This document shows positions 1 to 64,000 of a stretch of DNA of 64,000 nucleotides, in pieces (position 1 is the first letter of the stretch; every line of letters starts with the position of its first letter). The notes below the pieces were generated by a model. That model was not told where the DNA came from and did not search any database. It saw nothing but the letters and a program-made list of their open reading frames with translations. Position numbers and translations under genes: made by a program. This DNA is from Verrucomicrobiota bacterium (GTDB taxonomy: Bacteria; Verrucomicrobiota; Verrucomicrobiia; Limisphaerales; J093): the NCBI GenBank assembly GCA_027493615.1, contig JAOSKK010000023.1:806001-870000 (forward strand), read 5' to 3'.

Positions 1-157
1 GAACGCCGGGGCCGAAGGTTAGGTGCAAGGTTCATGGAGTGTGCTACGGCGCAAACTCTAGCACGGGCCGGCCGGACGTCCACTCGGCATTTAGGTCCGG
101 ACAAACCCAGGTTGCGGCGGGCCCCGAAGTCGCCTACCCTGCGTGCGAAGTTCGCTT

Positions 158-1506
158 ATGACCTCCATTCTTAACTCTTCGGGCCACATGCCTCGGCGCA
201 CGTTCCTGCGCGGGCTCGGCACCGCCCTCGGGCTCCCGCTTCTCGACGCCATGGCCCTGCGCGGCGCGCCGCCGCCCTCCCCATCCCGCCCCCGCGCCGC
301 CTGGCTTTCATCTTCATTCCCAACGGCGCCAACATGGTGGACTGGACGCCGGCTGCCGAGGGGCGCGACTTCGAGTTGCCCTACATCCTGGAACCTCTCC
401 GCCCGGTGAAGAGCGAACTGACGGTGCTCACCGGCCTCACGCACGACAAGGCACGGCCGAACGGCGACGGGGCCGGTGACCACGCCCGATCTTCCGCCAC
501 GTTTCTGACCGCCTGTCAGGCGCGCAAGACGGACGGAGCGGACATCCAGGTGGGGGGTGTCGGTGGATCAGGTGGCAGTGGAGCGGCTGGGCGGCCAGAC
601 GCGGCTGCCGTCGCTCGAGCTGGGTTGCGATCGCACCAAGCTGTCGGGCAACTGTGACTCAGGCTATAGCTGCGCCTATTCGTTCAACATCTCCTGGAAA
701 ACACCCTCGACGCCGTTGCCGCCCGAAGTGAACCCGCGCCTGGTCTTTGAACGGCTCTTTGCCGGGGCTTCCGCCGCGGAGGCCACCGAGGCGCAGGCCC
801 GTCGCCGCCGCTATCACCAGAGCATTCTGGACTATGTGCAGGAGGATGCGCGGCGGTTGCAGGCGCGCCTGGGGGTTGCGGACCAGCGCAAGCTCGACGA
901 GTATCTCACCGCGGTGCGGGACCTCGAGCGACGGATCGAGCGGAGCGAGCCGTTCCAGGCCGCGCCGCCGGCGACCGAGAAGCCTGGTGGGATCCCGGAC
1001 ACGTACGCCGAGCACATCCGGCTCATGTTCGATCTGCAGGCGCTGGCGTTTCAGACGGACTCGACCCGGATCGCGTCCTTCATTCTGGCCCACGACGGGA
1101 GCAATCGGCCCTACCCGTTTCTGGGGGTCTCGGAGGGGCATCACGACCTTTCGCATCACGGCAACGACGAGGAGAAGAAGAAGAAGATTGCGAAGATCAA
1201 CCGGTTCCACGTTGAGCAGTTCGCGGGTTTTCTCCAAAGGCTCAAGGCGACTCCCGAGGGCGAAGGCTCGCTGCTGGACCACTGCCTGATCGTCTACGGG
1301 GGGCGATCAGCGATGGCAACCGGCACAACCACGACGATCTCCCCGTGCTTCTGGCAGGTCGCGGGGGTGGGTCCATCGACCCGGGGCGGCACGTGCGTTA
1401 CCCGCGGAACACGCCGATGGCCAATCTCTTCCTCTCGCTCCTGGATCGGGTGGGTGCGCCGGTGGACCGGTTTGGGGACAGCACGGGGCGGCTGGCGCAA
1501 CTCTGA
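158..1506 (+). CDS. DUF1552 family secreted protein (frameshifted in this sequence)
   Basis: Encodes a DUF1552 protein of about 449 residues, a family of unknown function common in Planctomycetota and Verrucomicrobiota. A twin-arginine leader (RRTFLRG near residue 13, followed by a hydrophobic stretch ending DAMA) points to Tat export. Family-like blocks are IFIPNGANMVDW, LTGLTHDKARPNGDG, SFNISWK, LEYxTAVRDLERRI-like text and LIVYGG...DGNRHNHDDLPVLLAG. The reading frame shifts at about 255-297, about 552 and at the G run 1298-1303. Adding one G to that run restores GGAISDGN and a frame ending in TGA at 1504. ATG 158 is preferred over GTG 143; ATG 188 would start directly at the Tat motif. The usual DUF1592-type partner is not seen and could lie left of the window. 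Confidence 0.82.
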
Positions 1507-1540
1507 AGCAGGTCCAGGAGAACCACGTCCCCTCCCCCAT

Positions 1541-1606
1541 CCCCGATGTTCGTAATCGGTGGAGGGACGCCCCGTCTTGGATTCTCCGCCGATTACGAAC
1601 ATCGGG
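1541..1606. repeat. Family B inverted repeat, copy 1
   Basis: Two arms of about 24 bases (left arm contains GATGTTCGTAATCGG, right arm CCGATTACGAACATC) flank an 18-base loop, so the transcript would fold into a long hairpin. Similar text continues to about 1680 (GGCTGAGGG, GTGCGGGC..GCCTGCACCC) and reappears inverted beside the copy at 28467. It lies between two convergent genes and could serve as a terminator, but no U tract follows. Confidence 0.85.
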
Positions 1607-1717
1607 AATTGGGCTGAGGGAGGCGCTCCAAGTACCTGTGGTGCGGGCGTCCCGCCTGCACCCTCCGTGGTTCATGGGCCCGTTTCCGAATGGATCCACA
1701 GGGAACAATCCGCTTCC

Positions 1718-2539
1718 CTACTCCGGCGCGGTCAACCGAATGGTGGCGCGTTGCTGGATCCACGCCAAATCCCGGTTGCCCCGCATCCACAGGGTCAAGT
1801 GATTGGGCAGCCAGTTCGTCCTCGCCAAGGCCACGGTCTCCGCCTCCAGCCAGCGCCGCGCCTCGACGTGTCCGTCCGCAAACGACACCGTCCCGCGCCC
1901 CGCATGCGATGCCGACGGCAAATGACAGAAGCAACCGTCCAGCCACCCCAAACCGATCAGGAAAGCCGGCATGCAGATGTGGCCCGGCGCGGTGTCGAGA
2001 AACGCCAGCAGTTCGCTCGGCCGCCCCAGCGCCAGGTCGCTCGATCGCCGGAACGTCAGGTGGCTGCTGCTGAGATAGGCGGATTCCTCGGGGTCGGTCC
2101 AGTTGAGATAGGCATTGAGCGCGTAGCTGCGGACGTGTGGGAAACTGCGGCCTTCAAGTTCCACCAGGCCACGGTCGCTCGGACACTTGTACACTTCCAC
2201 CGAGCTGACATACGGGGCGAATGCGGCCAACGGCCGTTCCACCAGAAACGCGCGATTCGTGAAGGCCTCCGGGTGGATGTGCTCCTGGCCGGTGACCCAG
2301 TGCGGTACGCCGCGCGCCACCCCGTCGAGGCCAAAGCCGTTGGGAACCAGCGCATCCCGTTGGTCGATGGGATAGAAGTTCCAGGCCAGCAGCAACTGCC
2401 GCGCGTTGCTCAGACACGTCGTCAGCCGCGCCTTCTCCTTCGCCCGCGACAGCGCCGGCAGGATCAGCCCGAGCAGGATGACGATGATGGCGATGACGAC
2501 CAGCAGTTCGATCAGCGTGAACCCTGGCGTTGTACGCAA
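1718..2539 (-). CDS. Pseudopilin-like protein with prepilin N-terminal methylation motif
   Basis: Class III-type prepilin leader [20 protein letters not shown] is followed by an amphipathic helix ([14 protein letters not shown]), then a globular domain that ends with the [12 protein letters not shown] motif. That layout fits the DUF1559-like pseudopilins that are very numerous in Verrucomicrobiota and Planctomycetota. A prepilin peptidase would cut before Phe. The frame stays open to GTG/ATG-like codons at 2671, but that extension is made of a family C inverted repeat, so TTG at 2539, giving MRTTPG, is the likelier start (273 residues). The role of these proteins is poorly known; they may be minor pilins of a secretion or adhesion system. 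Confidence 0.8.
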
Positions 2540-2640
2540 AGCGCCGCTGGAAGGCGGCGCACTCCAAACGCGTTGCGTCAGCCCCGCGGCAGGGGGATCG
2601 CGAAGCGTCTGCAGTGCGCCGCCTTCCAGCGGCGCTTTCG
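2537..2640. repeat. Family C inverted repeat, copy 1, abutting a pseudopilin start
   Basis: Arms near 2538-2571 (AAAGCGCCGCTGGAAGGCGG) and 2605-2639 are reverse complements with a GC-rich spacer. The left arm touches the presumed TTG start of the minus-strand pseudopilin, so the repeat has replaced or become its 5' leader. Confidence 0.85.
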
Positions 2641-2858
2641 GTGCCCCCCCATGCGTTCGGCCGCCGACCACGGCATGCCCGCCGTCGCTTCCCGGTCACC
2701 CGGCGACAACACCCACGCCAACCCCAATGTCGAGCCTCAGTCACTCAGGCCCAGCGTAGCACAGCCCGGGCCAAGGTCACTGCGCAGTCTCAGGCCGGTG
2801 GGGCGAGGGTCCCCTGAGCCGCTCGGACGAGATCCGCCGTACCCCGGGCTACCGCTGC

Positions 2859-4173
2859 CTATTCCACCACCGTCGCGCGGTAGAACACGCCGCCAATTGG
2901 CACCAGCGGGAACGGATCGGTAAAGACCTGCGTCGCGTTCGTGAGCGTCACGTCGCCCATATACACCCACATCTGGCGCCCCTGCTGCGGTCCAAGGAAG
3001 AGCGGCGTTTGTTCCAGGGTGTACGTGTACCCCGCGACCCCGCGAACCCTCAGCAGCGGCGTCCCTTGCGCCAACTCAAGGCTCAACTGCGCGCCCACCG
3101 ACGGCTCGACCGTCAGCGTCAGAGGCTCGATGGGCCGGACCGAGGTTTCGCCTTCACCCGCCAGCCGGAACTCGACCTCGCCCGCCAGGGTCCGCGGGCC
3201 GGACTCGCCCGCCGGCACTTCCACGCCAAGGTTGAACTGGACGGGATTCTGCCCCAGCAACCCGCCAAACACGACGTCGCTTCCCTGCACCTCCGGCCCG
3301 CCCAGGCCTTCAGCGCTTACGAGCCGCCAACCGGCTGGCAACACCGGCCGGCACCGCAACGCATCAATCCGGTCGCCCGCCGGGAGGCTGAACTGGCCGT
3401 GGATCTGGGCAACTCCTGGCGACGCACAACGCTCCGCTTGGAGCGTGAGCCGGCGCGAGGTGAGCGGCCGCGCAAAGTGCGCCAGGATCTGCCAGGGCTG
3501 CTGAACCAGCAGCGTCAAAGGATTCCGCGTCCCGCTCGCGTCACCGCTCCAGCCCACGAACTCGTAACCGGGAAACGCCAGCGCCCGGAGCCGCACCCGC
3601 CAACCGGTGTTGTTGGTCGGCATCGGGCGCGGGCGCGGCCCCTGTCGCAGGTCCCGCTGCCATTCGGCATTGCGGCCCGTGGGCGTGTCGAGGGAGCCGG
3701 GCGGTCGGAGCGCATCAAACAGCATCGGAGCCCAGGCGTCCTGCGCCACGAAGCCACCCGGCGTCGCCGTCACCTCGACCGGATGCAGCGGAATGACGGC
3801 ATAGAACACGAAGAGAGTGTGGGTCGTGGAAACCTCGACCTGGAGCGGCAAGTCCCGCCCCGGCGCCCGCCAGCCGGCAATCGGGCGGTACTCGAGGAAG
3901 TAGCTTCCCGGGGGATGTCGGTGTAGGACACCCCGCTGTCGCGCCACGTCTCTTCCCCCAGCAACCGCCACCCGGCCCCCGCCGCCACCGCCTCGGGGGT
4001 GAGAGGTTCACGATCACCACACCGGGCAAGGGAGGCACCGCGGCGACGTCAGGCACGGGCATGCACAGGGCCGCAAGAGCGAGCCCGGTGATTCCCCAAG
4101 CACGACCACGGCCGGCGGGCCGCAGCGCCGCGGAGCCTCCTCGTCGTTGCTCTCGCAAGAGTTGGTTCTTCAT
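2859..4173 (-). CDS. Secreted protein with InlB-type B-repeat, coupled to a sigma factor (frameshifted)
   Basis: About 437 residues in three frames. The N-terminus has a basic stretch and a hydrophobic signal segment (WGITGLALAALCMPVPDVAA), then VIVNLSPP. A frame change near 4005 leads to AGWRLLGEETWRDSGVSYTD, and one near 3912 to PGSYFLEYRPIAGWRAPGR, which continues to the stop. The segment YEFVGWSGDASGTRNPLTL..ILAHFA is typical of the divergent InlB B-repeat (beta-grasp) domain of bacterial surface proteins. The C-terminus (YTLEQTP...FYRATVVE) resembles the closing beta domain seen in other secreted proteins of this genome. Its start overlaps the stop of the sigma factor gene, so the two are translationally coupled. 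Function is unknown. Confidence 0.65.
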
Positions 4174-5033
4174 CGAACGGTGGAGTTGGTGACGACGAAG
4201 TTCGTGCCGCTCGTGAACACCCGGGTGGCACCGCCCGGGCCCGTGATCCGGACCACGCTGGTGGCGAAGCCGAAGGATACCGAGGTGGATGGCAGGTTCG
4301 TGGCGACGGCTGGAGGTGCAGGCGCCGGCCGTGGCTTGAGGGTGAGGACGCCAATCCCAACCAGCAAGAGGGCAAGCACCACCCCTGCTTTCGTTGCGAC
4401 GGCGGCCAGGCCGGTTCCTCCGGCGGCGGCCGTGGACCCACCGGAAGCAACGTGGGCGAGGACCATCTTGCCCAGGCCATGCATCAGCGCCGCCGGCGCC
4501 GGCGCAGCCTGGGTCGCCTCGCCCAACAACGCGCCCAGCGCCGTGCTGCCCACCTGCACGCCCTGGCGGCGCAACAGGCCCCGCAGTTCCTCGAGCGCGG
4601 CGGTCACGCGCCGTGAGACCGTGGGCTGCGACAGGCCGCGTCGCTGTCCGATCTGGGCCATGGTCCGGCGCTCGAGGTAATGTTCCACGAGCAAGTCCCG
4701 CGCGTCGGCTGGCAGGGCCGCCAGCGCCTGGTCGACCGCCGGTTCCACTTCGTGCCAGGTGTTGGCCTGCGGGACCCCCTCCGCCGCGTAGGTTGCCTCG
4801 CGACGCCGACGCGAGCTGTTCTGCCGCACAAGGTCGATGGACCGGTTCGTCGCCACCTGATGCAGCCAGGCCCCGACGGAACCGCGAATGCGGTCGGCGC
4901 GTTGGCAGAATTGGAAGAAGGTCTCCTGGGCGACATCGGCGGCGTCGGCCTCGTTGCCCAGCACGCGATGGCAGGTGGCGTACACCATGTCCGCGTACTG
5001 CAGCACGGCGGCGGTCAGGGGTCCGGTCCCCAC
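4170..5033 (-). CDS. ECF-type RNA polymerase sigma factor with C-terminal membrane segment
   Basis: Region 2 is clear (YADMVYATCHRVLGNEADAADVAQETFFQF, shown here as separate blocks YADMVYATCHRVLG and DVAQETFFQF), followed by WLHQVATNRSIDLVR and a region 4 helix-turn-helix (MAQIGQRRGLSQPTVSRRV). After residue 150 the protein has a tail with one hydrophobic span (AGVVLALLLVGIGVL) and a Pro/Ala-rich stretch, so it may be tethered to the membrane with the tail outside, a layout known in planctomycete and verrucomicrobial ECF factors. No separate anti-sigma gene is seen. GTG 5033 is the formal start; a one-base shift near 5025 would join an upstream frame starting at ATG 5086 (MHNAPG, then MLEALARQWG) that looks like a better N-terminus. 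The stop overlaps the next gene. Confidence 0.85.
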   Translation of the reverse strand: MGTGPLTAAVLQYADMVYATCHRVLGNEADAADVAQETFFQFCQRADRIRGSVGAWLHQVATNRSIDLVRQNSSRRRREATYAAEGVPQANTWHEVEPAVDQALAALPADARDLLVEHYLERRTMAQIGQRRGLSQPTVSRRVTAALEELRGLLRRQGVQVGSTALGALLGEATQAAPAPAALMHGLGKMVLAHVASGGSTAAAGGTGLAAVATKAGVVLALLLVGIGVLTLKPRPAPAPPAVATNLPSTSVSFGFATSVVRITGPGGATRVFTSGTNFVVTNSTVR

Positions 5034-5390
5034 TGGCGAGCGAGGGCCTCGAGCATCATTCGTCCGCTTCCGGGTGCGTTGTGCATGCGCTGAGGGCCGT
5101 TCAACGTAGTCCGTTTCACCGGATAGTCGAAGCCGGGAGGCGTTTCATTCACCGCGCTTCCACCTATCCACCGTAGGCGCCGGCCCGACGCAAGCTCACC
5201 GTAAGCGCCGACGTCAGGAGGCGTCGGGAGCGGGAAGCCGAACCGCTACGCCTCCTGACGTCGGCGCCTACGGTCCGGTGGAGGCAAACGAGCGTGGCTT
5301 GACAAACCACCCTACTCGGACAAATTAAGCATCAATTCGCTGCAAGGGGGTCAGGGAGCGGTGAACCTGGTAACAACTACCCAAACACAC
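5034..5390. other. Intergenic region between divergent genes
   Basis: About 350 bases between the sigma factor and the PEP-CTERM gene. It should carry both promoters. It holds a family A palindrome at 5199-5273 and a partial extra arm near 5171. I could not pick convincing -10 and -35 boxes. Confidence 0.5.
5199..5273. repeat. Family A inverted repeat, copy 1
   Basis: Arms 5199-5223 and 5249-5273 pair around a 25-base loop; the right arm carries the family core GACGTCGGCGCCTAC. A partial third arm (CCGTAGGCGCCGG) starts at 5171. Confidence 0.85.
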
Positions 5391-6221
5391 ATGAAACGAA
5401 CGCTCCTCATTCCCAGCCTCATCATCCTGCTCGTCAGCAGCCCGCCCGATGCCTCGGCGTCGGTGCTCTTCGGTGTGCGGTTCTCCGGCTTGACCGACCT
5501 CTATCAGGTCGATCAAACCTCCGGTTCCCTGAGTTCCATCGGTCCGTCTGGACGCGATTGGATCGGTGATCTGACCAGCGACACGCGCCCGGGATCCCAG
5601 CGCATCTGGGGCGTCCGCATCTCGGAAAACCGCCTGTATGAATTCGACCCGGTCACCGGGGCCGGCAGCCCGGGGGCCGTGTTGAACAGCCCGGACAACA
5701 TGGTCTCGCTGGCCTTCGATCCGGTCGGAGGCAAGCTTTACGGCAACACCTCGCTCGGTTTCGGGGCGCCCTTCGATGCGTTGTACGAGATTGATCCCGC
5801 GACGGGCAACAGCACCTTCATCGGGCGGATCGGATTCAACAATGTTTATGCGCTGGCGTTCGACCAGGCGGGGCAACTCTTCGGCGTGGCTGACGCCAGC
5901 AAGGAGTTCATCAGCATCAGCACGGCGACCGGCAACGGGGCCTTGATCGCCCCGCTGCGGCTCAGCCTGGCCTTCGATATCGCGTCGCGACCGGAGGACA
6001 ACACGATGTTCCTGGCCGACTCCGGCACCTTCTCGCTCTACACGATCGACACCGCCAACGGCCTCACCAGCCTGGTGGGCCCATACGGTCAGTCCGAGAA
6101 CATCGTCGGGCTCGCGTTCTCGGCCATTCCGGAACCGTCCACGCTGGCCAGCGCGGGATTGCTGGCCGGACTGGCCGTGGGAAGTCACCTCTGGCGCCGC
6201 CGCCGCGCGGCCCGTTCCTGA
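5391..6221 (+). CDS. PEP-CTERM sorting domain protein
   Basis: Predicted exported protein of 276 residues. A signal peptide (MKRTLLIPSLIILLVSS) leads to a body with about five beta-propeller-like blades (for example ALYEIDPATGNSTFIG-type and LYTIDTANGLTSLVG-type repeats). The end is a canonical PEP-CTERM tail: IPEPSTL, a hydrophobic helix, then RRRRAARS. In the known system such proteins are cut and sorted to the surface by an exosortase; no exosortase gene is in this window. ATG 5391 fits the signal peptide better than the upstream GTG 5361. The ligand or role of the propeller is unknown. Confidence 0.85.
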   Translation: MKRTLLIPSLIILLVSSPPDASASVLFGVRFSGLTDLYQVDQTSGSLSSIGPSGRDWIGDLTSDTRPGSQRIWGVRISENRLYEFDPVTGAGSPGAVLNSPDNMVSLAFDPVGGKLYGNTSLGFGAPFDALYEIDPATGNSTFIGRIGFNNVYALAFDQAGQLFGVADASKEFISISTATGNGALIAPLRLSLAFDIASRPEDNTMFLADSGTFSLYTIDTANGLTSLVGPYGQSENIVGLAFSAIPEPSTLASAGLLAGLAVGSHLWRRRRAARS

Positions 6222-6243
6222 CTCGCGGTTCGCCGCTCCCGGA

Positions 6244-6328
6244 CCGGACGTAGGCGCCGACGTGAGGAGGCGTTGTGGGCCGCGGGCACTGCCCCGTCGC
6301 CTCCTGACGTCGGCGCCTGCAGTCCGGC
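6244..6328. repeat. Family A inverted repeat, copy 2
   Basis: Arms about 6244-6272 and 6298-6328 (GTAGGCGCCGACGTGAGG and its complement) just downstream of the PEP-CTERM gene stop. It could end that transcript. Confidence 0.85.
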
Positions 6329-6409
6329 CGACTCCGCCCTCCTCCGCGCGGCGTGCGCCCGCTTTTCGTCGTGTCTTCTCGAACGGGCGGCGACACGCTG
6401 TTGGGCGCA

Positions 6410-8364
6410 ATGAATGCTGCCTTGTTCGAGCCGCTCGGCCCCGAGACCTACTCGGTGCGCACCCGGGGTCCCGGCCCTGCGGGGGCCCTGCCGTTGACCG
6501 CCGATCTCCTGCTGAACCGCCCCAGCGGCGACCTCTTCGGCTGGACGCAAAACGCCGGGATGGGCTGGAATCCCGCCGAACTCGGGCGCCCGCAGTTCCT
6601 CATCCTGTCGACGCAGGGCGGCTGGCGGGAACCCGACGGCCGGCCCGTGGCGCTCGGCTACCACACCGGCCATTGGGAGATCAGCGCGCTGGTCGAAGCG
6701 GCGGCTCGCGAACTCAGACAACTCGGCACGATCCCTTTCGCCGGGTATGTCTCGGATCCCTGCGATGGCCGGACCCAAGGCACGACCGGCATGTTTGACA
6801 GCCTGCCTTACCGCAACGATGCCGCCATCGTCTTCCGCCGCCTGATCCGCTCCTTGCCCACGCGCGCCGGGGTGCTGGGCGTGGCCACGTGTGACAAGGG
6901 ATTGCCGGCCATGATGATGGCCCTGGCGGCGATGCGCGATCTGCCGACCGTCACCGTCCCCGGCGGGGTCACGCTTCCGCCGGAACGCGGTGAGGATGCG
7001 GGCAAGGTGCAGACCATCGGTGCCCGGTTCGCCTTGGGGAATTGACGCTGGACGAGGCGGCGGAACTCGGTTGCCGCGCCTGCGGTTCCCCGGGCGGTGG
7101 CTGCCAGTTCCTCGGCACGGCCGCGACGTCCCAGGTGGTCGCTGAAGCCCTCGGAATGGCCTTGCCCCACAGCGCGCTGGCGCCGTCGGGTCAGCCCGTG
7201 TGGACTGAGTTGGCCGTCCGCTCGGCGCGCGCACTCCGGCAACTCGAGGCCCGGGGACTGAAGGGTCGGGACCTCCTCACTCCGGCCCACGTGCGGAACG
7301 CAATGGTGGTGCATGCGGCGTTTGGCGGTTCGACCAACCTTCTCCTGCACATCCCGGCCATCGCACATGCAGCCCACCTTCCGCGGCCCACGGTCGAGGA
7401 CTGGATCCAGATCAACCGCGCCGTTCCCCGCCTGGTGGACGTGCTGCCCAACGGTCCGGTGGGACATCCAACGGTCCGCGTGTTTCTCGCGGGCGGAGTT
7501 CCCGAGGTCATGCTTCACCTCCGCCGTCTGGGCTTGCTCGAGCTCGGCGTTTTGACGGCCACCGGCGTCGCCCTGGGCCAGGTGCTCGACGCCTGGGAAG
7601 CCTGCGAACGACGCACGCGCTTTCGCCAGCTCTTGCGCGAGTTGGATGGCGTCGACCCGGACGAGGTCATCCTCCCGCCCGACCGGGCCCGCGCCCGCGG
7701 GCTCACGAGCACGGTGACCTTCCCCCGCGGCAACCTGGCGCCGGAAGGCTCGGTGATTAAAAGCACGGCGCTGGACCCGACTGTTGTGGGGGCCGATGGC
7801 GTGTTCCGCCACGAAGGCCGGGCGAAGGTGTTCACCGCGGAGGCCGCGGCGATGCGTGCCCTGAAGGCCGGCGAGATTCATGCCGGCGACGTCCTCGTGC
7901 TCATGGGCATCGGCCCGCTCGGCACGGGCATGGAAGAAACCGCCCAGATCACGATTGCGCTCAAACACCTGGACTTCGGCAAACACGTCACGCTGGTCAC
8001 CGACGGCCGGTTCTCCGGCGTTTCGACCGGGGCGTGCCTGGGCCATGTGGGCCCGGAAGCGCTGGCGGGCGGTCCGCTGGGCCGGGTGCGGGACGGCGAC
8101 CGCATCCGGGTGGTGGTGGACCAACGCCGCCTCGAAGGGCAGGTCGATTTCGTCGGTGAGGCGGATCGCGTCTTCAGTCCGGAGGAGGGGGCGGAAATTC
8201 TGGCACGGCGCCCGTCCCACCCGGGTTTGTCGCCGCACCCGGCCCTGCCCGAAGACACCCGCCTTTGGGCCGTGCTGCAGCAGGCCGGCGGCGGGACGTG
8301 GGGAGGCTGCGTTTACGATGCCGGGGCGATCGCCGCGGCGTTGGCACGGGGCCGCGCCGCGTAG
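6410..8364 (+). CDS. yjhG: YjhG/YagF-type sugar-acid dehydratase (IlvD/Edd family)
   Basis: About 651 residues, the size of E. coli YjhG, and similar to it along the whole length as I recall that sequence: [117 protein letters not shown]. The conserved cysteines of CDGRTQG, CDKG and GGGCQ fit an Fe-S dehydratase. The family converts D-xylonate or similar aldonic acids to 2-keto-3-deoxy acids. One frame break lies at the G run 7036-7039: with one more G the text reads [13 protein letters not shown], as in the family. The start ATG 6410 ([18 protein letters not shown]) matches the family N-terminus. Likely part of a sugar-acid pathway with the nearby aldolase and sugar importer. Confidence 0.9.
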
Positions 8365-8385
8365 GCGCTGGCACGGCGCGGCCGG

Positions 8386-10917
8386 CTACTCGGCCAGCCG
8401 GTAGAAGCGGGCGCCGGGGTCCACCGGTCGATCCAGCGGGCTGAAGGCCCCTTCGACTTCGTTCCAGGGACCCGCCAAGGTCTCCGCCTCGAACAGCCGC
8501 CCAGGACCGTCCCAATGCACGCGCACACCGCCGGGGCGCTCGGTGATCGCGAGGCGGTTCGGAAACGCCCCGGCCGGCGGCAGACGAAAGCGCGCCAGAC
8601 CCCAGCGCGGCTGACCGTTCACCCACTGAAACGACCCGCCCGCCAACAGGGCGCCGTCGTCCGTCGTCGCCAGCGCGGTCACGAGCGGTTCCGCCCCGCC
8701 GTCTCCCTCGAACGGCACGCTGGTGGTACGGTCGCCCTGGGGCGTCCACACGGTGAGTTGACCCGCCGTGCCGGCGGAACCGCCTGCTGCCTGTTCTGCC
8801 ACGATCACCCGGCCATCTTCCAGCAGTGCCACAGCGGCGACCCGGCCGGGTGAGGTCGGCCCGCCACCGGCGACGGGATCGAACGACGCATCAAGGCAAC
8901 CGTCGCCATAGAGCCGGGCCAGGTTCAGCCGCGCGCGTCCATCGAGGGCCCGAAAGCCGCCGCCCACGAACAGGCGGCCGTCCGCCCGCAAACCAATGGC
9001 CCTTACGACAGGCGCCGCCGCCAGCTTCGCGGAATCCACGTCGACACCCATCGCAAAGTCGGGGTCCAGACCCCCGTCTTCGAACACGCGCGCCAGCGAG
9101 CGGCGCGCCTGTCCGTTCACCGAGTCAAAGTAGCCGCCGACCACCACCCGACCATCCGGTTGGACCTTCAACGCCAGCACCAGGGCACGGTCCAGACCAA
9201 TCTCGAAACGCGGTTCAAACCCCGGATCGGGCTCGCCCTCGGAGCTCAGCCGCACCAGGCCGAAGCGACGAAGGTTGCCGAACTGGCGAAAGGCGCCCCC
9301 GACCAGGACCCGGCCGTCCGGCAGCAACGCGATGGCCTCCACCGAGGCCTCGGCCGCCGCCGCCACAAACCCCTCGTCCAGGGTCCCGTCGCCCAGCAAC
9401 CTCGCGAAGTTCCGTCGCTCGAATTCAGCCACGCGGTCGAACTCTCCCCCACGAGCAGCCGACCGTCCGGTTGAACGGCCACGGCGTGGATCACCGCCCC
9501 CGCGTTCAGCGCCGCGTCAAAACCCGGATCCACACGGCCGTCCTCGGTCAACCGCGCCACTCCGTGACGCCACTCCCCATCCACACGCTCAAAGTCGCCC
9601 CCGATGAGAACCCCTCCCCCACGAAGGGGGGCAATCGCCCGCACCGTTCCCCGAACTCGAGCAACATGTTCGGACCCGAGAAACCGGGATCGACGCGCCC
9701 ATCGTCCGTGAAACGGGCCAGGCAATGACGGGGGCTTCCACCCGCCTCCTCGAACTGACCCGCCACCAGGACCTGACCATCGGGTTGCAGCGCCAGCATG
9801 TTGCCAAACGCGCTTTCGTCCGTCCCCAACCCCGGCCCGGGCTCGAACGTCGCATCGACCACGCCCTCGGCCGTAAGCCTTGCCAACCCCATCCGCTCCG
9901 CACCGCCGGCGTACCAGAAACTCCCCGTCACCAGCAACTCTCCCCCCGGCAGCAACTGCAGATCATAAAGTGTCGCCTGCCCTCCAGCGACGCCGGCATC
10001 CGCCTCAAAGCCCGGATCAGGGTCGCCTTCGAAGTTGAGCCGTATCAGCCCGCTGGTCGCCACTGACCCCGCCCGGTCGAACACTCCCGCCACCACGATC
10101 CCGCGGTCCGGATCCACCCCCAGCGCATACACCTGGCCCGGCCCTCGCCCGCGCCAAGGTCCGCGTCGAAGGTCGTATCGACGCGACCGTCCGGGTGCAA
10201 CCGCGCCAACCCCGCCCGCGGAACGCCACCGACGTGGGTGAAGCTGCCGCCCACGAGGATGCGGCCATCGGCTTGCTGCGCCAGGTCATGGGCCACCCCG
10301 CCCTCAAGCCCTGCCGCCGGATCGAACCCGCGATCGAGGTACCCTTCGGCCGTGAGCCGCGCCAACCCGGGACGCGGCTGGTCCGCCACACTGCGGAAGT
10401 TCCCCCGACCAGGATCCGTCCGTCGGATTGCAGCCAGAGCACGCTGACATAGGCACCCGTGGGTCCCTCAAGCAAGGGGCGAAACCTTTGGTCCAGTCTG
10501 CCGTCCGGATGCAGTCGCGCCAAGCCCCCGCGCGGGACCCCGTCGACAGCGGTGAATTGACCGGCGATCAACACCTTGCCGTCGTCCGGTTGCACGGCCA
10601 GGGCGTATACCAGGCCATCGACGCCCCGCCCGGCGTCGAAGGCAAGATCCACCGCCCCATCGGCTTCCAGGCGCGCCACCCCCGGCCCGCGGCACGCCTC
10701 CCACGAGTGCGAAGTCACCGGCAATGAGCACCTTGCCGTCAGGCTGTGCTGCCACGGCAAACAGGACGGCGCCCTGGCGGGTCGTGATCGCCGGCCGAAA
10801 CGTCTCGTCCAGGGTCCATTCCGCGTCGCCGCCTCCGGCCGCACCAACACAAGCGCCTGTGGCCAGGGCCACCACCCCTCCCAACCACCATCCGGGCTTC
10901 GCACTTCGATCTCGCAC
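8386..10917 (-). CDS. Delta-60 repeat secreted protein (multiply frameshifted)
   Basis: A long minus-strand gene of about 840 residues built of some 14 delta-60 repeats, each with the pattern VAxQPDGKVLIAGxF...GGVPRxGLARLxxDGRLDxxFxP; they probably fold as a beta-propeller. It begins with a hydrophobic leader (WWLGGVVALATGACVGA) and ends in a verrucomicrobial beta domain (LAITERPGGVRVHWDGPG ... ARFYRLAE). The frame changes near 10700, 10395, 10135, 9640 and 9440, yet the repeat pattern carries on across each break. No ATG precedes the leader; GTG 10917 is my choice. Delta-60 proteins are typically exported and of unknown function. Confidence 0.75.
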
Positions 10918-11294
10918 AGTTCGGGTGGGATGGTAGCAAGAGCCTGGCCAGATGGGGAGCCAGTCCGCCAGCGAGCCTCCCCCGGAGGCGGTCGTCCGGT
11001 GCCAAGCGCATCCCGAATGAAGGTCAGCCGTCTTGGACGCCTCCGGTGTCACGCCACGACGTCAACCGGGACGTCGTTTCATGAACGCGATGCCCGCTTC
11101 GTTGGGTTCCAGGCAACTGCGGTTCCAGGGTTCACGCCTCCCTCAGCCCCATCCCCGATGTTCGTGATCGGTGGAGAATCCAAGACGAAGCGTCCCTTCA
11201 CCGATTACCAACATCGGGGATTGGAAAGCGCCGTGGTTCTCTTGGATCTGCCCAGGGGAAGCTCCAGGGTTCCAGGTGGCGAACCCGGCCCCTC
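10918..11294. other. Intergenic region with family B repeat
   Basis: About 375 bases separating two minus-strand genes. It holds the family B copy at 11152-11221 and flanking text shared with the 28.4-kb copy (CCAGGGTTCACG, CCCTCAGCC). I see no gene in it. Confidence 0.5.
11152..11221. repeat. Family B inverted repeat, copy 2
   Basis: Left arm GATGTTCGTGATCGGTGGAG and right arm ACCGATTACCAACATCGGGG form an imperfect hairpin. This copy has diverged more than the other two. Confidence 0.82.
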
Positions 11295-12822
11295 CTATGG
11301 TTCCTCCTCCGCGTCAGTCGGCAGGGGGGCGGGGCGGGGCGGGTCGAAGAGAATCTCGGTGAGGCCCAACTCGCGCACGAGCCAGTTGAGGTCATCCTGC
11401 CGGCCCGAGGCCCGGTTGCGCTCGTCCAGCGAGCGGATGCGGTCCTTCATCAGCCGGATCACCCGGGGTCGCAATCGCGGGTCGGCGACCGCCTGGCGGG
11501 GCGTGTGGTTCTCGAGGGCAGGCACGGGTTCATCCGGGAACCGGCGATCCTGCTCGAGCAGCAGTTCCTCGCTCGAGGGAGGGGTGCTGCCGGACGTGGT
11601 CGGCTGGGTGAGCATCGAGGTGGCAATCGCCAGTCGCTGCGGGTTCTCGCGGAGACGCGGCGGCACCAGCGCCTCGTTGAAGCCGGGTTCCTCGCGCAGG
11701 AAGCGATCCACCATATCGTCGCGGATCTCCGACACGAACTCCACGTCGCCGCCCATGAGCTGCTCGAAGGCATGGCGCAGGCGGGCGAGCCGATCGATGC
11801 CGATGGCACTGAGCCGGCACAGGCTGTGGCCGAAACGGACCGAACCCAGCAACGGTCGGCTTCCGGTGACGTGCAGTTCGACCCCGGGTGTGGGATCAAA
11901 CCAAGTGTACTCGACGAGGCGGTCGTCGGTGATCTCGTCGCGATTCAGCAATTCGCGTTGGACCTCGCTGGAGGCGTCGAGGCGCGCCAACAGCGCCGCG
12001 AGGGGTTGGCGCGGTCGATAGGTGGCAGTGCCCCACTCGGCAGCCAGGCTGGAGATCAGGGCGCGCCGCCGGAACAACGCGGTCGCACGCATCGCCTCCA
12101 TGAAGCGGGCCGCATGTTCGAAGAGCCAGCGGACCAGCGCCGGGCGTTCGGTGGGCCCGCCGAGGTGGCGGACGGTTTCCTCGACGACCTCCAGCGCATC
12201 GAAAGGTTCCATCGAGGGCAGGACACTGGCGGCACCACTGATCCGCCAGTAGAACGGGAGTGGATAGATGGAACCGACGAGCACGGTGAAGCGGTTGGCC
12301 TTGGCGGCCAGACCGCGGTCGCAGATGCGCAACGGCACGACCGGATCCGCCAGCAGATCCACCGCTTCCGGTGGTCTCGGCGTCCAGAACCCGGTGCACT
12401 TCGAGCAAGGCCACCCGGCTTTGCATCTGACCCTGGAAGACCACGCGCTCGTCGTTGCGCAGCCCGACGAATCCGGTGCGCTGCCAGCGTTCGGCACAGG
12501 TCAACCCCGCCTGATCCCGGACGCCGAACAGATGCCAGCCGATCAGCAGGTTGGACACGTCAAGCGCCCCCTCGCGCAGGGCCCGCTGCATCGCCTCCCG
12601 CAGGGTGGTCAGTTCCGATGCGTGCTCGAGCAGCCAGACCGTGCTCTTTTCGGACAGCCGCTGTTCGACCTCGAGCGCCAGCTCGTAGTTCGCCGGGTCG
12701 AACGGATTGTGTTCGCACCCGACGGGGCAGGCGATCTTCGAGATGCGGCCCTCCCCACACTCGACGCTGGTGATGACGCGCTCGAGAGCGGGGCAATGAC
12801 GTTTCTTGGCGACCTTGCTCAT
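11295..12822 (-). CDS. Conserved-looking protein of unknown function, Cys-rich N-terminus (one frameshift)
   Basis: I do not recognise this protein of about 508 residues. It has no signal peptide or membrane span. The N-terminus carries cysteines at positions 10, 22, 32 and 36 (CPALERV, VECGEG, IACPVGCEHNPF), a spacing that could bind zinc. Most of the rest looks helical and is Leu/Arg-rich. A frame break near 12370 joins LLEVHRVLDAE to PPEAVDLLADPVVPLRICD. The start ATG 12822 lies 12 bases after the aldolase stop, so the two are probably co-transcribed. The C-terminus is acidic (LPTDAEEEP). Confidence 0.7.
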
Positions 12823-12834
12823 GGCGACAGTACG

Positions 12835-13587
12835 CTAAAGTCCGAGTTGCCCCTGACGATAGGCTTCGTCGGGCCGGACGGTGATGCGCTCGACGTGTTG
12901 CGGCAGCAGGAACGTCGGCCCCCCCATGGCCGCGGCCCCACAGAAGATCGTCGCCGCCTTTTCGGCCATCAGGAGGCAGGCCATCACCGCCTGGGGCGTG
13001 GCGCCGAGCGCGATCACCCCGTGGTTCTGGAGCACGATCAACCGCGGCACCCGGCCGTGATCGCGCAAATAATCCTTCGTGCGCTCCCGGATCTGCCAGG
13101 CCAGCGGCAGGCCCGGGTCCGCGTAGGGCACGTACACAGACGCGGGTCCGCAGAACACAATTTCATCCGGGAACATGCGGTGCTCGGCAAAGTCCCGCGC
13201 CCGCGGCGAGCACAGGATCTGGTTCACGTGCACCGGGTGGCAGTGGCCGACGAAGCCGACGCCGTCCAGCGTGAGCAGCCAGGCATGAAAGGTGGCTTCG
13301 ATGCTCGGCCGGCGCGACTGCGGATCGACGCGGGCCTCGAGCAACGCCTTTTCGAAGGCGGCATCGGGCAGGCTCTTGCGGTCCAGCAACGACACCAGCT
13401 TGGCCGTGTCGCACACCGTCACGTCCCCGGCCTGCAAGTCCGCCAGACGCCCGCCGCTGGCCTTGACGGCGAATTGGGTCGGGCTGAGCCGCACCGACGT
13501 GTTGCCCTCACCAAGAATCGCCAGCGAACGGTCCGGTCGGCCGATCTCGTGCGAGAGCTCGAGCAACGCCGCAATGTCATCCTGCAT
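12835..13587 (-). CDS. Class II aldolase/adducin family protein
   Basis: 250 residues, normal size for the fuculose/rhamnulose phosphate aldolase and ribulose-phosphate epimerase family. The metal-binding pattern is present: Glu in SIEATFHAWLL, the HxH pair in VGHCHPVHVNQ, and the third His in LQNHGVIALG. The phosphate-loop-like GEGNTSVRLS sits at residues 25-34 and KASGG near 42. These enzymes are cytoplasmic zinc aldolases that cut a phosphorylated ketose to dihydroxyacetone phosphate and an aldehyde. The exact substrate cannot be read from the sequence. The divergent sugar importer and the sugar-acid dehydratase upstream support a role in sugar breakdown. ATG 13587 gives a family-like N-terminus. 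Confidence 0.85.
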   Translation of the reverse strand: MQDDIAALLELSHEIGRPDRSLAILGEGNTSVRLSPTQFAVKASGGRLADLQAGDVTVCDTAKLVSLLDRKSLPDAAFEKALLEARVDPQSRRPSIEATFHAWLLTLDGVGFVGHCHPVHVNQILCSPRARDFAEHRMFPDEIVFCGPASVYVPYADPGLPLAWQIRERTKDYLRDHGRVPRLIVLQNHGVIALGATPQAVMACLLMAEKAATIFCGAAAMGGPTFLLPQHVERITVRPDEAYRQGQLGL

Positions 13588-13659
13588 GCGGCAATTCCAA
13601 CCTGTGACACGCCGGGCCGCCAAGCGGCAAAGCGCCGTTCCGCAGGGGAGGCGAAAGAC

Positions 13660-13765
13660 GGAAAGCGGCGCTGGAAGACGCCGCACTCCAAACGCTTGGC
13701 GCCTGCCGGGCGGGGCGGACCTCGCGTCAGCGTCGGGAGTGCGGCACTCGCCAACGCCGCTTTGC
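13660..13765. repeat. Family C inverted repeat, copy 2
   Basis: Arms GAAAGCGGCGCTGGAAGACG and its near complement around 13735-13765 lie in the 220-base gap between the divergent aldolase and ABC transporter genes, where the promoters should be. Confidence 0.8.
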
Positions 13766-13810
13766 GGTTGAAGCGAGCCCGGGTTCCGTCGAACACTCCC
13801 CGCGTCCGCC

Positions 13811-15342
13811 ATGACCGCCGAAAGCGCCCCAGCCGTCCCGGCGCCCCTGGTCCGCCTCCGGGGATCCGGAAGCGCTTCGGCCCCGTGCCCGTCCTGCGCG
13901 GGATCGATCTCGACCTGTTTCCCGGCGAGGTGCTGGTGCTGGCCGGCGAGAACGGCGCCGGGAAGAGCACGCTGATCAAGATTCTGGGCGGAGTCCACGC
14001 CGACTTTGAAGGCACCATCGAGATCGCCGGGCGCGCCGTCCGCCCGCGGTCGCCCCTCGAAGCCGCGGCGCTCGGCGTGGCCATCATCTTCCAGGAGCTT
14101 TCCCTGGTGCCCACCCTGACCGTTGCCGACAACATCTTCCTCGGCCGGCCCCTCACCCGCCGCGGATTCGTGGATGACGCCGCGCAGCGCGAGGCCGCCC
14201 GCCGACTGCTCGACCAGCTTGGACTCGACCTCGACGTGGACCGGCGGGTCGAAGAACTGCCGCTGGTCCAACAGCAACTCACCGAAATCGCCAAGGCCCT
14301 GGCGCGCGACGCCCGCGTCCTGGTGCTCGACGAGCCCACCAGCGCGCTCAACACCCCCGAGGTCGAGAAACTGTTCGCCCTCCTCCGCGATCTCCAGGCC
14401 CGGGGCTGCGGGCTGATTTACATCACGCACAAGATGGAGGAGATCGAACGCATCGCCGACCGCATCTGCGTGTTGCGCGACGGCGAACACGTCGGGACGG
14501 CGCCCGCGGCCGAACTGCCGCCCGCGACCCTGGTCCGCTGGATGGTGGGGCGCGAAGTCGAGCAGCAGTTCCCGCGGCATGCCGCCCGGCCGGGCGCCGA
14601 GCGGCTGCGACTCGAACGTTTCTCGGTCTGGCGCGGCGACCGCGCGGCGCGGCCGGTCGTGGCCGGGGTTTCGCTGCGCGTCCATGCGGGCGAGATCCTG
14701 GGCGTGGCCGGCCTGCAGGGGTCCGGGGCGAGCGATTTGCTGGCGGGCCTGTTCGGGGCTTACGCCGGCGCCGTGGACGGGGCCGCCTGGCTCGACGGGC
14801 AACCGCTGGAGATTGCCTCCCCGCGACGCGCGATTGACCAGGGTCTGGCCTGGCTGACCAACGACCGCAAGGCGACCGGGTTGATCCTGCCACTCTCGAT
14901 CATCGCCAACGCCACACTGGCCGATCTGCCCCGGCTCTCGCCCGGCGGCTGGCGCCGGCCGGAACGCGAGGTGGCGGTGACGCGGGAGCTGGGCGCGACG
15001 CTGTCGTTGCGCGCGGCGTCGCTCGAGCTCGAGGTGGGCTGGTTGTCCGGGGGCAACCAGCAGAAGGTGGCGCTGGCCAAGTGGCTGCAGACGCGACCGC
15101 GCCTGCTCCTGCTCGACGAACCAACCCGCGGGGTGGACGTGGGCGCCAAGCGGGAGATCTACCAGCTCATGAACGACCTCACGGCGCAGGGGCTGGCGAT
15201 CCTGCTGATCACGTCCGAGCTGCCCGAACTGCTGGCCATGAGCGACCGCATCGTGGTGCTGCACCGCGGCCGGTTGACCGCGGAACTGACCCGGGCGGAA
15301 GCGACGCCGGAGCGTGTCCTGGCGGCCGCAATGGGCGGTTGA
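13811..15342 (+). CDS. Sugar ABC transporter ATP-binding protein, two-domain RbsA/MglA type
   Basis: About 510 residues with two nucleotide-binding domains in tandem. Domain 1: Walker A GENGAGKST, a degenerate signature LPLVQQQ, Walker B VLVLDEPTS. Domain 2: an altered Walker A (GLQGSGASDLL, lacking the usual Lys), signature LSGGNQQKVALAKW, Walker B LLLLDEPTRGVDVG. This asymmetry is normal for the family, which powers uptake of ribose, galactose, xylose and similar sugars. The start ATG 13811 (MTAESAPAVPAPLVRLRG) is in another frame from the body; one extra G in the run 13860-13863 joins them as LRGIRKRFGPV. The permease follows after the heptad tract. No periplasmic sugar-binding protein gene is in the window. 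Confidence 0.9.
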
Positions 15343-15561
15343 AGGTTGAACGTTGAACGTTGGATGTTGGATGTTGGACGTTGGATGTTGAAAGTTCGAA
15401 GTCCGAAGTCCGAAGTCCGAAGGGCAAAGTTGACCGGTGCCTGCCTGCTTGAGCTTTGGGCTTTGATTGGTGATGCGAGAGTCGGAATCTGAGGTCTGGG
15501 GTCCGTGGTCCGTAGTCCCTGGTCCCTGATCTCTGGTCCCTGATCTCTGGTCTCTGGTCCA
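15338..15561. repeat. Tract of 32 degenerate 7-bp tandem units
   Basis: From the stop codon of the ATPase gene onward the DNA can be cut into 32 successive heptamers in one unbroken register. Units drift gradually along the tract: GTTGAAC, GTTGGAT, GTTCGAA, GTCCGAA (three in a row), GTTGACC, TGAGCTT, TGATTGG, GGGTCCG, TGGTCCC, TGATCTC (alternating with TGGTCCC). It fills the gap to the permease start at 15576. Low-complexity heptad tracts of this sort are known as STRR elements in cyanobacteria; here I infer slippage or template-switch growth. Confidence 0.85.
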
Positions 15562-15575
15562 TCATCTGAACCGTT

Positions 15576-16591
15576 GTGAAAGCTGTGCACTCCGCGGAAA
15601 CCGCACCGCCCTTGCTGGTGCGATTGTGGGCCAACCCGGCGAGCCGGGCGCTGATCGCGCTGGTGTTGGTGGGCTTGCTGGGCTGTGTGTTCAATGCCGA
15701 CGGGGCGTTCTTCAAGCCCGGCACGCATCGGGACGCGCTGCGGCAGGCGTCGGTGTTCGGCATCCTGGCGTGCGGCATGACGCTGGTGATCATCAGCGGC
15801 GGGATCGACCTGGCCGTGGGCAGCGTGCTGGCGTTGACGGCAGTGACGTTCTCGCTGCTGAGCATCCACTGGGGATGGTCGCCGTGGTTGGGCGTCCCGC
15901 TCTGCCTGGCCTTCGGCGGACTGTGCGGAGGCGTGGCAGGCGGGATCACGGCGGGGTTTCGCATCCAGCCCTTCATCGCCACCCTGGCCATGATGGTGTT
16001 TGCGCGCGGTTTGGCGAAGACGCTCTCGGGCGGGATGAAGGTCTCCCGGGTGGTGAAAACCGCGGACGGTGGGTACGAGAACGTGCCCGTGCCGGGCGTG
16101 TTCCGGCTGATTGACGACCGGATCCTGGGGATCACGTGGCGGTGGTGACCGTGATTTTTGTGGTGGCGGCCTTGCTGACGTGGCTGTTGCTGGCGCGGCA
16201 TCGTTGGGGGCGCGAGCTGTACGCCATCGGCGGCAATGAAGAAGCTGCCCGGCTTTCGGGCGTGCCGGTCTTGCGAACCAAGGTGCTGGCCTACGCGGCG
16301 AGCGGTCTGCTCGCGGCGCTCGCGGGAATCTGCCAGGCGGCCCAGGAACAGCAGGGCGACCCCGAGGCCGGCGCAGGCTACGAGTTGACGGCCATCGCCA
16401 TCGTCGTCATCGGCGGCACCCCGCTCTCCGGCGGGCGGGGCGGCATCGGACTGACCCTGCTCGGCACGCTCACCATCGGCTATCTGGAGAAAATCCTGAG
16501 CATCAATGCGGTGCCGGAGGCGAGCCGGCTGATGCTGACCGGCGTCATCATCGTGGCTGCCGTCCTCACCCAGCGACGGCGAAGGTCTTGA
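15576..16591 (+). CDS. Sugar ABC transporter permease, RbsC type (one frameshift)
   Basis: About 338 residues, the family norm. Several membrane spans are visible (ALIALVLVGLLGCVF, MTLVIISGGIDLAVGSVLAL, WLGVPLCLAFGGLCGG, AVVTVIFVVAALLTWLLL). The RbsC hallmark SGGIDLAVGS and the cytoplasmic EAA-like loop YAIGGNEEAARLSGVPV are present, as is GGTPLSGGRGGIGLTLLG. One base is missing near 16136, where ILGIT should continue directly to AVVTVIF. The GTG start at 15576 follows the heptad tract. Works with the ATPase encoded just upstream to import a sugar. Confidence 0.88.
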
Positions 16592-16621
16592 ATCCGCGCT
16601 CAGCCCGGGCGCTTCGTGCCC

Positions 16622-16725
16622 GCTGTAGGCGCCGACGTAAGGAGGCGGTGTGAGTAGGTGCCGACGTAAGGAGGCGGTGCGAGTCAGGGGGTGCGGCACT
16701 TCGCCTCCTCACGTCGGCGCCTACG
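16622..16725. repeat. Family A inverted repeat, copy 3, with a doubled left arm
   Basis: Left arm appears twice (16624-16647 and about 16655-16677, GTAGGCGCCGACGTAAGG), the right arm once (16701-16725). It lies between the convergent permease and VWA genes. Confidence 0.85.
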
Positions 16726-16788
16726 GTCCTTCGCGGTTCCTTGTGCCGTATGAAACCGCCCGTCCCGGGGGAAGGCGGCGCGCGCGAT

Positions 16789-17463
16789 TCAGACCGTCCC
16801 CCAGCCGGGCGGCGGGAGCGCGACCTGTTCGTCCGTGCGGGACTGGGCCACGGCTTCCATGCTGCGCGACAGCCACACAAACATCTCGGTGAAATTCAGG
16901 CCGCGCAGCTTGACCGGGGTGCGCACAACAATCTGCGCGAGCCGTTCGAGATTCGCGTCCTCGACGCCGACGGCGAAGAAGGCGACGCGTTTGGCGGCCT
17001 CGTCGCCCTTCAAACGCTGGGTCGCGGCTTCCACGATGCTGTCGGGTTCGCCCTGCGGTTCGCCGTCGGTGATCATGAACACCCACGGGCGGTAATAGGC
17101 GATGCCGTTGGCGCGGTACTGTTGCTTGCGGGCCTGGAGGAGATCGAGGGCCTTGTGGATCGCGCCGCCCATGAAGGTCTGGCCCTGGGCGGTGAGGCGG
17201 GGCGGCTCGAAGCGCTCTGCCGTGGTGAAGTCGTGGGCGAGCTTGATCTCGTTGTCGAACGTGACCACGGCGACCTCGACGCGCCGGCAGGCCATGGGGT
17301 CTTTGACGAGCTGCTCCTTGAAGGCGGCGAGACCCTCGTTGAGGGCGGCGATGGGCGCGCCCTGCATCGAGCCGGAGGTGTCGAGCAGCAACACACAGGG
17401 GCAACGCGGCTCGGGGTTCTCGGCGAACTCAATCGCCTCTTCGAGTTTCAGGTTCTCGGGCAT
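16789..17463 (-). CDS. VWA-domain protein, TerY-like
   Basis: 224 residues that are essentially one von Willebrand factor A domain. The metal-ion site is complete: DTSGSMQGAP near residue 29, the Thr in GQTFMGGAIHKAL, and ITDGEPQGEPD. The architecture and text (VAVVTFDNEIKLAHDF, FTEMFVWLSRSMEAVAQS) match TerY-type proteins linked to tellurite-resistance-like stress systems, which act in the cytoplasm. No other ter gene is nearby, so the link is only by family. ATG 17463 (MPENLKLEEAIEF) is favoured over the open frame to 17646 because the extension is not VWA-like. Confidence 0.85.
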   Translation of the reverse strand: MPENLKLEEAIEFAENPEPRCPCVLLLDTSGSMQGAPIAALNEGLAAFKEQLVKDPMACRRVEVAVVTFDNEIKLAHDFTTAERFEPPRLTAQGQTFMGGAIHKALDLLQARKQQYRANGIAYYRPWVFMITDGEPQGEPDSIVEAATQRLKGDEAAKRVAFFAVGVEDANLERLAQIVVRTPVKLRGLNFTEMFVWLSRSMEAVAQSRTDEQVALPPPGWGTV

Positions 17464-17672
17464 ACGCCTGGCGGCCGGGGAAGCCGGACCGCGGCTCAGC
17501 CCCGGGATGCTGGCCAGCTTGTAGCGGGGTGCCGGGGCGAAGGCAAGCGCTGGAACCGCCGAGGGCACGGAGCAACGACGCTTCCGTCTTCCGGCTGAGG
17601 GCCACCGAATCTGCGTCATCCGTGCCATCCGGAAAGCGCCAAGCAAGCTGAATGGTTCTTGTTAACTGCAAC

Positions 17673-19603
17673 GTGTTAGCCCTGGTAAATGGTCGAGAGC
17701 CAGGTAGCCGACCCTTACGCGGATGGGGGCGACCCTGTCCGTGGACGCTGGGGAAGGCCAACGCGCGAGCCGTAGCGTCCCGCGAACTCGGTTCGGCCTC
17801 GTTACGCGAAATCGGGAGTGGCCAGTCTGCCGGATTTGATGAAGCCTGCACCGGTGGGGAAGCCTCGATCACGTGCACCCACCGGACTCCCCGGGGTGGA
17901 AGGAGACAGCGCGCGCGGACAGAACCAGTCGGAACTTGGGAGGCCCGGTTCGGTGTCCTGGCTTGTCCAGGGCCACTCCCGGCGGGAAGCCATAACCGTC
18001 GGCGGGGCCGGATCGCGGCGTCGGATGGGCTCATAGTAGCGGCGAACCTTCGATCAAGTCGGAGGGGAGCGAAGGAGCCCTGGCCAGAGTCAAGCCGAGT
18101 CAGAGGTGCCGGGGGCTGATTGGTATGCAAGTGCCTACGACAGAACCGGTGGTGGAGGAGCTGACCTTTCGGGAAGCGATCCTGCCGCCGAACCTCCGGG
18201 AACTGAGACAGAAGCTGGGCCAGAAAGCCAAGCAACAGAAGCGATTCCGCTTCTACAGTCTCTACGGCCTGGTGTGTCGGCCGGAAGTGCTGGAAGCCGC
18301 GTGGGCGGCCGTACGGCGCAACGGCGGGGCACCGGGCGTGGACCAAGTGAGCATCGCACAGATCGGGGCGACGCCGGAAAGCGAAGCCGCCTTTCTGGAC
18401 GAACTGCAACGCAGCCTGCGGGAGAAGACCTACCGAGCCCAACCGGTGCGGCGGGTGTACATCCCCAAGGCGAACGGGAAATGGCGACCGCTGGGCATTC
18501 CGACGGTGCGGGACCGGGTGGTGCAGGCGGCGGTGTTGCTGATCCTGGAGCCGATCTTTGAAGCCGACTTCGAAGATTGCTCCTACGGGTTTCGGCCCGG
18601 ACGTTCGGCACACGACGCTCTGCAAGCCATTGAGGCCCATCTGAAGGGGGGCCTGGCGGCGGTGTATGATGCGGACCTGGCCGGCTACTTCGACAGCATT
18701 CCTCACGACAAGCTCATCGCCTGTCTGCGGATGCGCGTGGTGGACGGTTCGGTGCTGGGATTGATCCGACAATGGCTGAAGGCGCCGGTGGTGGAGCCGC
18801 CCAAGGACGGGAAACCGCCGACGGTGCAGCGCAATGACCGGGGCACGCCGCAAGGCGGGGTCCTGAGTCCGCTGCTGGCCAATGTGTATCTGCACTGGTT
18901 CGACCACGTCTTTCATCGGGCGGACGGGCCGGCGCAGTGGGCCAAGGCGAAGCTGGTCCGCTATGCGGACGACTTCGTGGTGTTGGCGCGGTACGTGAGT
19001 CCGCGTCTGCGCGACTGGCTCGAGGGCAAGCTGGAAGGCTGGCTGGGGTTGCAGATCAACCGGGAGAAAACCCGCGTGCTCGATCTGCGGCAACCGGGCC
19101 AGAGCCTGGATTTTCTGGGCTACACGTTTCGGCAGGACCGCGACCAGTATGGCCGCCCGCAGCGTTACTGGAACCTGGTGCCCTCGCGCAAGGCGGTGGC
19201 GCGGGAACGCGAGACGTTGCGGGGGTTGATCAGTCCGCAGCAATGCTCCACGCCGCTGCCGGAATTGGTCGGGCGCTTGAACCGTCACCTGCGGGGCTGG
19301 GCCAACTACTTTGGGCTCGGCTACCCGCGGAACGTGTTTCGGCACCTGAACCACTTCGTGCGGTATCGGTTGGGCCAGCATCTGCAGCGGCGCAGTCAAC
19401 GGGGCTGGCGGGCCCGCAAGGGGGTCAGCCTGTACGCGCACTTGGAACGGTTGGGACTGGTTCGTTTGTGAATGCGTTCTGGAAGAGACGACTCTGGCGA
19501 GAGCCGGATGGGGGAAATCTCCATGTCCGGTTCGACGAGGGAGAGGGGAGCGGCGGTCATTGGTCCTCGGACCTTTCATCCCGTGCTCTCCTCTCTACTC
19601 TAC
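17673..19603 (+). mobile_element. Group II intron with internal maturase gene
   Basis: About 1.93 kb. The presumed 5' end is GTGTTAGCCCTGGTAA at 17673, a variant of the GUGYG consensus. Domain V is the 33-base hairpin at 19501-19533 (GAGCCGGATG, then a GAAA-type loop, closing GTCCGGTTC). Domain VI runs 19537-19599, with arms GAGGGAGAGGGGAGC and GCTCTCCTCTCTACTC; the unpaired A at 19597 is the likely branch point, and the intron should end with AC at 19603. It sits on the plus strand between two minus-strand genes, 18 bases past the GspF-like stop and about 210 bases upstream of the VWA start, so it interrupts no gene. End points are inferred by eye. Confidence 0.82.
18125..19471 (+). CDS. ltrA: Group II intron reverse transcriptase/maturase
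   Basis: 448 residues. Reverse-transcriptase blocks are in order: [80 protein letters not shown], the catalytic [10 protein letters not shown], and [20 protein letters not shown]. The maturase (X) domain follows ([21 protein letters not shown]). It ends without the C-terminal HNH endonuclease found in larger intron proteins, so insertion would depend on replication-fork or nicked targets. The gene is intact, so the intron may be mobile. It aids splicing and reverse-splices the intron RNA into DNA. Confidence 0.93.
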
Positions 19604-19621
19604 CGGTCTCGTGTCGACCTG

Positions 19622-20647
19622 TCACTCGCCGCGCGTGGCGCCATCCAGGGCGTCGAGCATGCCTCCGAAATAACCAAGCCAGAAGGTGATCACGAAGTAG
19701 CCGATCAGGACGGCGATCAACAGCCCGATCAGCCGTGGCGTCCACTCGGCCATCTGCCGGTACAACCGGCTGGCCTCGTCCGTGTAGTCCCGGCACAGGT
19801 AGTTCAACGATTGATCCAGTCGCCCGCCCACTTCGCCGCTGCGATAGACGCTGACGAACTTCCCCGGGAACACACCCGTCCGACCAATCGCCTCGCCCGG
19901 GGTCTCGCCGGCCGCCATGCCGTGCAGCGCCTTTTCTGTCGCCCGACCCACCGCCGGCGAACCGCTGGCCGCCGCCGCGAGTTCCCAGGCCTTGAGCACG
20001 TTCACGCCGGCGTTCAGAAGCGCCTCCAGCGCCATCGTCAGCCGCGCCAGCGCCATCGAGCGCCGCGCCCGGCCCAGCAGGGGGACGTGATGCAGGAGTC
20101 GCTCCCACAGACTGCGCCAGGTCAGCGCCCGACCGCTCTGGTTGAGCAGGAAGATCCCACCTGAGACCGCTCCTATCAGGGCCAGCGCCTTGAGCTTGGG
20201 CGCGAGGTACCCCGCGACGTCCCCGTGCCAGACCAGGCGCGGCAGCGCGCTCGGCGGGAAGATCAGCAGGAGCAGGAGCACGAGAAAGGCCGGGTACGCG
20301 AGGTCCGTGAGGACGTTGCGCATCAGCTTGGCCCGCTCGCGATAGTACTCGGCCAGGCGCTGGCAGCAGGCGTCGAGGCGACCGCTCTTCTCGCCGGCGG
20401 CCATGAGGGCGATGTCGAACTCGGGCAGCCAACCGCGGCGCCGGGCCAGGGCTTCGGAGAAGGTGAAGCCCTGTTTGAGATCGTCGAGGACCCGGTCGAG
20501 CGATTGGCGGAACGCGGGGCTCGGCGGCGAGTTGCGGATGAGTTCGAGACCCTGGACCAGCGTCAGGCCGGACGTGAGCATGCCGCCGATCTGGTGGTAA
20601 AGCTCGCCGAAGCGGTCGAGCGTCCGCGGAGTGGTCAGCGCGCGCAT
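19622..20647 (-). CDS. Type II secretion/type IV pilus inner-membrane protein, GspF/PilC-like
   Basis: 341 residues with two T2SSF domains. Domain 1 has GGMLTSGLTLVQGLELI and FSEALARRRGWLPEFDIALM; domain 2 has MALEALLNAGVNVLKAWELA and GKFVSVYRSGEVGGRLDQSL. Three hydrophobic spans are visible (AYPAFLVLLLLLIF, LALIGAVSGGIFLL, PRLIGLLIAVLIGYFVITFW). The protein would form the platform for a pseudopilus motor. It is shorter than the GspF at 60229 (411 residues) and stands alone, with no ATPase beside it. ATG 20647 is chosen because the upstream extension overlaps the neighbouring gene and is not family-like. Confidence 0.85.
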   Translation of the reverse strand: MRALTTPRTLDRFGELYHQIGGMLTSGLTLVQGLELIRNSPPSPAFRQSLDRVLDDLKQGFTFSEALARRRGWLPEFDIALMAAGEKSGRLDACCQRLAEYYRERAKLMRNVLTDLAYPAFLVLLLLLIFPPSALPRLVWHGDVAGYLAPKLKALALIGAVSGGIFLLNQSGRALTWRSLWERLLHHVPLLGRARRSMALARLTMALEALLNAGVNVLKAWELAAAASGSPAVGRATEKALHGMAAGETPGEAIGRTGVFPGKFVSVYRSGEVGGRLDQSLNYLCRDYTDEASRLYRQMAEWTPRLIGLLIAVLIGYFVITFWLGYFGGMLDALDGATRGE

Positions 20648-20708
20648 GGGGGTGTTCGATGGCGCCAACGTGGCGCCGAACGCGCCGGAACTCAAGACTG
20701 CGTTGCCA

Positions 20709-22316
20709 TCAAGGCAACCGGACCCGATAGAACTTCTGGGAACTGCCGGTCGCTTCCCGGAAAATGAGGACCCCGCCGGTGCCGTCGAGCGGTGCGCCTT
20801 CGTTGGACCAGTCATCCGCGATGACGACGGCGCGGGACTGGATCTGGTACCGGGCGCCGAGCGTCGAGGGGAAGGACAGTACGAAGTCGTTCCCTGTGAG
20901 ACGGGCGCTCAGGCTGGGACCCTCGACAGCCGCGGCGGCCGGCTGTTCGCAAACCAGCGCGTGGGCGACCGGCTTCAAGTGACCGTTGTCGGTCAACGCG
21001 GTCCAGTCCTGGCACCACAAGGCATTCGCGAAAGCGCCCTTGTAGGGGGCGGCGATGAAGTAACCGTCCGTGGGCGAGGGTTTGAAGCCTTCGAAGGCGG
21101 GGCTCCCGACCTGGGGCCGCGGGTCCAGCGCTTCGTTCTGGCCACGGTCGATCTGGCGCAGCCGCGGGTCAGCGAAGGTGTTGTTGGCCTGGTCCACAAT
21201 CCCGCGACCCTCGGCGTTCTCCCAGAACAGATTGTGCGTCACCGTGCCGTGGTAGCCGGGCACGCTCGAAACCTGATCGCGCCCCTGGAACTGGGTGAAG
21301 ATCGAGTTGTGAATGCTCCCGTAGTACTCGCTGCGCGTGTTCATGGCATCGCTCCCGGTGCCCGGACCGCCTTCCCCGATGAGGGTGACATTGTAGATCT
21401 GATGCTGACCCAGAGGCTGGGCGCCGGGCAGGTTGGCGTTGGGACCGCCCGAGGGCTGGCCGTTGAGTTCGACACCCTCGTCGCCGCTGATGGCTTGGAG
21501 ACCGAACCAGAACTGATGTTTGCCTTCGTGGCCCTGGTCCATGTCAAAGCACTCATCACTGTTGAAGGCCGAGACCAGGTAGCGGGTGTTGACCGCGCCG
21601 CCCCAGAACTCGAAGCCGTCATCCGCGTTGGCATAGACCTCCACGAACTCGACGGTGGTGCCACGGCCCACCCCGGCCAGGGACAAGCCGTTGATCTCCT
21701 TGTTGGACTCCATGACCTTGCCCGAATAACGGAGGGAGACAAAGCGCAGGGCGCCGGAGCTGTCGTCGTTGTCATTGCCGCCCCAGCGGTGGAGGCCCTG
21801 GCCCGTGACGGGGTCGGTGGCGTCGCCAAGGCCCTCGTAGAGCTGGTAGAAGCTGCCGTCGGGATTCTGGCCTGAGCCGGAGGCCTCGGCGTCGGGGCGG
21901 TTGAGGAGGCCCTTGCCCAGGAGGATCAGGCCGCCCCAGAGGCCGCGGCCGCCACCGCCTTCATCGGCCAGGGGGATGTCAAACGGATCGGAGATGTCAT
22001 CGCTTTGGGTCGTGAAGATGATGGGGTTGGCGGGGGAGCCGACGGCGTTGATCTTGCCGCCGCGGCAGATGAAGAGGGCGCCGTAGTCGGGCTGGGTGGC
22101 GGCTTCTTTGCCGCGGACGACGGTGCCGGCTTCGATGTTGAGGACGGCGCCGTCGACGACGTAGACCCAACCGTCCAGGAGGTACTCGTTGTTGGCGGTC
22201 CAGGTGTGTTCGCCGCGGAGGATGCCTTGCACCGTCACGGTGGCGGCTGCACCGGAGGAACTACCCGCCAGGAGTGCGGCGGTCAGGAACCAACCCAGGA
22301 TCGTTCGTTTCATCAT
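20709..22316 (-). CDS. Secreted parallel beta-helix-like protein next to a TonB receptor
   Basis: 535 residues. Signal peptide MMKRTILGWFLTAALLAGSS, then repeated short turns with Gly/Asn (GWVYVVDGAVLNIEAGTVVRG, given here as GAVLNIEAGTVVRG; INAVGSPANPIIFTTQ; GLWGGLILLGKGLLN). Acidic runs such as GGNDNDDSSGALRF and YANADDGFEFWGGAVN could bind Ca. The C-terminus ends in a beta domain (SFPSTLGARYQIQSRA ... SSQKFYRVRLP). Proteins with this text are commonly encoded beside TonB-dependent receptors in Bacteroidota and related groups and may be surface partners. Here the receptor lies 3 kb upstream on the same strand, split off by the accessory island. ATG at 22316 or 22313. Confidence 0.75.
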   Translation of the reverse strand: MMKRTILGWFLTAALLAGSSSGAAATVTVQGILRGEHTWTANNEYLLDGWVYVVDGAVLNIEAGTVVRGKEAATQPDYGALFICRGGKINAVGSPANPIIFTTQSDDISDPFDIPLADEGGGGRGLWGGLILLGKGLLNRPDAEASGSGQNPDGSFYQLYEGLGDATDPVTGQGLHRWGGNDNDDSSGALRFVSLRYSGKVMESNKEINGLSLAGVGRGTTVEFVEVYANADDGFEFWGGAVNTRYLVSAFNSDECFDMDQGHEGKHQFWFGLQAISGDEGVELNGQPSGGPNANLPGAQPLGQHQIYNVTLIGEGGPGTGSDAMNTRSEYYGSIHNSIFTQFQGRDQVSSVPGYHGTVTHNLFWENAEGRGIVDQANNTFADPRLRQIDRGQNEALDPRPQVGSPAFEGFKPSPTDGYFIAAPYKGAFANALWCQDWTALTDNGHLKPVAHALVCEQPAAAAVEGPSLSARLTGNDFVLSFPSTLGARYQIQSRAVVIADDWSNEGAPLDGTGGVLIFREATGSSQKFYRVRLP

Positions 22317-22525
22317 TGCAGTTCGCAGGTTTGTTATCGGCCTGCCCGGCGAAGCGGCCGGGCGCTTTCGAGGGGCGAAGCGTAGCGCGTGGGGAGGGCG
22401 CCGCGACGGCGGGAGGGTTACAGGCCTGTGCCGTTTCGGTGTCGCAGGGGACGGTGCGACGGTGCGACGAATGCGGAAGTTCAACTCGTCAACGTTCCAG
22501 CATTCGCGCACACTCCCGGCAACGC

Positions 22526-23992
22526 ATGGCGAACCGGCGCTCATTCAAGACGGACGAGAGCTTCCTCGAAAAGCTCGCCATCGGTGCGATTGGCGCACGC
22601 GCCGTGTTCGAGAGCCTGAAACGCCAAGGCCATCGGCCTATCGAGCTCGAGCGCGGCTCGATGAGCTAGAAGATCTGGAGACATATCAAAATCAAGCGGC
22701 TTCGCGTTCCCGACATCCTCTGCCTGAACTGCGGCACGCGCATTGAGGCTCGCGCCAAGACCCAACTGGAAATCAGTATGTCACACTCGCTCTCTGACCC
22801 GGAGCGTGGTTGGGACAAGGGACTCGCCGATAGGGACGTGGTTGCCCTCTCGTTGTGTGCGCAGTCGGGCGAACGACCGGTTGACTGGCAGGCCAGCGAG
22901 CTGATTCAGTTCACGTCCGCCGCTGAACTGCGTAAAGCCTACGCCGAGAAACGCGTCGTTCTCACGAAGCCAAAGGGCGCCCAAGAGGGGTTCGAACTCC
23001 GCGTCACTTGGCCCGCGGTCGTCGCGAGAAGCGATGGCCTCGTTTCCGCTGTATCGGATTCGCGCCTTCAGTTCCGACGCAGTGCGGATTCGCGCGCGAT
23101 CAGCCTCGCGCTGAAGCGAGGTGATATTTCACTGATGCCGCTCGTTCAAGTCGGTGACCCAGTTCGAGTGGGGCAAATCATTGCGTCTGTCGTTCCGGTT
23201 TCGTCGGCGATTCCATGTGTCGGAACGTCCGCCGAGAGTTCTTTCATCCAGATGCTTGGCTCGTCGTCCGTCGCCGACCGCTACACCGCGGCGAAAGCCC
23301 TCTCGCACATTCAGTCAACGGGCAGCCCTCAAGCGCTTCTCTCCCGCCTCAACGATGAGGACGAGCACATCTACGTGCGGCTTGAAGCTGCCGCCGGTCT
23401 TGCGCGCGCTGGGCTGACCGCCGGCATGGAGTTCATTCACCGCGCCCTCGCTGACCAGTATCTCGAACATCGGCTCGAAGCCATCATCATCCTGGGCGAA
23501 ATCCGCTCACCTGAGTCAGTCGAGACGCTCACGGCGGTTTTGCTCGACGCAAACCAGCACGCGGAAATCCGCGCCGGCGCTGCGTGGGCGCTCGGCGAAC
23601 TCCAGCAGCAGTCGAGCGTTGACGCCCTGGTCCAGGTCTTCCTCGAACTGGCTGAACCCATCCGCATCGAGGCCGCCCGGGCGCTTCGCAAGATCGCCGC
23701 GACCACAGGTGCAGACATCTCGGCGAGCTTCGCAGCCGCACAAGACGCCTAACGCGCCGGCATCGCTTGGGCACTCAGCCGCTCCGGTCACGTCAACCTC
23801 CCGGAACTGCTCCCGCTTCTGGTGGATGATGATGCGCGCCGATGGGTCGCCTACATCCTCGGCACGCAGGACCAGAGTGCCTTCGTCACACAAGTCGAAT
23901 CACTCCGCCGCCGCGACCCCGAGGTCTACTTCGCCGTCACCGTGCTCTGGAAGATCCTCGCGAGCTGGATTAACGACCTGGAGGAGTATTAA
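22526..23992 (+). pseudogene. HEAT-repeat protein with two in-frame stop codons, partner of a DNA methyltransferase
   Basis: The frame from ATG 22526 (MANRRSFKTDESFLEKLAIG) to TAA 23990 would give 488 residues but contains TAG at 22667 and TAA at 23750. Coding text continues in the same frame after each stop (KIWRHIKIKRLRVPDILCLN; RAGIAWALSRSGHVNLPELL), so these are substitutions, not shifts. Residues 60-110 hold VPDIL, a CxxC (CLNCG) and IEARAKTQLEI, faintly like a PD-(D/E)XK nuclease core. From about residue 230 HEAT repeats follow (DRYTAAKALSHIQSTGSP, RLEAAAGLARAG, HRLEAIIILGEI, IRAGAAWALGEL, IRIEAARALRKI). The methyltransferase ATG is one base after the final TAA. I infer a dead restriction-side or accessory protein. 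Confidence 0.8.
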
Positions 23993-23993
23993 C

Positions 23994-25019
23994 ATGCGCC
24001 ACTCGCTGCCCACGCCGCTTTACACCACGCAATGGGGCAGAGCCTACGTTGCGGATTCGCTTGAGCTGCTGCCGCTGCTTCCGCCGGAGTCCATTGATCT
24101 CGTCGTCACCTCGCCGCCGTTCGCGCTCCAGCGCAAGAAGGAGTACGGCAACGAAACCGAGGACGCGCACGTCGAGTGGCTCCTGCGATTCGCTGAACCC
24201 ATCGGCCGCGTGCTCAAACCCACCGGCAGCTTCGTGCTCGATCTGGGCGGCGCTTATCAGAGCGGACGCCCCGTGCGCTCGCTCTACAACTTCCGTGTCA
24301 TGATGCGCCTCTGCGACGAACACGGTTTCCACCTCGCCGAGGAGTTCTTCTGGCACAATCCCGCCAAGCTCCCGTCGCCCATCGAATGGGTGAACAAGCG
24401 CAAGATCCGCGCGAAGGATTCCGTGAACACCCTCTGGTGGTTCTCGAAAACCGATTACCCAAAAGCCGACGTGCGCCGCGTGCTGGTGCCCTATTCCGAG
24501 CGGATGCAAAAACTCCTCCAAGACGCCGCGAGCTTCGATCGCCCGAAGAAACGCCCGTCCGGCCACGACATCAGCGGCAACTTCGCCAGCGATAACGGCG
24601 GTGCGATTCCGTCGAACCTCCTGCAAATCCCGAACACCGAGAGCAACTCCTCCTACCTGCGTCACTGCGCGACCGTGGGGGCGAAGCCGCACCCCGCGCG
24701 CTTCCCGGAGAGGTTGCCGTCCTTCTTCATCGAATTCCTCACCGATCCCGGCGACACCGTGCTGGACATCTTCGCCGGCTCGAACACGACCGGCAGCGCC
24801 GCCGAAAAACTGAGCCGTCACTGGATTGCGGTCGAAAAAGACCTCGCCTATGTGGCCGCGTCCGCGTTCCGCTTCGTTGACGAACTCCTACCAGGAGAGC
24901 TCGTGACGCTGTGGAATCGGCTTCACTCCGACGCATGGCCGGTCGCAGTGCATCGGCGACAAGGCGAAATGATGCTTGCGGAGGCTCCGTCGCGCAACGC
25001 GGTGACGTGGAGGCGTTGA
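23994..25019 (+). CDS. Site-specific DNA methyltransferase, N4-cytosine type (beta order)
   Basis: 341 residues, intact. The catalytic motif IV is TSPPF at residues 39-43 (SPP is typical of N4-cytosine enzymes), near the N-terminus. Further on come FVLDLGGAY, VNTLWWFSKTDYP and the SAM-binding motif I DIFAGSNTTGSAAEKL near the C-terminus; this IV-before-I order is the beta class. RPSGHDISGNF and PHPARFPERLPSFFI are shared with known type II N4-cytosine enzymes such as the PvuII group, as far as I recall them. The target cannot be read. It directly follows the HEAT gene and was probably co-expressed. The last 15 residues look unrelated to the family. If the HEAT partner is dead, this is now an orphan methyltransferase. 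Confidence 0.88.
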   Translation: MRHSLPTPLYTTQWGRAYVADSLELLPLLPPESIDLVVTSPPFALQRKKEYGNETEDAHVEWLLRFAEPIGRVLKPTGSFVLDLGGAYQSGRPVRSLYNFRVMMRLCDEHGFHLAEEFFWHNPAKLPSPIEWVNKRKIRAKDSVNTLWWFSKTDYPKADVRRVLVPYSERMQKLLQDAASFDRPKKRPSGHDISGNFASDNGGAIPSNLLQIPNTESNSSYLRHCATVGAKPHPARFPERLPSFFIEFLTDPGDTVLDIFAGSNTTGSAAEKLSRHWIAVEKDLAYVAASAFRFVDELLPGELVTLWNRLHSDAWPVAVHRRQGEMMLAEAPSRNAVTWRR

Positions 25020-25070
25020 GCTGGCCGCACGTGGCGATGATGTTGCTCCGCGTCTGCCAGAAAGGGTGCA

Positions 25071-25172
25071 TCAGGCGAACAGTGGGCGGATCTTCGCTTT
25101 GACCTCCAGCGGCATTGAGTCCGCTTGCGGAAAAGGCAGGACGACCATCTCCCCGACTACAGGCTTGCCCAT
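25071..25172 (-). pseudogene. MazF/PemK-type toxin remnant
   Basis: A 33-codon frame, MGKPVVGEMVVLPFPQAD, then SMPLEVKAKIRPLFA and a stop. The first 18 residues match the start of MazF/PemK RNases, whose full length is about 110 residues, so the middle and catalytic part are missing. A good ribosome site (GAGGAGG) lies 8 bases upstream and the ATG overlaps the antitoxin stop, the normal TA layout. Confidence 0.65.
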
Positions 25173-25303
25173 GCGGCATCCTCCTCGGGTGAGTGCCAGT
25201 CTTTGGACAGTGCCGATTCGCTCAGCAGCAGTCCGTTGAAGTGTTGGTCGGCCTCCTTGGAGCGGAGAAACCGCGCAAAGTCATAGACCTCGCGCTGCAG
25301 CGC
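25157..25303 (-). pseudogene. DUF2281-like antitoxin remnant lacking its N-terminus
   Basis: The frame reads ALQREVYDFARFLRSKEADQ and ends SPEEDAAWASL, typical of antitoxins paired with MazF-like toxins. It begins immediately after the TonB receptor stop codon (25304-25306), with no start codon, so about 18 N-terminal residues are gone. Its stop overlaps the toxin ATG by the usual few bases. Confidence 0.65.
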
Positions 25304-28300
25304 TCAGTAATGATACGCGAGCGAGAGGCCGAGGGTGACGCCGCGAGTGTAGGAGGAGTAGAGGTAGTCGCGGTCGGTGGGACCGGAGACCGCGTAGGAA
25401 CGGACGATGTCGGGGTTGAGGAGATTGCGGGCGGTGAACTTGACGGGTGAAGCCCTTGCCCAGCTCTTGGGCGATGGTGAGGTCGAGGCTGGGCGCGGGC
25501 TGTTCGTAGATGTCGTAGCCGTTGTTGACGACCAGATCGAGTCGCTCGGCCGCGTAATAGCCCGCCAGTGTGACCGAGGTGCCGGTGCGCTCGTTGTCGT
25601 AGGAGAGGTCGGCGTTGAGGATGTAGGGGGATTGATCGAAGAGGGGCGGTGGATACCTGCTGGCCGGTGGTGAGAAACTTGAGGCGCTGGATTTCAGGCT
25701 GGAGGGGACCTCAGTGTTGATCCAGGCGGCGTTGAGGCCCAGGCTGAATGGCTTCAGATGCGGTTCAAGAAAGGCGAGGTTCTGCCGGGCTTCGAGCTCG
25801 AGACCCCAGGCCGTGGCTTCGGGGGTGTTGAGAAACGTGACGAAATCGGCTGAGGAGGTCCACAGGATTTCGCCTGCGGCATTGAGGGTGGCGTTGAACT
25901 TCTCGATGGGGTCTTCCAGAAGTTTGTAGAAGCCCCCGAAGGAGAGGAGTCCGCCGCCCGGGGTGAACCACTCCCAGCGCACATCCAGGTTCTGGATGTG
26001 GGTCATGACGAGGAACGGGTTGCCCTCGACGATCTGGTCGCCGGCGACGTCGAAGCTGCGATACCGGGCAAACTCGCGGTAGGTGGGCCGGGCGACGGTC
26101 TCGCTGTAGCCGAGGCGGAGGTTCATGCCGTCCCGGAACTCCCACGTGAGGCTCACGGCGGGCAGGAGGTCGGCCTCGTCAATCTGGCCGGGGAAGACCC
26201 GGGAGGAGCCGAAGGCACTGGACTGGACTTCGAGCAGGGTGGTCTCGTAGCGGACGCCGCCGGTCAGGCGCAGGCGGGGGACGATCGGCACTTCGACGAG
26301 GCCATAGGCGGCGTAGAGATCCTGGCTGCCGTCGTAGAAGTTGTTGCCGAGGACGGAGGTGAGGCTGCGGGCGAAGGTGTAGCGGGAACGGCCCGCCTGG
26401 GTGACGAGCTGCGGTGGCGGGGCGTTGGTGCCCAGCATGTACTCGTAAGGGAAGGTCTCGGTATCCACGAGGCTGCCGTTGCCGCCGGAGTAGCTGAACG
26501 TGCGCTCGAGGAAGGTGCGCTCGGACTGGCTGCCGAAGACGCCGGCCCGGGTCTTCCAAGTCAAACCGCGTCCGTCCTCGAGCGGCAGGGTGAGATCGAG
26601 CTTGGCGTTGAGGTTCTCGTCCTCAAGGTGACGGAAGTAGCGGGTGGGCTTGTCAGGGAAGGGTGTGTTGTTGCTGATCAAGTCCACGCCGCGGAGCGGG
26701 TCGTCGGGGTTCTTGGGGTTGGGGTAACTGATGAAATTGAAATAGCGCAGATCGGGTTCGTCCTGGGTGGTGTTGGCCAGCGAGACCAACCAGTCGGTCT
26801 GGAAGTCCCGTAGGGCGGGGAAGACGTGCTCGCCGCGGAACTGGTGGGCGGAGAGATGGCGTTCGGTCCATTGGAGCGAATTCAGGTGAGTGCGGCGCTG
26901 GTCGTTGAACTGGTCTTCACCGCTGCTCTCGATCTGGCCGAAAAGCTTGCGGGCCGTGTCCTCGGCGTTTTGGGTGTAGAGGAAGGTGTAGCCAAGCTCG
27001 TGGTGCTCGAAGAAGCGGGAGGCCAGGCTGGCCAGCGCCGACCATTGGGCCAGCGTGCTGCCCCGGCTGTCGGTGTAATCCTGGTAAAGCTCCGGCGGGC
27101 CATCGGGGCGGGGGGCGTAGCGGCGCCGGATACCGTCTTCGTAGAAGCGGTAGTCGCGCTCGTAGTTGAGCCCGGCGAAGCAGCCCAGCGGCACGGCGCC
27201 GAGCTTGAGGGTGTCGCCCACGAGCACGTTGAAGTCGTGGTCCGGGGGCGGAGCGTCGCGGTTCGGGCCCATGTAAGGCGTGCCGAAGGCACGGACCAAC
27301 CGGTCCATCTCGGCCGCAGCCGCGGTCTTCTCCTCGAGGGGAATGGCGAGGCTGCCACTGGTGGCGGTCTGGGTGAGGCGCTGAAGGTCGGTGCCGCTGA
27401 CGTTTTCGAGTTCCGATGGCAGGCCACGGAGGCCGTCGTCCAGGCCAAGCCAATCGGTGCTGCCGCCGGGATACGTGAGGAAGCGGTCGTTGCCTGTGGC
27501 CTGGGTGTTGTACGACAGCCCCGCGGCCGTCTTGAAGAGGAAGCGGTCGGGGAACGACTTGGTACGGATGTCCATCACGCCACCCGAGAACCCGCCCGGC
27601 AGGTCCGGCGTGAAAGTCTTGCTGACAACCACGCTGTCGATCACCTCGGCCGGGAAGAGATCGAGTTGGGCAGCGCGGCGATAGGGGTCGGCGCTGGGGA
27701 TGTCCGCCCCGTTCAGCAATGCGAGGTTGTAGCGGTCGCTCAGGCCGCGAATGACAGCGAACTTGCCCTCCACAACCGCGACGCCAGTGATCTTGGTCAT
27801 GATCTCGGCGGCATCGCCGGCAGCCAGACGTCCGAAGCGCTCGGAGCCGATGGATTCAATCAGCGCCGCAGCACTCTGGCGGTCTGCCAGGAGGCTGGCC
27901 TCCTGCTGTTCGAGCTCGGGCGCGGTGACCACGTACTCTTCCATCTCATAGAACTCCGGCCGGAGACTGAGGTTGACCGGAGTGACCTGACCCGGGGCGA
28001 CCAGGAGTTCGGTGACCGCGGCACGCGCATAGCCGGGTTGGGTGAACTCGACCGTGTGGACCCCCGGCGATACGGGAGCCAGTTGAAATCGACCTTCGGA
28101 GTCGCTGCGCGTGGCGAGCGTGCTGCCGCGCAGAGTGACGATCACCCCGGCAAGAGGTTTCCCTTGCCACACCTCAGCCACGGTGCCAGCGATGGTGCCG
28201 CTCGCGCCGCCCGCCGGGGCTTGGGCACGGAGTGGTCCGGCAAAGCTGAGCAGCAGGATCGCGAAGATCCAAACCCAAGCAGCGTCCCACACGGCGCGGA

Positions 28301-28370
28301 AAGGAGAGCCACACCCGCGGTCCGGGCGAAAGCCTCCCCCGGGCTCGCGCGGAGGTTGATGGGAATCCAC
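25304..28370 (-). CDS. TonB-dependent outer-membrane receptor with carboxypeptidase-like N-terminal domain
   Basis: About 1,020 residues. After a signal segment (VWIFAILLLSFAGPLRAQA) comes a carboxypeptidase-regulatory-like domain (GTIAGTVAEVWQGKPLAGV ... DSEGRFQLAPVSPGVHTVEF), a TonB box region (YEMEEYVVTAPE), the plug (VIRGLSDRYNLALLNGADIP, PDLPGGFSGGVMDIRTKSFP) and a large beta-barrel ending in SLAYHY, with the aromatic last residue needed for outer-membrane insertion. An extra C near 25445 shifts the frame; correcting it gives GKGFTVKFTARNLLNPD and the stop at 25304. Two further offsetting shifts are likely near 25650-25690. No ATG precedes the signal; GTG 28370 or a GTG nearer VWDAAW may start. 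The substrate is unknown; the operon context supplies its own TonB system. Confidence 0.88.
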
Positions 28371-28466
28371 CTGTTCCTTCCTGAATGGTCCAGGGGCCAC
28401 GAACCACGGGGGGTGCAGGCAGGATGCCCGCACCCCAGGTTCACGGAGCGCCGCCCTCAGCCTAAT

Positions 28467-28534
28467 CCCCGATGTTCGTAATCGGCGGAGAAGCCACGAC
28501 GAAGAGTTCCTCCGCCGATTACGAACATCGGGAA
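28467..28534. repeat. Family B inverted repeat, copy 3
   Basis: Arms 28467-28491 (GATGTTCGTAATCGGCGGAG) and 28510-28534 are near-perfect complements. About 90 bases of left flank (GGTGCAGGCAGGATGCCCGC, CGCCGCCCTCAGCC) match the inverted flank of the copy at 1541. Confidence 0.85.
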
Positions 28535-28565
28535 TGGGGGAAGTGACGTGTTTCTCGTGAGGCTG

Positions 28566-28702
28566 CTCAGGGGCCATGAACCTGAAAGCGCCGGTAAACC
28601 GGACGCACTCCAGACGCTTCGCGCGGAACGGACGGGCTCCGCCCACCGCGAAGCGTCTGGAGTGCGGGGTTCACCCCCGCTTTTCGTGCAGGGTTCATGG
28701 GA
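28566..28702. repeat. Family C inverted repeat, copy 3
   Basis: Nested inverted arms: outer CCATGAACCTGAAAGCG with CGCTTTTCGTGCAGGGTTCATGG-like end (positions 28574-28590 and 28678-28700), inner GCACTCCAGACGCTTCGCG with CGCGAAGCGTCTGGAGTGC. Confidence 0.87.
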
Positions 28703-28740
28703 AGCTCGGCACCGGGGTGGCAGGGGGACGAGACGGCGAT

Positions 28741-30252
28741 TCATGGCACGTTGACGTCGCCGGACTCACCCCCCACGCGCGACGCCACCGCTTCGACCTT
28801 CTCGAGGTAGCGCTGGACGTGGTCGCGCGGCTCGAGCTTCTGCGCCTGGCGGAGGAGTTCGATGGCCTGCGGATAGCGACGACCTTCGACAAGCAACTGG
28901 GCATGTTTGACGAGCGCCTGGGCCGCGAACCCTTCGAGCTTGGCGGCGGCATCGTAGCGAAAAACGGCGCGCTCGGGGTCACCCGCCTGGCGGTAATGGT
29001 CACCGGCGAGCAGCAGGGCCTCGCCATCCAGCGGGTTCTGCTGGAGGAGTTGCTCCAGACGCTGGATCGCTCCCTCGCCGTCGCCCGTCGCCAACGCAAC
29101 CCGGGCCTCCAGGCGGAGCAGCTTGCGCTGGTCGGCAGGATCCCCGTCGGCGCTGAGGCGTTCACGAATGGTCCCAAACAACCGCCGCGCCTCGTCCCAG
29201 GCCCCGCGGCTGACGAAGACGTCAGCAGCGCGCAGGGCACGAGTCACGTTTGTGCCACCCTCGGCGTCCGTGGCGGCGAGGTAGGCGGACAGGGCGAGCT
29301 CGGGGACATCCTGGGAGACGTAAAGGTCCCCCAGAAGACTGAGGTGCATAGGGGTAGCCCGGCCAAGGCGGCGCAGCATCTCGTAGGTGACGGTGGCGCG
29401 CGGCAGGTCGTTCTTCTGGATGTAGAGGTTGGCCTGGAGCGACCAGAGCGCCTCCCGGTCGGGATGACGTTCGATGAGTTCGTTGAGGAGCGCCAACGCA
29501 GCGTCGTAATGGGCGGTGGCCACCTGGCATTTCACCAAGCCGAGTTGGTAGTCGAGGTTTTCCGGCTCGAAGAGGAGCGCCTGCTGGTAGGCGGCGGAAG
29601 CGGCGACAAACTGGTTCAGACTGACGTGGGCAAAGGCGAGCAGGCCGAAGATCTTCCCGTCTGCCCCGCCCAACGCGAGCGTCCGGGTCAGCGGGCGGAT
29701 CGCGTCGGCATACCGGCCGTCGCGCACCAGCGCGAGAGCGAGGTTGCGCTGGGCCCGGAGGAAATCCGGGAACTTCGCCAGGGCCGCCTCGTAATGGCGG
29801 ATCGCGGCCGCGAAATCCTCTTCCTGGAAATGAATCGTCGCCAGGGTGTAGTCGAACGTGGCGCTGGCCTGGGGGTTGATCGCCGCCTCGAGCTCGGGGA
29901 TGGCCCGCTTCGGGTCTTCGCGTAACAGCGGCAGGATGCGGTCTCGGTAACGGGCCTGCTCCTCCGGGGTGAGGCGTGGCTCGAGCTGCGGGTGGAAACC
30001 GTAACTGCCCACCAGCCGGCGGGTGAACTCGGGATCGTTCCACAGGTCGGCCAACGGATGTTCCGGAGGGAGAGGAGCGAACCGGGAACTGGCCGTGGCC
30101 GGCGTCGTGGCCAGCGCGGCCGCCGGATCCTCGCCGGGGGCGGACTTCTTTGTACGCGAGGCGCTCCAGGCTGGCGCCGACCCGGCGAGGAGGAGGCTCA
30201 AGGCGAGCCACCCGAGGCGGGTGTGAAGCGGACGGGAACAGAGATCATTCAT
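28741..30252 (-). CDS. Secreted TPR-repeat protein of the TonB operon
   Basis: 503 residues. Signal peptide RLGWLALSLLLAGSAPAWS, then about ten tetratricopeptide repeats from residue 110 (TFDYTLATIHFQEEDFAAAI, RAQRNLALALVRDGRYADAI, FGLLAFAHVSLNQFVAASAA, AQALVKHAQLLVEGRRYPQA). TPR proteins of this sort are often encoded with TonB, ExbB, ExbD and DUF3450 proteins and are thought to act in the periplasm with that complex. ATG 30252 gives the best signal peptide; an upstream ATG at 30288 lies beside a family A repeat. It is the next gene after tonB, which lies across that repeat. Confidence 0.85.
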   Translation of the reverse strand: MNDLCSRPLHTRLGWLALSLLLAGSAPAWSASRTKKSAPGEDPAAALATTPATASSRFAPLPPEHPLADLWNDPEFTRRLVGSYGFHPQLEPRLTPEEQARYRDRILPLLREDPKRAIPELEAAINPQASATFDYTLATIHFQEEDFAAAIRHYEAALAKFPDFLRAQRNLALALVRDGRYADAIRPLTRTLALGGADGKIFGLLAFAHVSLNQFVAASAAYQQALLFEPENLDYQLGLVKCQVATAHYDAALALLNELIERHPDREALWSLQANLYIQKNDLPRATVTYEMLRRLGRATPMHLSLLGDLYVSQDVPELALSAYLAATDAEGGTNVTRALRAADVFVSRGAWDEARRLFGTIRERLSADGDPADQRKLLRLEARVALATGDGEGAIQRLEQLLQQNPLDGEALLLAGDHYRQAGDPERAVFRYDAAAKLEGFAAQALVKHAQLLVEGRRYPQAIELLRQAQKLEPRDHVQRYLEKVEAVASRVGGESGDVNVP

Positions 30253-30295
30253 GGTCGGGTGAACAAGGCTTCGGCCAAGGCGTTTCATGTCCGTG

Positions 30296-30368
30296 GTAGG
30301 CGCCGACGTGAGGAGGCGTTTGGGGGCCAACGATATCCCCACTTCGCCTCCTGACGTCGGCGCCTACG
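30296..30368. repeat. Family A inverted repeat, copy 4
   Basis: Arms 30296-30318 and 30345-30368 (GTAGGCGCCGACGTGAGG and complement), lying between tonB and the TPR gene of one operon. Short GTTTCAT text lies on both sides. Confidence 0.87.
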
Positions 30369-30386
30369 ATGGGTCGCGGTTTCATA

Positions 30387-31051
30387 TCAACCCGAAGCCG
30401 GGACCCGGAACCGGATCGGTTGGCGGAGATACGTGCGCACCGCCTGGCCATCTTTCATGCCGGGCTTGAACTTCCATTTGCGCACGGCTTCGAGGGCGGG
30501 GGTCTCGAACTCCTTGTGCGACGAGCTTTCAACGCGCGGGTCTTCCACGCGGCCAGTCTCGTCCAGAACGAAGACCACCGTGACCGTCCCCTCGACCCGG
30601 GCCCTGCGCAGGGCTTCGGGGTACTGGGGCGGGACGGCGGCGAGCAACTCAGGTCGCTTCTCCAGATCGGCCACGCTGAACGCCTCGAGCGCAGCCGATT
30701 CGGCGGCCAGGTCCTGGAAGGCCCCTGGGCCGGTGGCGAGGCGCCGCCGGAACCGAACACGACCTCAAGGCTGACGTTCAAGTCGAGCGGCTGCGGGGTG
30801 TCCGCGAGGCTGGGAGGCGGCTCGGGCGGCTGCTCAGGCTCGGGCGGAGGGGGAGGCGGTTCATCCAGTGGCGGCGGTTCCTCGACCTGGGTGAGGTCGG
30901 TCGGTCGGATGGGGATCAACGACTCGCGGCGTTCAGAAACGATCTGGGTGAGCGGCAGGACCAGGAACACAAGCAGGGTCAGGCCGGCCGCGCCGAGGAA
31001 GGCGAAGGGCAGGTCGTTGCGCGGGGCGGGAGGATGATAGACCCGTCGCAT
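30387..31051 (-). CDS. tonB: Energy transducer TonB (one frameshift)
   Basis: About 221 residues. One N-terminal membrane anchor (FAFLGAAGLTLLVFLVLPLT), a Pro-rich periplasmic spacer (PPPLDEPPPPPPEPEQPPEP) and a C-terminal TonB domain (PPQYPEALRRARVEGTVTVV, VEDPRVESSSHKEFETPALE, VRKWKFKPGMKDG). TonB passes energy from the ExbB-ExbD motor to outer-membrane receptors. The frame breaks near 30745 between VVFGSGGASP and the ADLEKRPELL part. It is the gene after exbD (30-base gap) and shares the operon with the receptor downstream, its likely client. Confidence 0.88.
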
Positions 31052-31081
31052 GGCCGGTCGGGCAGGGCGCCAGGGGACACG

Positions 31082-31492
31082 TCAAGAACTGCCCGGCTCG
31101 GCTGCAATGCTCACATTCCTGGCCTTGCCGAGCTTGGCTTCATCCATGACGCGGATCAGCAATCCCGCACTCGCGTGCTTGTCCACCTGGATAATGACGG
31201 GCATCGGCTCGGTCTGGCACAAGCGGCTGACAACGGGACGGACGCCGCCGACGCCGATCTCCTTGCCACCATAGACGACCTCGCCCTTGGCAGTGAGGGC
31301 CAGCAGAATGCTGTTCTTCTCAAGCTGCGACGCGGTCATGGCCTGCGGTTTGTCCACCTCCGTGCCGGTTTCCTCCACAAACACCGTGGTGACGATGAAG
31401 AAGATGAGGAGGATGAAGACCATGTCGATCAACGGCGAGACGTTGATCTCCGTGAGTTCCTCCGCGTCCGCGATGGTGCGGCGATACCTCAT
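31082..31492 (-). CDS. exbD: ExbD/TolR biopolymer transport protein
   Basis: 136 residues, normal for ExbD. A single membrane span near the N-terminus (INVSPLIDMVFILLIFFIVT) includes the proton-relevant Asp in PLIDMVF. The periplasmic domain (VVYGGKEIGVGGVRPVV, VIIQVDKHASAGLLIRVMDE) is typical. The start ATG overlaps the stop of the exbB-like gene by 4 bases, so the two are made together. Works with ExbB to harvest the proton gradient for TonB. Confidence 0.93.
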   Translation of the reverse strand: MRYRRTIADAEELTEINVSPLIDMVFILLIFFIVTTVFVEETGTEVDKPQAMTASQLEKNSILLALTAKGEVVYGGKEIGVGGVRPVVSRLCQTEPMPVIIQVDKHASAGLLIRVMDEAKLGKARNVSIAAEPGSS

Positions 31493-32148
31493 GCGGGCAA
31501 CGGCGCGGGCATCAGACCGCGGACCGGCTCAAGGGTCGGGGCCTCGGCCGCCGGTGTCGCGGGCGGCAAGGTCCGGCGATGATGCTGGATCGTGTAGCTC
31601 TCGAGCCGCGCCAGAAAGGCCTCGAACTCCTGCCGCTGCCGGCGAATCAGGTGGGCCAGCACCAGACCGGGAAGCGCGATGCACAACCCGACCTCCGGCG
31701 GGAACAGCGCCTGGGAAATCCCGTCAGCCATCGCCTCGGTGACCCGGCCCCCGCCCCCGGCCGCCAGAGCCTGGAAGGTGACCAGCATCCCGAAAACCGT
31801 GCCAAGCAGACCCACCAGCGGGGCCGCGGCCACCAGCGTGCCCAGCGTCGAGAGACGCCGGTCTATCGGGGGCAACTGGGCGGCGGTCACCTCGGCGAAG
31901 CGCAGGTTGATCTCCTCGCTCGACTGGCCCTCTCGCGCGTAGCGGATCAGCTCGCCAACTTCGCCTTGACCCGCCTCGGGACGATGCACCCAGCCTTGCC
32001 ACTCGGCGTCCGTCAGCCGGCGGAATTGGCGGCGTTGCAGGTCCAGCCAGAGGCGCAGACCCACCCCAAACACCAGCAGCGACACAACGAGCAGCGGCCA
32101 CATGACCCAGCCGCCCGCGGTCCAAATGTCCAGAATGCGCGTCATCAT
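31489..32148 (-). CDS. exbB: MotA/TolQ/ExbB proton channel family protein
   Basis: 219 residues with three membrane spans (WVMWPLLVVSLLVFGVGL; LVAAAPLVGLLGTVFGMLV; ALFPPEVGLCIALPGLVLAH). The block APLVGLLGTVFGMLVTFQAL is the ExbB signature. It is the stator ring partner of ExbD. Overlaps the exbD gene downstream and the longer ExbB-like gene upstream by 4 bases each. The C-terminal tail after the last helix is Pro/Ala-rich. Confidence 0.92.
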   Translation of the reverse strand: MMTRILDIWTAGGWVMWPLLVVSLLVFGVGLRLWLDLQRRQFRRLTDAEWQGWVHRPEAGQGEVGELIRYAREGQSSEEINLRFAEVTAAQLPPIDRRLSTLGTLVAAAPLVGLLGTVFGMLVTFQALAAGGGGRVTEAMADGISQALFPPEVGLCIALPGLVLAHLIRRQRQEFEAFLARLESYTIQHHRRTLPPATPAAEAPTLEPVRGLMPAPLPA

Positions 32149-33562
32149 GATCTTTCGAGGGTGAGGGTTTCCGCTGTGGGACTCGGCAGGCCGTTGATGA
32201 AGCCGACGGTGATCTGTTCCATGCTGCCCAGGACCCCTTTCACCTTGCGGGAAATCACGGCGTGGAGAAGCAGCGAGGGAATGGCCACGACCAGCCCGAA
32301 CTCGGTGGTGATGAGCGCCTCGGAGATCCCCCCGCCAGCGTCTTCGGATCCCCCGTGCCGAACACCGTGATCATGTTGAACGTGTTGATCATGCCGGTCA
32401 CGGTGCCCAACAACCCGAGCAACGGGGCCGCCGCCGCGGCCAGCGCCAGAAAGGGCACCCAGCGTTCGAGCCGGGGCCGGGTGGCCAGCATCTTCTCGTA
32501 CATGACCTCCTCGATGTACTCCTTGCGCTCGTCTGCATGCTGCACGGCCATCCCGAGCATCTCGCCCACCGGACCCGCCAGGGATCGGGCATGCCGGGCA
32601 GCCTTCTCGCGATGACCGGCGATCAGCGACGTCAGGATGAGATGGAGGTCCGCCGGGGTGGCCACCCGGACGCGACCCACCTGAAGCCACTTGGCCGTGA
32701 AGATGCCCAGTGCCACCACACCCAGCAGGAGGATCGGGACCATCACGGGCCCTCCCTTCGCGACGTGCTCGGCCAGGCTGTCCCGGGTGGCGCGAAGCCG
32801 CACCGCGTTGCCCAGGGTGGGGTCCAGCGGCAGCGAGCCGCGGGATGCGGCAGCGAATTCGCGAAGCCCCGCTGTGAATTCGGCGGGGATCGGCACCACG
32901 TTGGGTTCGGCCGAGTTGAGCCGTTCCTCGACCACGCCGACGGCGCGACTCTCGGCGCTGCTGAAATAGCCGGCCGGACCCACCAACACGAACCGGCCGC
33001 GTTCGAGGTGCCCGTCGCTGGTAAGGGCCTGCCCTTCGAAAGCATCGCCGCCCACGCTTCGTTCGACCCGTTCGAGCGCGGTCTCCAGGAAGCCCAATTG
33101 CGCGCCGAGCCGCTCGGCCGGCAACGCTTCAACCGCGTCCGTGGCCGCGCGGACGGCTGCCAGACGGGACTCGTATCGTGGGCGCTCGCTGACGTGGAGC
33201 CGGGTTTCGAAGGCCCGACGGTACTCGGTCAGAAAGGCCTCGAGAAACCGGACTTCGTTGCTGCGAGCATGGACCTCGGCCTTGAGCAGGTTGAACAGGA
33301 CCAGTTGGTTGCCCTCCTCGCGTTGCTGTTGCTGCCACGCCGCGCGGCGGGCCACCAACTGCTGCTCGAGATCGCTAACCTCCCGGGCGAGGGGGAGCCG
33401 TTCCGATTCGATCTGGGTGCGGAGCGTGGCGAGTTCGGCCAGCACGGCCTGGAGGTCCTGCCGGGCATCGGCCGCGAGGATGTCCGGTGTCGCGGCCGGC
33501 GAGCCCGCCAGGCCGGTCGCCGCCAGCGCCAGACCGAGGAGGCAGGAGAAGCGGCGCTGCAT
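32145..33562 (-). CDS. ExbB-family protein with long periplasmic coiled-coil domain, TtpC-like (one frameshift)
   Basis: About 472 residues. Signal peptide (MQRRFSCLLGLALAATGLAG), a coiled-coil-rich periplasmic part (residues 35-160, LATLRTQIESERLPLAREV and on), then a TolQ/ExbB channel domain (VPILLLGVVALGIFTAKW, AAAAAPLLGLLGTVTGMINT). This layout is that of TtpC, which in Vibrio TonB2 systems is required with ExbB2-ExbD2. The C run 32328-32333 is one base short; adding one restores KTLAGGISEALITTEFGLVV through to the stop. It follows the DUF3450 gene after 11 bases and overlaps exbB. Confidence 0.88.
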
Positions 33563-33573
33563 GGGAGAGTGGC

Positions 33574-34343
33574 TCACGGAAGTTCGACGGGGAGGGCGAC
33601 GAACGCGGCCGGGAGTTCGTTGCGGTACACGCGAATGGCACGGGCGACGGCGCTGGCCAACTCCGGACGCGGGGTCCAGTTCCAGCCCGTGGCGCCAGGA
33701 ACACCCACCCCGGCAAACGTGGCCGTCTTGTCCACGAACCACGCCTGCGCGAGGCCGGCGTACAACACGTCCACCGCCACCGCCTTGCCCTGGGGGTCGG
33801 GGCGGGTCTCTTCGGCGAGCGTGAGGGTGCCGTTGAACTTGTCGATTTCGCTCAGCAGCGTCAGGACCGCCTGCAGGCGCGCGGCCACCGTCACGTTGGT
33901 GGGGTGGGGCGTGGCGGGAAGCCGGTTGAGAAGCGGTTGGACCGTGGTGCGCAGGGCAGGGGGAAGACGGGTTCGAGGGCACGGATCCTCATCTCGACCT
34001 GGGCCAGTGGCCCGCGCACGCCGTCGAGTGCTGCGCGGAAAAGAGTGTCCTGCGCCTCGGCCGCGGCCCGCTCGCCCGCCATCGTCCGCTGGTTCGTCTC
34101 GAGTCGGGTCGCCTGCTCCTCGAGCCCCTGCAGTTCCCGCTGGAGGAGGGCGCGGGTTCGCTCGAGCAGGTCCTTGTCCCTCGCCCAGTCCACACGGGTC
34201 CGCGCGAGCAACTGGTGAGTCTGCACCCACTGCTCCAGCACCGTGCGCGTCGCGGTCACGGCCGAATCGCCTGCTCCCGCCGCCCCGGCGGACCAGGCAA
34301 GTCCAGCGCACGCCACCAGCGCCCACTGTCGCCAGCCGTCCAT
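33574..34343 (-). CDS. DUF3450 family periplasmic protein (one frameshift)
   Basis: About 256 residues. Signal peptide (WALVACAGLAWSAGAAGA), then a long coiled coil (LLERTRALLQRELQGLEEQA) and a C-terminal part with LLSEIDKFNGTLTLAEE, VDVLYAGLAQAWFVDKTATF and GWNWTPRPELASAVARAIRV. DUF3450 proteins are a standard member of TonB2/TtpC operons, as here, where this is the first gene. The frame breaks in the C-rich stretch near 33960. The exact role is unknown; a periplasmic scaffold is likely. Promoter expected in the 34344-34420 gap. Confidence 0.88.
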
Positions 34344-34423
34344 AGATGCGGGACAGGGTGGGCCGGCCGTTTCACAAACCGGCGACTGAACGGTTACAAA
34401 TCGGTAACACAGCCCAAGAGGTG

Positions 34424-34448
34424 AGCCTCCTGGCGTCGGCTCCTACCG
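34424..34448. repeat. Solitary half of a family A repeat
   Basis: GCCTCCTGGCGTCGGCTCCT matches one arm of the family A palindrome; no partner arm is near. It lies about 80 bases upstream of the TonB operon start. Confidence 0.7.
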
Positions 34449-34567
34449 GAAGTTGAGGTAGGAGTCGAGGTCACGAGACTCTGCCTGAGGGTCTTTGCCC
34501 GCGAAGCGTGCCAGGAGTCGCGCAAGGAGCCGGCGGACGCGAGTGACGACTTGAATCCTGCGCGAGG

Positions 34568-34756
34568 CAATGGGGTCAAACATTGACATTTGACAATTAT
34601 CGGGAATGCAGAATCCGGGCGCCCGGACCCAGGCCCGTCGGTGGCGGATCCACGCAATCGGTGTCAACGCGGCCGTCTCCGCCCTGCAGATCCGGCGGTG
34701 CGGGCCGCACCGCGCAAGCGTGGCCAAATGTCAAATGTCAATGTTTGACCCCATTG
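34568..34756. mobile_element. 189-bp MITE-like element with perfect 27-bp terminal inverted repeats
   Basis: The left end 34568-34594 (starts CAATGGGGTCAAACATTGAC) and right end 34730-34756 are exact reverse complements over 27 bases. The interior is GC-rich, has no gene and differs from the flanks. The right end supplies the last eight codons and the stop of the giant RHS gene. No clear target duplication is visible. No transposase is in the window, so it would be a non-autonomous element. An open minus frame (34443-34727) crosses its left end but resembles nothing I know. Confidence 0.75.
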
Positions 34757-37700
34757 CCGCTCAGAAGATCTGGGGGGCCGATGAGGGGGACGGAGATGAG
34801 CCGGTTGCCGACGATCTTGGCTTCCAGTCCGACGCGGAGCCCGATGCCGAGGCCACTGGTCGCGCCGGAGGCGGCGGAGCCACGGATCTTGAGGCTCATC
34901 TCGGCGACGGTGATGCCACAAACCTTGATGGGAGGCAGGGCCACGGCGCCGCCCACCTGTTGTTCGACCCTGCCGGTGATGAGGTTGTAGGAGGTGCGGC
35001 TCTCGACCGGACCGATGTTGATGGCGATGCCCACGGATGCGGTGACCGGGGGTCCGCCGCTGACTTGCAGACGCAGTTCGATCTTCTTCAGGACCGCCAT
35101 GCGGTCGGGGAGGATGGGTTTGAGATCCCAACCGCGGGCGATGCTGGGAAGGGAGCCGGTGAGCCGCGTGCCGTAGAACGCGTTGATGTGATCGGAGAGT
35201 TCGTAGGCAGCCAAGGCGAGTCCGCCGAGCATGTACACGGTGTTGGCCGTCTCGATCACACCCCTTGGCGCGGCAGAGTCCGTAGGCCGTGTTGAACGAG
35301 GCCTGGATGTTGCGAAGGATGCCGGAGATCGCCTGGACCATGCCGAGCTCGTTAAGGGAGAACTGCCCCGTCGGGTCAAAGCGGTTGACCGGGTCATTTT
35401 CGGCGTAGAGGTAGCGGTGAAGGGTGACCGGGCGCGGGCGCAAGCCCTCGGCACGGTCGCGGCCGTAGAAGCGGCCGTGGGCCACGCTGAGGTAGCGGTC
35501 GCGCAGGTAATCGAGGCCGAGGACGGCGTCGCGCTGCTGACCGGCGAACCGGTAGGGGTTCGGGGTGTTGCCGAGTTCGAGCCGGGTCCGGCCGTAGGGA
35601 TCGTAGTCGTAGCGGTCGGTGAGTTCGCCGGCGGGTCCGGTGAGGGCGCGGGTGCTGCCGAGGGCGTCGGCGTGGTAGTAGGAGGCGACGCCGCCGCGGG
35701 ACTGGGAGATCAACTGCTGGCCGTAGGTGTAGGCGGCGGTGCGGGTGGGGGCCTGGCCGTTGAGGGACTGCCATTCCTCGAGGACCTGGGCGAAGGTCTG
35801 GTTGCGGTCGACGAGGTAGGTGGTGGTGTTGGTCTGGCCGGCTTCGACGACGTGGGCGGCGACGCGGATGCCGTTCTCGTCGTATTCATAGCGGAGCGTG
35901 CGCGTCACACCGTGGGCGTCGGTGACGCGGGCGCCGACGAGGCGGTCGTCGGTGTTCCAGGCGTAGGTGGCCTGTTCGAGGGCGTTGCTGCGGGACAGGG
36001 TGTTGCCATTGGCGTCGTAGGTGAAGCGGGTGACGTCACCGCTGAGCACGTTGGTCTCGGCGAGGAGTTGGTCATTGGCGTCGTAGGCGTAGGTGCGGTG
36101 CTCTTCGAGGCCGAGGGAGGAGGCCAGGGACCAGGCGAGCCGGTTGCCGACCGGGTCGTAGGCGTAGGTGTTGGTCCGGTTGGAGCCGGCCGGGTCGTTG
36201 AAGACACTTTCGCGAATGAGGCGCTGGAGGGCGTCGTACTCGTAGTGGACGGTGCGGCCGTTGTGTTCGACGACGCCGATGCGGTGGCCGAGGGGGCCGA
36301 GGGTGTAATGGAAGCCGGCCACGGTTTCGGCGCCGTGGCGGTGTTCAACGGCGGTGAGCTGGTTGCGGAGGTTGAAGGTGTTCGAGCGTACGAGGCCGTT
36401 GGGCAGTTCCTGGAGGAGGAGGTTCCCGGCGGCGTCGTAGTGGTGGCGGGTGATACCGCCGTCTGGATCCGTGACGGTGACGAGGCGGCCGACCGCGTCG
36501 TAGGCGTAGGCGGTGACGGAGGGGCCGGCAGCCTGGGGACCTTCGGTGACGATCTGGGTCCGGCGGCCGACGGGGTCGTAGGCGTAACGGATGGTCTGGC
36601 CGTCGGGGTTGATCTGACGGGTGAGGCGGTCACGGGCATCGTACTCGAAGCGGGTGAGGCCGCGGCTGTCACGGGCGCTTTGGAGGCGGCCCATGGGCGA
36701 GTAAGTGAACTGGACGGCGCTGCCGTCGGGGAACCGTTTGGCGCTGAGGCGCTCGTTCACGTCGTATTCGTAGCGGATGACCTGGCCGTTGTAGTTGGTG
36801 ACGGCGGTGAGCAGGCCGGCCGTGTAGCTCATCGTGAGGCGCTGGCCCAGGGGCAGGACGATGGAGGAACGCTCGCAGCAGGTCTCGGGCTCGAAGCGGG
36901 TTTCGTGGCCGTTGGCGTCGCGTTGGAGGGTGGGTTGACCGGCCTCGTTATAGGCGTAGACGGTGGACTGGCCGAGGGCGTCGATGACGCGGGTAAGCTG
37001 GCCGTTGGCGTCGTACTCGAATCGAGTGGTGGCGCCGGCTTCGTCGATGCTGGCGATGACACGGCCGAGGGCGTCGTACTCGGCGCGGCGGCTGGAGCCG
37101 TCGGGGAAGACGGTGCGGATGGGGCGCCCGACCTTGTTGTAGAGGTAGAGGGTGGTGCGGCCGAGGGGATCGGTTTCGGAGACGGGGCGTCCGGCGGGGT
37201 CGTACTCGAGGCGGGTGACGTGGCCGAGGGCGTTGGTGATGGCGACCTGGCGGCCGGCGGCGTCGTAGCCGTAGGACGTGCGTTGGCCCTGTTCATCGAT
37301 GACGGCGGTTTGCCGGCCTGCGGCGTCGTACTCGAAGCGGACGGTGGGGTGATTGCCGGAGGCGTCCGCGGGGTAAACGATGGCGGTACGGCGGCCGAGG
37401 GCATCGTACTCGTAATAGGTGGTGCGGTTCTCGCGGTCGGTTTCGGCGATGAGCCGGCTGGCGGCATCGTAGAGGGCGCGGCGGGTGGTGCCGTCGGGGT
37501 ACCGGGTTTCGGTGCGGTTGCCGAGGAGGTCGTAGGTGTACTCGGTGCGCTGGCCGCGGGCGTCGAGGGTGGCAACGATCTGGCCGAGGGGATCGTACTC
37601 GGTGTAGGTGGTGTTGCCGGCGGCGTCGGTGACGGCGACAGGCCGGTTGGCGGCGTCGTAGATGGTGGTGACGGTGTTGGTGCGCAGGGCGCCGGAGAGG

Positions 37701-40700
37701 AGGGTAACGACGGTGGACTCGCTGGTGCGGTTGCCGGCGGCGTCGTAGGTGAAGCGGGTGACGTGGCCGAGGGGATCGGTCTGGGCGACCAGATGGCCGG
37801 CGGCGTCGTATTCGAGGCGGGTGATGTGGCCGGCGGGGTCGGTGATGCTGGTGAGGTGGTTGGCGGCGTCGTAAGTGCGGCGGGTGACATGGCCTTCGGC
37901 GTCGGTGACGGCGGTGACGTTGCCGCGCTCGTCGTATTCGAACTGGGTCACCTGGCCGAGCGGGTCGGTGGTGGTGAGGACCTGGCCACGGGCGTCGTAA
38001 GTGAAGCGGGTGACCTGGCCGAGGGGGTCGGTGGACGAGAGGATGTTGCCGGCGCTGTTGTAGGTGAACTGGTTGGTCTGGCCGAGCGGATCGATCTCGG
38101 CGAGCGGGTTGTTCTGGGCGTCGTAGAGGGTGCGGGTGACGCCGCCGAGGGCATCGACCTTGGCGACGACATTGCCGCGTTCGTCGTAGGCGAGGACGGT
38201 GGGGTTACCGAGGCGGTCGTAGATGGTGTCGGTAGCGGCGCCAAGGTCATGCTGGATTTCGGTGCGGCGGCCCTGGGCGTCGACGGTGGCGACGAGGCGG
38301 CCCTGGGCGTCGTATTCCATGCGGGCGCCAGCGCCGCGCGGATCCTGGATTTCGGTGAGGTAATGCGGGAAGCGGCGGTGGCCGTAGACGTAGGTGGTGG
38401 TGGCGTAGACCGGCTGTTGGGGATCGCGGGCATCGGTCAGGACGCTGGCCTTGATGAGATGGCCGGCGGCGTCGTAAGCGTAGGTGACGGTGGCCGGGCC
38501 GGCGGGGTCGCCGGCGGCGTCGAGGTTCTCGGGGGTGTAGACAGCGGTGATGCGGCGCTGGGCATCGCGCTGGAAGACGATGGACTTGAGCCTGGCGCCC
38601 TGGGGGTCGTATTGGTCGATGCTCTTGAGGAGCGTGCCTTCGCGGACCAACTGGGTGCGTTCGCCGGCGGGGCCGGTGATGCGGCTGAGGTAAGGTTTGC
38701 CGTAGGCATCGACGTAGCTGCCGATGGCGGACTCGCTGGCGATGAAGTGGCTGCCTTCGTACTCGCGGTCGATGCGGTACTGGGTGCCATCCTGCAGGGT
38801 GAGGATGAAGCCGGGGAAGTCGAACCCGTCGAGGCCGGTCTCGATGGGCGCGGCTTCCCAGTACTGGAGGTTCCAGAGGGAGACGAGGTTGGGTGAGACG
38901 GTGGGCACGAGCGTGGCGTTGATGCCCGGAGGCGGAGTCCAGACGGCGCGGAGTCGGAACATGCCAGCGGGGACCATGGAGAAGCTGAAGGTGACGCGCC
39001 GGCCGGTGTCGGGCATGTCGAGGGTGATGTCGCGGCCGCCGCCGGTGCGGAGGCTGAAGAAATCGCCGAAGAGGTCCTGCACGCGGGCGCGCTGCTCATC
39101 GATGACGACGCCAAGGTCGGTGACGGAGTAAGTCCAGGAGTAGCCGAAGTCGCCAGCGGCCTGGTTGAGGGAGTCATAGGTGCGGACGATGCCAATGGCG
39201 ACGCCGCCCACGGGGACGACGGCATCCTGCTGGCTGAAGGTGAAGTGGCCGATCTTGAGGCCGGAGTTGAGAGTGAGGGGGCCGCCGCGTAAGCCGTGAG
39301 GTTGCCGCCGCGCACTTCGAGCTGGAGGGTGTACGAGCCGTTGCGCACGAGGGTGAGGTCGAGCGTGCCCAGGCTACCGCCGGCGGCGACACGACCTTGA
39401 TGCCAGCCCGCGGCGTTGACGGGGGTGGCGTGACATCGGCCACGCGGGCGCCGTCCGCATCAAACAAGGTGAGGCGGTAAGCGACGGGGTCGATGGCGTC
39501 CGGGTCATCGGCGGTGCCGTCGAGGCAAAGAAGCCGGTTTCGATGAGCGTGGTTTCGGTGTTGGAGAGGTTGGCGAAGGCGGCGACGGGCGGTTGATCGC
39601 TGCTGCGCACGGTGAAGCTGGCCGTGGCGAAACCGGACTTCCCGCCGGGGTCGGTGGCGAGGAAGGTGAGTCGTTCGGTTGTGAGGGTACCCGGCGGATA
39701 GGTGATGGTGGCGACGCGATTTTCGTCGATGGAGACGGAGAGTGCGGTGGCGCCCGAGACGGTCCAGGTGAGGGCGGCGTCGGGATCGGTCGGATCAAAG
39801 ACGTACGGATCGAGCGGGATTGCCGTGAAGGCGGCGGGGGCGATGACGGTCTGGTCGGGGATGGGTTGGACGACGGGGCCGTCGGTGGCGGCGTCAAAGA
39901 CGACGACGTTGAAGCTCTGGGTGGCGGTGGCGCCCTGGTTGTCGCTGGCGGTGAGCGTCACGGGATGGCTGCCGAACTGGGCGGCGGTCGGGGTCCAGGA
40001 GACGACACCGCTGGCGGCATTGAGACTGAGGCCTTGGGGGCCCTGAGTGAGGGCGAAAGTGACCGGGTCACGGTTCGGGTCCGTGGCGGTAAGGGTGTAG
40101 GTGTACGGAACCCCGGGGGAGGCCGTGAGAGCGGGGTGGAAGTGAAGACGGGCGGGAGGTTGGCGTAGGTGAGGACGGTGATGGACCAGCTTTGGGAGCG
40201 ACCGGCCCCGCGGGGTCTTCGACGATGGCCTGACGAAGAAGGTGCCGGTGGCGGTCGGGGTCCAGCGGAGGAGGCCCGTGTTGCGGTCGATGGTCATGCC
40301 GGCGGGGGCCTGGCCGAGGCGGTAGGTGAGCGGGTCGCCATCCGGGTCGGAGGCCTGGAGGGGTACTCGTAAAGGACGGTGGTCATCGCCTGGAAGGCGG
40401 GCGTGGAGGTGATGTCGGGTGGCCGGTTGGCGGTCGGGTCTTCGGCGAGGACCGTGGCGGTATCGGCGGCGCTGGGATGGACACCGTCATGGACGACGAG
40501 TTCGACGACGTATTCGCCCGGGGCATCGGTCTGGAGCCAGGCCTGTTCGGTGTCGGCGGCGTTGAGGCGGGCGCGGCTGCCCATGGGGAGCGAGCGGAGC
40601 GACCAGCGGTAGGAGAGGGGCTTGCCTTCGGGATCGCGGGAACCGCGGCCGTTGAAGACGGCGTAGTCGCCGAGCGCGACGCGTTGGTCCGGGCCGGCGT

Positions 40701-43700
40701 CGGCGAGGGGTGGCTCGTTGGCGGTGAGGTCGGCAGGGGCGCTGAAGCGGTTGTTGGTTTCGCTGATCTCGGTGTAGAGGCCCGTCCCGTCGCCCCGGTC
40801 GTCGGCGACGACGAAGATGGTGTGGGAGGCGATGGCAGGGGCGAGCCATTCGACGCGGAGGTCCTGGAAGGCGCCGGGGGCGAGGGTCTGGGTGGAGAGC
40901 GCCACACCGATCAAGGTGCCGCCGGCCTGCGGGTCACCTCGGTAGAAGGCGAGCGGCGCGCCGGGCGGCAACGTCACCCGGCCGGCATTGCCCAGGCGGG
41001 CCGTGAGGGCTGCCTGGTCGGGCAGGCCGGAGCGGTCCACCTGGAGGAAGGAAGCGGTGAGGTCGACGACCGGCGGCACGTTGGTCGGGAGGTTGAAGCC
41101 GGCACGGCGGAGGTTGTTATTCTCGTCGTATTCGGGCACGACGTTTTCGCTGTCCACGAAAGCGGAGAGGGGGGCGCCGGCGAAGAGGGCCTGGCCGGCG
41201 AGGCCCATTTCGATCCAGGCCACGAAGCCCTGACGCAGGCCGGCGGGGACCGTGCCGAAGGCCACGATGCGATCCAGTTCGGGGGCATAGGTGCCGTCGG
41301 CATCGACGTCGACGAGGACGGAGACGGTGAAGGGGACGGGGACTTCGTCGGCGCCGTTGTTGCGCAGTTCGACGCGGACGGTGCCGCCGAGGGCGAGGGT
41401 TTGCGGGTCGACCGTGACGTTAGTCATGACGATGGCGACGGGCTCGAGGTCGACCTCGGACCCGGCGGGGGTGGTGACGACCAGCGTGAAGGATTGTTCG
41501 GCGGCGTCGCCGCGAGCGTCGGTGACGCGGAGGACGACGGGGTGCGGTCCGACGTCGGCCTCCCCGGGGAGCCAGTCGAGGGTACCGGTGGCGGGGTCCA
41601 CGGCCATGGTGGTGGGACCCTGGGCGAGTTCGAAGCGGAGGGTGTCGCCGTTCCGGTCGGTGGCGACGGGCGTGTAGGAGTAGGGCTGGCCGGCGCGGAC
41701 GAGGAGGGGCGGCTGGCTGGTGAAGTCGGCGGGGGCGTTGCGAGTGGTGATGGTGGTGGTGCGGGTGGAGCGGCCGCCACGGGCATCGCTGACGGTGAGG
41801 GTGACGACGTTGGTGGCCACGTCACGGAAGACATGGGTGACGAGCGGGCCGGTGGTGCGGGTGCGATCGCCGAAGTCCCACTCGAAGGTGAGCGGGTCGT
41901 TTTCGGGATCGGTGGTGGCGGTGGCGTCGAACAGGACCTCGTCGAGCGCGAGCGGGGTGGTGTCGGAGACGGCCCAGGCGATGACGGGGGGAGGTTTGCA
42001 GGACCGACGGTGACGGTGAAGTCGAGGGTGGCCGCGCCGCCGCGGTTGTCAGCGACGATGAGCTGGGCGAGGAACGTGCCCTGGGCGGTGTAGGTATGGG
42101 TGACCTGGGGGCGGCGCCCGTACCTGTCTGGCCGTCGTCCCAGATCCACGTGAAGGTGAGCGGGTCGCCGTCGAGGTCGAAGGAGGCGGAGGCGTCGAGG
42201 GACAGGGCTTCGCCGAGGCGGACGGTGTAGGACGGGGCGCCGGCGAGGGCGATGGTGGGTGGGCGGTTGGGGCGGGAGACCTCGACGTTGGCGCGGGCAC
42301 GGGCGGTGCCGCCGTAGCCATCATTCACGAACAGGGAAGCGAGGTAGCGGCCGGGGGCGTTGTAGACGTGGATTGGGTTCGGGTTGGTGGAGGTGCTGCC
42401 GTCGCCGAAATTCCACAACACGCGCAACGGCTGGCCGTCGGGATCGCGCGTGCCGGCGGAGGAGAACTGGACGGGCTGGCCGGTGAGGCTGGCGTAAGGG
42501 CCGTTGGCGGCGGCGACGGGCGGGGCGTTCTGGGCGGGAAAGACGACGAGGTCGAAGCTGAGGACGTCGCGTCCGGCATCGTTGCGCACCTCGAGGGAGA
42601 CGGCCTGGGCGCCGAGCTGGTCCTGGGTGGGCGTGAAGCGGACGATGCCGGAGGCGGCCTCGACGGAGAAGTTGGCGGGCCCGGCGAGGAGGGCGAAGGT
42701 CATGGGGTCGTTCTCGGGATCGGCGGCCTGGAGGGCGAACTCGTAGAGCTCGCCGACGCGCGCGATGCGCGGGGGGTATCGAGGAAGGCGGGCGGGCGGT
42801 TGTCGGCGTCGCGCGGGCGGGAGACGGCGAGGCGGGCATCGGAGACGCCGAGGGGGCTGGGGCGGCTGTGAGCATAGACGACCAGGCGGTAGAAGTACTC
42901 GACGTTGAGCGTGACGTTGGTGTCGAGGAAGGTGGCGTAGCGGCTGTCGGTGCGGCCGATCTCGGTGAAGCCGCGGGTGGGGCTGGTGGTGCTGCGCAGG
43001 ACGGCGGCGTAATCGCCGACGGGGGTCCAAACGAGCTGGATCTTGTTTTCCTTGGCGCGGGTGCGGAGGTCGGCGACGACGCGTTCGTAGACGTAAGCGG
43101 TGGTGAAGTCATCGGCGGTGAGGTTGGTCAGGCCGAGCTGTGGGAAGACGAGGCGGTGGCGTCGGAGACGCGGAGGCCGAGGCGATGCTGGCCGGCGGTG
43201 GGGAAGCCGCCGGCGAGGACGGGTTGCGGGCCGGTGACGCCGTCGTCGAAGTCGAGCGGCATGACGAAGTCGACTTCCCAATCCCAGGCGGTGAGGTAGT
43301 CGCCGGCGCCTTCATCGACGTCGAAGGACCCCGAGCCGTCGAGGGGCAGGTCTTCGCCGACGGCGACGACGCATGGGCCGCCGGCATCGGCGGTGGGCGG
43401 AAGGGCGGATGGTGGTGCGGACCTCGACGGAGGCGATGTCGGTGAGGGTGGGGGTGCACGTTGTCGCGGACCTGGAGGGTGACGAGGTTGGTGCCGAGGG
43501 CGGGGTAACTGTTGGTGACGACGGGGCCGACGGCGTCGGGGCGCTCGAAGTCAAAGCCGTCGGCGGCGTTGAAGTCCCAGCGGTAATCGACGACCTGGTA
43601 GGCGGGGTGCTGGTGGTAGGAGGCGCGGGCGTCGAAGGTGACGGGGAACCCGACGGCGGAGGGGTTGGGGCGGAACTGGATGACGGCGACGGGGCCGCGT

Positions 43701-46700
43701 TGGAAGAGGGAGCTCGAGAGAGGAGGACGATGGAGTAGGCGGTGGAGAGGAAGGGTTCGTTGACCCAGGAATCCCGGGAAACCCAGGAACCGTCGGCGCG
43801 CTGCTGGTCGACGGTGAAGCGGGCGAGACCGACGGCGGGGTCGAGGAACCAGTCCCAGGTCTTGTCCTGCCAGGTGAGCTTCTCGACGGGCTGCGGGTGG
43901 GCAGTGCGGAGGGCCTTGGCGATGGCGTAGTGGGCGTAGAGGTTGTAGTTGTTGACGAGCGAGCTCCAGTTGCGGGCGAGGTAGCTCTCGCCGTGCTGCC
44001 AGAGGGCGTTGGTGGTGGAGAGGCCGGCGAAAGCCAGTTGGACGAGGGCGGAAGGGGTGGTTGCCTCGCCGTCGCCGGGCCCGGTGTAGCCATAGCCGGA
44101 ACCGCCCTTGGAGTACTGGACCCAAACGATGTTCCGGTCCTTGACCCAGGTGGGGATGACGCTGCCCCAGTACTTCTCAGCAGCAGTCAGGCCGATGGCA
44201 CCCCACTGGGCGGCGGAGTTGTCGGGGTGCTCGTTCCAACTGTAGCGCCAGCCGCCGCCGACGGTGGGATCGTCGTACTGGCCCCAGCAGTAGATATCGA
44301 CGAGGTCCTGCATGATGTCGCCGAGGGCGCGGCCACGGACGTTGGCGGGGCCGACGGGGGCAATGAGTTCGGGGCGGGTGCAGGCGACGAGTCCGTCCAT
44401 GAGCGGGCCGGTCTGGTAGATGGGCTGGCCATTGTTGGGTAGAGGCCGATGCCGTTCTGGTTGCCGTCGGGGTCGCCGTAGGGCTGGGGTCCGATGGCTT
44501 GGGTGATGAGGGTCCCGAGGAGGAAGTGGATGCCGCGCTGGACGGTTTCGACGTAGGGATCCTGGGCGCCGTCGTCGGCGTACTGGTGGCCGTTGATGCC
44601 GAAGGCCTGGACGGCGGTGGCGGTGAGGTTGACGGCGTGGCCCTTCGAGCTCCAGGAACCGACGCCGACCTGGGCATCGAGTTCGGAGCGGGACTGGTTC
44701 TTGTGGAGGAACCAGAGGCCTTCGTCGATCGCCACGTTCATCTCGGTGGTGATGGATTTCGGGCGGAGGACGAGGGGGTAGGTGTCGCCGAGGGTGACGC
44801 CATTGGTGAGGACGACGGTGAGCGTGGCGTAGAAGGGGGTGCCTTCGGCGCCGGCGTAGGCGTGGCGAGCTTCGAGGGCGTAGGCGGCGGCGGGGGTGGT
44901 GGCGGTGTTGGTGACGGTGCCGGACCCATCACCGAAGTCCCAGATGTAATCGAAGGGCAGCGGGAGGCCGCGGGCAACGGCCTTGAGGGTGACTTCCTTG
45001 CCGGAGAAGGTTTCGTGAGGCTGTTCGATGCCGTTAACGATGCGCCAGGGGACACAGGCGACCGCGTTGCCGGGGAGACGTCAATGACGAGCGAGGCGGA
45101 GGCGGCCTGGTTGGCGAAGTCGAGGACCGTGAGGGTATTGGTGTAGCGGCCGGGGGTGTTGTAGCGGTGGTTGACGGCGGGTCCGGCGCCGGGGGTGGTG
45201 CCATCGCCGAAGTCCCACGAGTAGCTGGCGATGCCATGGTCGTCGCTGGAGCGATAGGCGTCGAAGCTGAGGACCACGCCGGCCTGGGCGCTGGTGGGGC
45301 CGCTGATGACGGCTTGCGGGGGTTGGCCGACGACGGGCTGGATGGTGACCTGGGCGGTGTTGGTCTGCCACTCGTGATCCACCACCTCGAGGGTGACGGG
45401 GCCGCCGGGGAAGACGGGCGTGCGGACCGCCATGGCAGACACGAAGGTCCCGGTCACCACGAAGTCATCGAAGCCGAACGTGCCGCTGTGAACGTCGGCT
45501 CCGAAGCTGAAGGCGGTGTCGGTGCGCTGGTCGCTGGTGAAAACGAGTTCGAACGCCGCGCCGGTGCCGGAGGGGCGCACGTGGTAACGCGCGCCGGCGC
45601 CAGGCAGGGTTTCGATGCGGAAATCGTAGGACAGGCCCCGGGTATACTCGCCGATCTTGCCGCGATCGCTGCCGTACTCGTAAGCGCGGAGCTCGCCATT
45701 ATCGAAGTAGAGGGCGTAGGGGAAGGTGTTCTCGTGGCCGGAATTGATGTCGAGGTTCTTGGAGGCCCACCATGGCGCGAGCGGTGTCGGTGGGGGTGTC
45801 GATGCGGCCCTCGAGGGAGCCGCCGCGGAGGAGGCGGGTCGGAAGGAGAAGACGTAGTTCGCGCCCCAGTTGCCATTGCCGGTGACGGTCAGGCGATCGT
45901 CCTGAGTGACGCCGGCGGCGATCCACTGGTCGGCGTCGAGCGCGCGGCCGGCGAAGTCGAAGGCCCGTGGCGGGAAGAGCCAACGATAGGAAGTGATGCC
46001 GCGGTCATCGGTGGAGAGTTCGCCGCTGAAGGCGACGGGCTGGCGGCCTTCGGGGTTGAGCGGGGAGGCGGTGATGCGGGGGACGGGGCTTTCGCCGGGG
46101 ACAACGAGGACGCTGATGGAGGTGGTGGCGGTCTGATTACCGTGATCGGTCACCTTGAGGGTGAGGGGATAGGTGCCGGCGCGTTTGTATTGGTAGCTGA
46201 CCTCGACGCCGGTGGCGGTGCCGCCGTCGCCGAAGGTCCATTCGTAGCGGTAGATGCCGGTGTCATCGGTGGAGGCGCGTCCGTTCCAGAGGCCGTACCA
46301 GAGGCCGTTGGTGGCAACGAGGGCGGGGGAGGAGGCGGGGGCCGGTGATGGCGGGGACGGGGAGGTCGTTGGCTTGGATGGTGACCTCGTGGGTGGTGGC
46401 GTGGGTTTGCCCGGCGTGGTCGGTGACAGTGAGGGTTACGGTGTAGGTGCCGATGGCGCCGTAACGGGTGGTGACATCGCGGCCGGTGCCCGTCTTGCCG
46501 TCGCCGAACTGCCAGTCGTATTTCCAGATCCCCACGTCATCCGTGGAGTCGGCGGCGGAGAAGTTGACGGTCCACTGGCCGTCGCGGGCGGCGGTTTCGT
46601 CGACGAGGGCGGGACCGGTGATGCGGGCGACGGGCGGGGCGCCGGGGACGAAGGTGACGGTGGTGTGGTTGGTGGCGCGGAGGCGGGCAGCGTCTTCGAC

Positions 46701-48467
46701 GACGAGTTCGACGTCCCAGGGACCGACGTTGGTCCAACTGTGCGTGATGCCGGGGGTGGTGTTGGTGCCGCGGGTGCCGTCGCCGAAGCCCCATTCGTAG
46801 CGGACGATGCCGAAGTCGTCGGTAGAGGCGGCGGCGTCGAGGGTGGCGGTCCAGACGAGCGCCTGGGCGTTGGTTTCGCCGAACACGTAGGGGCCACCCG
46901 GATCAGCCACGGGCGGGTTGCCCTGGACGGTCACCCAGGTGCCGCGGGTGCTGTGCCGGGCCTGGGCGTCGGTGTGCCAGAGGCGGGTGACGAACCGGCC
47001 TTCACGCACAAACCTGTGCGTCAAGGTCCGGCCGAAATAGGTCAGGTCGGGCGTGAAGGTCCAGGCCAACGGGTTGTCCCCCGTGTCGCCGAACGTCCAG
47101 CGGAAGGTGTCGCCAGCCTGGGCGCCGGCGCCGACGGCGTTGAAGGTGACCTCACCGCGGAGAGGGACGACGGGCTCACGGGGGTGATGTCGACGGCGAC
47201 GCGCGGCGGAGGGGCGGGGTCGCGACGCCCAGCGACGCGCCCATGCCGGTGGTCAAAGTCACGCGGTTGGTGTCGAAGCCGCCGTCGGCCAGGCCGGGGA
47301 CGAAGTGGGCCGAGCGCCCGCCGTAGGTGGAGAGGACGATGTCGAGGTGGCCGTCATCGTCGAAATCGTAGGCATCGAACGCGGCGTAGGTATCCAGGTC
47401 CAGGGGGCGAGGGTGGCACCGAGGCTGACGTTGGTGAAGGTGCCGTCGCCGAGCCCCCGGAAGAAACTCACGTCCCCGCTCCCGCCCTCGTTGGCGATGA
47501 GGTCGAGATGCCCGTCTCCGTCGAAGTCGCCCGCCACGACGCCGTAGGGATCGGAGCCGGATCCCCGACCTGGGGGCCTTCGGTGAAGGTGCGGTCGCCG
47601 TTGGAGCGGAACCAGCGGAGGACGCCATCGGAATAGGTGGCACGGATGAGGTCGGTTCGGCCGTCTTCGTCGAAGTCGCCGGCGGTCATGCCGCGTCCGG
47701 CACCGGGCGAGAACCGGGTCGAAGTGACGGTGAAGGAACCGTCACCGGCACCCCAGTAGAGGAGGGTGACGTCGCTGTTGCCGTTGACGGCGACGTCAAG
47801 GGCGCCGTCGACGTCGAAGTCCCCCACGGCCATGTCCATGGTATAGCCGGCAACGCCGTTGGCCTGGGGCAGGGGTTGGGGATCGGCGAAGGTGCCGTCG
47901 ACCTGACCGCGGTAGAGGAAGGGGCGGAGGGTGTCCCCGGAGGGAAAGGCGGCGAAGACGTCGAGGAACCCATCGCGGTCGAAGTCGGCGATGGCGACGC
48001 CGCGCGTGGCGCCGCCGACATTGGCCAACGGGACCGCTTCGCCAAAGGTGCGGTTACCGAGGTAGGGGAAGACAAAGACGCGACCGTTGTCATCGCTGGC
48101 GGCGGCGAAGGTGGGGGCGGGCCCACCGGCGAGGCTGGCGGCGCGGAAGAACCGGACGGGGTCGAGGGCGGGCAGGGGGCCGACGGAGAGGAGTTTGACG
48201 CGGCCGGGGGCGGGCTCGGGCGAGGTGGTGAGGAGGGGCTGCCAGTTCACGAGGTTGGTGCTGGTCTGGATGACGAACACCCGCCGGTGGCACCGGGGGC
48301 GGGGCGAGCTGGAGTGTCACCCGGGGCAGAGGGGCGCCGGGATCCGGGGCGGCGAGCGCGATCTGGCGCAGGCCATCCGCGACCACGAGGTTGGGCAAGG
48401 CCATCCAGACGGCGAGGACCGAGGCGATCGTCCGGTGGACCAGGGAGACGGGCTTCGACTTGGACAT
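34738..48467 (-). CDS. Giant secreted RHS/YD-repeat protein with FG-GAP, PKD, toroid and CARDB domains (about 20 frameshifts)
   Basis: About 4,570 residues when joined. In order from the N-terminus: signal peptide (ASVLAVWMALPNLVVADG); FG-GAP/VCBS beta-propeller blades (VAIADFDRDGFLDVFAAFPS, TAGDFDEDGRTDLIRATYSD; 48.2-47.2 kb); a row of PKD/Ig domains (RYEWGFGDGTRGTN, YDWQFGDGKTGTG, SYSWDFGDGTTPG); an alpha/alpha toroid (44.75-43.75 kb; DEGLWFLHKNQ, WLSS-like helices); more PKD and cadherin-like domains; CARDB (DLEPVAIVMTNVTVDPQTLA); then an uninterrupted 4.5-kb RHS shell (39.2-34.7 kb) with about 45 YD repeats such as TRFTYDARGQVLTTTDPLGQ. The RHS core end is YYHADALGSTRALTG to NDPVNRFDPTGQFS, followed by a variable tail of about 190 residues. 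Domain text continues over every frame break, so I read one gene. RHS shells usually encase a C-terminal toxin or ligand; the tail here is not one I recognise. Confidence 0.75.
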
Positions 48468-48512
48468 GGCAGCAGCGGGCTGAGGGTTGATGGGGCGGAA
48501 GCGAAGGGCGGG

Positions 48513-49641
48513 CTAGCGGCCGGGTTCAGGAGCGGTGAGGCGGGTGCCCCAGAGGCTCCAAACGGTCGGCGGTGGCGCGAGACGGCCGGCGCTGTAGATC
48601 TCGATGTTGTCGAGCGTGATTTCGCGGCCGGGAAGCAGGGCGTTGCCGGCGCCGAGTTGGGCGGCCACAGCCTCGGTGAGGTCGAGGTAAGGCGTGCCGT
48701 TGTCGAGGCGACCGCTCGGGCGGACGTAATAGAGGTTTGCCGAGCTTTGCAGGCCGAGCTGGAAAGGCGGGCCGACGGGCCCCTGGCTGGCGGGCAGGTT
48801 CTGGAGCCGCAAACGGCCGAGGAGGCTGCCCGCGGGCTGGTTCAGGCGCCACTCGAAGCGCAGGCTGACCAGGCTGGTGAGGTCGGTGACGAGTTGCTGG
48901 CGCCGGTCGGCCTCGCCCGAGAACGTGACGCGGGTGGTCGGGCCCGAGGTGGGGTCGGTGTGAACCAGCGCGAAGGGGCCGAGGCGCGTGTCGTCCTCGG
49001 AGATCAGGGCACGGACAGTGACGTGCTCGCCAGGCTTGAGAGTGCCGAGGGAGAAACCGAGGGCGAGGGCGATGTCTTCGGCCTGGCCTTCGGGGATGGC
49101 GCTGCGGTTGGTGAGGCGGGCTTCGAGGAGGTTCTGGTAGAGGGTACCACCGGCGAAGCCGGGTTCGTCGATCTGCCAGAACTCGGGGGCGGCATCGCCG
49201 GGGCCGACGCCCGGGGTACCGACGGCCTGGGCCTGTTCATTGAAGAAGGTGTTCTGGGCTTCGGCGATCTCGACATCCAGGAGCACGTAGAGGCGCAGGT
49301 CGTTGACGGCGTCGGTGCCGGTATTCGTAAACGTGTAGCGCAGCACCAGGTCCGAGGTGTCCGCCGAGAGTTCGGGGCAAAGGCGAGATTCAGGCCGGCC
49401 GGGAGGGCATGGCGGGAGAGGCGGGCGGTGAGGCCGGGTTCATCGCCGTTGAGGTCCACACCCGCCACGTGGACGAAGGCGTCGAGTTCGAAGACGCTGC
49501 CGGCGGGGCCGATGCGAAAGACTGGCCGTTGCGCGAGCCGCCCTGGCCCTGGGCGCCGAACGGGGTGAATTCGATGGCGGGGAGGGAGCCGTTGGCGAGG
49601 GCCATGCCCAGGGCGGTGAGAAGCAGCGTGGTGGGCTTCAT
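48513..49641 (-). CDS. Secreted protein of unknown function upstream of the giant RHS gene (two frameshifts)
   Basis: About 376 residues. Signal peptide MKPTTLLLTALGMALANG. A beta-rich body contains VLRYTFTNTGTDAVNDLRL-like text, which suggests a DUF11/CARDB-like adhesion fold (LRYTFTNTGTDAVNDLRLYV), then LKPGEHVTVRALISEDDTRL. The frame changes near 49500 and 49375. Its stop lies 45 bases before the giant gene start, so they probably share a transcript. No family was recognised with certainty. Confidence 0.65.
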
Positions 49642-49678
49642 AGCGGGGGAGGGTTTGCGCGAGCTGAGGGGCCAGGGT

Positions 49679-50886
49679 TCAGAAAGTCTTTCGCAAGGCG
49701 AGGCCGACGGTCCAACCGCTGTTGTCGAGCGTGACTTCGTTCGGGCCGAGGTCGAACTGGATGGGGTCGACCACCCAGTCGTAACCGCCCAGGGCACCGA
49801 GGAAGAAGCCGGCGCCGAGGTCGGCCTCGATCCCGGCGGCCAGACCGCAAGTAAAAACGGTTTCGGTTCCGCTGGCGCGGTCGGTCCACGAGCCCAGGGT
49901 GCGCGTGGCGCCGCTGGTGGTGCGCTCCAGGAACACCTCGGTCCGCTCGGCTTCGACGTCGACGATGCCCAGGCCGACCTTGGGGGCCAGATAGGCGTGC
50001 AGGCGCTGGCTGAGCTGATAGTTCAGGCGCGGGCTGAGGGCGAGTTCGTAGTAGGCTTCCTCAAAGCGGAAGTCGACCTGGCTGGTGGCGCGGGCGAAGA
50101 CGTCGAGTTGGGCGAGGCGCTCGACCGGGACGTTGGGGATGACCGGGTAGCCGCCGATCCACGCCGACGGCGCACCGGCGGGTCCGTCGTAGGTGCCGGT
50201 GTAACCGCCGGGGCGGTGCGCGGGGGGCGAAGCCGTGGTCGGGATGCACCGCGCCGGCGACATCGAAGCGGTCGGTCAGGTCGAGGCGGCCGATGTCCTC
50301 GGCGTAGGCGGTGGAGCTGAGGGTGGCGTCGAGGCCCCAGACCCCCTGGAAGGCCACGCCCAGATCGAAGCTCCAGCGGCCGCTGCGATGCAGGGTGCGG
50401 CCGGCCTGGACCGTCACGCCGAACCCGTCCAGATCTCCGTGTCCGCCAGCCGCGCCGTCCAGCGCGGGGACGGCGGCACGTTCGTAACTCCGTCGGAAGG
50501 AGAGCAGGCCGGCGGGGGCGTCGTACTGCTCCGCGCGGTCATAGGCCCAGTTCCAGGTGAGGCCAGGTCCCCCGACAGCCTCGGGGTTGGCGGTGCCGGG
50601 ATCGAGCTTGACGTAGCCGTCGTCGTAGGTGCGATCGGCGTACGTCTCGCTGTCGGCAGGGGGCACCGGCGGGGCGGCATGGAGCCCTTGGGCTTGGGTG
50701 TAGGAACTGCCGGAAACGCGGGCCGCCATGCCGGTGCGGTAAACCGGGCCGGCCTGAAACCACCAGTCGGCGGCTTGGACGGCGCAGCGCCGGGAGCACG
50801 CTCAGGGTGACGAGAGTGCACACGCGGGTCGGGTGCAGGCTGGAAGCCTGCACCACAACGCTCCGGGAAGGGATTCGGGTCGTCAT
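49679..50886 (-). CDS. Outer-membrane beta-barrel protein (two frameshifts)
   Basis: About 400 residues. A leader (CTLVTLSVLPAL) is followed, after a frame change near 50790, by AADWWFQAGPVYRTGMAARV. Alternating amphipathic strands run to the end (WSFDLGVAFQGVWGLDATLS, YYELALSPRLNYQLSQRLHA, GFFLGALGGYDWVVDPIQFD), and the last residues WTVGLALRKTF carry the terminal Phe of barrel proteins. A second frame change lies near 50225. The stop is 37 bases before the next gene. It could be the export or anchor pore for the secreted proteins encoded downstream, but that is inference. A small GTGCAGGC/GCCTGCAC hairpin lies at its 5' end. Confidence 0.7.
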
Positions 50887-50992
50887 AGGGCTGAGATGGG
50901 ATGACGGGGGATGGTCAGGTCAGGGTGAAGGGTAGGACGAGGCAGGGGATGCCAGGCGCGAGGGCGCCGGGGGCAGGCCGGGCGTCTGGTAC

Positions 50993-51104
50993 CGACTGTA
51001 GGCGCCGACGTGAGGAGGCGTAGTGGGCGAAAGGTAACAGGACTTCGCCTCCTGGCGTCGGCGCCTACCGCCAGAAGCCTCCTCACGTCGGCGCCTACAG
51101 TCGG
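50993..51104. repeat. Family A inverted repeat, copy 5, with a doubled right arm
   Basis: Left arm 50993-51020 (CCGACTGTAGGCGCCGACGT), right arms 51044-51068 and 51077-51104. It separates the toroid gene from the beta-barrel gene in a row of same-strand genes. Confidence 0.87.
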
Positions 51105-51135
51105 GACGGTTTTCATACGGAGGATGAACAACGGG

Positions 51136-52329
51136 TCAGAGGCCGCGCCAGAGCATCTCGAGGGAGAGCACGGCGTAGGCGGTGACGAGGTTGGGGTCCT
51201 TTTCCCACCAGCGGTTGTTTTCGTTGGCCCACGAGCCGTCGCGCTGCTGGAGGTTCAACAACCGGAGGGCGACCTCGCGTCGCCAGTCGATGCGGCGGCC
51301 ATCGGGAAGGTTGAGGTGATCGACGCCGGCGGCGTTGAGGGCCTTGGTGAGGAGGTGGAGGTAATAGTACAGGCCTTCCTGACCGAGGCCGGGGTTCTCG
51401 TCGAGGGTGTAGTGGGTCTGGAGCCAGTCGAGGACGGCGACGACGCGCGGGTCCTCCGGGCCGAGCTGGGCGTACAGGTAACTGAGGAGACCGGCGTAGC
51501 TGATGCTGCCGTAGGAACGGAGAGAAACCTTGCCAGTGACGGCGTTGGTGACGCCGCCCGCCATGCTATGACCAGGGAAATAGACGAACCCGCCACGATC
51601 CTTGGGGTCGTCCGAGACCCAGGGTTGGGCGTTGTGGCTGGGAAGGTTCTGGCAGCTCTGGATGAAGTGGATGGCGGCCGCCCAGTTGAGATCGGGCGCT
51701 GGGGGGCCGTCACGGTCGGTGACCAGATGGCGGGTGAAGCGGAGGGCCTCAAGGGCGGTGAGGGTGTTGTTGAGATCGGCGTGGCGGTACTTGTCGCCAT
51801 AGCCGACGCCCCCATCGAGGGGGGTGTCGAGCTTGCCAGGTTCGCCGAAGTCATTTTGGGAACGGACGAGGTATTCGCGGGCGCGGCGGAGGACGGTGTC
51901 GTGGGCGGGATCGCCGGCGAGGGCGAGGGCGGTGGTGGTGATCGCGGTGTTGTAGTTGATGAGAGTTCCGCGGTGGATGCTGCCGTCGGGTTGGACGGAC
52001 GCGAGGAGGTAGGCGTAGGCGCGGGTGAGGACAGCGGGGGCTTGGGAGCGGGTGCGTTCCCGGGGATCGCCAAGGAGGGCAGAGACGGCGAGTCCGGTCA
52101 TGGCGGGGTGGTCGGGGGTGGACCACCAGCCTTCCGGATGCTGGTGTTCCCGAAGCCAGGCCAGGCCGCGGTCGATGCCGGCCTGGATTTCCTGTCGCAG
52201 TGAATGGTCACCGGAGGAGGGTGCGGGGTCGCCGGCGAGGTCGCGGCTCAGGGCCGTCGCGGCGTGCGAGCGGGCGGGGCTGCCGAGAAGTCCGAGGGCG
52301 AGGAAGACGAGGAAGAAGCGGCATTTCAT
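51136..52329 (-). CDS. Secreted alpha/alpha toroid protein (prenyltransferase/squalene oxidase repeats)
   Basis: 397 residues. Signal peptide MKCRFFLVFLALGLLGSPA. The body has toroid repeats: GLAWLREHQHPEGWWSTPDH, MTGLAVSALLGD, AYAYLLASVQPDGSIHRG, YNTAITTTALALAGD, GVGYGDKYRHADLNNTLTAL, GSISYAGLLSYLYAQLG, NLQQRDGSWANENNRWWEKD. These are the QW-like repeats of squalene cyclases, but the DxDD catalytic motif of cyclases is not seen, so it may be a binding protein. Such secreted forms are frequent in Planctomycetota and Verrucomicrobiota. The ATG overlaps the end of the YdjY gene (ATGA). A toroid also occurs inside the giant RHS protein. Confidence 0.85.
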   Translation of the reverse strand: MKCRFFLVFLALGLLGSPARSHAATALSRDLAGDPAPSSGDHSLRQEIQAGIDRGLAWLREHQHPEGWWSTPDHPAMTGLAVSALLGDPRERTRSQAPAVLTRAYAYLLASVQPDGSIHRGTLINYNTAITTTALALAGDPAHDTVLRRAREYLVRSQNDFGEPGKLDTPLDGGVGYGDKYRHADLNNTLTALEALRFTRHLVTDRDGPPAPDLNWAAAIHFIQSCQNLPSHNAQPWVSDDPKDRGGFVYFPGHSMAGGVTNAVTGKVSLRSYGSISYAGLLSYLYAQLGPEDPRVVAVLDWLQTHYTLDENPGLGQEGLYYYLHLLTKALNAAGVDHLNLPDGRRIDWRREVALRLLNLQQRDGSWANENNRWWEKDPNLVTAYAVLSLEMLWRGL

Positions 52330-53132
52330 GGAGCGGGCGAAGGGGGTGACAACAGCCGGGGCGAGAGTGGGTGCGGCGGTGCGGGTGCTGGCGTCGGGCG
52401 ACGCGGTGGGTGTGGCCAGACGAAGGCGGACCTCGATCGGCGTGCCGGCGGGCGGGAGGACCGCGGGGTTGACGAAGTGCAGGTCGTCATTACCGCGGCC
52501 GGGCCGGGGGTTGTTGATGAGCGCGCTGGGATCGATCTGGAGCGCGACGATGGAACCTTCGCTCTGGGCGACGAAGACACCTCGGGAGAGGTAGGAACCG
52601 TTGTAGGTCCAGGGTCCGCGCGGAAGCATCTGCCACTGGTTGGTGGTGACGACGAGATCTTCGAGGGGGCGTTGGACCGGACCGTCGGGGGTGGACCAGA
52701 GCACCTGGATCTGCACAGGGTCACCGGGTGGAGGGGTGGCGAGGTCGGCGGGGAACACGGGGGTGCAGGGGGCTGGGCGCCCAGCAGGAGCATCCCCACG
52801 TGGATGTGGTGCGGTTCGACCTCGGTTCGCAAGACACTCTCATGGGTCTTGCCGGTGGTGGTGACGACGACGTACTCGACGACGCCGGTGCGTTGGTTGA
52901 TGGAGGCGGGGAAGGACAGCCAGCGTTCCTGGGCGTTCACGCGCACGAGCCCGAGGGGGAGGTTGGTGACGGTGACGGCGACGGGGTTGGCGGGGAGCGC
53001 GGATTCAGGACCGGCGGCGATCTGGCTGGCAGGAGACCCGAGGGCCAAGGCGAGGGCGAGTGAACGTGTCGCGCGAACCGCCGTCTCCCGGGAGGATGCC
53101 TCCGTACGTTCCGCGAGTAGGTTGCGTGCCAT
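52326..53132 (-). CDS. YdjY-domain secreted protein (offsetting frameshifts)
   Basis: 268 residues. Signal segment RSLALALALGSPASQIAAG. The YdjY domain is clear at about residues 60-120: LVRVNAQERWLSFPASINQR, GVVEYVVVTTTGKTHES, and VEPHHIHVGMLLLGA. After a frame change near 52760 the text continues in another frame (PVQIQVLWSTPDGPVQRPLE, RPGRGNDDLHFVNPAVLPPA); a second shift near 52400 would return to the frame that ends in TGA at 52326, overlapping the toroid start. YdjY domains have no known function. It is the first gene of the leftward row leading to the giant RHS gene. Confidence 0.75.
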   Translation of the reverse strand: MARNLLAERTEASSRETAVRATRSLALALALGSPASQIAAGPESALPANPVAVTVTNLPLGLVRVNAQERWLSFPASINQRTGVVEYVVVTTTGKTHESVLRTEVEPHHIHVGMLLLGAQPPAPPCSPPTSPPLHPVTLCRSRCSGPPPTVRSNAPSKISSSPPTSGRCFRADPGPTTVPTSPEVSSSPRAKVPSSRSRSIPARSSTTPGPAAVMTTCTSSTPRSSRPPARRSRSAFVWPHPPRRPTPAPAPPHPLSPRLLSPPSPAP

Positions 53133-53508
53133 GATGATCCCTCTGACTCGGGACTCTCAGCTCGGCTGCTTGCGTTCCGCCGACATTTGCGGCCGGCTGA
53201 CGCGCCATGCAAGACAATTCTCAGCAAGGGATTGCGTTAAGCAAGGGCGGCTAGGCAGCGACTCCAATTGTGGCGCGGGGCGGGTTTTGGTATGTCACGA
53301 TCCTGGATAGAGCCTGGGCCACAGGTTCGCAGAGAGGGGTTCGAATCGCGGGAAGATGAGGATGAGGGGTTTGTCCGGGAGGTCGGGATGATTGGGCTCA
53401 CGCCGGGGTGCACGGCCGTGGAAGGGACGCGAACGCCACCAGGGCGGTGGGGGAACGGCGTCCCGGCTCGCGGCTTCTGGTGGTGGCGCGATCGAGGGGG
53501 ACACGGAC
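53133..53508. other. Intergenic region between divergent YdjY and sensor kinase genes
   Basis: 376 bases with no gene and no member of the three repeat families. It should hold the promoters of both the surface-protein row and the kinase pair. I could not pick promoter boxes with confidence. Confidence 0.5.
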
Positions 53509-55469
53509 ATGAGGCTACCTGCGTGGATCCGGGATCTGCCGCTGCGCCGCAAGGTGACGCTGCTCTTGCTGGCTCCGTGCCTGGTGGGGCTGTTGATCGC
53601 GAGCGCTGTGCTGCTGGGGCTGCAGGTCCGGATGTTCCGCCAGGAAGTAGCCCGCAGCATGGCGGCGGTGGCGGAGATCCTGGGGGCGAACCTGAGCGCC
53701 GCGATTGCGATCAACGATCCGAAAGCCGCCGCGGAGTTGCTCGACTCGCTTCAGGTCAGGGGGCACATGGTCAGCGGGGCGTTGGTGCTCCCGGATGGCA
53801 CGGTGTTCGCCCAATATGGGCAGCCCGTCGGAGGACTGGGTTTCGAGCGTGAACCGCGCTTTGAGTTCCGGGAACGGGAGGCGTCGTGGGCGGAGCCGGT
53901 GATGCTGGGGGGCAGGTGGTGGCCACGCTGCACGTGGTGAGTGATCACCGGGCGATGTACGCCAACCTCCGCCAGTTGGCCGGGGGATGTTGGTGGTGCT
54001 GGTGCTGGTGGGGGCGGGGGTCGGGGGCGGTGCTGTCGAGCTGGCTGCAGCGGCTGATCTCCGAACCGGTCGTCAGCCTCACCCGGGCGGCGCAGACGGT
54101 GGCGGACCACAACGATTACTCGATCCGTGTGCGCGAAGGCTCGGGGGTGGAGTTGCGTCTGCTGGCCCGGACTTTCAACCAGATGCTGGCGCGCATCCAG
54201 GAGCAGGACGCGGCGCTGACCCTGTCGCAGCGAAAGCTCGAGGCCCTCGTTCACTCCATCGACGGGATCGTGTGGGAGCGCCGGCCGGACTCCTTCGAGT
54301 TCACCTTCGTGAGCCGGCAGTCCGAACGGCTGCTGGGGTACCCGCCCGAGCAGTGGCTGGCGGATCCGGACTTCGGGCGACGCCACCTGCACCCTGACGA
54401 CGTGCCGCGCGTGGAGGCGGCCTGCCGCGACACCGCGGGCACGGACGAGCCGTACAGCCTCGAGTACCGGATGATTGCGGCAGACGGGCGGGCGGTGTGG
54501 CTGCGGGAGAGCGGTGAGGTCTGGTTCGAGCAAGGGCAGGCGCTGACCCGCCGGGGGATTCTCCAGGATGTGACGGCGCAGAAGCAGGCGGCCGCCGACC
54601 TGGACCGGCTGAACCGGGACCTGCTCGAGGCGTCACGGTTGGCGGGGATGGCCGAGGTGGCCACGGGCATCCTGCACAACGTGGGGAACGTGCTCACCAG
54701 CGTGTGTGTCTCGGCCGCCCTGGTCGCCGATCGCCTCAAACAATCGAAGGCGGCCAGGCTCTGCCGGGCCGTGACCCTGTTGAGCGAACGGAACGGAGAC
54801 CTCAGCCGGTTTCTGACGCAGGATCCGAAGGGCCGGGTGCTGCCGGACTACCTGCGTGCGGCTTCCGCGCGGCTGGCCGCGGACCAGGCCGAGATGCTCC
54901 AGGAGGTCGGCGCGCTGACGCAGCACCTCGAGTACATCAAGGAAGTGGTGACGATGCAGCAGAGCTACGCCCGGGTGTCGGGGGCGTTCGAGCACCTGGC
55001 CCCCACCGAACTCGTCGAAGACGCCCTGCGCATCAGCGTGGCAGCCCTGGATCGCCACTGCGTGCAGGTCACCCGCGCGTATGCCGCGGAACTGCCCCGC
55101 GTCCGGGCGGACCGGCACAAGGTCCTCCAGATTCTGATCAATCTCCTGCGCAATGCCAAGGATGCCCTGGACGCCGGCCAACCGCCGGTCCGCCGGCTCG
55201 TGATTCGCGTGGAACCCGCCGGGGCTGAGGCGGTGCTCATTGGGATCCGTGACAACGGTGCCGGGATCGCTCCGGAGAACCTGGCCCGGATGTTCGGTCA
55301 CGGTTTTACCACCCGCAAAGACGGCCACGGCTTTGGTCTGCACAGCGCCGCCAACGCGGCCCGGGAAATGGGCGGCCGGTTGACCGCCCGCAGCGAAGGG
55401 CCCGGATGCGGCGCGGAGTTCCTCCTGGAACTGCCCGTCGCGCCGGAGACTCCGCCCAGCGACTCATGA
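53509..55469 (+). CDS. Membrane sensor histidine kinase with HAMP and PAS domains (frameshifted at G runs)
   Basis: About 653 residues. First membrane span VTLLLLAPCLVGLLIASAVL, a periplasmic domain (ILGANLSAAIAINDPKAAAE), second span MLVVLVLVGAGVG, HAMP (LISEPVVSLTRAAQTVADHN), PAS (KLEALVHSIDGIVWER, SERLLGYPPEQWL) and PAC. The kinase core has the H-box GILHNVGNVLTSV, N-box LINLLRNAKDAL, G1 DNGAGIAPENL and G2 TRKDGHGFGLHSA. Frame breaks lie at G runs 53907-53912 and 53982-53986, each one G short, and near 54035. Its stop overlaps the next kinase gene (ATGA). The signal it senses is unknown. Confidence 0.88.
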
Positions 55470-57664
55470 ATGCGAACCCGCACCCCTCGACAGCGCCGGT
55501 GGCCCGCCATCGGATCCTGGTGGTTGACGACAATCCGTCGATCCACTCCGACTTCCAGAAGATCCTGCGCCCCCGACCCGGTGCGGACGGGGATCTGGAG
55601 CGATGGGAGGGCATCCTGTTCGAGGACGTCCGCCCGGTGCGGGAGCGGGTGCAGTTTGACCTGGACAGCGCGCACCAGGGCGAGGAGGCGCTCGAGCTGG
55701 TGAAGGAGGCGTTGGCGGAGAATCACCCCTATGCCCTCGCCTTTGTGGACGTGCGGATGCCGCCCGGCTGGGACGGGATCGAGACCATCAGCCGCCTCTG
55801 GGAGGTCCATCCCCGGCTCCAGGTGGTCATCTGCACCGCCTACTCGGACTATTCCTGGGACGAGATGCGGGCCCGCCTGGGGCGTCCCGACAACCTGGTC
55901 GTGCTGAAGAAGCCCTTCGACAACGTCGAGGTCCAGCAACTTGCCCACGTGCTGACCCGCAAGTGGGAGCTCAACTTCCAGGCCGAGATGAAACTCGAGC
56001 AACTGGAAGCCATGGTCCGGCGGCGCACCGCCGAGCTCGAGCAAGCCCATGACAACCTCGCCCGGTCGGAGGAGCGGTTCGCCAAGGCCTTCCTGATCAG
56101 CCCCGTGGCCATGGGCATTCAGTCGTTGCCCGACCAGCGGTTTGTGGACGTGAACCAGGGGATGGTGCGCCTGACCGGGCACGCCCGCCCGGCGTTGGTG
56201 GGGCATTGCGCCGAAGACCTGAACCTGTGGGCGGCCCCCGCGCAGGCCCAAACGTGGTACGAGGGGCTCGCCGCGGGCCAGACAATCCGGGAACGGGAGG
56301 CCGAGGTCCGCGACCTGGCTGGCAACCTCCACCAGGTGCTGCTCTCGCTCTCCGCCGTGACCCTGGACGGCCGACCCCACGCCCTGCTCGCTGTCCAGGA
56401 CGTCACGGAGCGGACCCGGCTCGAGCAGCAGCTCCGGCAGGCTCAGAAGATGGAGGCCGTCGGCCAGCTCGCCGCCGGCATTGCCCACGACTTCAACAAC
56501 ATCCTGACCGTCATCCAGGCGCATGCCGAGCTGATGACCGCCCGCCTGGAGCCGGACCGGCCCGAGCTCAAGTCGGTGCGCGAGATCGCCAAGGCCAGCG
56601 AACGCGCGGCGGACCTGATCCGGCAGCTCCTGGCCTTCGGCCGCAAGCAGGTGATGCAGTTCCAAGAACTGGACCTGAGCGAGGCCGTGAACGGTGCCCT
56701 GGGCATGGTGCGCCGGCTCGTGGGCGAGCACATCCGTCTCGCCTTCACCCCCGCGCCCCGCCTCCCCCTCGTCAAAGCGGACCCCACCATGATCGAACAG
56801 GTCGTCCTGAACCTCGCCGTCAACGCCCGCGATGCCATGCCCCAGGGCGGCGAGGTCCGCATCACCACCGAAGCCATCACCGTCCAGCGGGCCGCCGTGC
56901 CCATGGATCCCCAGGAACGCGACGGCGCCTTCGTCCGGCTCACCTTCACCGACACCGGCTGCGGCATGGACAACGCGACGCTCCAGCGGATCTTCGAACC
57001 CTTCTTCACGACGAAAGCCGTGGGCGCCGGCACCGGGCTGGGCCTCTCGACCGTCTTTGGCATCGTGCGCCAACACGGTGGCTGGATCGAGGTGGACAGC
57101 GCGCTCGGCGAAGGGACCACGCTGCGGTTGTTCTTCCCGGTGTCCAGCACCCCCACCGTTCCGGCCGCCGAGGCTCAACCCGCCGCGGCCCCCATCGTTC
57201 CGTCCGAGCCGCCCGTCACAGCCGCGCCGGCCGGACCGGACTTGGCCAAAGCGCTGCGGGGACACGAAACCATCCTGGTGGCGGAAGATGAGGATGCGCT
57301 GCGCGAGATGGTTTCGATGGTGCTGACCCATCAGGGGTACACCGTCCTGGTGGCGACGTCCGGGGTGGAAGCGCTCGAGGTGTATGACAGCGCGAGCTGC
57401 CCGATTGACCTGTTGCTGACCGACATCGTCATGCCCGGAGGCATCCTGGGCGGTGAACTGGCGCGTCGGCTGCGCGCGATCAACCCGCTGCTCAAGGTGA
57501 TCTTCACGAGTGGCTATCGCCCCGGCATGCCGGGCGTGGACGGCACGCTGGACGAAGGCCGGGATTTCCTGCCCAAGCCCTACACGATGGCCCGGCTCAC
57601 ACAGCTTGTGCGGGAGGCGCTGGATCGACCGCTCGGCGACGTGCCACCGAACCACCGGAACTGA
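55466..57664 (+). CDS. Hybrid sensor kinase: receiver, PAS, histidine kinase, receiver
   Basis: 732 residues, intact and cytoplasmic. Receiver 1 at residues 15-150 (ILVVDDNPSIHSDF, phospho-Asp in AFVDVRMPPGWDG, LVVLKKPFD), a coiled coil (LEQLEAMVRRRTAELEQAHD), PAS (FAKAFLISPVAMGIQSLPDQ), then the kinase with H-box QLAAGIAHDFNNILTVIQAH, N-box VVLNLAVNARDAMPQGG and ATP lid GAGTGLGLSTVFGIVRQHGG. Receiver 2 closes the protein (ILVAEDEDALREMV, DLLLTDIVMPGG, FLPKPYT). Receiver 1 is of the type found in proteins fed by a separate kinase; the overlapping upstream kinase is the obvious donor. No DNA-binding domain is present. Confidence 0.93.
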   Translation: MNANPHPSTAPVARHRILVVDDNPSIHSDFQKILRPRPGADGDLERWEGILFEDVRPVRERVQFDLDSAHQGEEALELVKEALAENHPYALAFVDVRMPPGWDGIETISRLWEVHPRLQVVICTAYSDYSWDEMRARLGRPDNLVVLKKPFDNVEVQQLAHVLTRKWELNFQAEMKLEQLEAMVRRRTAELEQAHDNLARSEERFAKAFLISPVAMGIQSLPDQRFVDVNQGMVRLTGHARPALVGHCAEDLNLWAAPAQAQTWYEGLAAGQTIREREAEVRDLAGNLHQVLLSLSAVTLDGRPHALLAVQDVTERTRLEQQLRQAQKMEAVGQLAAGIAHDFNNILTVIQAHAELMTARLEPDRPELKSVREIAKASERAADLIRQLLAFGRKQVMQFQELDLSEAVNGALGMVRRLVGEHIRLAFTPAPRLPLVKADPTMIEQVVLNLAVNARDAMPQGGEVRITTEAITVQRAAVPMDPQERDGAFVRLTFTDTGCGMDNATLQRIFEPFFTTKAVGAGTGLGLSTVFGIVRQHGGWIEVDSALGEGTTLRLFFPVSSTPTVPAAEAQPAAAPIVPSEPPVTAAPAGPDLAKALRGHETILVAEDEDALREMVSMVLTHQGYTVLVATSGVEALEVYDSASCPIDLLLTDIVMPGGILGGELARRLRAINPLLKVIFTSGYRPGMPGVDGTLDEGRDFLPKPYTMARLTQLVREALDRPLGDVPPNHRN

Positions 57665-57695
57665 CGCGGACAGTTCCTCCTCCGCACCAGACCGG

Positions 57696-57780
57696 GCCTG
57701 ACTGTAGGCGCCGACGTGAGGAGGCGGAGTGTATTGCCCCTGACACACAACGCCGCCTCACGTCGGTGCCCACAGGCCAA
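57696..57780. repeat. Family A inverted repeat, copy 6
   Basis: Left arm 57697-57726 (GTAGGCGCCGACGTGAGG), right arm 57752-57778, lying between convergent genes. A partial extra arm (GGCGCCGACGTCAG) starts near 57790. Confidence 0.85.
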
Positions 57781-57800
57781 GGCTTACGCCGGCGCCGACG

Positions 57801-59048
57801 TCAGTAGCATCGCCCCTCGGCGGCGTTGTTGATGAGGTTGTTCAGCGACCCGATCATCGCGCTTTGGGTGTTCTTGACCGACGAGTAGAAGGGGTCTGAG
57901 GAGCTCTTGGGCCAGGTGCCAAGCGCTGCCCAGTTACAGTACGCGGCCATGTAGGCTTCCATCCGGTCCAGGACAGTGGCCGGAGTATCGGGAGGGCCGC
58001 CGGCGTTCTGGTTGCGCGGACTGCGGAAGAACAGCTCGGCCATGTACTCCATCACGGGCGGCGTGATAGGCGGGGGGGTGAAGATGGTGCCGCGCCACGA
58101 CCCGGCGTTGTACACGAAGTTGCAGTCGCGGGTGAGGATCTGTTGGAGTTCGAGGACGCTGGTCTCGGTCAGCAAGCCCAGGGTGGTACGCCGGATGAAG
58201 AAGGCGTGCACGCCCGCATCTCCATTGGGAACCGAGTTGGTGCCCTGCCAGTCAATCGAGTACTGGCCCAGCCCCGTGGACGCGTAGTTGTTAAGCATCA
58301 GGCGCACGAAGTACGGTCCCAGGTGGATGCGACGGACCCGCAGGTCGCGTCCCAGCCCTCCCCAAGCGCCCCAGGGCCCGACGCCGGGCACGGTATCGTT
58401 GGGACCATTCCAGACAGCGTCGAAGTTGGCGGCCACGGTCCCGCCGGTAACCACCTCGTTGGGGAAGGGTGTGCCGAGGGAGGAGAGGAGCAGGAGGCGC
58501 GGAAAAGTGGGGGCGATGACCACGCCCGCGGCATTCGTCACCCGCGATCCCGCCATGGTTTGCTGGTAAGGCAACCCCTGGCCGTTCCCGCCGACCTGCA
58601 GACGCGGGTCGATCCAGAGCACCCGCGCGTTCTGTCGGGCGTTATGGCTGACGGAGGCTTCCTGCGCGCCGAGCTCCAGGGCGATCGCTTGAACCCAGTT
58701 GGCGGGCCCGGGGATGGCCCGGTGGCGCTGCACGCTCTCTTCAAAGGCGCGACCGAACCGGGCCAGGGTGGCGTCCTCCTTGCGGGCTTCAAGGGCATCG
58801 AGTTGCCGGACAGTGACGCTGAACACGAGCGCGGCCAGGATCATGATCACCGCCAGCACGCCGACCATCTCGATGAGGGTGAAACCGGCCGATGGCCGCG
58901 ACGTGTCAGGGGAAGCGTCCTGTTCCGTGCGGAGCTGCTCAGGAGCCAGGAAACTGAAAGCGCCGGTCAACCGGACGCACTCCAGACGCTTCGCGCGGGA
59001 CGCACGGGCTCGGCCAATCGCAAGGCGTATGGAGTGCGGGGAGTTCAC
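57801..59048 (-). CDS. Large pseudopilin, first of a paralogous pair by genome order
   Basis: Prepilin motif SAGFTLIEMVGVLAVIMILA starts near 58892. After the N-terminal helix (LEARKEDATLARFGRAFEES) comes an unusually large globular domain of about 300 residues, far bigger than common pseudopilins. Segments match the neighbouring gene at 59117: FPRLLLLSSLGTPFP against RLMIVASLSGALP, FDAVWNGPNDTVPGVG against FNEIWNTPAGSVP. The open frame reaches GTG 59048, but the first 36 codons are a family C repeat and no ATG, GTG or TTG lies between it and the leader, so the true start is unresolved. Last gene of the secretion operon. Confidence 0.8.
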   Translation of the reverse strand: MNSPHSIRLAIGRARASRAKRLECVRLTGAFSFLAPEQLRTEQDASPDTSRPSAGFTLIEMVGVLAVIMILAALVFSVTVRQLDALEARKEDATLARFGRAFEESVQRHRAIPGPANWVQAIALELGAQEASVSHNARQNARVLWIDPRLQVGGNGQGLPYQQTMAGSRVTNAAGVVIAPTFPRLLLLSSLGTPFPNEVVTGGTVAANFDAVWNGPNDTVPGVGPWGAWGGLGRDLRVRRIHLGPYFVRLMLNNYASTGLGQYSIDWQGTNSVPNGDAGVHAFFIRRTTLGLLTETSVLELQQILTRDCNFVYNAGSWRGTIFTPPPITPPVMEYMAELFFRSPRNQNAGGPPDTPATVLDRMEAYMAAYCNWAALGTWPKSSSDPFYSSVKNTQSAMIGSLNNLINNAAEGRCY

Positions 59049-59075
59049 TCCCGCTTTTCGTGCTTGGTTCCTGGG
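58941..59075. repeat. Family C inverted repeat, copy 4, at the 5' end of a pseudopilin gene
   Basis: Arms GCACTCCAGACGCTTCGCG and near complement (CGCAAGGCGTATGGAGTGC), with outer arms CTGAAAGCG and CGCTTTTCG. Very similar to the copy at 28566. Confidence 0.87.
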
Positions 59076-59116
59076 AAGACGGAGCGCGCATGCGATTCTC
59101 CCTTCAGTCGTCGGAG

Positions 59117-60232
59117 CTACTTGAGCAGGTTGAAGCTGGTGTTGTTGAGATTGTCCCGGGCATCCAGGAACATTTTGTAGTGAGGCGTCTGGGAGAGGTT
59201 CACACTGCCATTGCGCGCGAAGCAGGGGACGTCGTTCGCCCAGAGGGTATAGATGAAGAGAACAAAATACATCGAGTCGACGACGGCCTGCTGGGTGCCG
59301 CCGAAATCCGCACCCGTATTCCAGGCAGCGTTCTTGAACTGCTGGACAGCGGCGGCGAACTGGAGGCCGCGCGAGGGGCGCAGGCGGCCTTCGTGGAGCT
59401 GGGCCCGCCAGTAGCCAAACTCGAACACGTAGCTGGCATCCTCAGTGAGCAGTTCCCGGGACTGAAGGGTGCCGTCGGTGCCGTGGAGCCCGACGACCGT
59501 GCCGTTGATGTAGAAGGCGTCCCAGCCCATCCCGTTGGTGGGGACCGGACACGATGGACTGCCGTCGATCGAGAACCGGCCGGTCCCCTGAAGGTCGTTG
59601 TTCACGAGCAGGAGGCGGTGGAAGAGGGGGCGGAGGGGCAGGCGCTGGATGATCACATCCTGGCCCTGGCCGGCATAGGTGTTCCAGCTCGCCGGGACGC
59701 TGCCCGCGGGGGTGTTCCAGATCTCATTGAAAGCGGTGGCGGACGCGATGCCGCTGGTGACGGGCAGGGCTCCGGACAGGGAGGCGACGATCATCAGCCG
59801 CGCGCTCACCGGTTGAGGGGTGCCGTTGGTGGTCTGGACGTAAGGCAGGTTGGCGCCCGCGAGCCGGCAGTCCGGATCCACGAGAAAGGCGCGGGCGAGG
59901 TTGCGGGGCGTGGTGGCCACGACCGCCGAACCCATCTGGGTCTCTTCCCCCAGCACCGCCGTCCAGTTCGTGTGGCCGGGAATGGTCCGGGTCCGCCGGA
60001 TGGCGGCCTCCAGCGCGTCGCTCAGGGCGAGAAGGTCCGTTTGCTCCTTGATGCGGGCCGCCTGGTCGATCTGGCGGAGCACCGCAGGTGCGAGCGTGGC
60101 CGCAAGGATGGCCATGATGGCCAACACCGCCACGATCTCGAGAAGGGTGAAGCCGGCCCGGCTCCCCGCACGTCCCCCTTGCACGGTCCGATCGGGTTCG
60201 ACACACGAGAAGAAGCTCCAGGTCGGCTTCAT
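59117..60232 (-). CDS. Large pseudopilin, second of the paralogous pair
   Basis: 371 residues. Leader ends in SRAG, then FTLLEIVAVLAIMAILAATL, the type IV pilin-like helix. The rest is a large domain with RLMIVASLSGALPVTSG, WNTYAGQGQDVIIQRLPLRP, CPVPTNGMGWDAFYINGTVV and a Tyr/Asn-rich end. The ATG overlaps the stop of the GspF gene by 4 bases, so it is translated with the secretion machinery. Prepilin peptidase is needed but not in the window. Function in a pseudopilus is inferred from context. Confidence 0.85.
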   Translation of the reverse strand: MKPTWSFFSCVEPDRTVQGGRAGSRAGFTLLEIVAVLAIMAILAATLAPAVLRQIDQAARIKEQTDLLALSDALEAAIRRTRTIPGHTNWTAVLGEETQMGSAVVATTPRNLARAFLVDPDCRLAGANLPYVQTTNGTPQPVSARLMIVASLSGALPVTSGIASATAFNEIWNTPAGSVPASWNTYAGQGQDVIIQRLPLRPLFHRLLLVNNDLQGTGRFSIDGSPSCPVPTNGMGWDAFYINGTVVGLHGTDGTLQSRELLTEDASYVFEFGYWRAQLHEGRLRPSRGLQFAAAVQQFKNAAWNTGADFGGTQQAVVDSMYFVLFIYTLWANDVPCFARNGSVNLSQTPHYKMFLDARDNLNNTSFNLLK

Positions 60233-61464
60233 TTAATGTTGCCCACCAACGTCAGGATGGGCAGATACACGGCGAGGGCGACCACGAGCACGACGCCGAT
60301 GAGAAACACGATCAGCGCGGGCTCAAGCATGGTGAGGAGCTTCTTGGCCCGCTCCGGCACCGTCTGGTTGTAGTAGTTCGCGGCTTCGTCCAGCGCCGCG
60401 TCGAGGTTGCCGCTGGTCTCGCCCACCGCGACCATTCGCAGGATCAGGGGAGGGAAGACCGCCGCGCGTTGCACGCCTTCGATCAGACTGCTGCCGGACT
60501 CGACCGCCTCCTGCACCTGCATGACAGCCTCGGCGACGATCAGGTTGCCGACGAGCTCGCGGCAGAGTTCGAGCGCGTTGAGAATGGGGATGCCGGCGCG
60601 ATAGGTGATGGCGAGGTTGTTGGCAAACCGGGACAGCGCCAGCATGTGGTTCATCGGGCCGAAGACCGGAATCTGGAGCCTCCACTTGTCATACGCCCGC
60701 GCGAACCCAGGCGACCAACGCCGGCCCAGCCGCACGCCAGTGACCACGAGGCCGAGGCCGAGGAGGGCGACCCACCAGTACTGTTTGGCAACGTCGCCCG
60801 CCCCAAATACAAGCTGGGTCATCAGCGGGAGAGGCACGTTGAGCTTCACGAGCATGTTCGCGAAGACCGGCACAATGAAGGCAAAGAGGAACAGCACGAA
60901 GACGCAGATGACGACGACCACGATGGCCGGATAGAGCGTGGCTTGCTTGACGTCGCCGATGAGCTTGTCCAGCCAGGTCAGATACCGCTTCATCTCCAGA
61001 AAGGAGTTGGTCAGGTCGCCGCTCAGCTCGCCCGCCCGGATGATCCCGATGAACTGGCTCGAGAAAGTCCGGTGGTACTTCGCCATGGCCTCGTTCAACT
61101 GATGGCCCGCCTCCAGTTCCTCCTTCAGCCCGGTGACAATCTCCTTGAACTTGGGATCATCGCAGTGCTGGCCCACGGACTCGAGGGCCTGCACGAGCGG
61201 GACGCCCACCTTGGTCTGGTAACCCAGCATGGTACAGAACTCGATCAGCGCCCGGCGTTTGGCCTTGCTGGAGAGCTTCGGTCCGCCCCCGGGACGCGAC
61301 TCCATCTGGGTGACTGCGGGCCGGGGCCCAACCACCCAGGCTTCGACCACCCAAAGCCGCGTCGCTTTGAGGGCCCGATCCAGGCTCGGTTCGTCGTCGG
61401 CGGCCATCGTTCCCTCGACCTGCCGGCCGTTCGCATCGATGGCTTTGTAGCGGTAGAAAGGCAT
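60229..61464 (-). CDS. gspF: Type II secretion/type IV pilus platform protein GspF/PilC
   Basis: 411 residues, full length. N-terminus FYRYKAIDANGRQVEGTMAA, two T2SSF domains (FCTMLGYQTKVGVPLVQALE and SRFANNLAITYRAGIPILNA) and membrane spans (YPAIVVVVICVFVLFLFAFI, WWVALLGLGLVVTGV, ALIVFLIGVVLVVALAVYLP). The motifs SSQFIGIIRAGELSGDL and PPLILRMVAVGETSGNLDAA are typical. It is the inner-membrane platform that couples the GspE ATPase to pseudopilin assembly. It lies 19 bases after the gspE stop. Confidence 0.94.
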   Translation of the reverse strand: MPFYRYKAIDANGRQVEGTMAADDEPSLDRALKATRLWVVEAWVVGPRPAVTQMESRPGGGPKLSSKAKRRALIEFCTMLGYQTKVGVPLVQALESVGQHCDDPKFKEIVTGLKEELEAGHQLNEAMAKYHRTFSSQFIGIIRAGELSGDLTNSFLEMKRYLTWLDKLIGDVKQATLYPAIVVVVICVFVLFLFAFIVPVFANMLVKLNVPLPLMTQLVFGAGDVAKQYWWVALLGLGLVVTGVRLGRRWSPGFARAYDKWRLQIPVFGPMNHMLALSRFANNLAITYRAGIPILNALELCRELVGNLIVAEAVMQVQEAVESGSSLIEGVQRAAVFPPLILRMVAVGETSGNLDAALDEAANYYNQTVPERAKKLLTMLEPALIVFLIGVVLVVALAVYLPILTLVGNIK

Positions 61465-61483
61465 GGTCGTGGGGGCGGGAGGG

Positions 61484-63230
61484 TCAGGTCAGGCGGGTGA
61501 CGCGCCAGAGTTCTTCGAGGGTCGTAAGGCCCTGGGCGACCTTCAGCATGCCGTCTTCGAACATGGTCCGCATGCCACCTTCCTTGCCCAGGCGCAAGTA
61601 CTCGGAGGCCGGCGCCCGATGGATGATGGGATCGTGCAGACGCTCGTCGATCAGCAGCAGTTCATGAATGCCTTGCCGGCCCTTGGTGCCGGTCTGATGG
61701 CAGAAAGGACACCCGACCCCATGCCAGAGCTGACTGGGCTTTTCGGGCAGATCGATGTCCAGGGTGCGCAGGACTTCCTCAGGATGTTTGACCGGTTGCC
61801 GGCAGCGCGGGCACAGGGTGCGGACCAACCGTTGGGCCATGACTGCGATGAGGCTGGCGGGCAACAGGAAGGGCTCGACCCCCATGTCGAGGAGCCGGGG
61901 AATGGCACCCGGGGCGTCGTTCGTGTGAAGGGTGGAGAGGACCAGATGCCCGGTGAGCGCGGCGCGCACCATCAACTGGGCCGTCTCGGTATCGCGCGTC
62001 TCACCCACCAGGATGATGTCGGGATCCTGCCGCAGCAGGGCCCGCAGGCCCGCGCTGAAGGTCAGCCCGCGTTCCTCCTTGATCTGTGTCTGCCGCACCA
62101 GCGGCATCACATACTCGATGGGGTCTTCCAGGGTGAACGTGCTGACGTCCATCGTGCTGATCTCCTTCAGCGCCGCGTACAGGGTGGTGCTCTTGCCGCT
62201 CCCGGTCGGGCCGGTGACGAGCACAACGCCGTAAGGCCGGTTGATCGCCTCCCGGAACTGCTCAAGGGTGTCGGAGGCGAAACCGAGCGCCGGCAGGGTG
62301 AGGATCTGCGCTTCCGGATCGAGGATGCGCGCGACGATGTTCTCGCCGAAGCGGGTGGGCAGGCTCGAGACCCGAAGGCTGATGGGCCGGTCAGCCACCA
62401 GGACATTGGCGCGTCCGTCCTGCGGGGGCGCCGGTCTCGGCGAGGTCCAAGTCGGCCAGGATCTTCATCCGAGAGATCACGGCCGAGCGCATGGCCTTCG
62501 GGATCAGCACATCCTGCTGCAGCACGCCGTCGATGCGCTTGCGGATGCGCAGCATGTGTTCCTCAGGCTCGAAGTGGATGTCGCTGGCGCCGCTGTTGAC
62601 CGCGCTGCTGATGATCTGGCTGACGAGGCGGATGATGGGGGCGCCCTTTTCCTGGTTGCCGCGGCGGCTGAGAACTTCCTCGAGGGGGAGGGCGGGTTCC
62701 TGGCTCTTTTGCTCGAGGGCCTCATCGATGGTCGCGCCCATCGTTTCGGCGGTGCGGTAGTTGGCCTCGAGACACTGCCGGATGTCGCGTTCGGGCGCGG
62801 CGAGCACATCGATCCGCAGCCCCGTGGCACGCTGCAACGTGTCGATGGCCGTGAGGTTGAGCGGATCGGCGAGAGCCACGGTGAGGACGCCATTCTCGCG
62901 CGACACAGGGACGGTCGTGACCTGCCGGGCCAGTTCGCAGGGGACGAGCGTCAGCAGCGGGGGCGGGATCTGAAAGCCCTTGAGGCTGATGCTGCGGGTG
63001 TCAGCCTGCTGACCGAGGAATTCCGACAGGAGCTCCGGGGCGATGAAGTGGAAATCGACCAGGATCTTGGTGAGCGGTTCGCCGCGGCGACGCTGCTCGT
63101 GCACGGCCAGGTGGAGCTCGTCGGCGGTGAGATGACCCGCCTGGACGAGCCGCTCGCCGAGCGAGCCCAGGCCGTCAACGGCCCGCCCGTTGGCGCTGCT
63201 CAACACCGCCGTGTCGCTCTCACTTGGCAT
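61484..63230 (-). CDS. gspE: Type II secretion/type IV pilus assembly ATPase GspE/PilB (one frameshift)
   Basis: About 582 residues. An N-terminal MshEN-type domain (LGERLVQAGHLTADELHLAV ... PLNLTAIDTLQRATGLRIDV), then the ATPase: SAVNSGASDIHFEPEEHMLR, Walker A GPTGSGKSTT, the Asp box TFTLEDPIEY, Walker B DPDIILVGETRDTETA (Thr where Ile is usual) and the His box LSTLHTNDAPGA. A four-cysteine zinc site (CPRCRQ and CPFCHQTGTKGRQG) is typical of the family. The frame breaks near 62425 in a C-rich stretch before NVLVADRPISLRVSSLP. Start ATG 63230 overlaps the upstream response-regulator stop. Confidence 0.92.
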
Positions 63231-64000
63231 GGTCGAACGAGGAGCGACCCGTCGGGTGCGGGCGCAGCAGACGATTGAGTGCTCCTTGCATCTGACTGCA
63301 GGTGTACGGCTTCGAGAGGAACTCGATGCCATTTGTGTCCTCAAACTCGGAGGCAAAACTCTCGGCCGCGAAGCCGGTGGTCAGCAGCACTTTCAAGTCG
63401 GATCGCTCCGCCCGTAGTTGCTTGGCGAACTGGAGTCCGTCCACTTGGCCGGGAATCACAAGGTCGGTAACGAGCAACTGGACGGCGTCGCGGTGGATCT
63501 TCCAGAGGCGGAGGGCCTCGACACTGTCGCCCGCCTCGAAGATTTCACAACCACTGCCTTCGAGCACCAGACGCGTGACTTGGCGGACCGCAACGTCATC
63601 CTCCACCAGCAGGACAACCGTCGCGCCGTTCGAGGGTTTCTCGTCCGCCACGCCCGCTGCGGGCTCCGGCTTGGCTGTGAGGGTCGTCGAGCCGGGACGC
63701 TGGCCGTTCGACGAGGTCCGGGTGGCGGCCGAGGGGACGTCCGCGGACGCATGGCAGGTGGGCCGTGTCGTCCCGGTCCCGACCCGTTCCGCGAGCTCTG
63801 CGGTCCGCGGTTCGTTCACGGGAACCGCGCCGGCCCCGCGGCGGGCAGCGAGAATCCGTGCCCATTGACGCGCCTGCAGCGGATCGATGGGGCGTTGCAG
63901 AATGGCGGTGCGATCGGGGTGATCGCGCGTGCCCACTTCCTCGGCCCACACGCTGCCGGCTTCGCTCACGCAGAAGACCACTGGCAGTTCGGGATCGACG
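63220..64000 (-). CDS. Response-regulator protein, C-terminal part (runs off the window)
   Basis: At least 259 residues; the gene continues past the right edge. The C-terminal receiver domain is complete (VLLVEDDVAVRQVTRLVLEG, phospho-Asp in LLVTDLVIPGQVDG, Thr in LKVLLTTGFAAES, Lys in FLSKPYTC). Before it, DPELPVVFCVSEAG and ILQRPIDPLQARQWARIL look like the end of another, degenerate receiver or similar domain, joined by a linker rich in Ala, Thr and Pro. It overlaps gspE by 11 bases, so it likely sets the activity or expression of the secretion operon. The missing N-terminus may hold a kinase. Confidence 0.85.
   Translation of the reverse strand, partial: VDPELPVVFCVSEAGSVWAEEVGTRDHPDRTAILQRPIDPLQARQWARILAARRGAGAVPVNEPRTAELAERVGTGTTRPTCHASADVPSAATRTSSNGQRPGSTTLTAKPEPAAGVADEKPSNGATVVLLVEDDVAVRQVTRLVLEGSGCEIFEAGDSVEALRLWKIHRDAVQLLVTDLVIPGQVDGLQFAKQLRAERSDLKVLLTTGFAAESFASEFEDTNGIEFLSKPYTCSQMQGALNRLLRPHPTGRSSFDHAK

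What the first reader, a model, noticed from the sequence alone, without database searches (positions are those of the whole stretch)
34738..48467. About 4,600-residue protein combining propeller, PKD arrays, toroid, CARDB and an RHS shell
RHS shells normally carry a toxin or adhesin tip. Here the shell is preceded by some 9 kb of extracellular binding modules, including a squalene-cyclase-like toroid that is not a usual partner of RHS repeats. Text continuity over the frame breaks (for example SLGTLDLTLVRNGSYTLQ running into the RHS start) argues for one gene. The tail after DPTGQFS is unlike toxin domains I know.
Basis: partly seen in the sequence, partly recalled or inferred. Interest (0 to 1): 0.6.

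Follow-up and report, generated by a model that had tools for sequence, protein, structure and literature searches.

The report
Giant RHS surface protein, variable tail
The stretch is one real, very large secreted gene (about 4,600 amino acids, broken only by assembly errors) found unbroken in distant relatives; it carries a long conserved binding stalk, a hollow RHS shell and an exchangeable tail that in some relatives sits next to what looks like its own antidote gene, so it is probably a new architecture of bacterial competition protein.

Summary
Minus strand 48467-34738 is continuously coding, with about 20 frame switches and no stop inside any piece. These are assembly indels: rpoB of the same genome is also frame-shifted, and dN/dS against the nearest relative is 0.15. 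Unbroken orthologues of 3.9-5.0 thousand residues exist in other families of the order (G047, 5,014 aa, collinear over residues 61-4770; also G112 twice, G126, G147). Domain order: signal peptide, FG-GAP propeller, PKD array, squalene-cyclase-type toroid lacking the catalytic DXDD, PKD/He_PIG/CARDB, RHS shell, tail.
New findings: (1) The giant ends a conserved five-gene cluster: YdjY, stand-alone toroid, beta-barrel, secreted partner, giant. The full-length partner is in 8/8 giant-bearing and 0/45 other genomes tested. (2) The stalk is conserved, but identity collapses at the RHS core DPxG, 58% to 20% between window and G113. (3) The three giants sharing tail type A are each directly followed by a homologous two-helix membrane protein, found in no other of 313 genomes: a toxin-immunity signature. 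(4) Shells and toroids are swapped between giants. The window's tail is an orphan without such a gene, and its stop lies in a REP element. Best reading: a new giant architecture of polymorphic RHS exoprotein. Toxicity is untested.

The parts
34738..48467 (-). giant RHS exoprotein gene, about 4,580 residues, frame-broken in this assembly
48370..48467 (-). N-terminal signal peptide (MSKSKPVSLVHRTIASVLAVWMALPNLVVADG...)
   Evidence: sequence; orthologues also start with a hydrophobic segment
47200..48140 (-). FG-GAP beta-propeller
   Evidence: Pfam FG-GAP_3 E 1e-25; 50-52% identity to orthologues
45960..47179 (-). PKD array, first block
   Evidence: Pfam PKD_4
45300..45960 (-). concanavalin/LamG-like beta module (inferred from sequence only, no Pfam hit)
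   Evidence: alignment with G047 residues ~1010-1190
44745..45300 (-). PKD domains, second block
   Evidence: Pfam PKD_4 E 1e-22
43690..44741 (-). alpha/alpha toroid of the squalene-cyclase/prenyltransferase type, without DXDD
   Evidence: 61-64% identity to other giants
40720..43690 (-). PKD, FN3-like, He_PIG and two CARDB modules
39291..40720 (-). PKD/K319L-like and He_PIG repeats, linker to RHS
   Evidence: collinear with G047 2760-3240
35366..39290 (-). RHS shell with Rhs-associated core ending in PVNRFDPTG
   Evidence: 18 RHS repeats E 2.5e-158; TIGR03696 55.6 bits against cut-off 32.5
34738..35365 (-). variable C-terminal tail, about 208 residues, orphan; stop codon inside a REP arm
48513..49800 (-). 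secreted partner gene (frame-broken), directly upstream of the giant
   Evidence: 41-57% identity to partners in G126/G096/G112/G147 over the main stretches
49679..50786 (-). outer-membrane beta-barrel gene (frame-broken)
   Evidence: Pfam OMP_b-brl, weak and below cut-off; 38-48% identity to cluster homologues
51136..52413 (-). stand-alone secreted toroid gene
   Evidence: SQHop_cyclase weak; 48-62% identity to cluster homologues; homologous to the embedded toroid
52414..53132 (-). YdjY-domain gene (frame-broken)
   Evidence: homologue in G126 hits NF040466 E 2.4e-36
34572..34752 (.). inverted pair of REP arms; the right arm holds the giant's last residues and its stop

Best explanation
One secreted giant of the polymorphic RHS kind. 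Shown: it is a single conserved gene with an export-signal-like N-terminus, a long stalk of binding modules (propeller, PKD, toroid, He_PIG, CARDB), an RHS shell and a tail that is exchanged at the RHS core, at the end of a conserved five-gene cluster. Inferred: it is exported by Sec and exposed at or beyond the outer membrane with the help of the cluster's barrel and secreted partner. The stalk holds the producer and reaches a neighbouring cell, the RHS shell encloses the tail, and the tail is delivered to the target. In type A tails (hydrophobic segments near the start, a membrane protein encoded next door) the payload is probably membrane-active and the downstream two-helix protein is its immunity protein. 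The toroid is a non-catalytic binding or structural module.
For: Unbroken orthologues and collinearity. Purifying selection, dN/dS 0.15 over 1,110 codons. rpoB also frame-shifted in this genome. Identity stays mostly at 50-75% along the stalk and collapses at DPxG: window-G113 58% (Z 25) to 20% (Z 1.3); G126-G112b 41% (Z 20) to Z 2.8. Two giants of one genome (G112) share the signal region (87%) and toroid (88%) but have different shells (28%) and tails. Type A tails in G047, G147 and G112a are each followed within about 15-110 nt by a homologous ~183-aa two-TM protein, present in 3 of 313 genomes, all at these sites. Secreted partner full-length in 8/8 giant genomes and 0/45 others. PxxxxDPxG core and both core aspartates present in the window copy.
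Against: No known toxin domain in the tails examined. The window giant and three others lack a recognisable downstream immunity gene. The DPxG pair is degenerate (first site DRAEG here, D-to-D spacing 27 instead of 22; tail starts with Q, not W/L/F), so self-cleavage is uncertain. No structure: both AlphaFold models failed (pLDDT about 30). Tail type A was not found in other carriers in a class sample, a weak test since that sample lacked the positive genomes. The immunity argument rests on three genomes.
Confidence: 0.62

Rival explanations
1. Giant adhesin or matrix protein: the stalk and shell bind polysaccharide or other cells, and the tail is only a membrane or surface anchor that varies freely, with no toxicity.
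For: Most of the protein is binding modules; the window, G113, G126 and G112b tails have no neighbouring immunity gene; no toxin family hit; polymorphic RHS stalks are known to carry lectin-like modules (PMC3482391).
Against: The tail boundary sits exactly at the RHS core, and tail type A is strictly linked to one downstream membrane gene.
Confidence: 0.28
2. Several separate genes, or a decaying pseudogene, read as one by text continuity.
For: About 20 frame switches in the window.
Against: Single unbroken frames in five other copies, plus two long copies cut only by contig ends, collinear alignment, frame-shifted rpoB in the same assembly, dN/dS 0.15.
Confidence: 0.05
3. The cluster is a dedicated export and assembly system and the RHS giant is its substrate: beta-barrel as outer-membrane port, secreted partner and stand-alone toroid as assembly factors. 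(Compatible with the best explanation, so the confidences do not exclude each other.)
For: Conserved order and strict co-occurrence of partner and giant; the stand-alone and embedded toroids are homologous.
Against: The barrel has no known transporter family; no functional data; YdjY and toroid lie on the other side of the giant in G147, and G047 lacks them on the contig.
Confidence: 0.35

Closest known systems
Polymorphic toxin systems with RHS repeats (PMC3482391)
   Same: signal peptide, adhesive or filament middle, RHS array, variable C-terminus, adjacent immunity-like gene in type A
   Different: about 2,200-3,200 residues of conserved stalk including a squalene-cyclase-type toroid; conserved five-gene cluster; tails match no described toxin
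T6SS Rhs effectors such as RhsA and the pore-forming Tse5 (PMC8765631, PMC10684867)
   Same: RHS shell with PxxxxDPxG core; type A tails have hydrophobic segments as expected of a membrane-active payload
   Different: Sec-type signal peptide and long stalk instead of a T6SS spike-loading N-terminus; degenerate protease motif
TcB/TcC toxin subunits
   Same: propeller and RHS shell in one system
   Different: propeller is separated from the shell by thousands of residues; no TcA partner or SpvB domain seen; name-level comparison only
Teneurins
   Same: large extracellular multi-domain protein with propeller, YD shell and tail
   Different: bacterial, variable tail, toroid and PKD stalk; TEN_YD-shell matches only below cut-off
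Squalene-hopene cyclases
   Same: toroid and QW-type repeat motifs, distant profile similarity via the stand-alone toroid
   Different: no DXDD; the genome has a separate genuine cyclase with DVDDT

Membership tests
Polymorphic RHS toxin | N-terminal export signal | tested here: met
   hydrophobic signal-like N-terminus in window and orthologues, judged by eye and hydropathy, no signal-peptide predictor run
Polymorphic RHS toxin | RHS repeats ending in RHS-associated core | tested here: met
   PF05593 and TIGR03696 above cut-offs
Polymorphic RHS toxin | C-terminus exchanged exactly at the core while the rest is conserved | tested here: met
   58% to 20% and 41% to near-random in two pairs
Polymorphic RHS toxin | immunity gene directly downstream, specific to tail type | tested here: inconclusive
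   met for type A in G047, G147, G112a; not seen for window, G113, G126, G112b
Polymorphic RHS toxin | autoproteolytic DPXG(X18)DPXG site | tested here: inconclusive
   second site and both aspartates present, first site degenerate and spacing longer (motif from PMC10684867)
Polymorphic RHS toxin | tail is toxic and neutralised | not testable with these tools
   needs expression
Known toxin domain | match to a described toxin family | tested here: not met
   no Pfam/NCBIfam hit for the window tail and no Pfam hit for the type A tails of G047 and G112a
Squalene-hopene cyclase | DXDD catalytic motif | tested here: not met
   invariant DNS within PDNSAxQW-type region and no DXDD there in the 13 embedded or PKD-linked toroids; present in true cyclases of the order
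Squalene-cyclase/prenyltransferase superfamily (fold) | sequence-profile similarity over the toroid | tested here: met
   embedded vs stand-alone toroid hhalign 95%, E 2e-8, 305 columns; stand-alone toroid vs cyclases 60% over 128 columns, SQHop hits below cut-off; direct embedded-vs-cyclase comparison weak; fold itself not modelled
YdjY protein | NF040466 match | tested here: met
   G126 homologue 125 bits against cut-off 50; window pieces 54-63% identical to cluster homologues in G126 and G096

The most novel reading that the evidence does not exclude
A dedicated Verrucomicrobiae delivery system: a five-gene cluster (YdjY, toroid, outer-membrane barrel, secreted partner, giant) exports and displays 4-5 thousand-residue RHS proteins whose swappable, mostly membrane-active tails, each with its own immunity protein, kill neighbours without a type VI system.
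Probability: 0.3. Interest if true: 0.82.

Novelty: new variant of a known kind. Interest (0 to 1): 0.6.

Why it matters
It gives a defined family, a gene cluster and a candidate toxin-immunity pair in a bacterial group where contact-dependent competition is little studied. It shows RHS shells mounted on a very long conserved stalk with a toroid, and it makes the question of how such giants cross the outer membrane testable through the linked barrel and partner genes.

Tried and rejected
AlphaFold on the toroid (four-row alignment) and on the window tail (single sequence): pLDDT 29 and 32, not interpretable, so no fold search was made. PDB sequence search with the toroid profile: only sub-threshold copalyl diphosphate synthases. 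Window tail in 384 genomes of the class: best foreign hits E 6e-4 with short matches, treated as noise. Tail A profile in a class sample: nothing, but the sample lacked the positive genomes. Rejected: separate genes or pseudogene (see rivals); squalene cyclase activity (no DXDD). The downstream ExbB/ExbD/TPR genes are not part of the system, since they do not accompany the giant in G047 or G126. Literature searches found no description of this architecture in the held open-access library.

Full report
Observation. On the minus strand from the ATG at 48467 to the TGA at 34738-34740 the sequence is coding throughout, but the open frame changes about 20 times. The pieces carry, in order, a signal peptide, FG-GAP repeats, PKD domains, an alpha/alpha toroid, more PKD, He_PIG and CARDB domains, 18 RHS repeats with an RHS-associated core, and a tail of about 208 residues.

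One gene or many. Three results settle it. First, rpoB in this genome is itself split over two frames, so the assembly carries indels. Second, other genomes of the order have the whole protein in a single frame: G047 5,014 aa, G112 5,028 and 3,909, G126 3,894 and G147 4,949, with copies in G096 (4,635) and G113 (3,689) cut by contig ends. The G047 protein aligns collinearly with the window pieces over residues 61-4770 at 50-60% identity in the stalk and about 42% in the RHS shell. Third, against the nearest relative (G009, a 1,179-residue open fragment) dN/dS is 0.15 over 1,110 codons. The breaks are therefore best read as assembly errors, and the gene as functional at least until recently.

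The cluster. Upstream on the same strand lie a secreted protein, a beta-barrel protein, a stand-alone toroid protein and a YdjY-domain protein. The same five genes in the same order flank the giant in G126 and G096. G147 has all five, with YdjY and toroid on the far side of the giant. G047 and the first G112 locus show barrel, partner and giant on their contigs; the second G112 contig starts at the partner. A profile of the secreted partner finds a full-length or nearly full-length match in all eight giant-bearing genomes (in pieces in the frame-broken window genome) and in none of 45 others, where only its SdrD-like repeat or short distant stretches match. The giant family was seen in 8 of about 320 genomes of the order, in six families (G009 by fragment). 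A class-wide sample found toroid proteins of 1.3-1.9 thousand residues outside the order; whether any of them carries RHS was not examined.

The toroid. Embedded and stand-alone toroids are homologous over their length (hhalign probability 95%, E 2e-8). The stand-alone one is weakly related to squalene-hopene cyclases. The cyclase motif DXDD is replaced by an invariant DNS stretch, while the genome keeps a genuine cyclase with DVDDT elsewhere. A binding or structural role is the likeliest reading (inference).

The tail. The stalk is mostly 50-75% identical in all copies. Giants fall into shell classes: G126 and G112b share an alternative stalk end and shell (RHS start 83%, shell 54% identical to each other, about 30% to the rest), and the window and G113 share a shell (54%). 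Within these pairs the tails are unrelated: window-G113 drops from 58% (Z 25) to 20% (Z 1.3) at the DPTG of the core, and G126-G112b from 41% (Z 20) to Z 2.8. G047, G147 and G112a share tail type A. Each of these three, and none of the other four, is followed on the same strand by a homologous protein of about 183 residues with two N-terminal transmembrane helices. A profile search found this protein in only three of 313 genomes, each time at that site. Such strict linkage of one tail type to one neighbour is the signature of a toxin and its immunity protein. The hydrophobic segments of tail A and the membrane location of the partner suggest a membrane-active payload, as in the RHS toxin Tse5 (PMC10684867). 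That step is inference.

The window copy. Its tail has no relative we could find, no family match and no neighbouring gene of the immunity type. Its last residues and stop codon lie in one arm of a REP-like element that occurs 81 times in the genome, mostly as inverted pairs. The tail may have been cut, and any immunity gene lost, by that insertion (inference).

Recombination. In G112 the two giants share 87% in the signal region and 88% in the toroid but only about 51-77% between them, and different shells. G126 resembles G096 at the N-terminus (propeller 81%) and G112b at the C-terminus (71-83% up to the RHS start). The genes look like mosaics that exchange modules.

Comparison. The closest kind is the polymorphic RHS toxin (PMC3482391). 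Export signal, RHS core and tail exchange are met, immunity only for one tail type, self-cleavage is uncertain because the first DPxG is degenerate, and toxicity is untested. It differs in the conserved stalk with toroid and in the gene cluster, hence new variant of a known kind. Both AlphaFold models failed, so no statement rests on predicted structure.

Noticed in passing
window 34572-34752; G000 genome: REP-like 17-mer TGTCAATGTTTGACCCC, 81 exact copies genome-wide, mostly inverted pairs; one arm supplies the giant's stop codon.
   Followed up: partly
L053 (G112:C708) about 14420-14810: ORF beginning MARKLRVEYPGGIYHVMNRGDRRE, resembling a REP-associated transposase (from memory, not searched), about 1 kb downstream of the second giant.
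   Followed up: no
window 28741-34343: DUF3450, two MotA/TolQ/ExbB, ExbD/TonB-like and TPR genes downstream of the giant, also with frame breaks; not linked to the giant in relatives.
   Followed up: no
G000:C2 213781-217601: rpoB split over two frames, evidence of assembly indels.
   Followed up: yes
L064 (G000:C1) 6368-9949; L057-L061: Shorter 900-1,000-residue PKD-toroid proteins, each next to a roughly 240-290-residue protein; in G073 this neighbour distantly matches the cluster's secreted partner.
   Followed up: partly
L024 about 5100-5500; equivalent places in L048 and L054: Hydrophobic hairpin inserted in the RHS shell of the three giants with tail type A, absent from the window.
   Followed up: no
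G512:C1 2397424-2402524: Two toroid proteins close together (1,492 and 1,289 aa frames) in a single-contig genome of another family of the class.
   Followed up: no
window 51136-52758: YdjY C-terminus and the stand-alone toroid lie in one open frame here, unlike in G126 and G096; fusion or indel.
   Followed up: no
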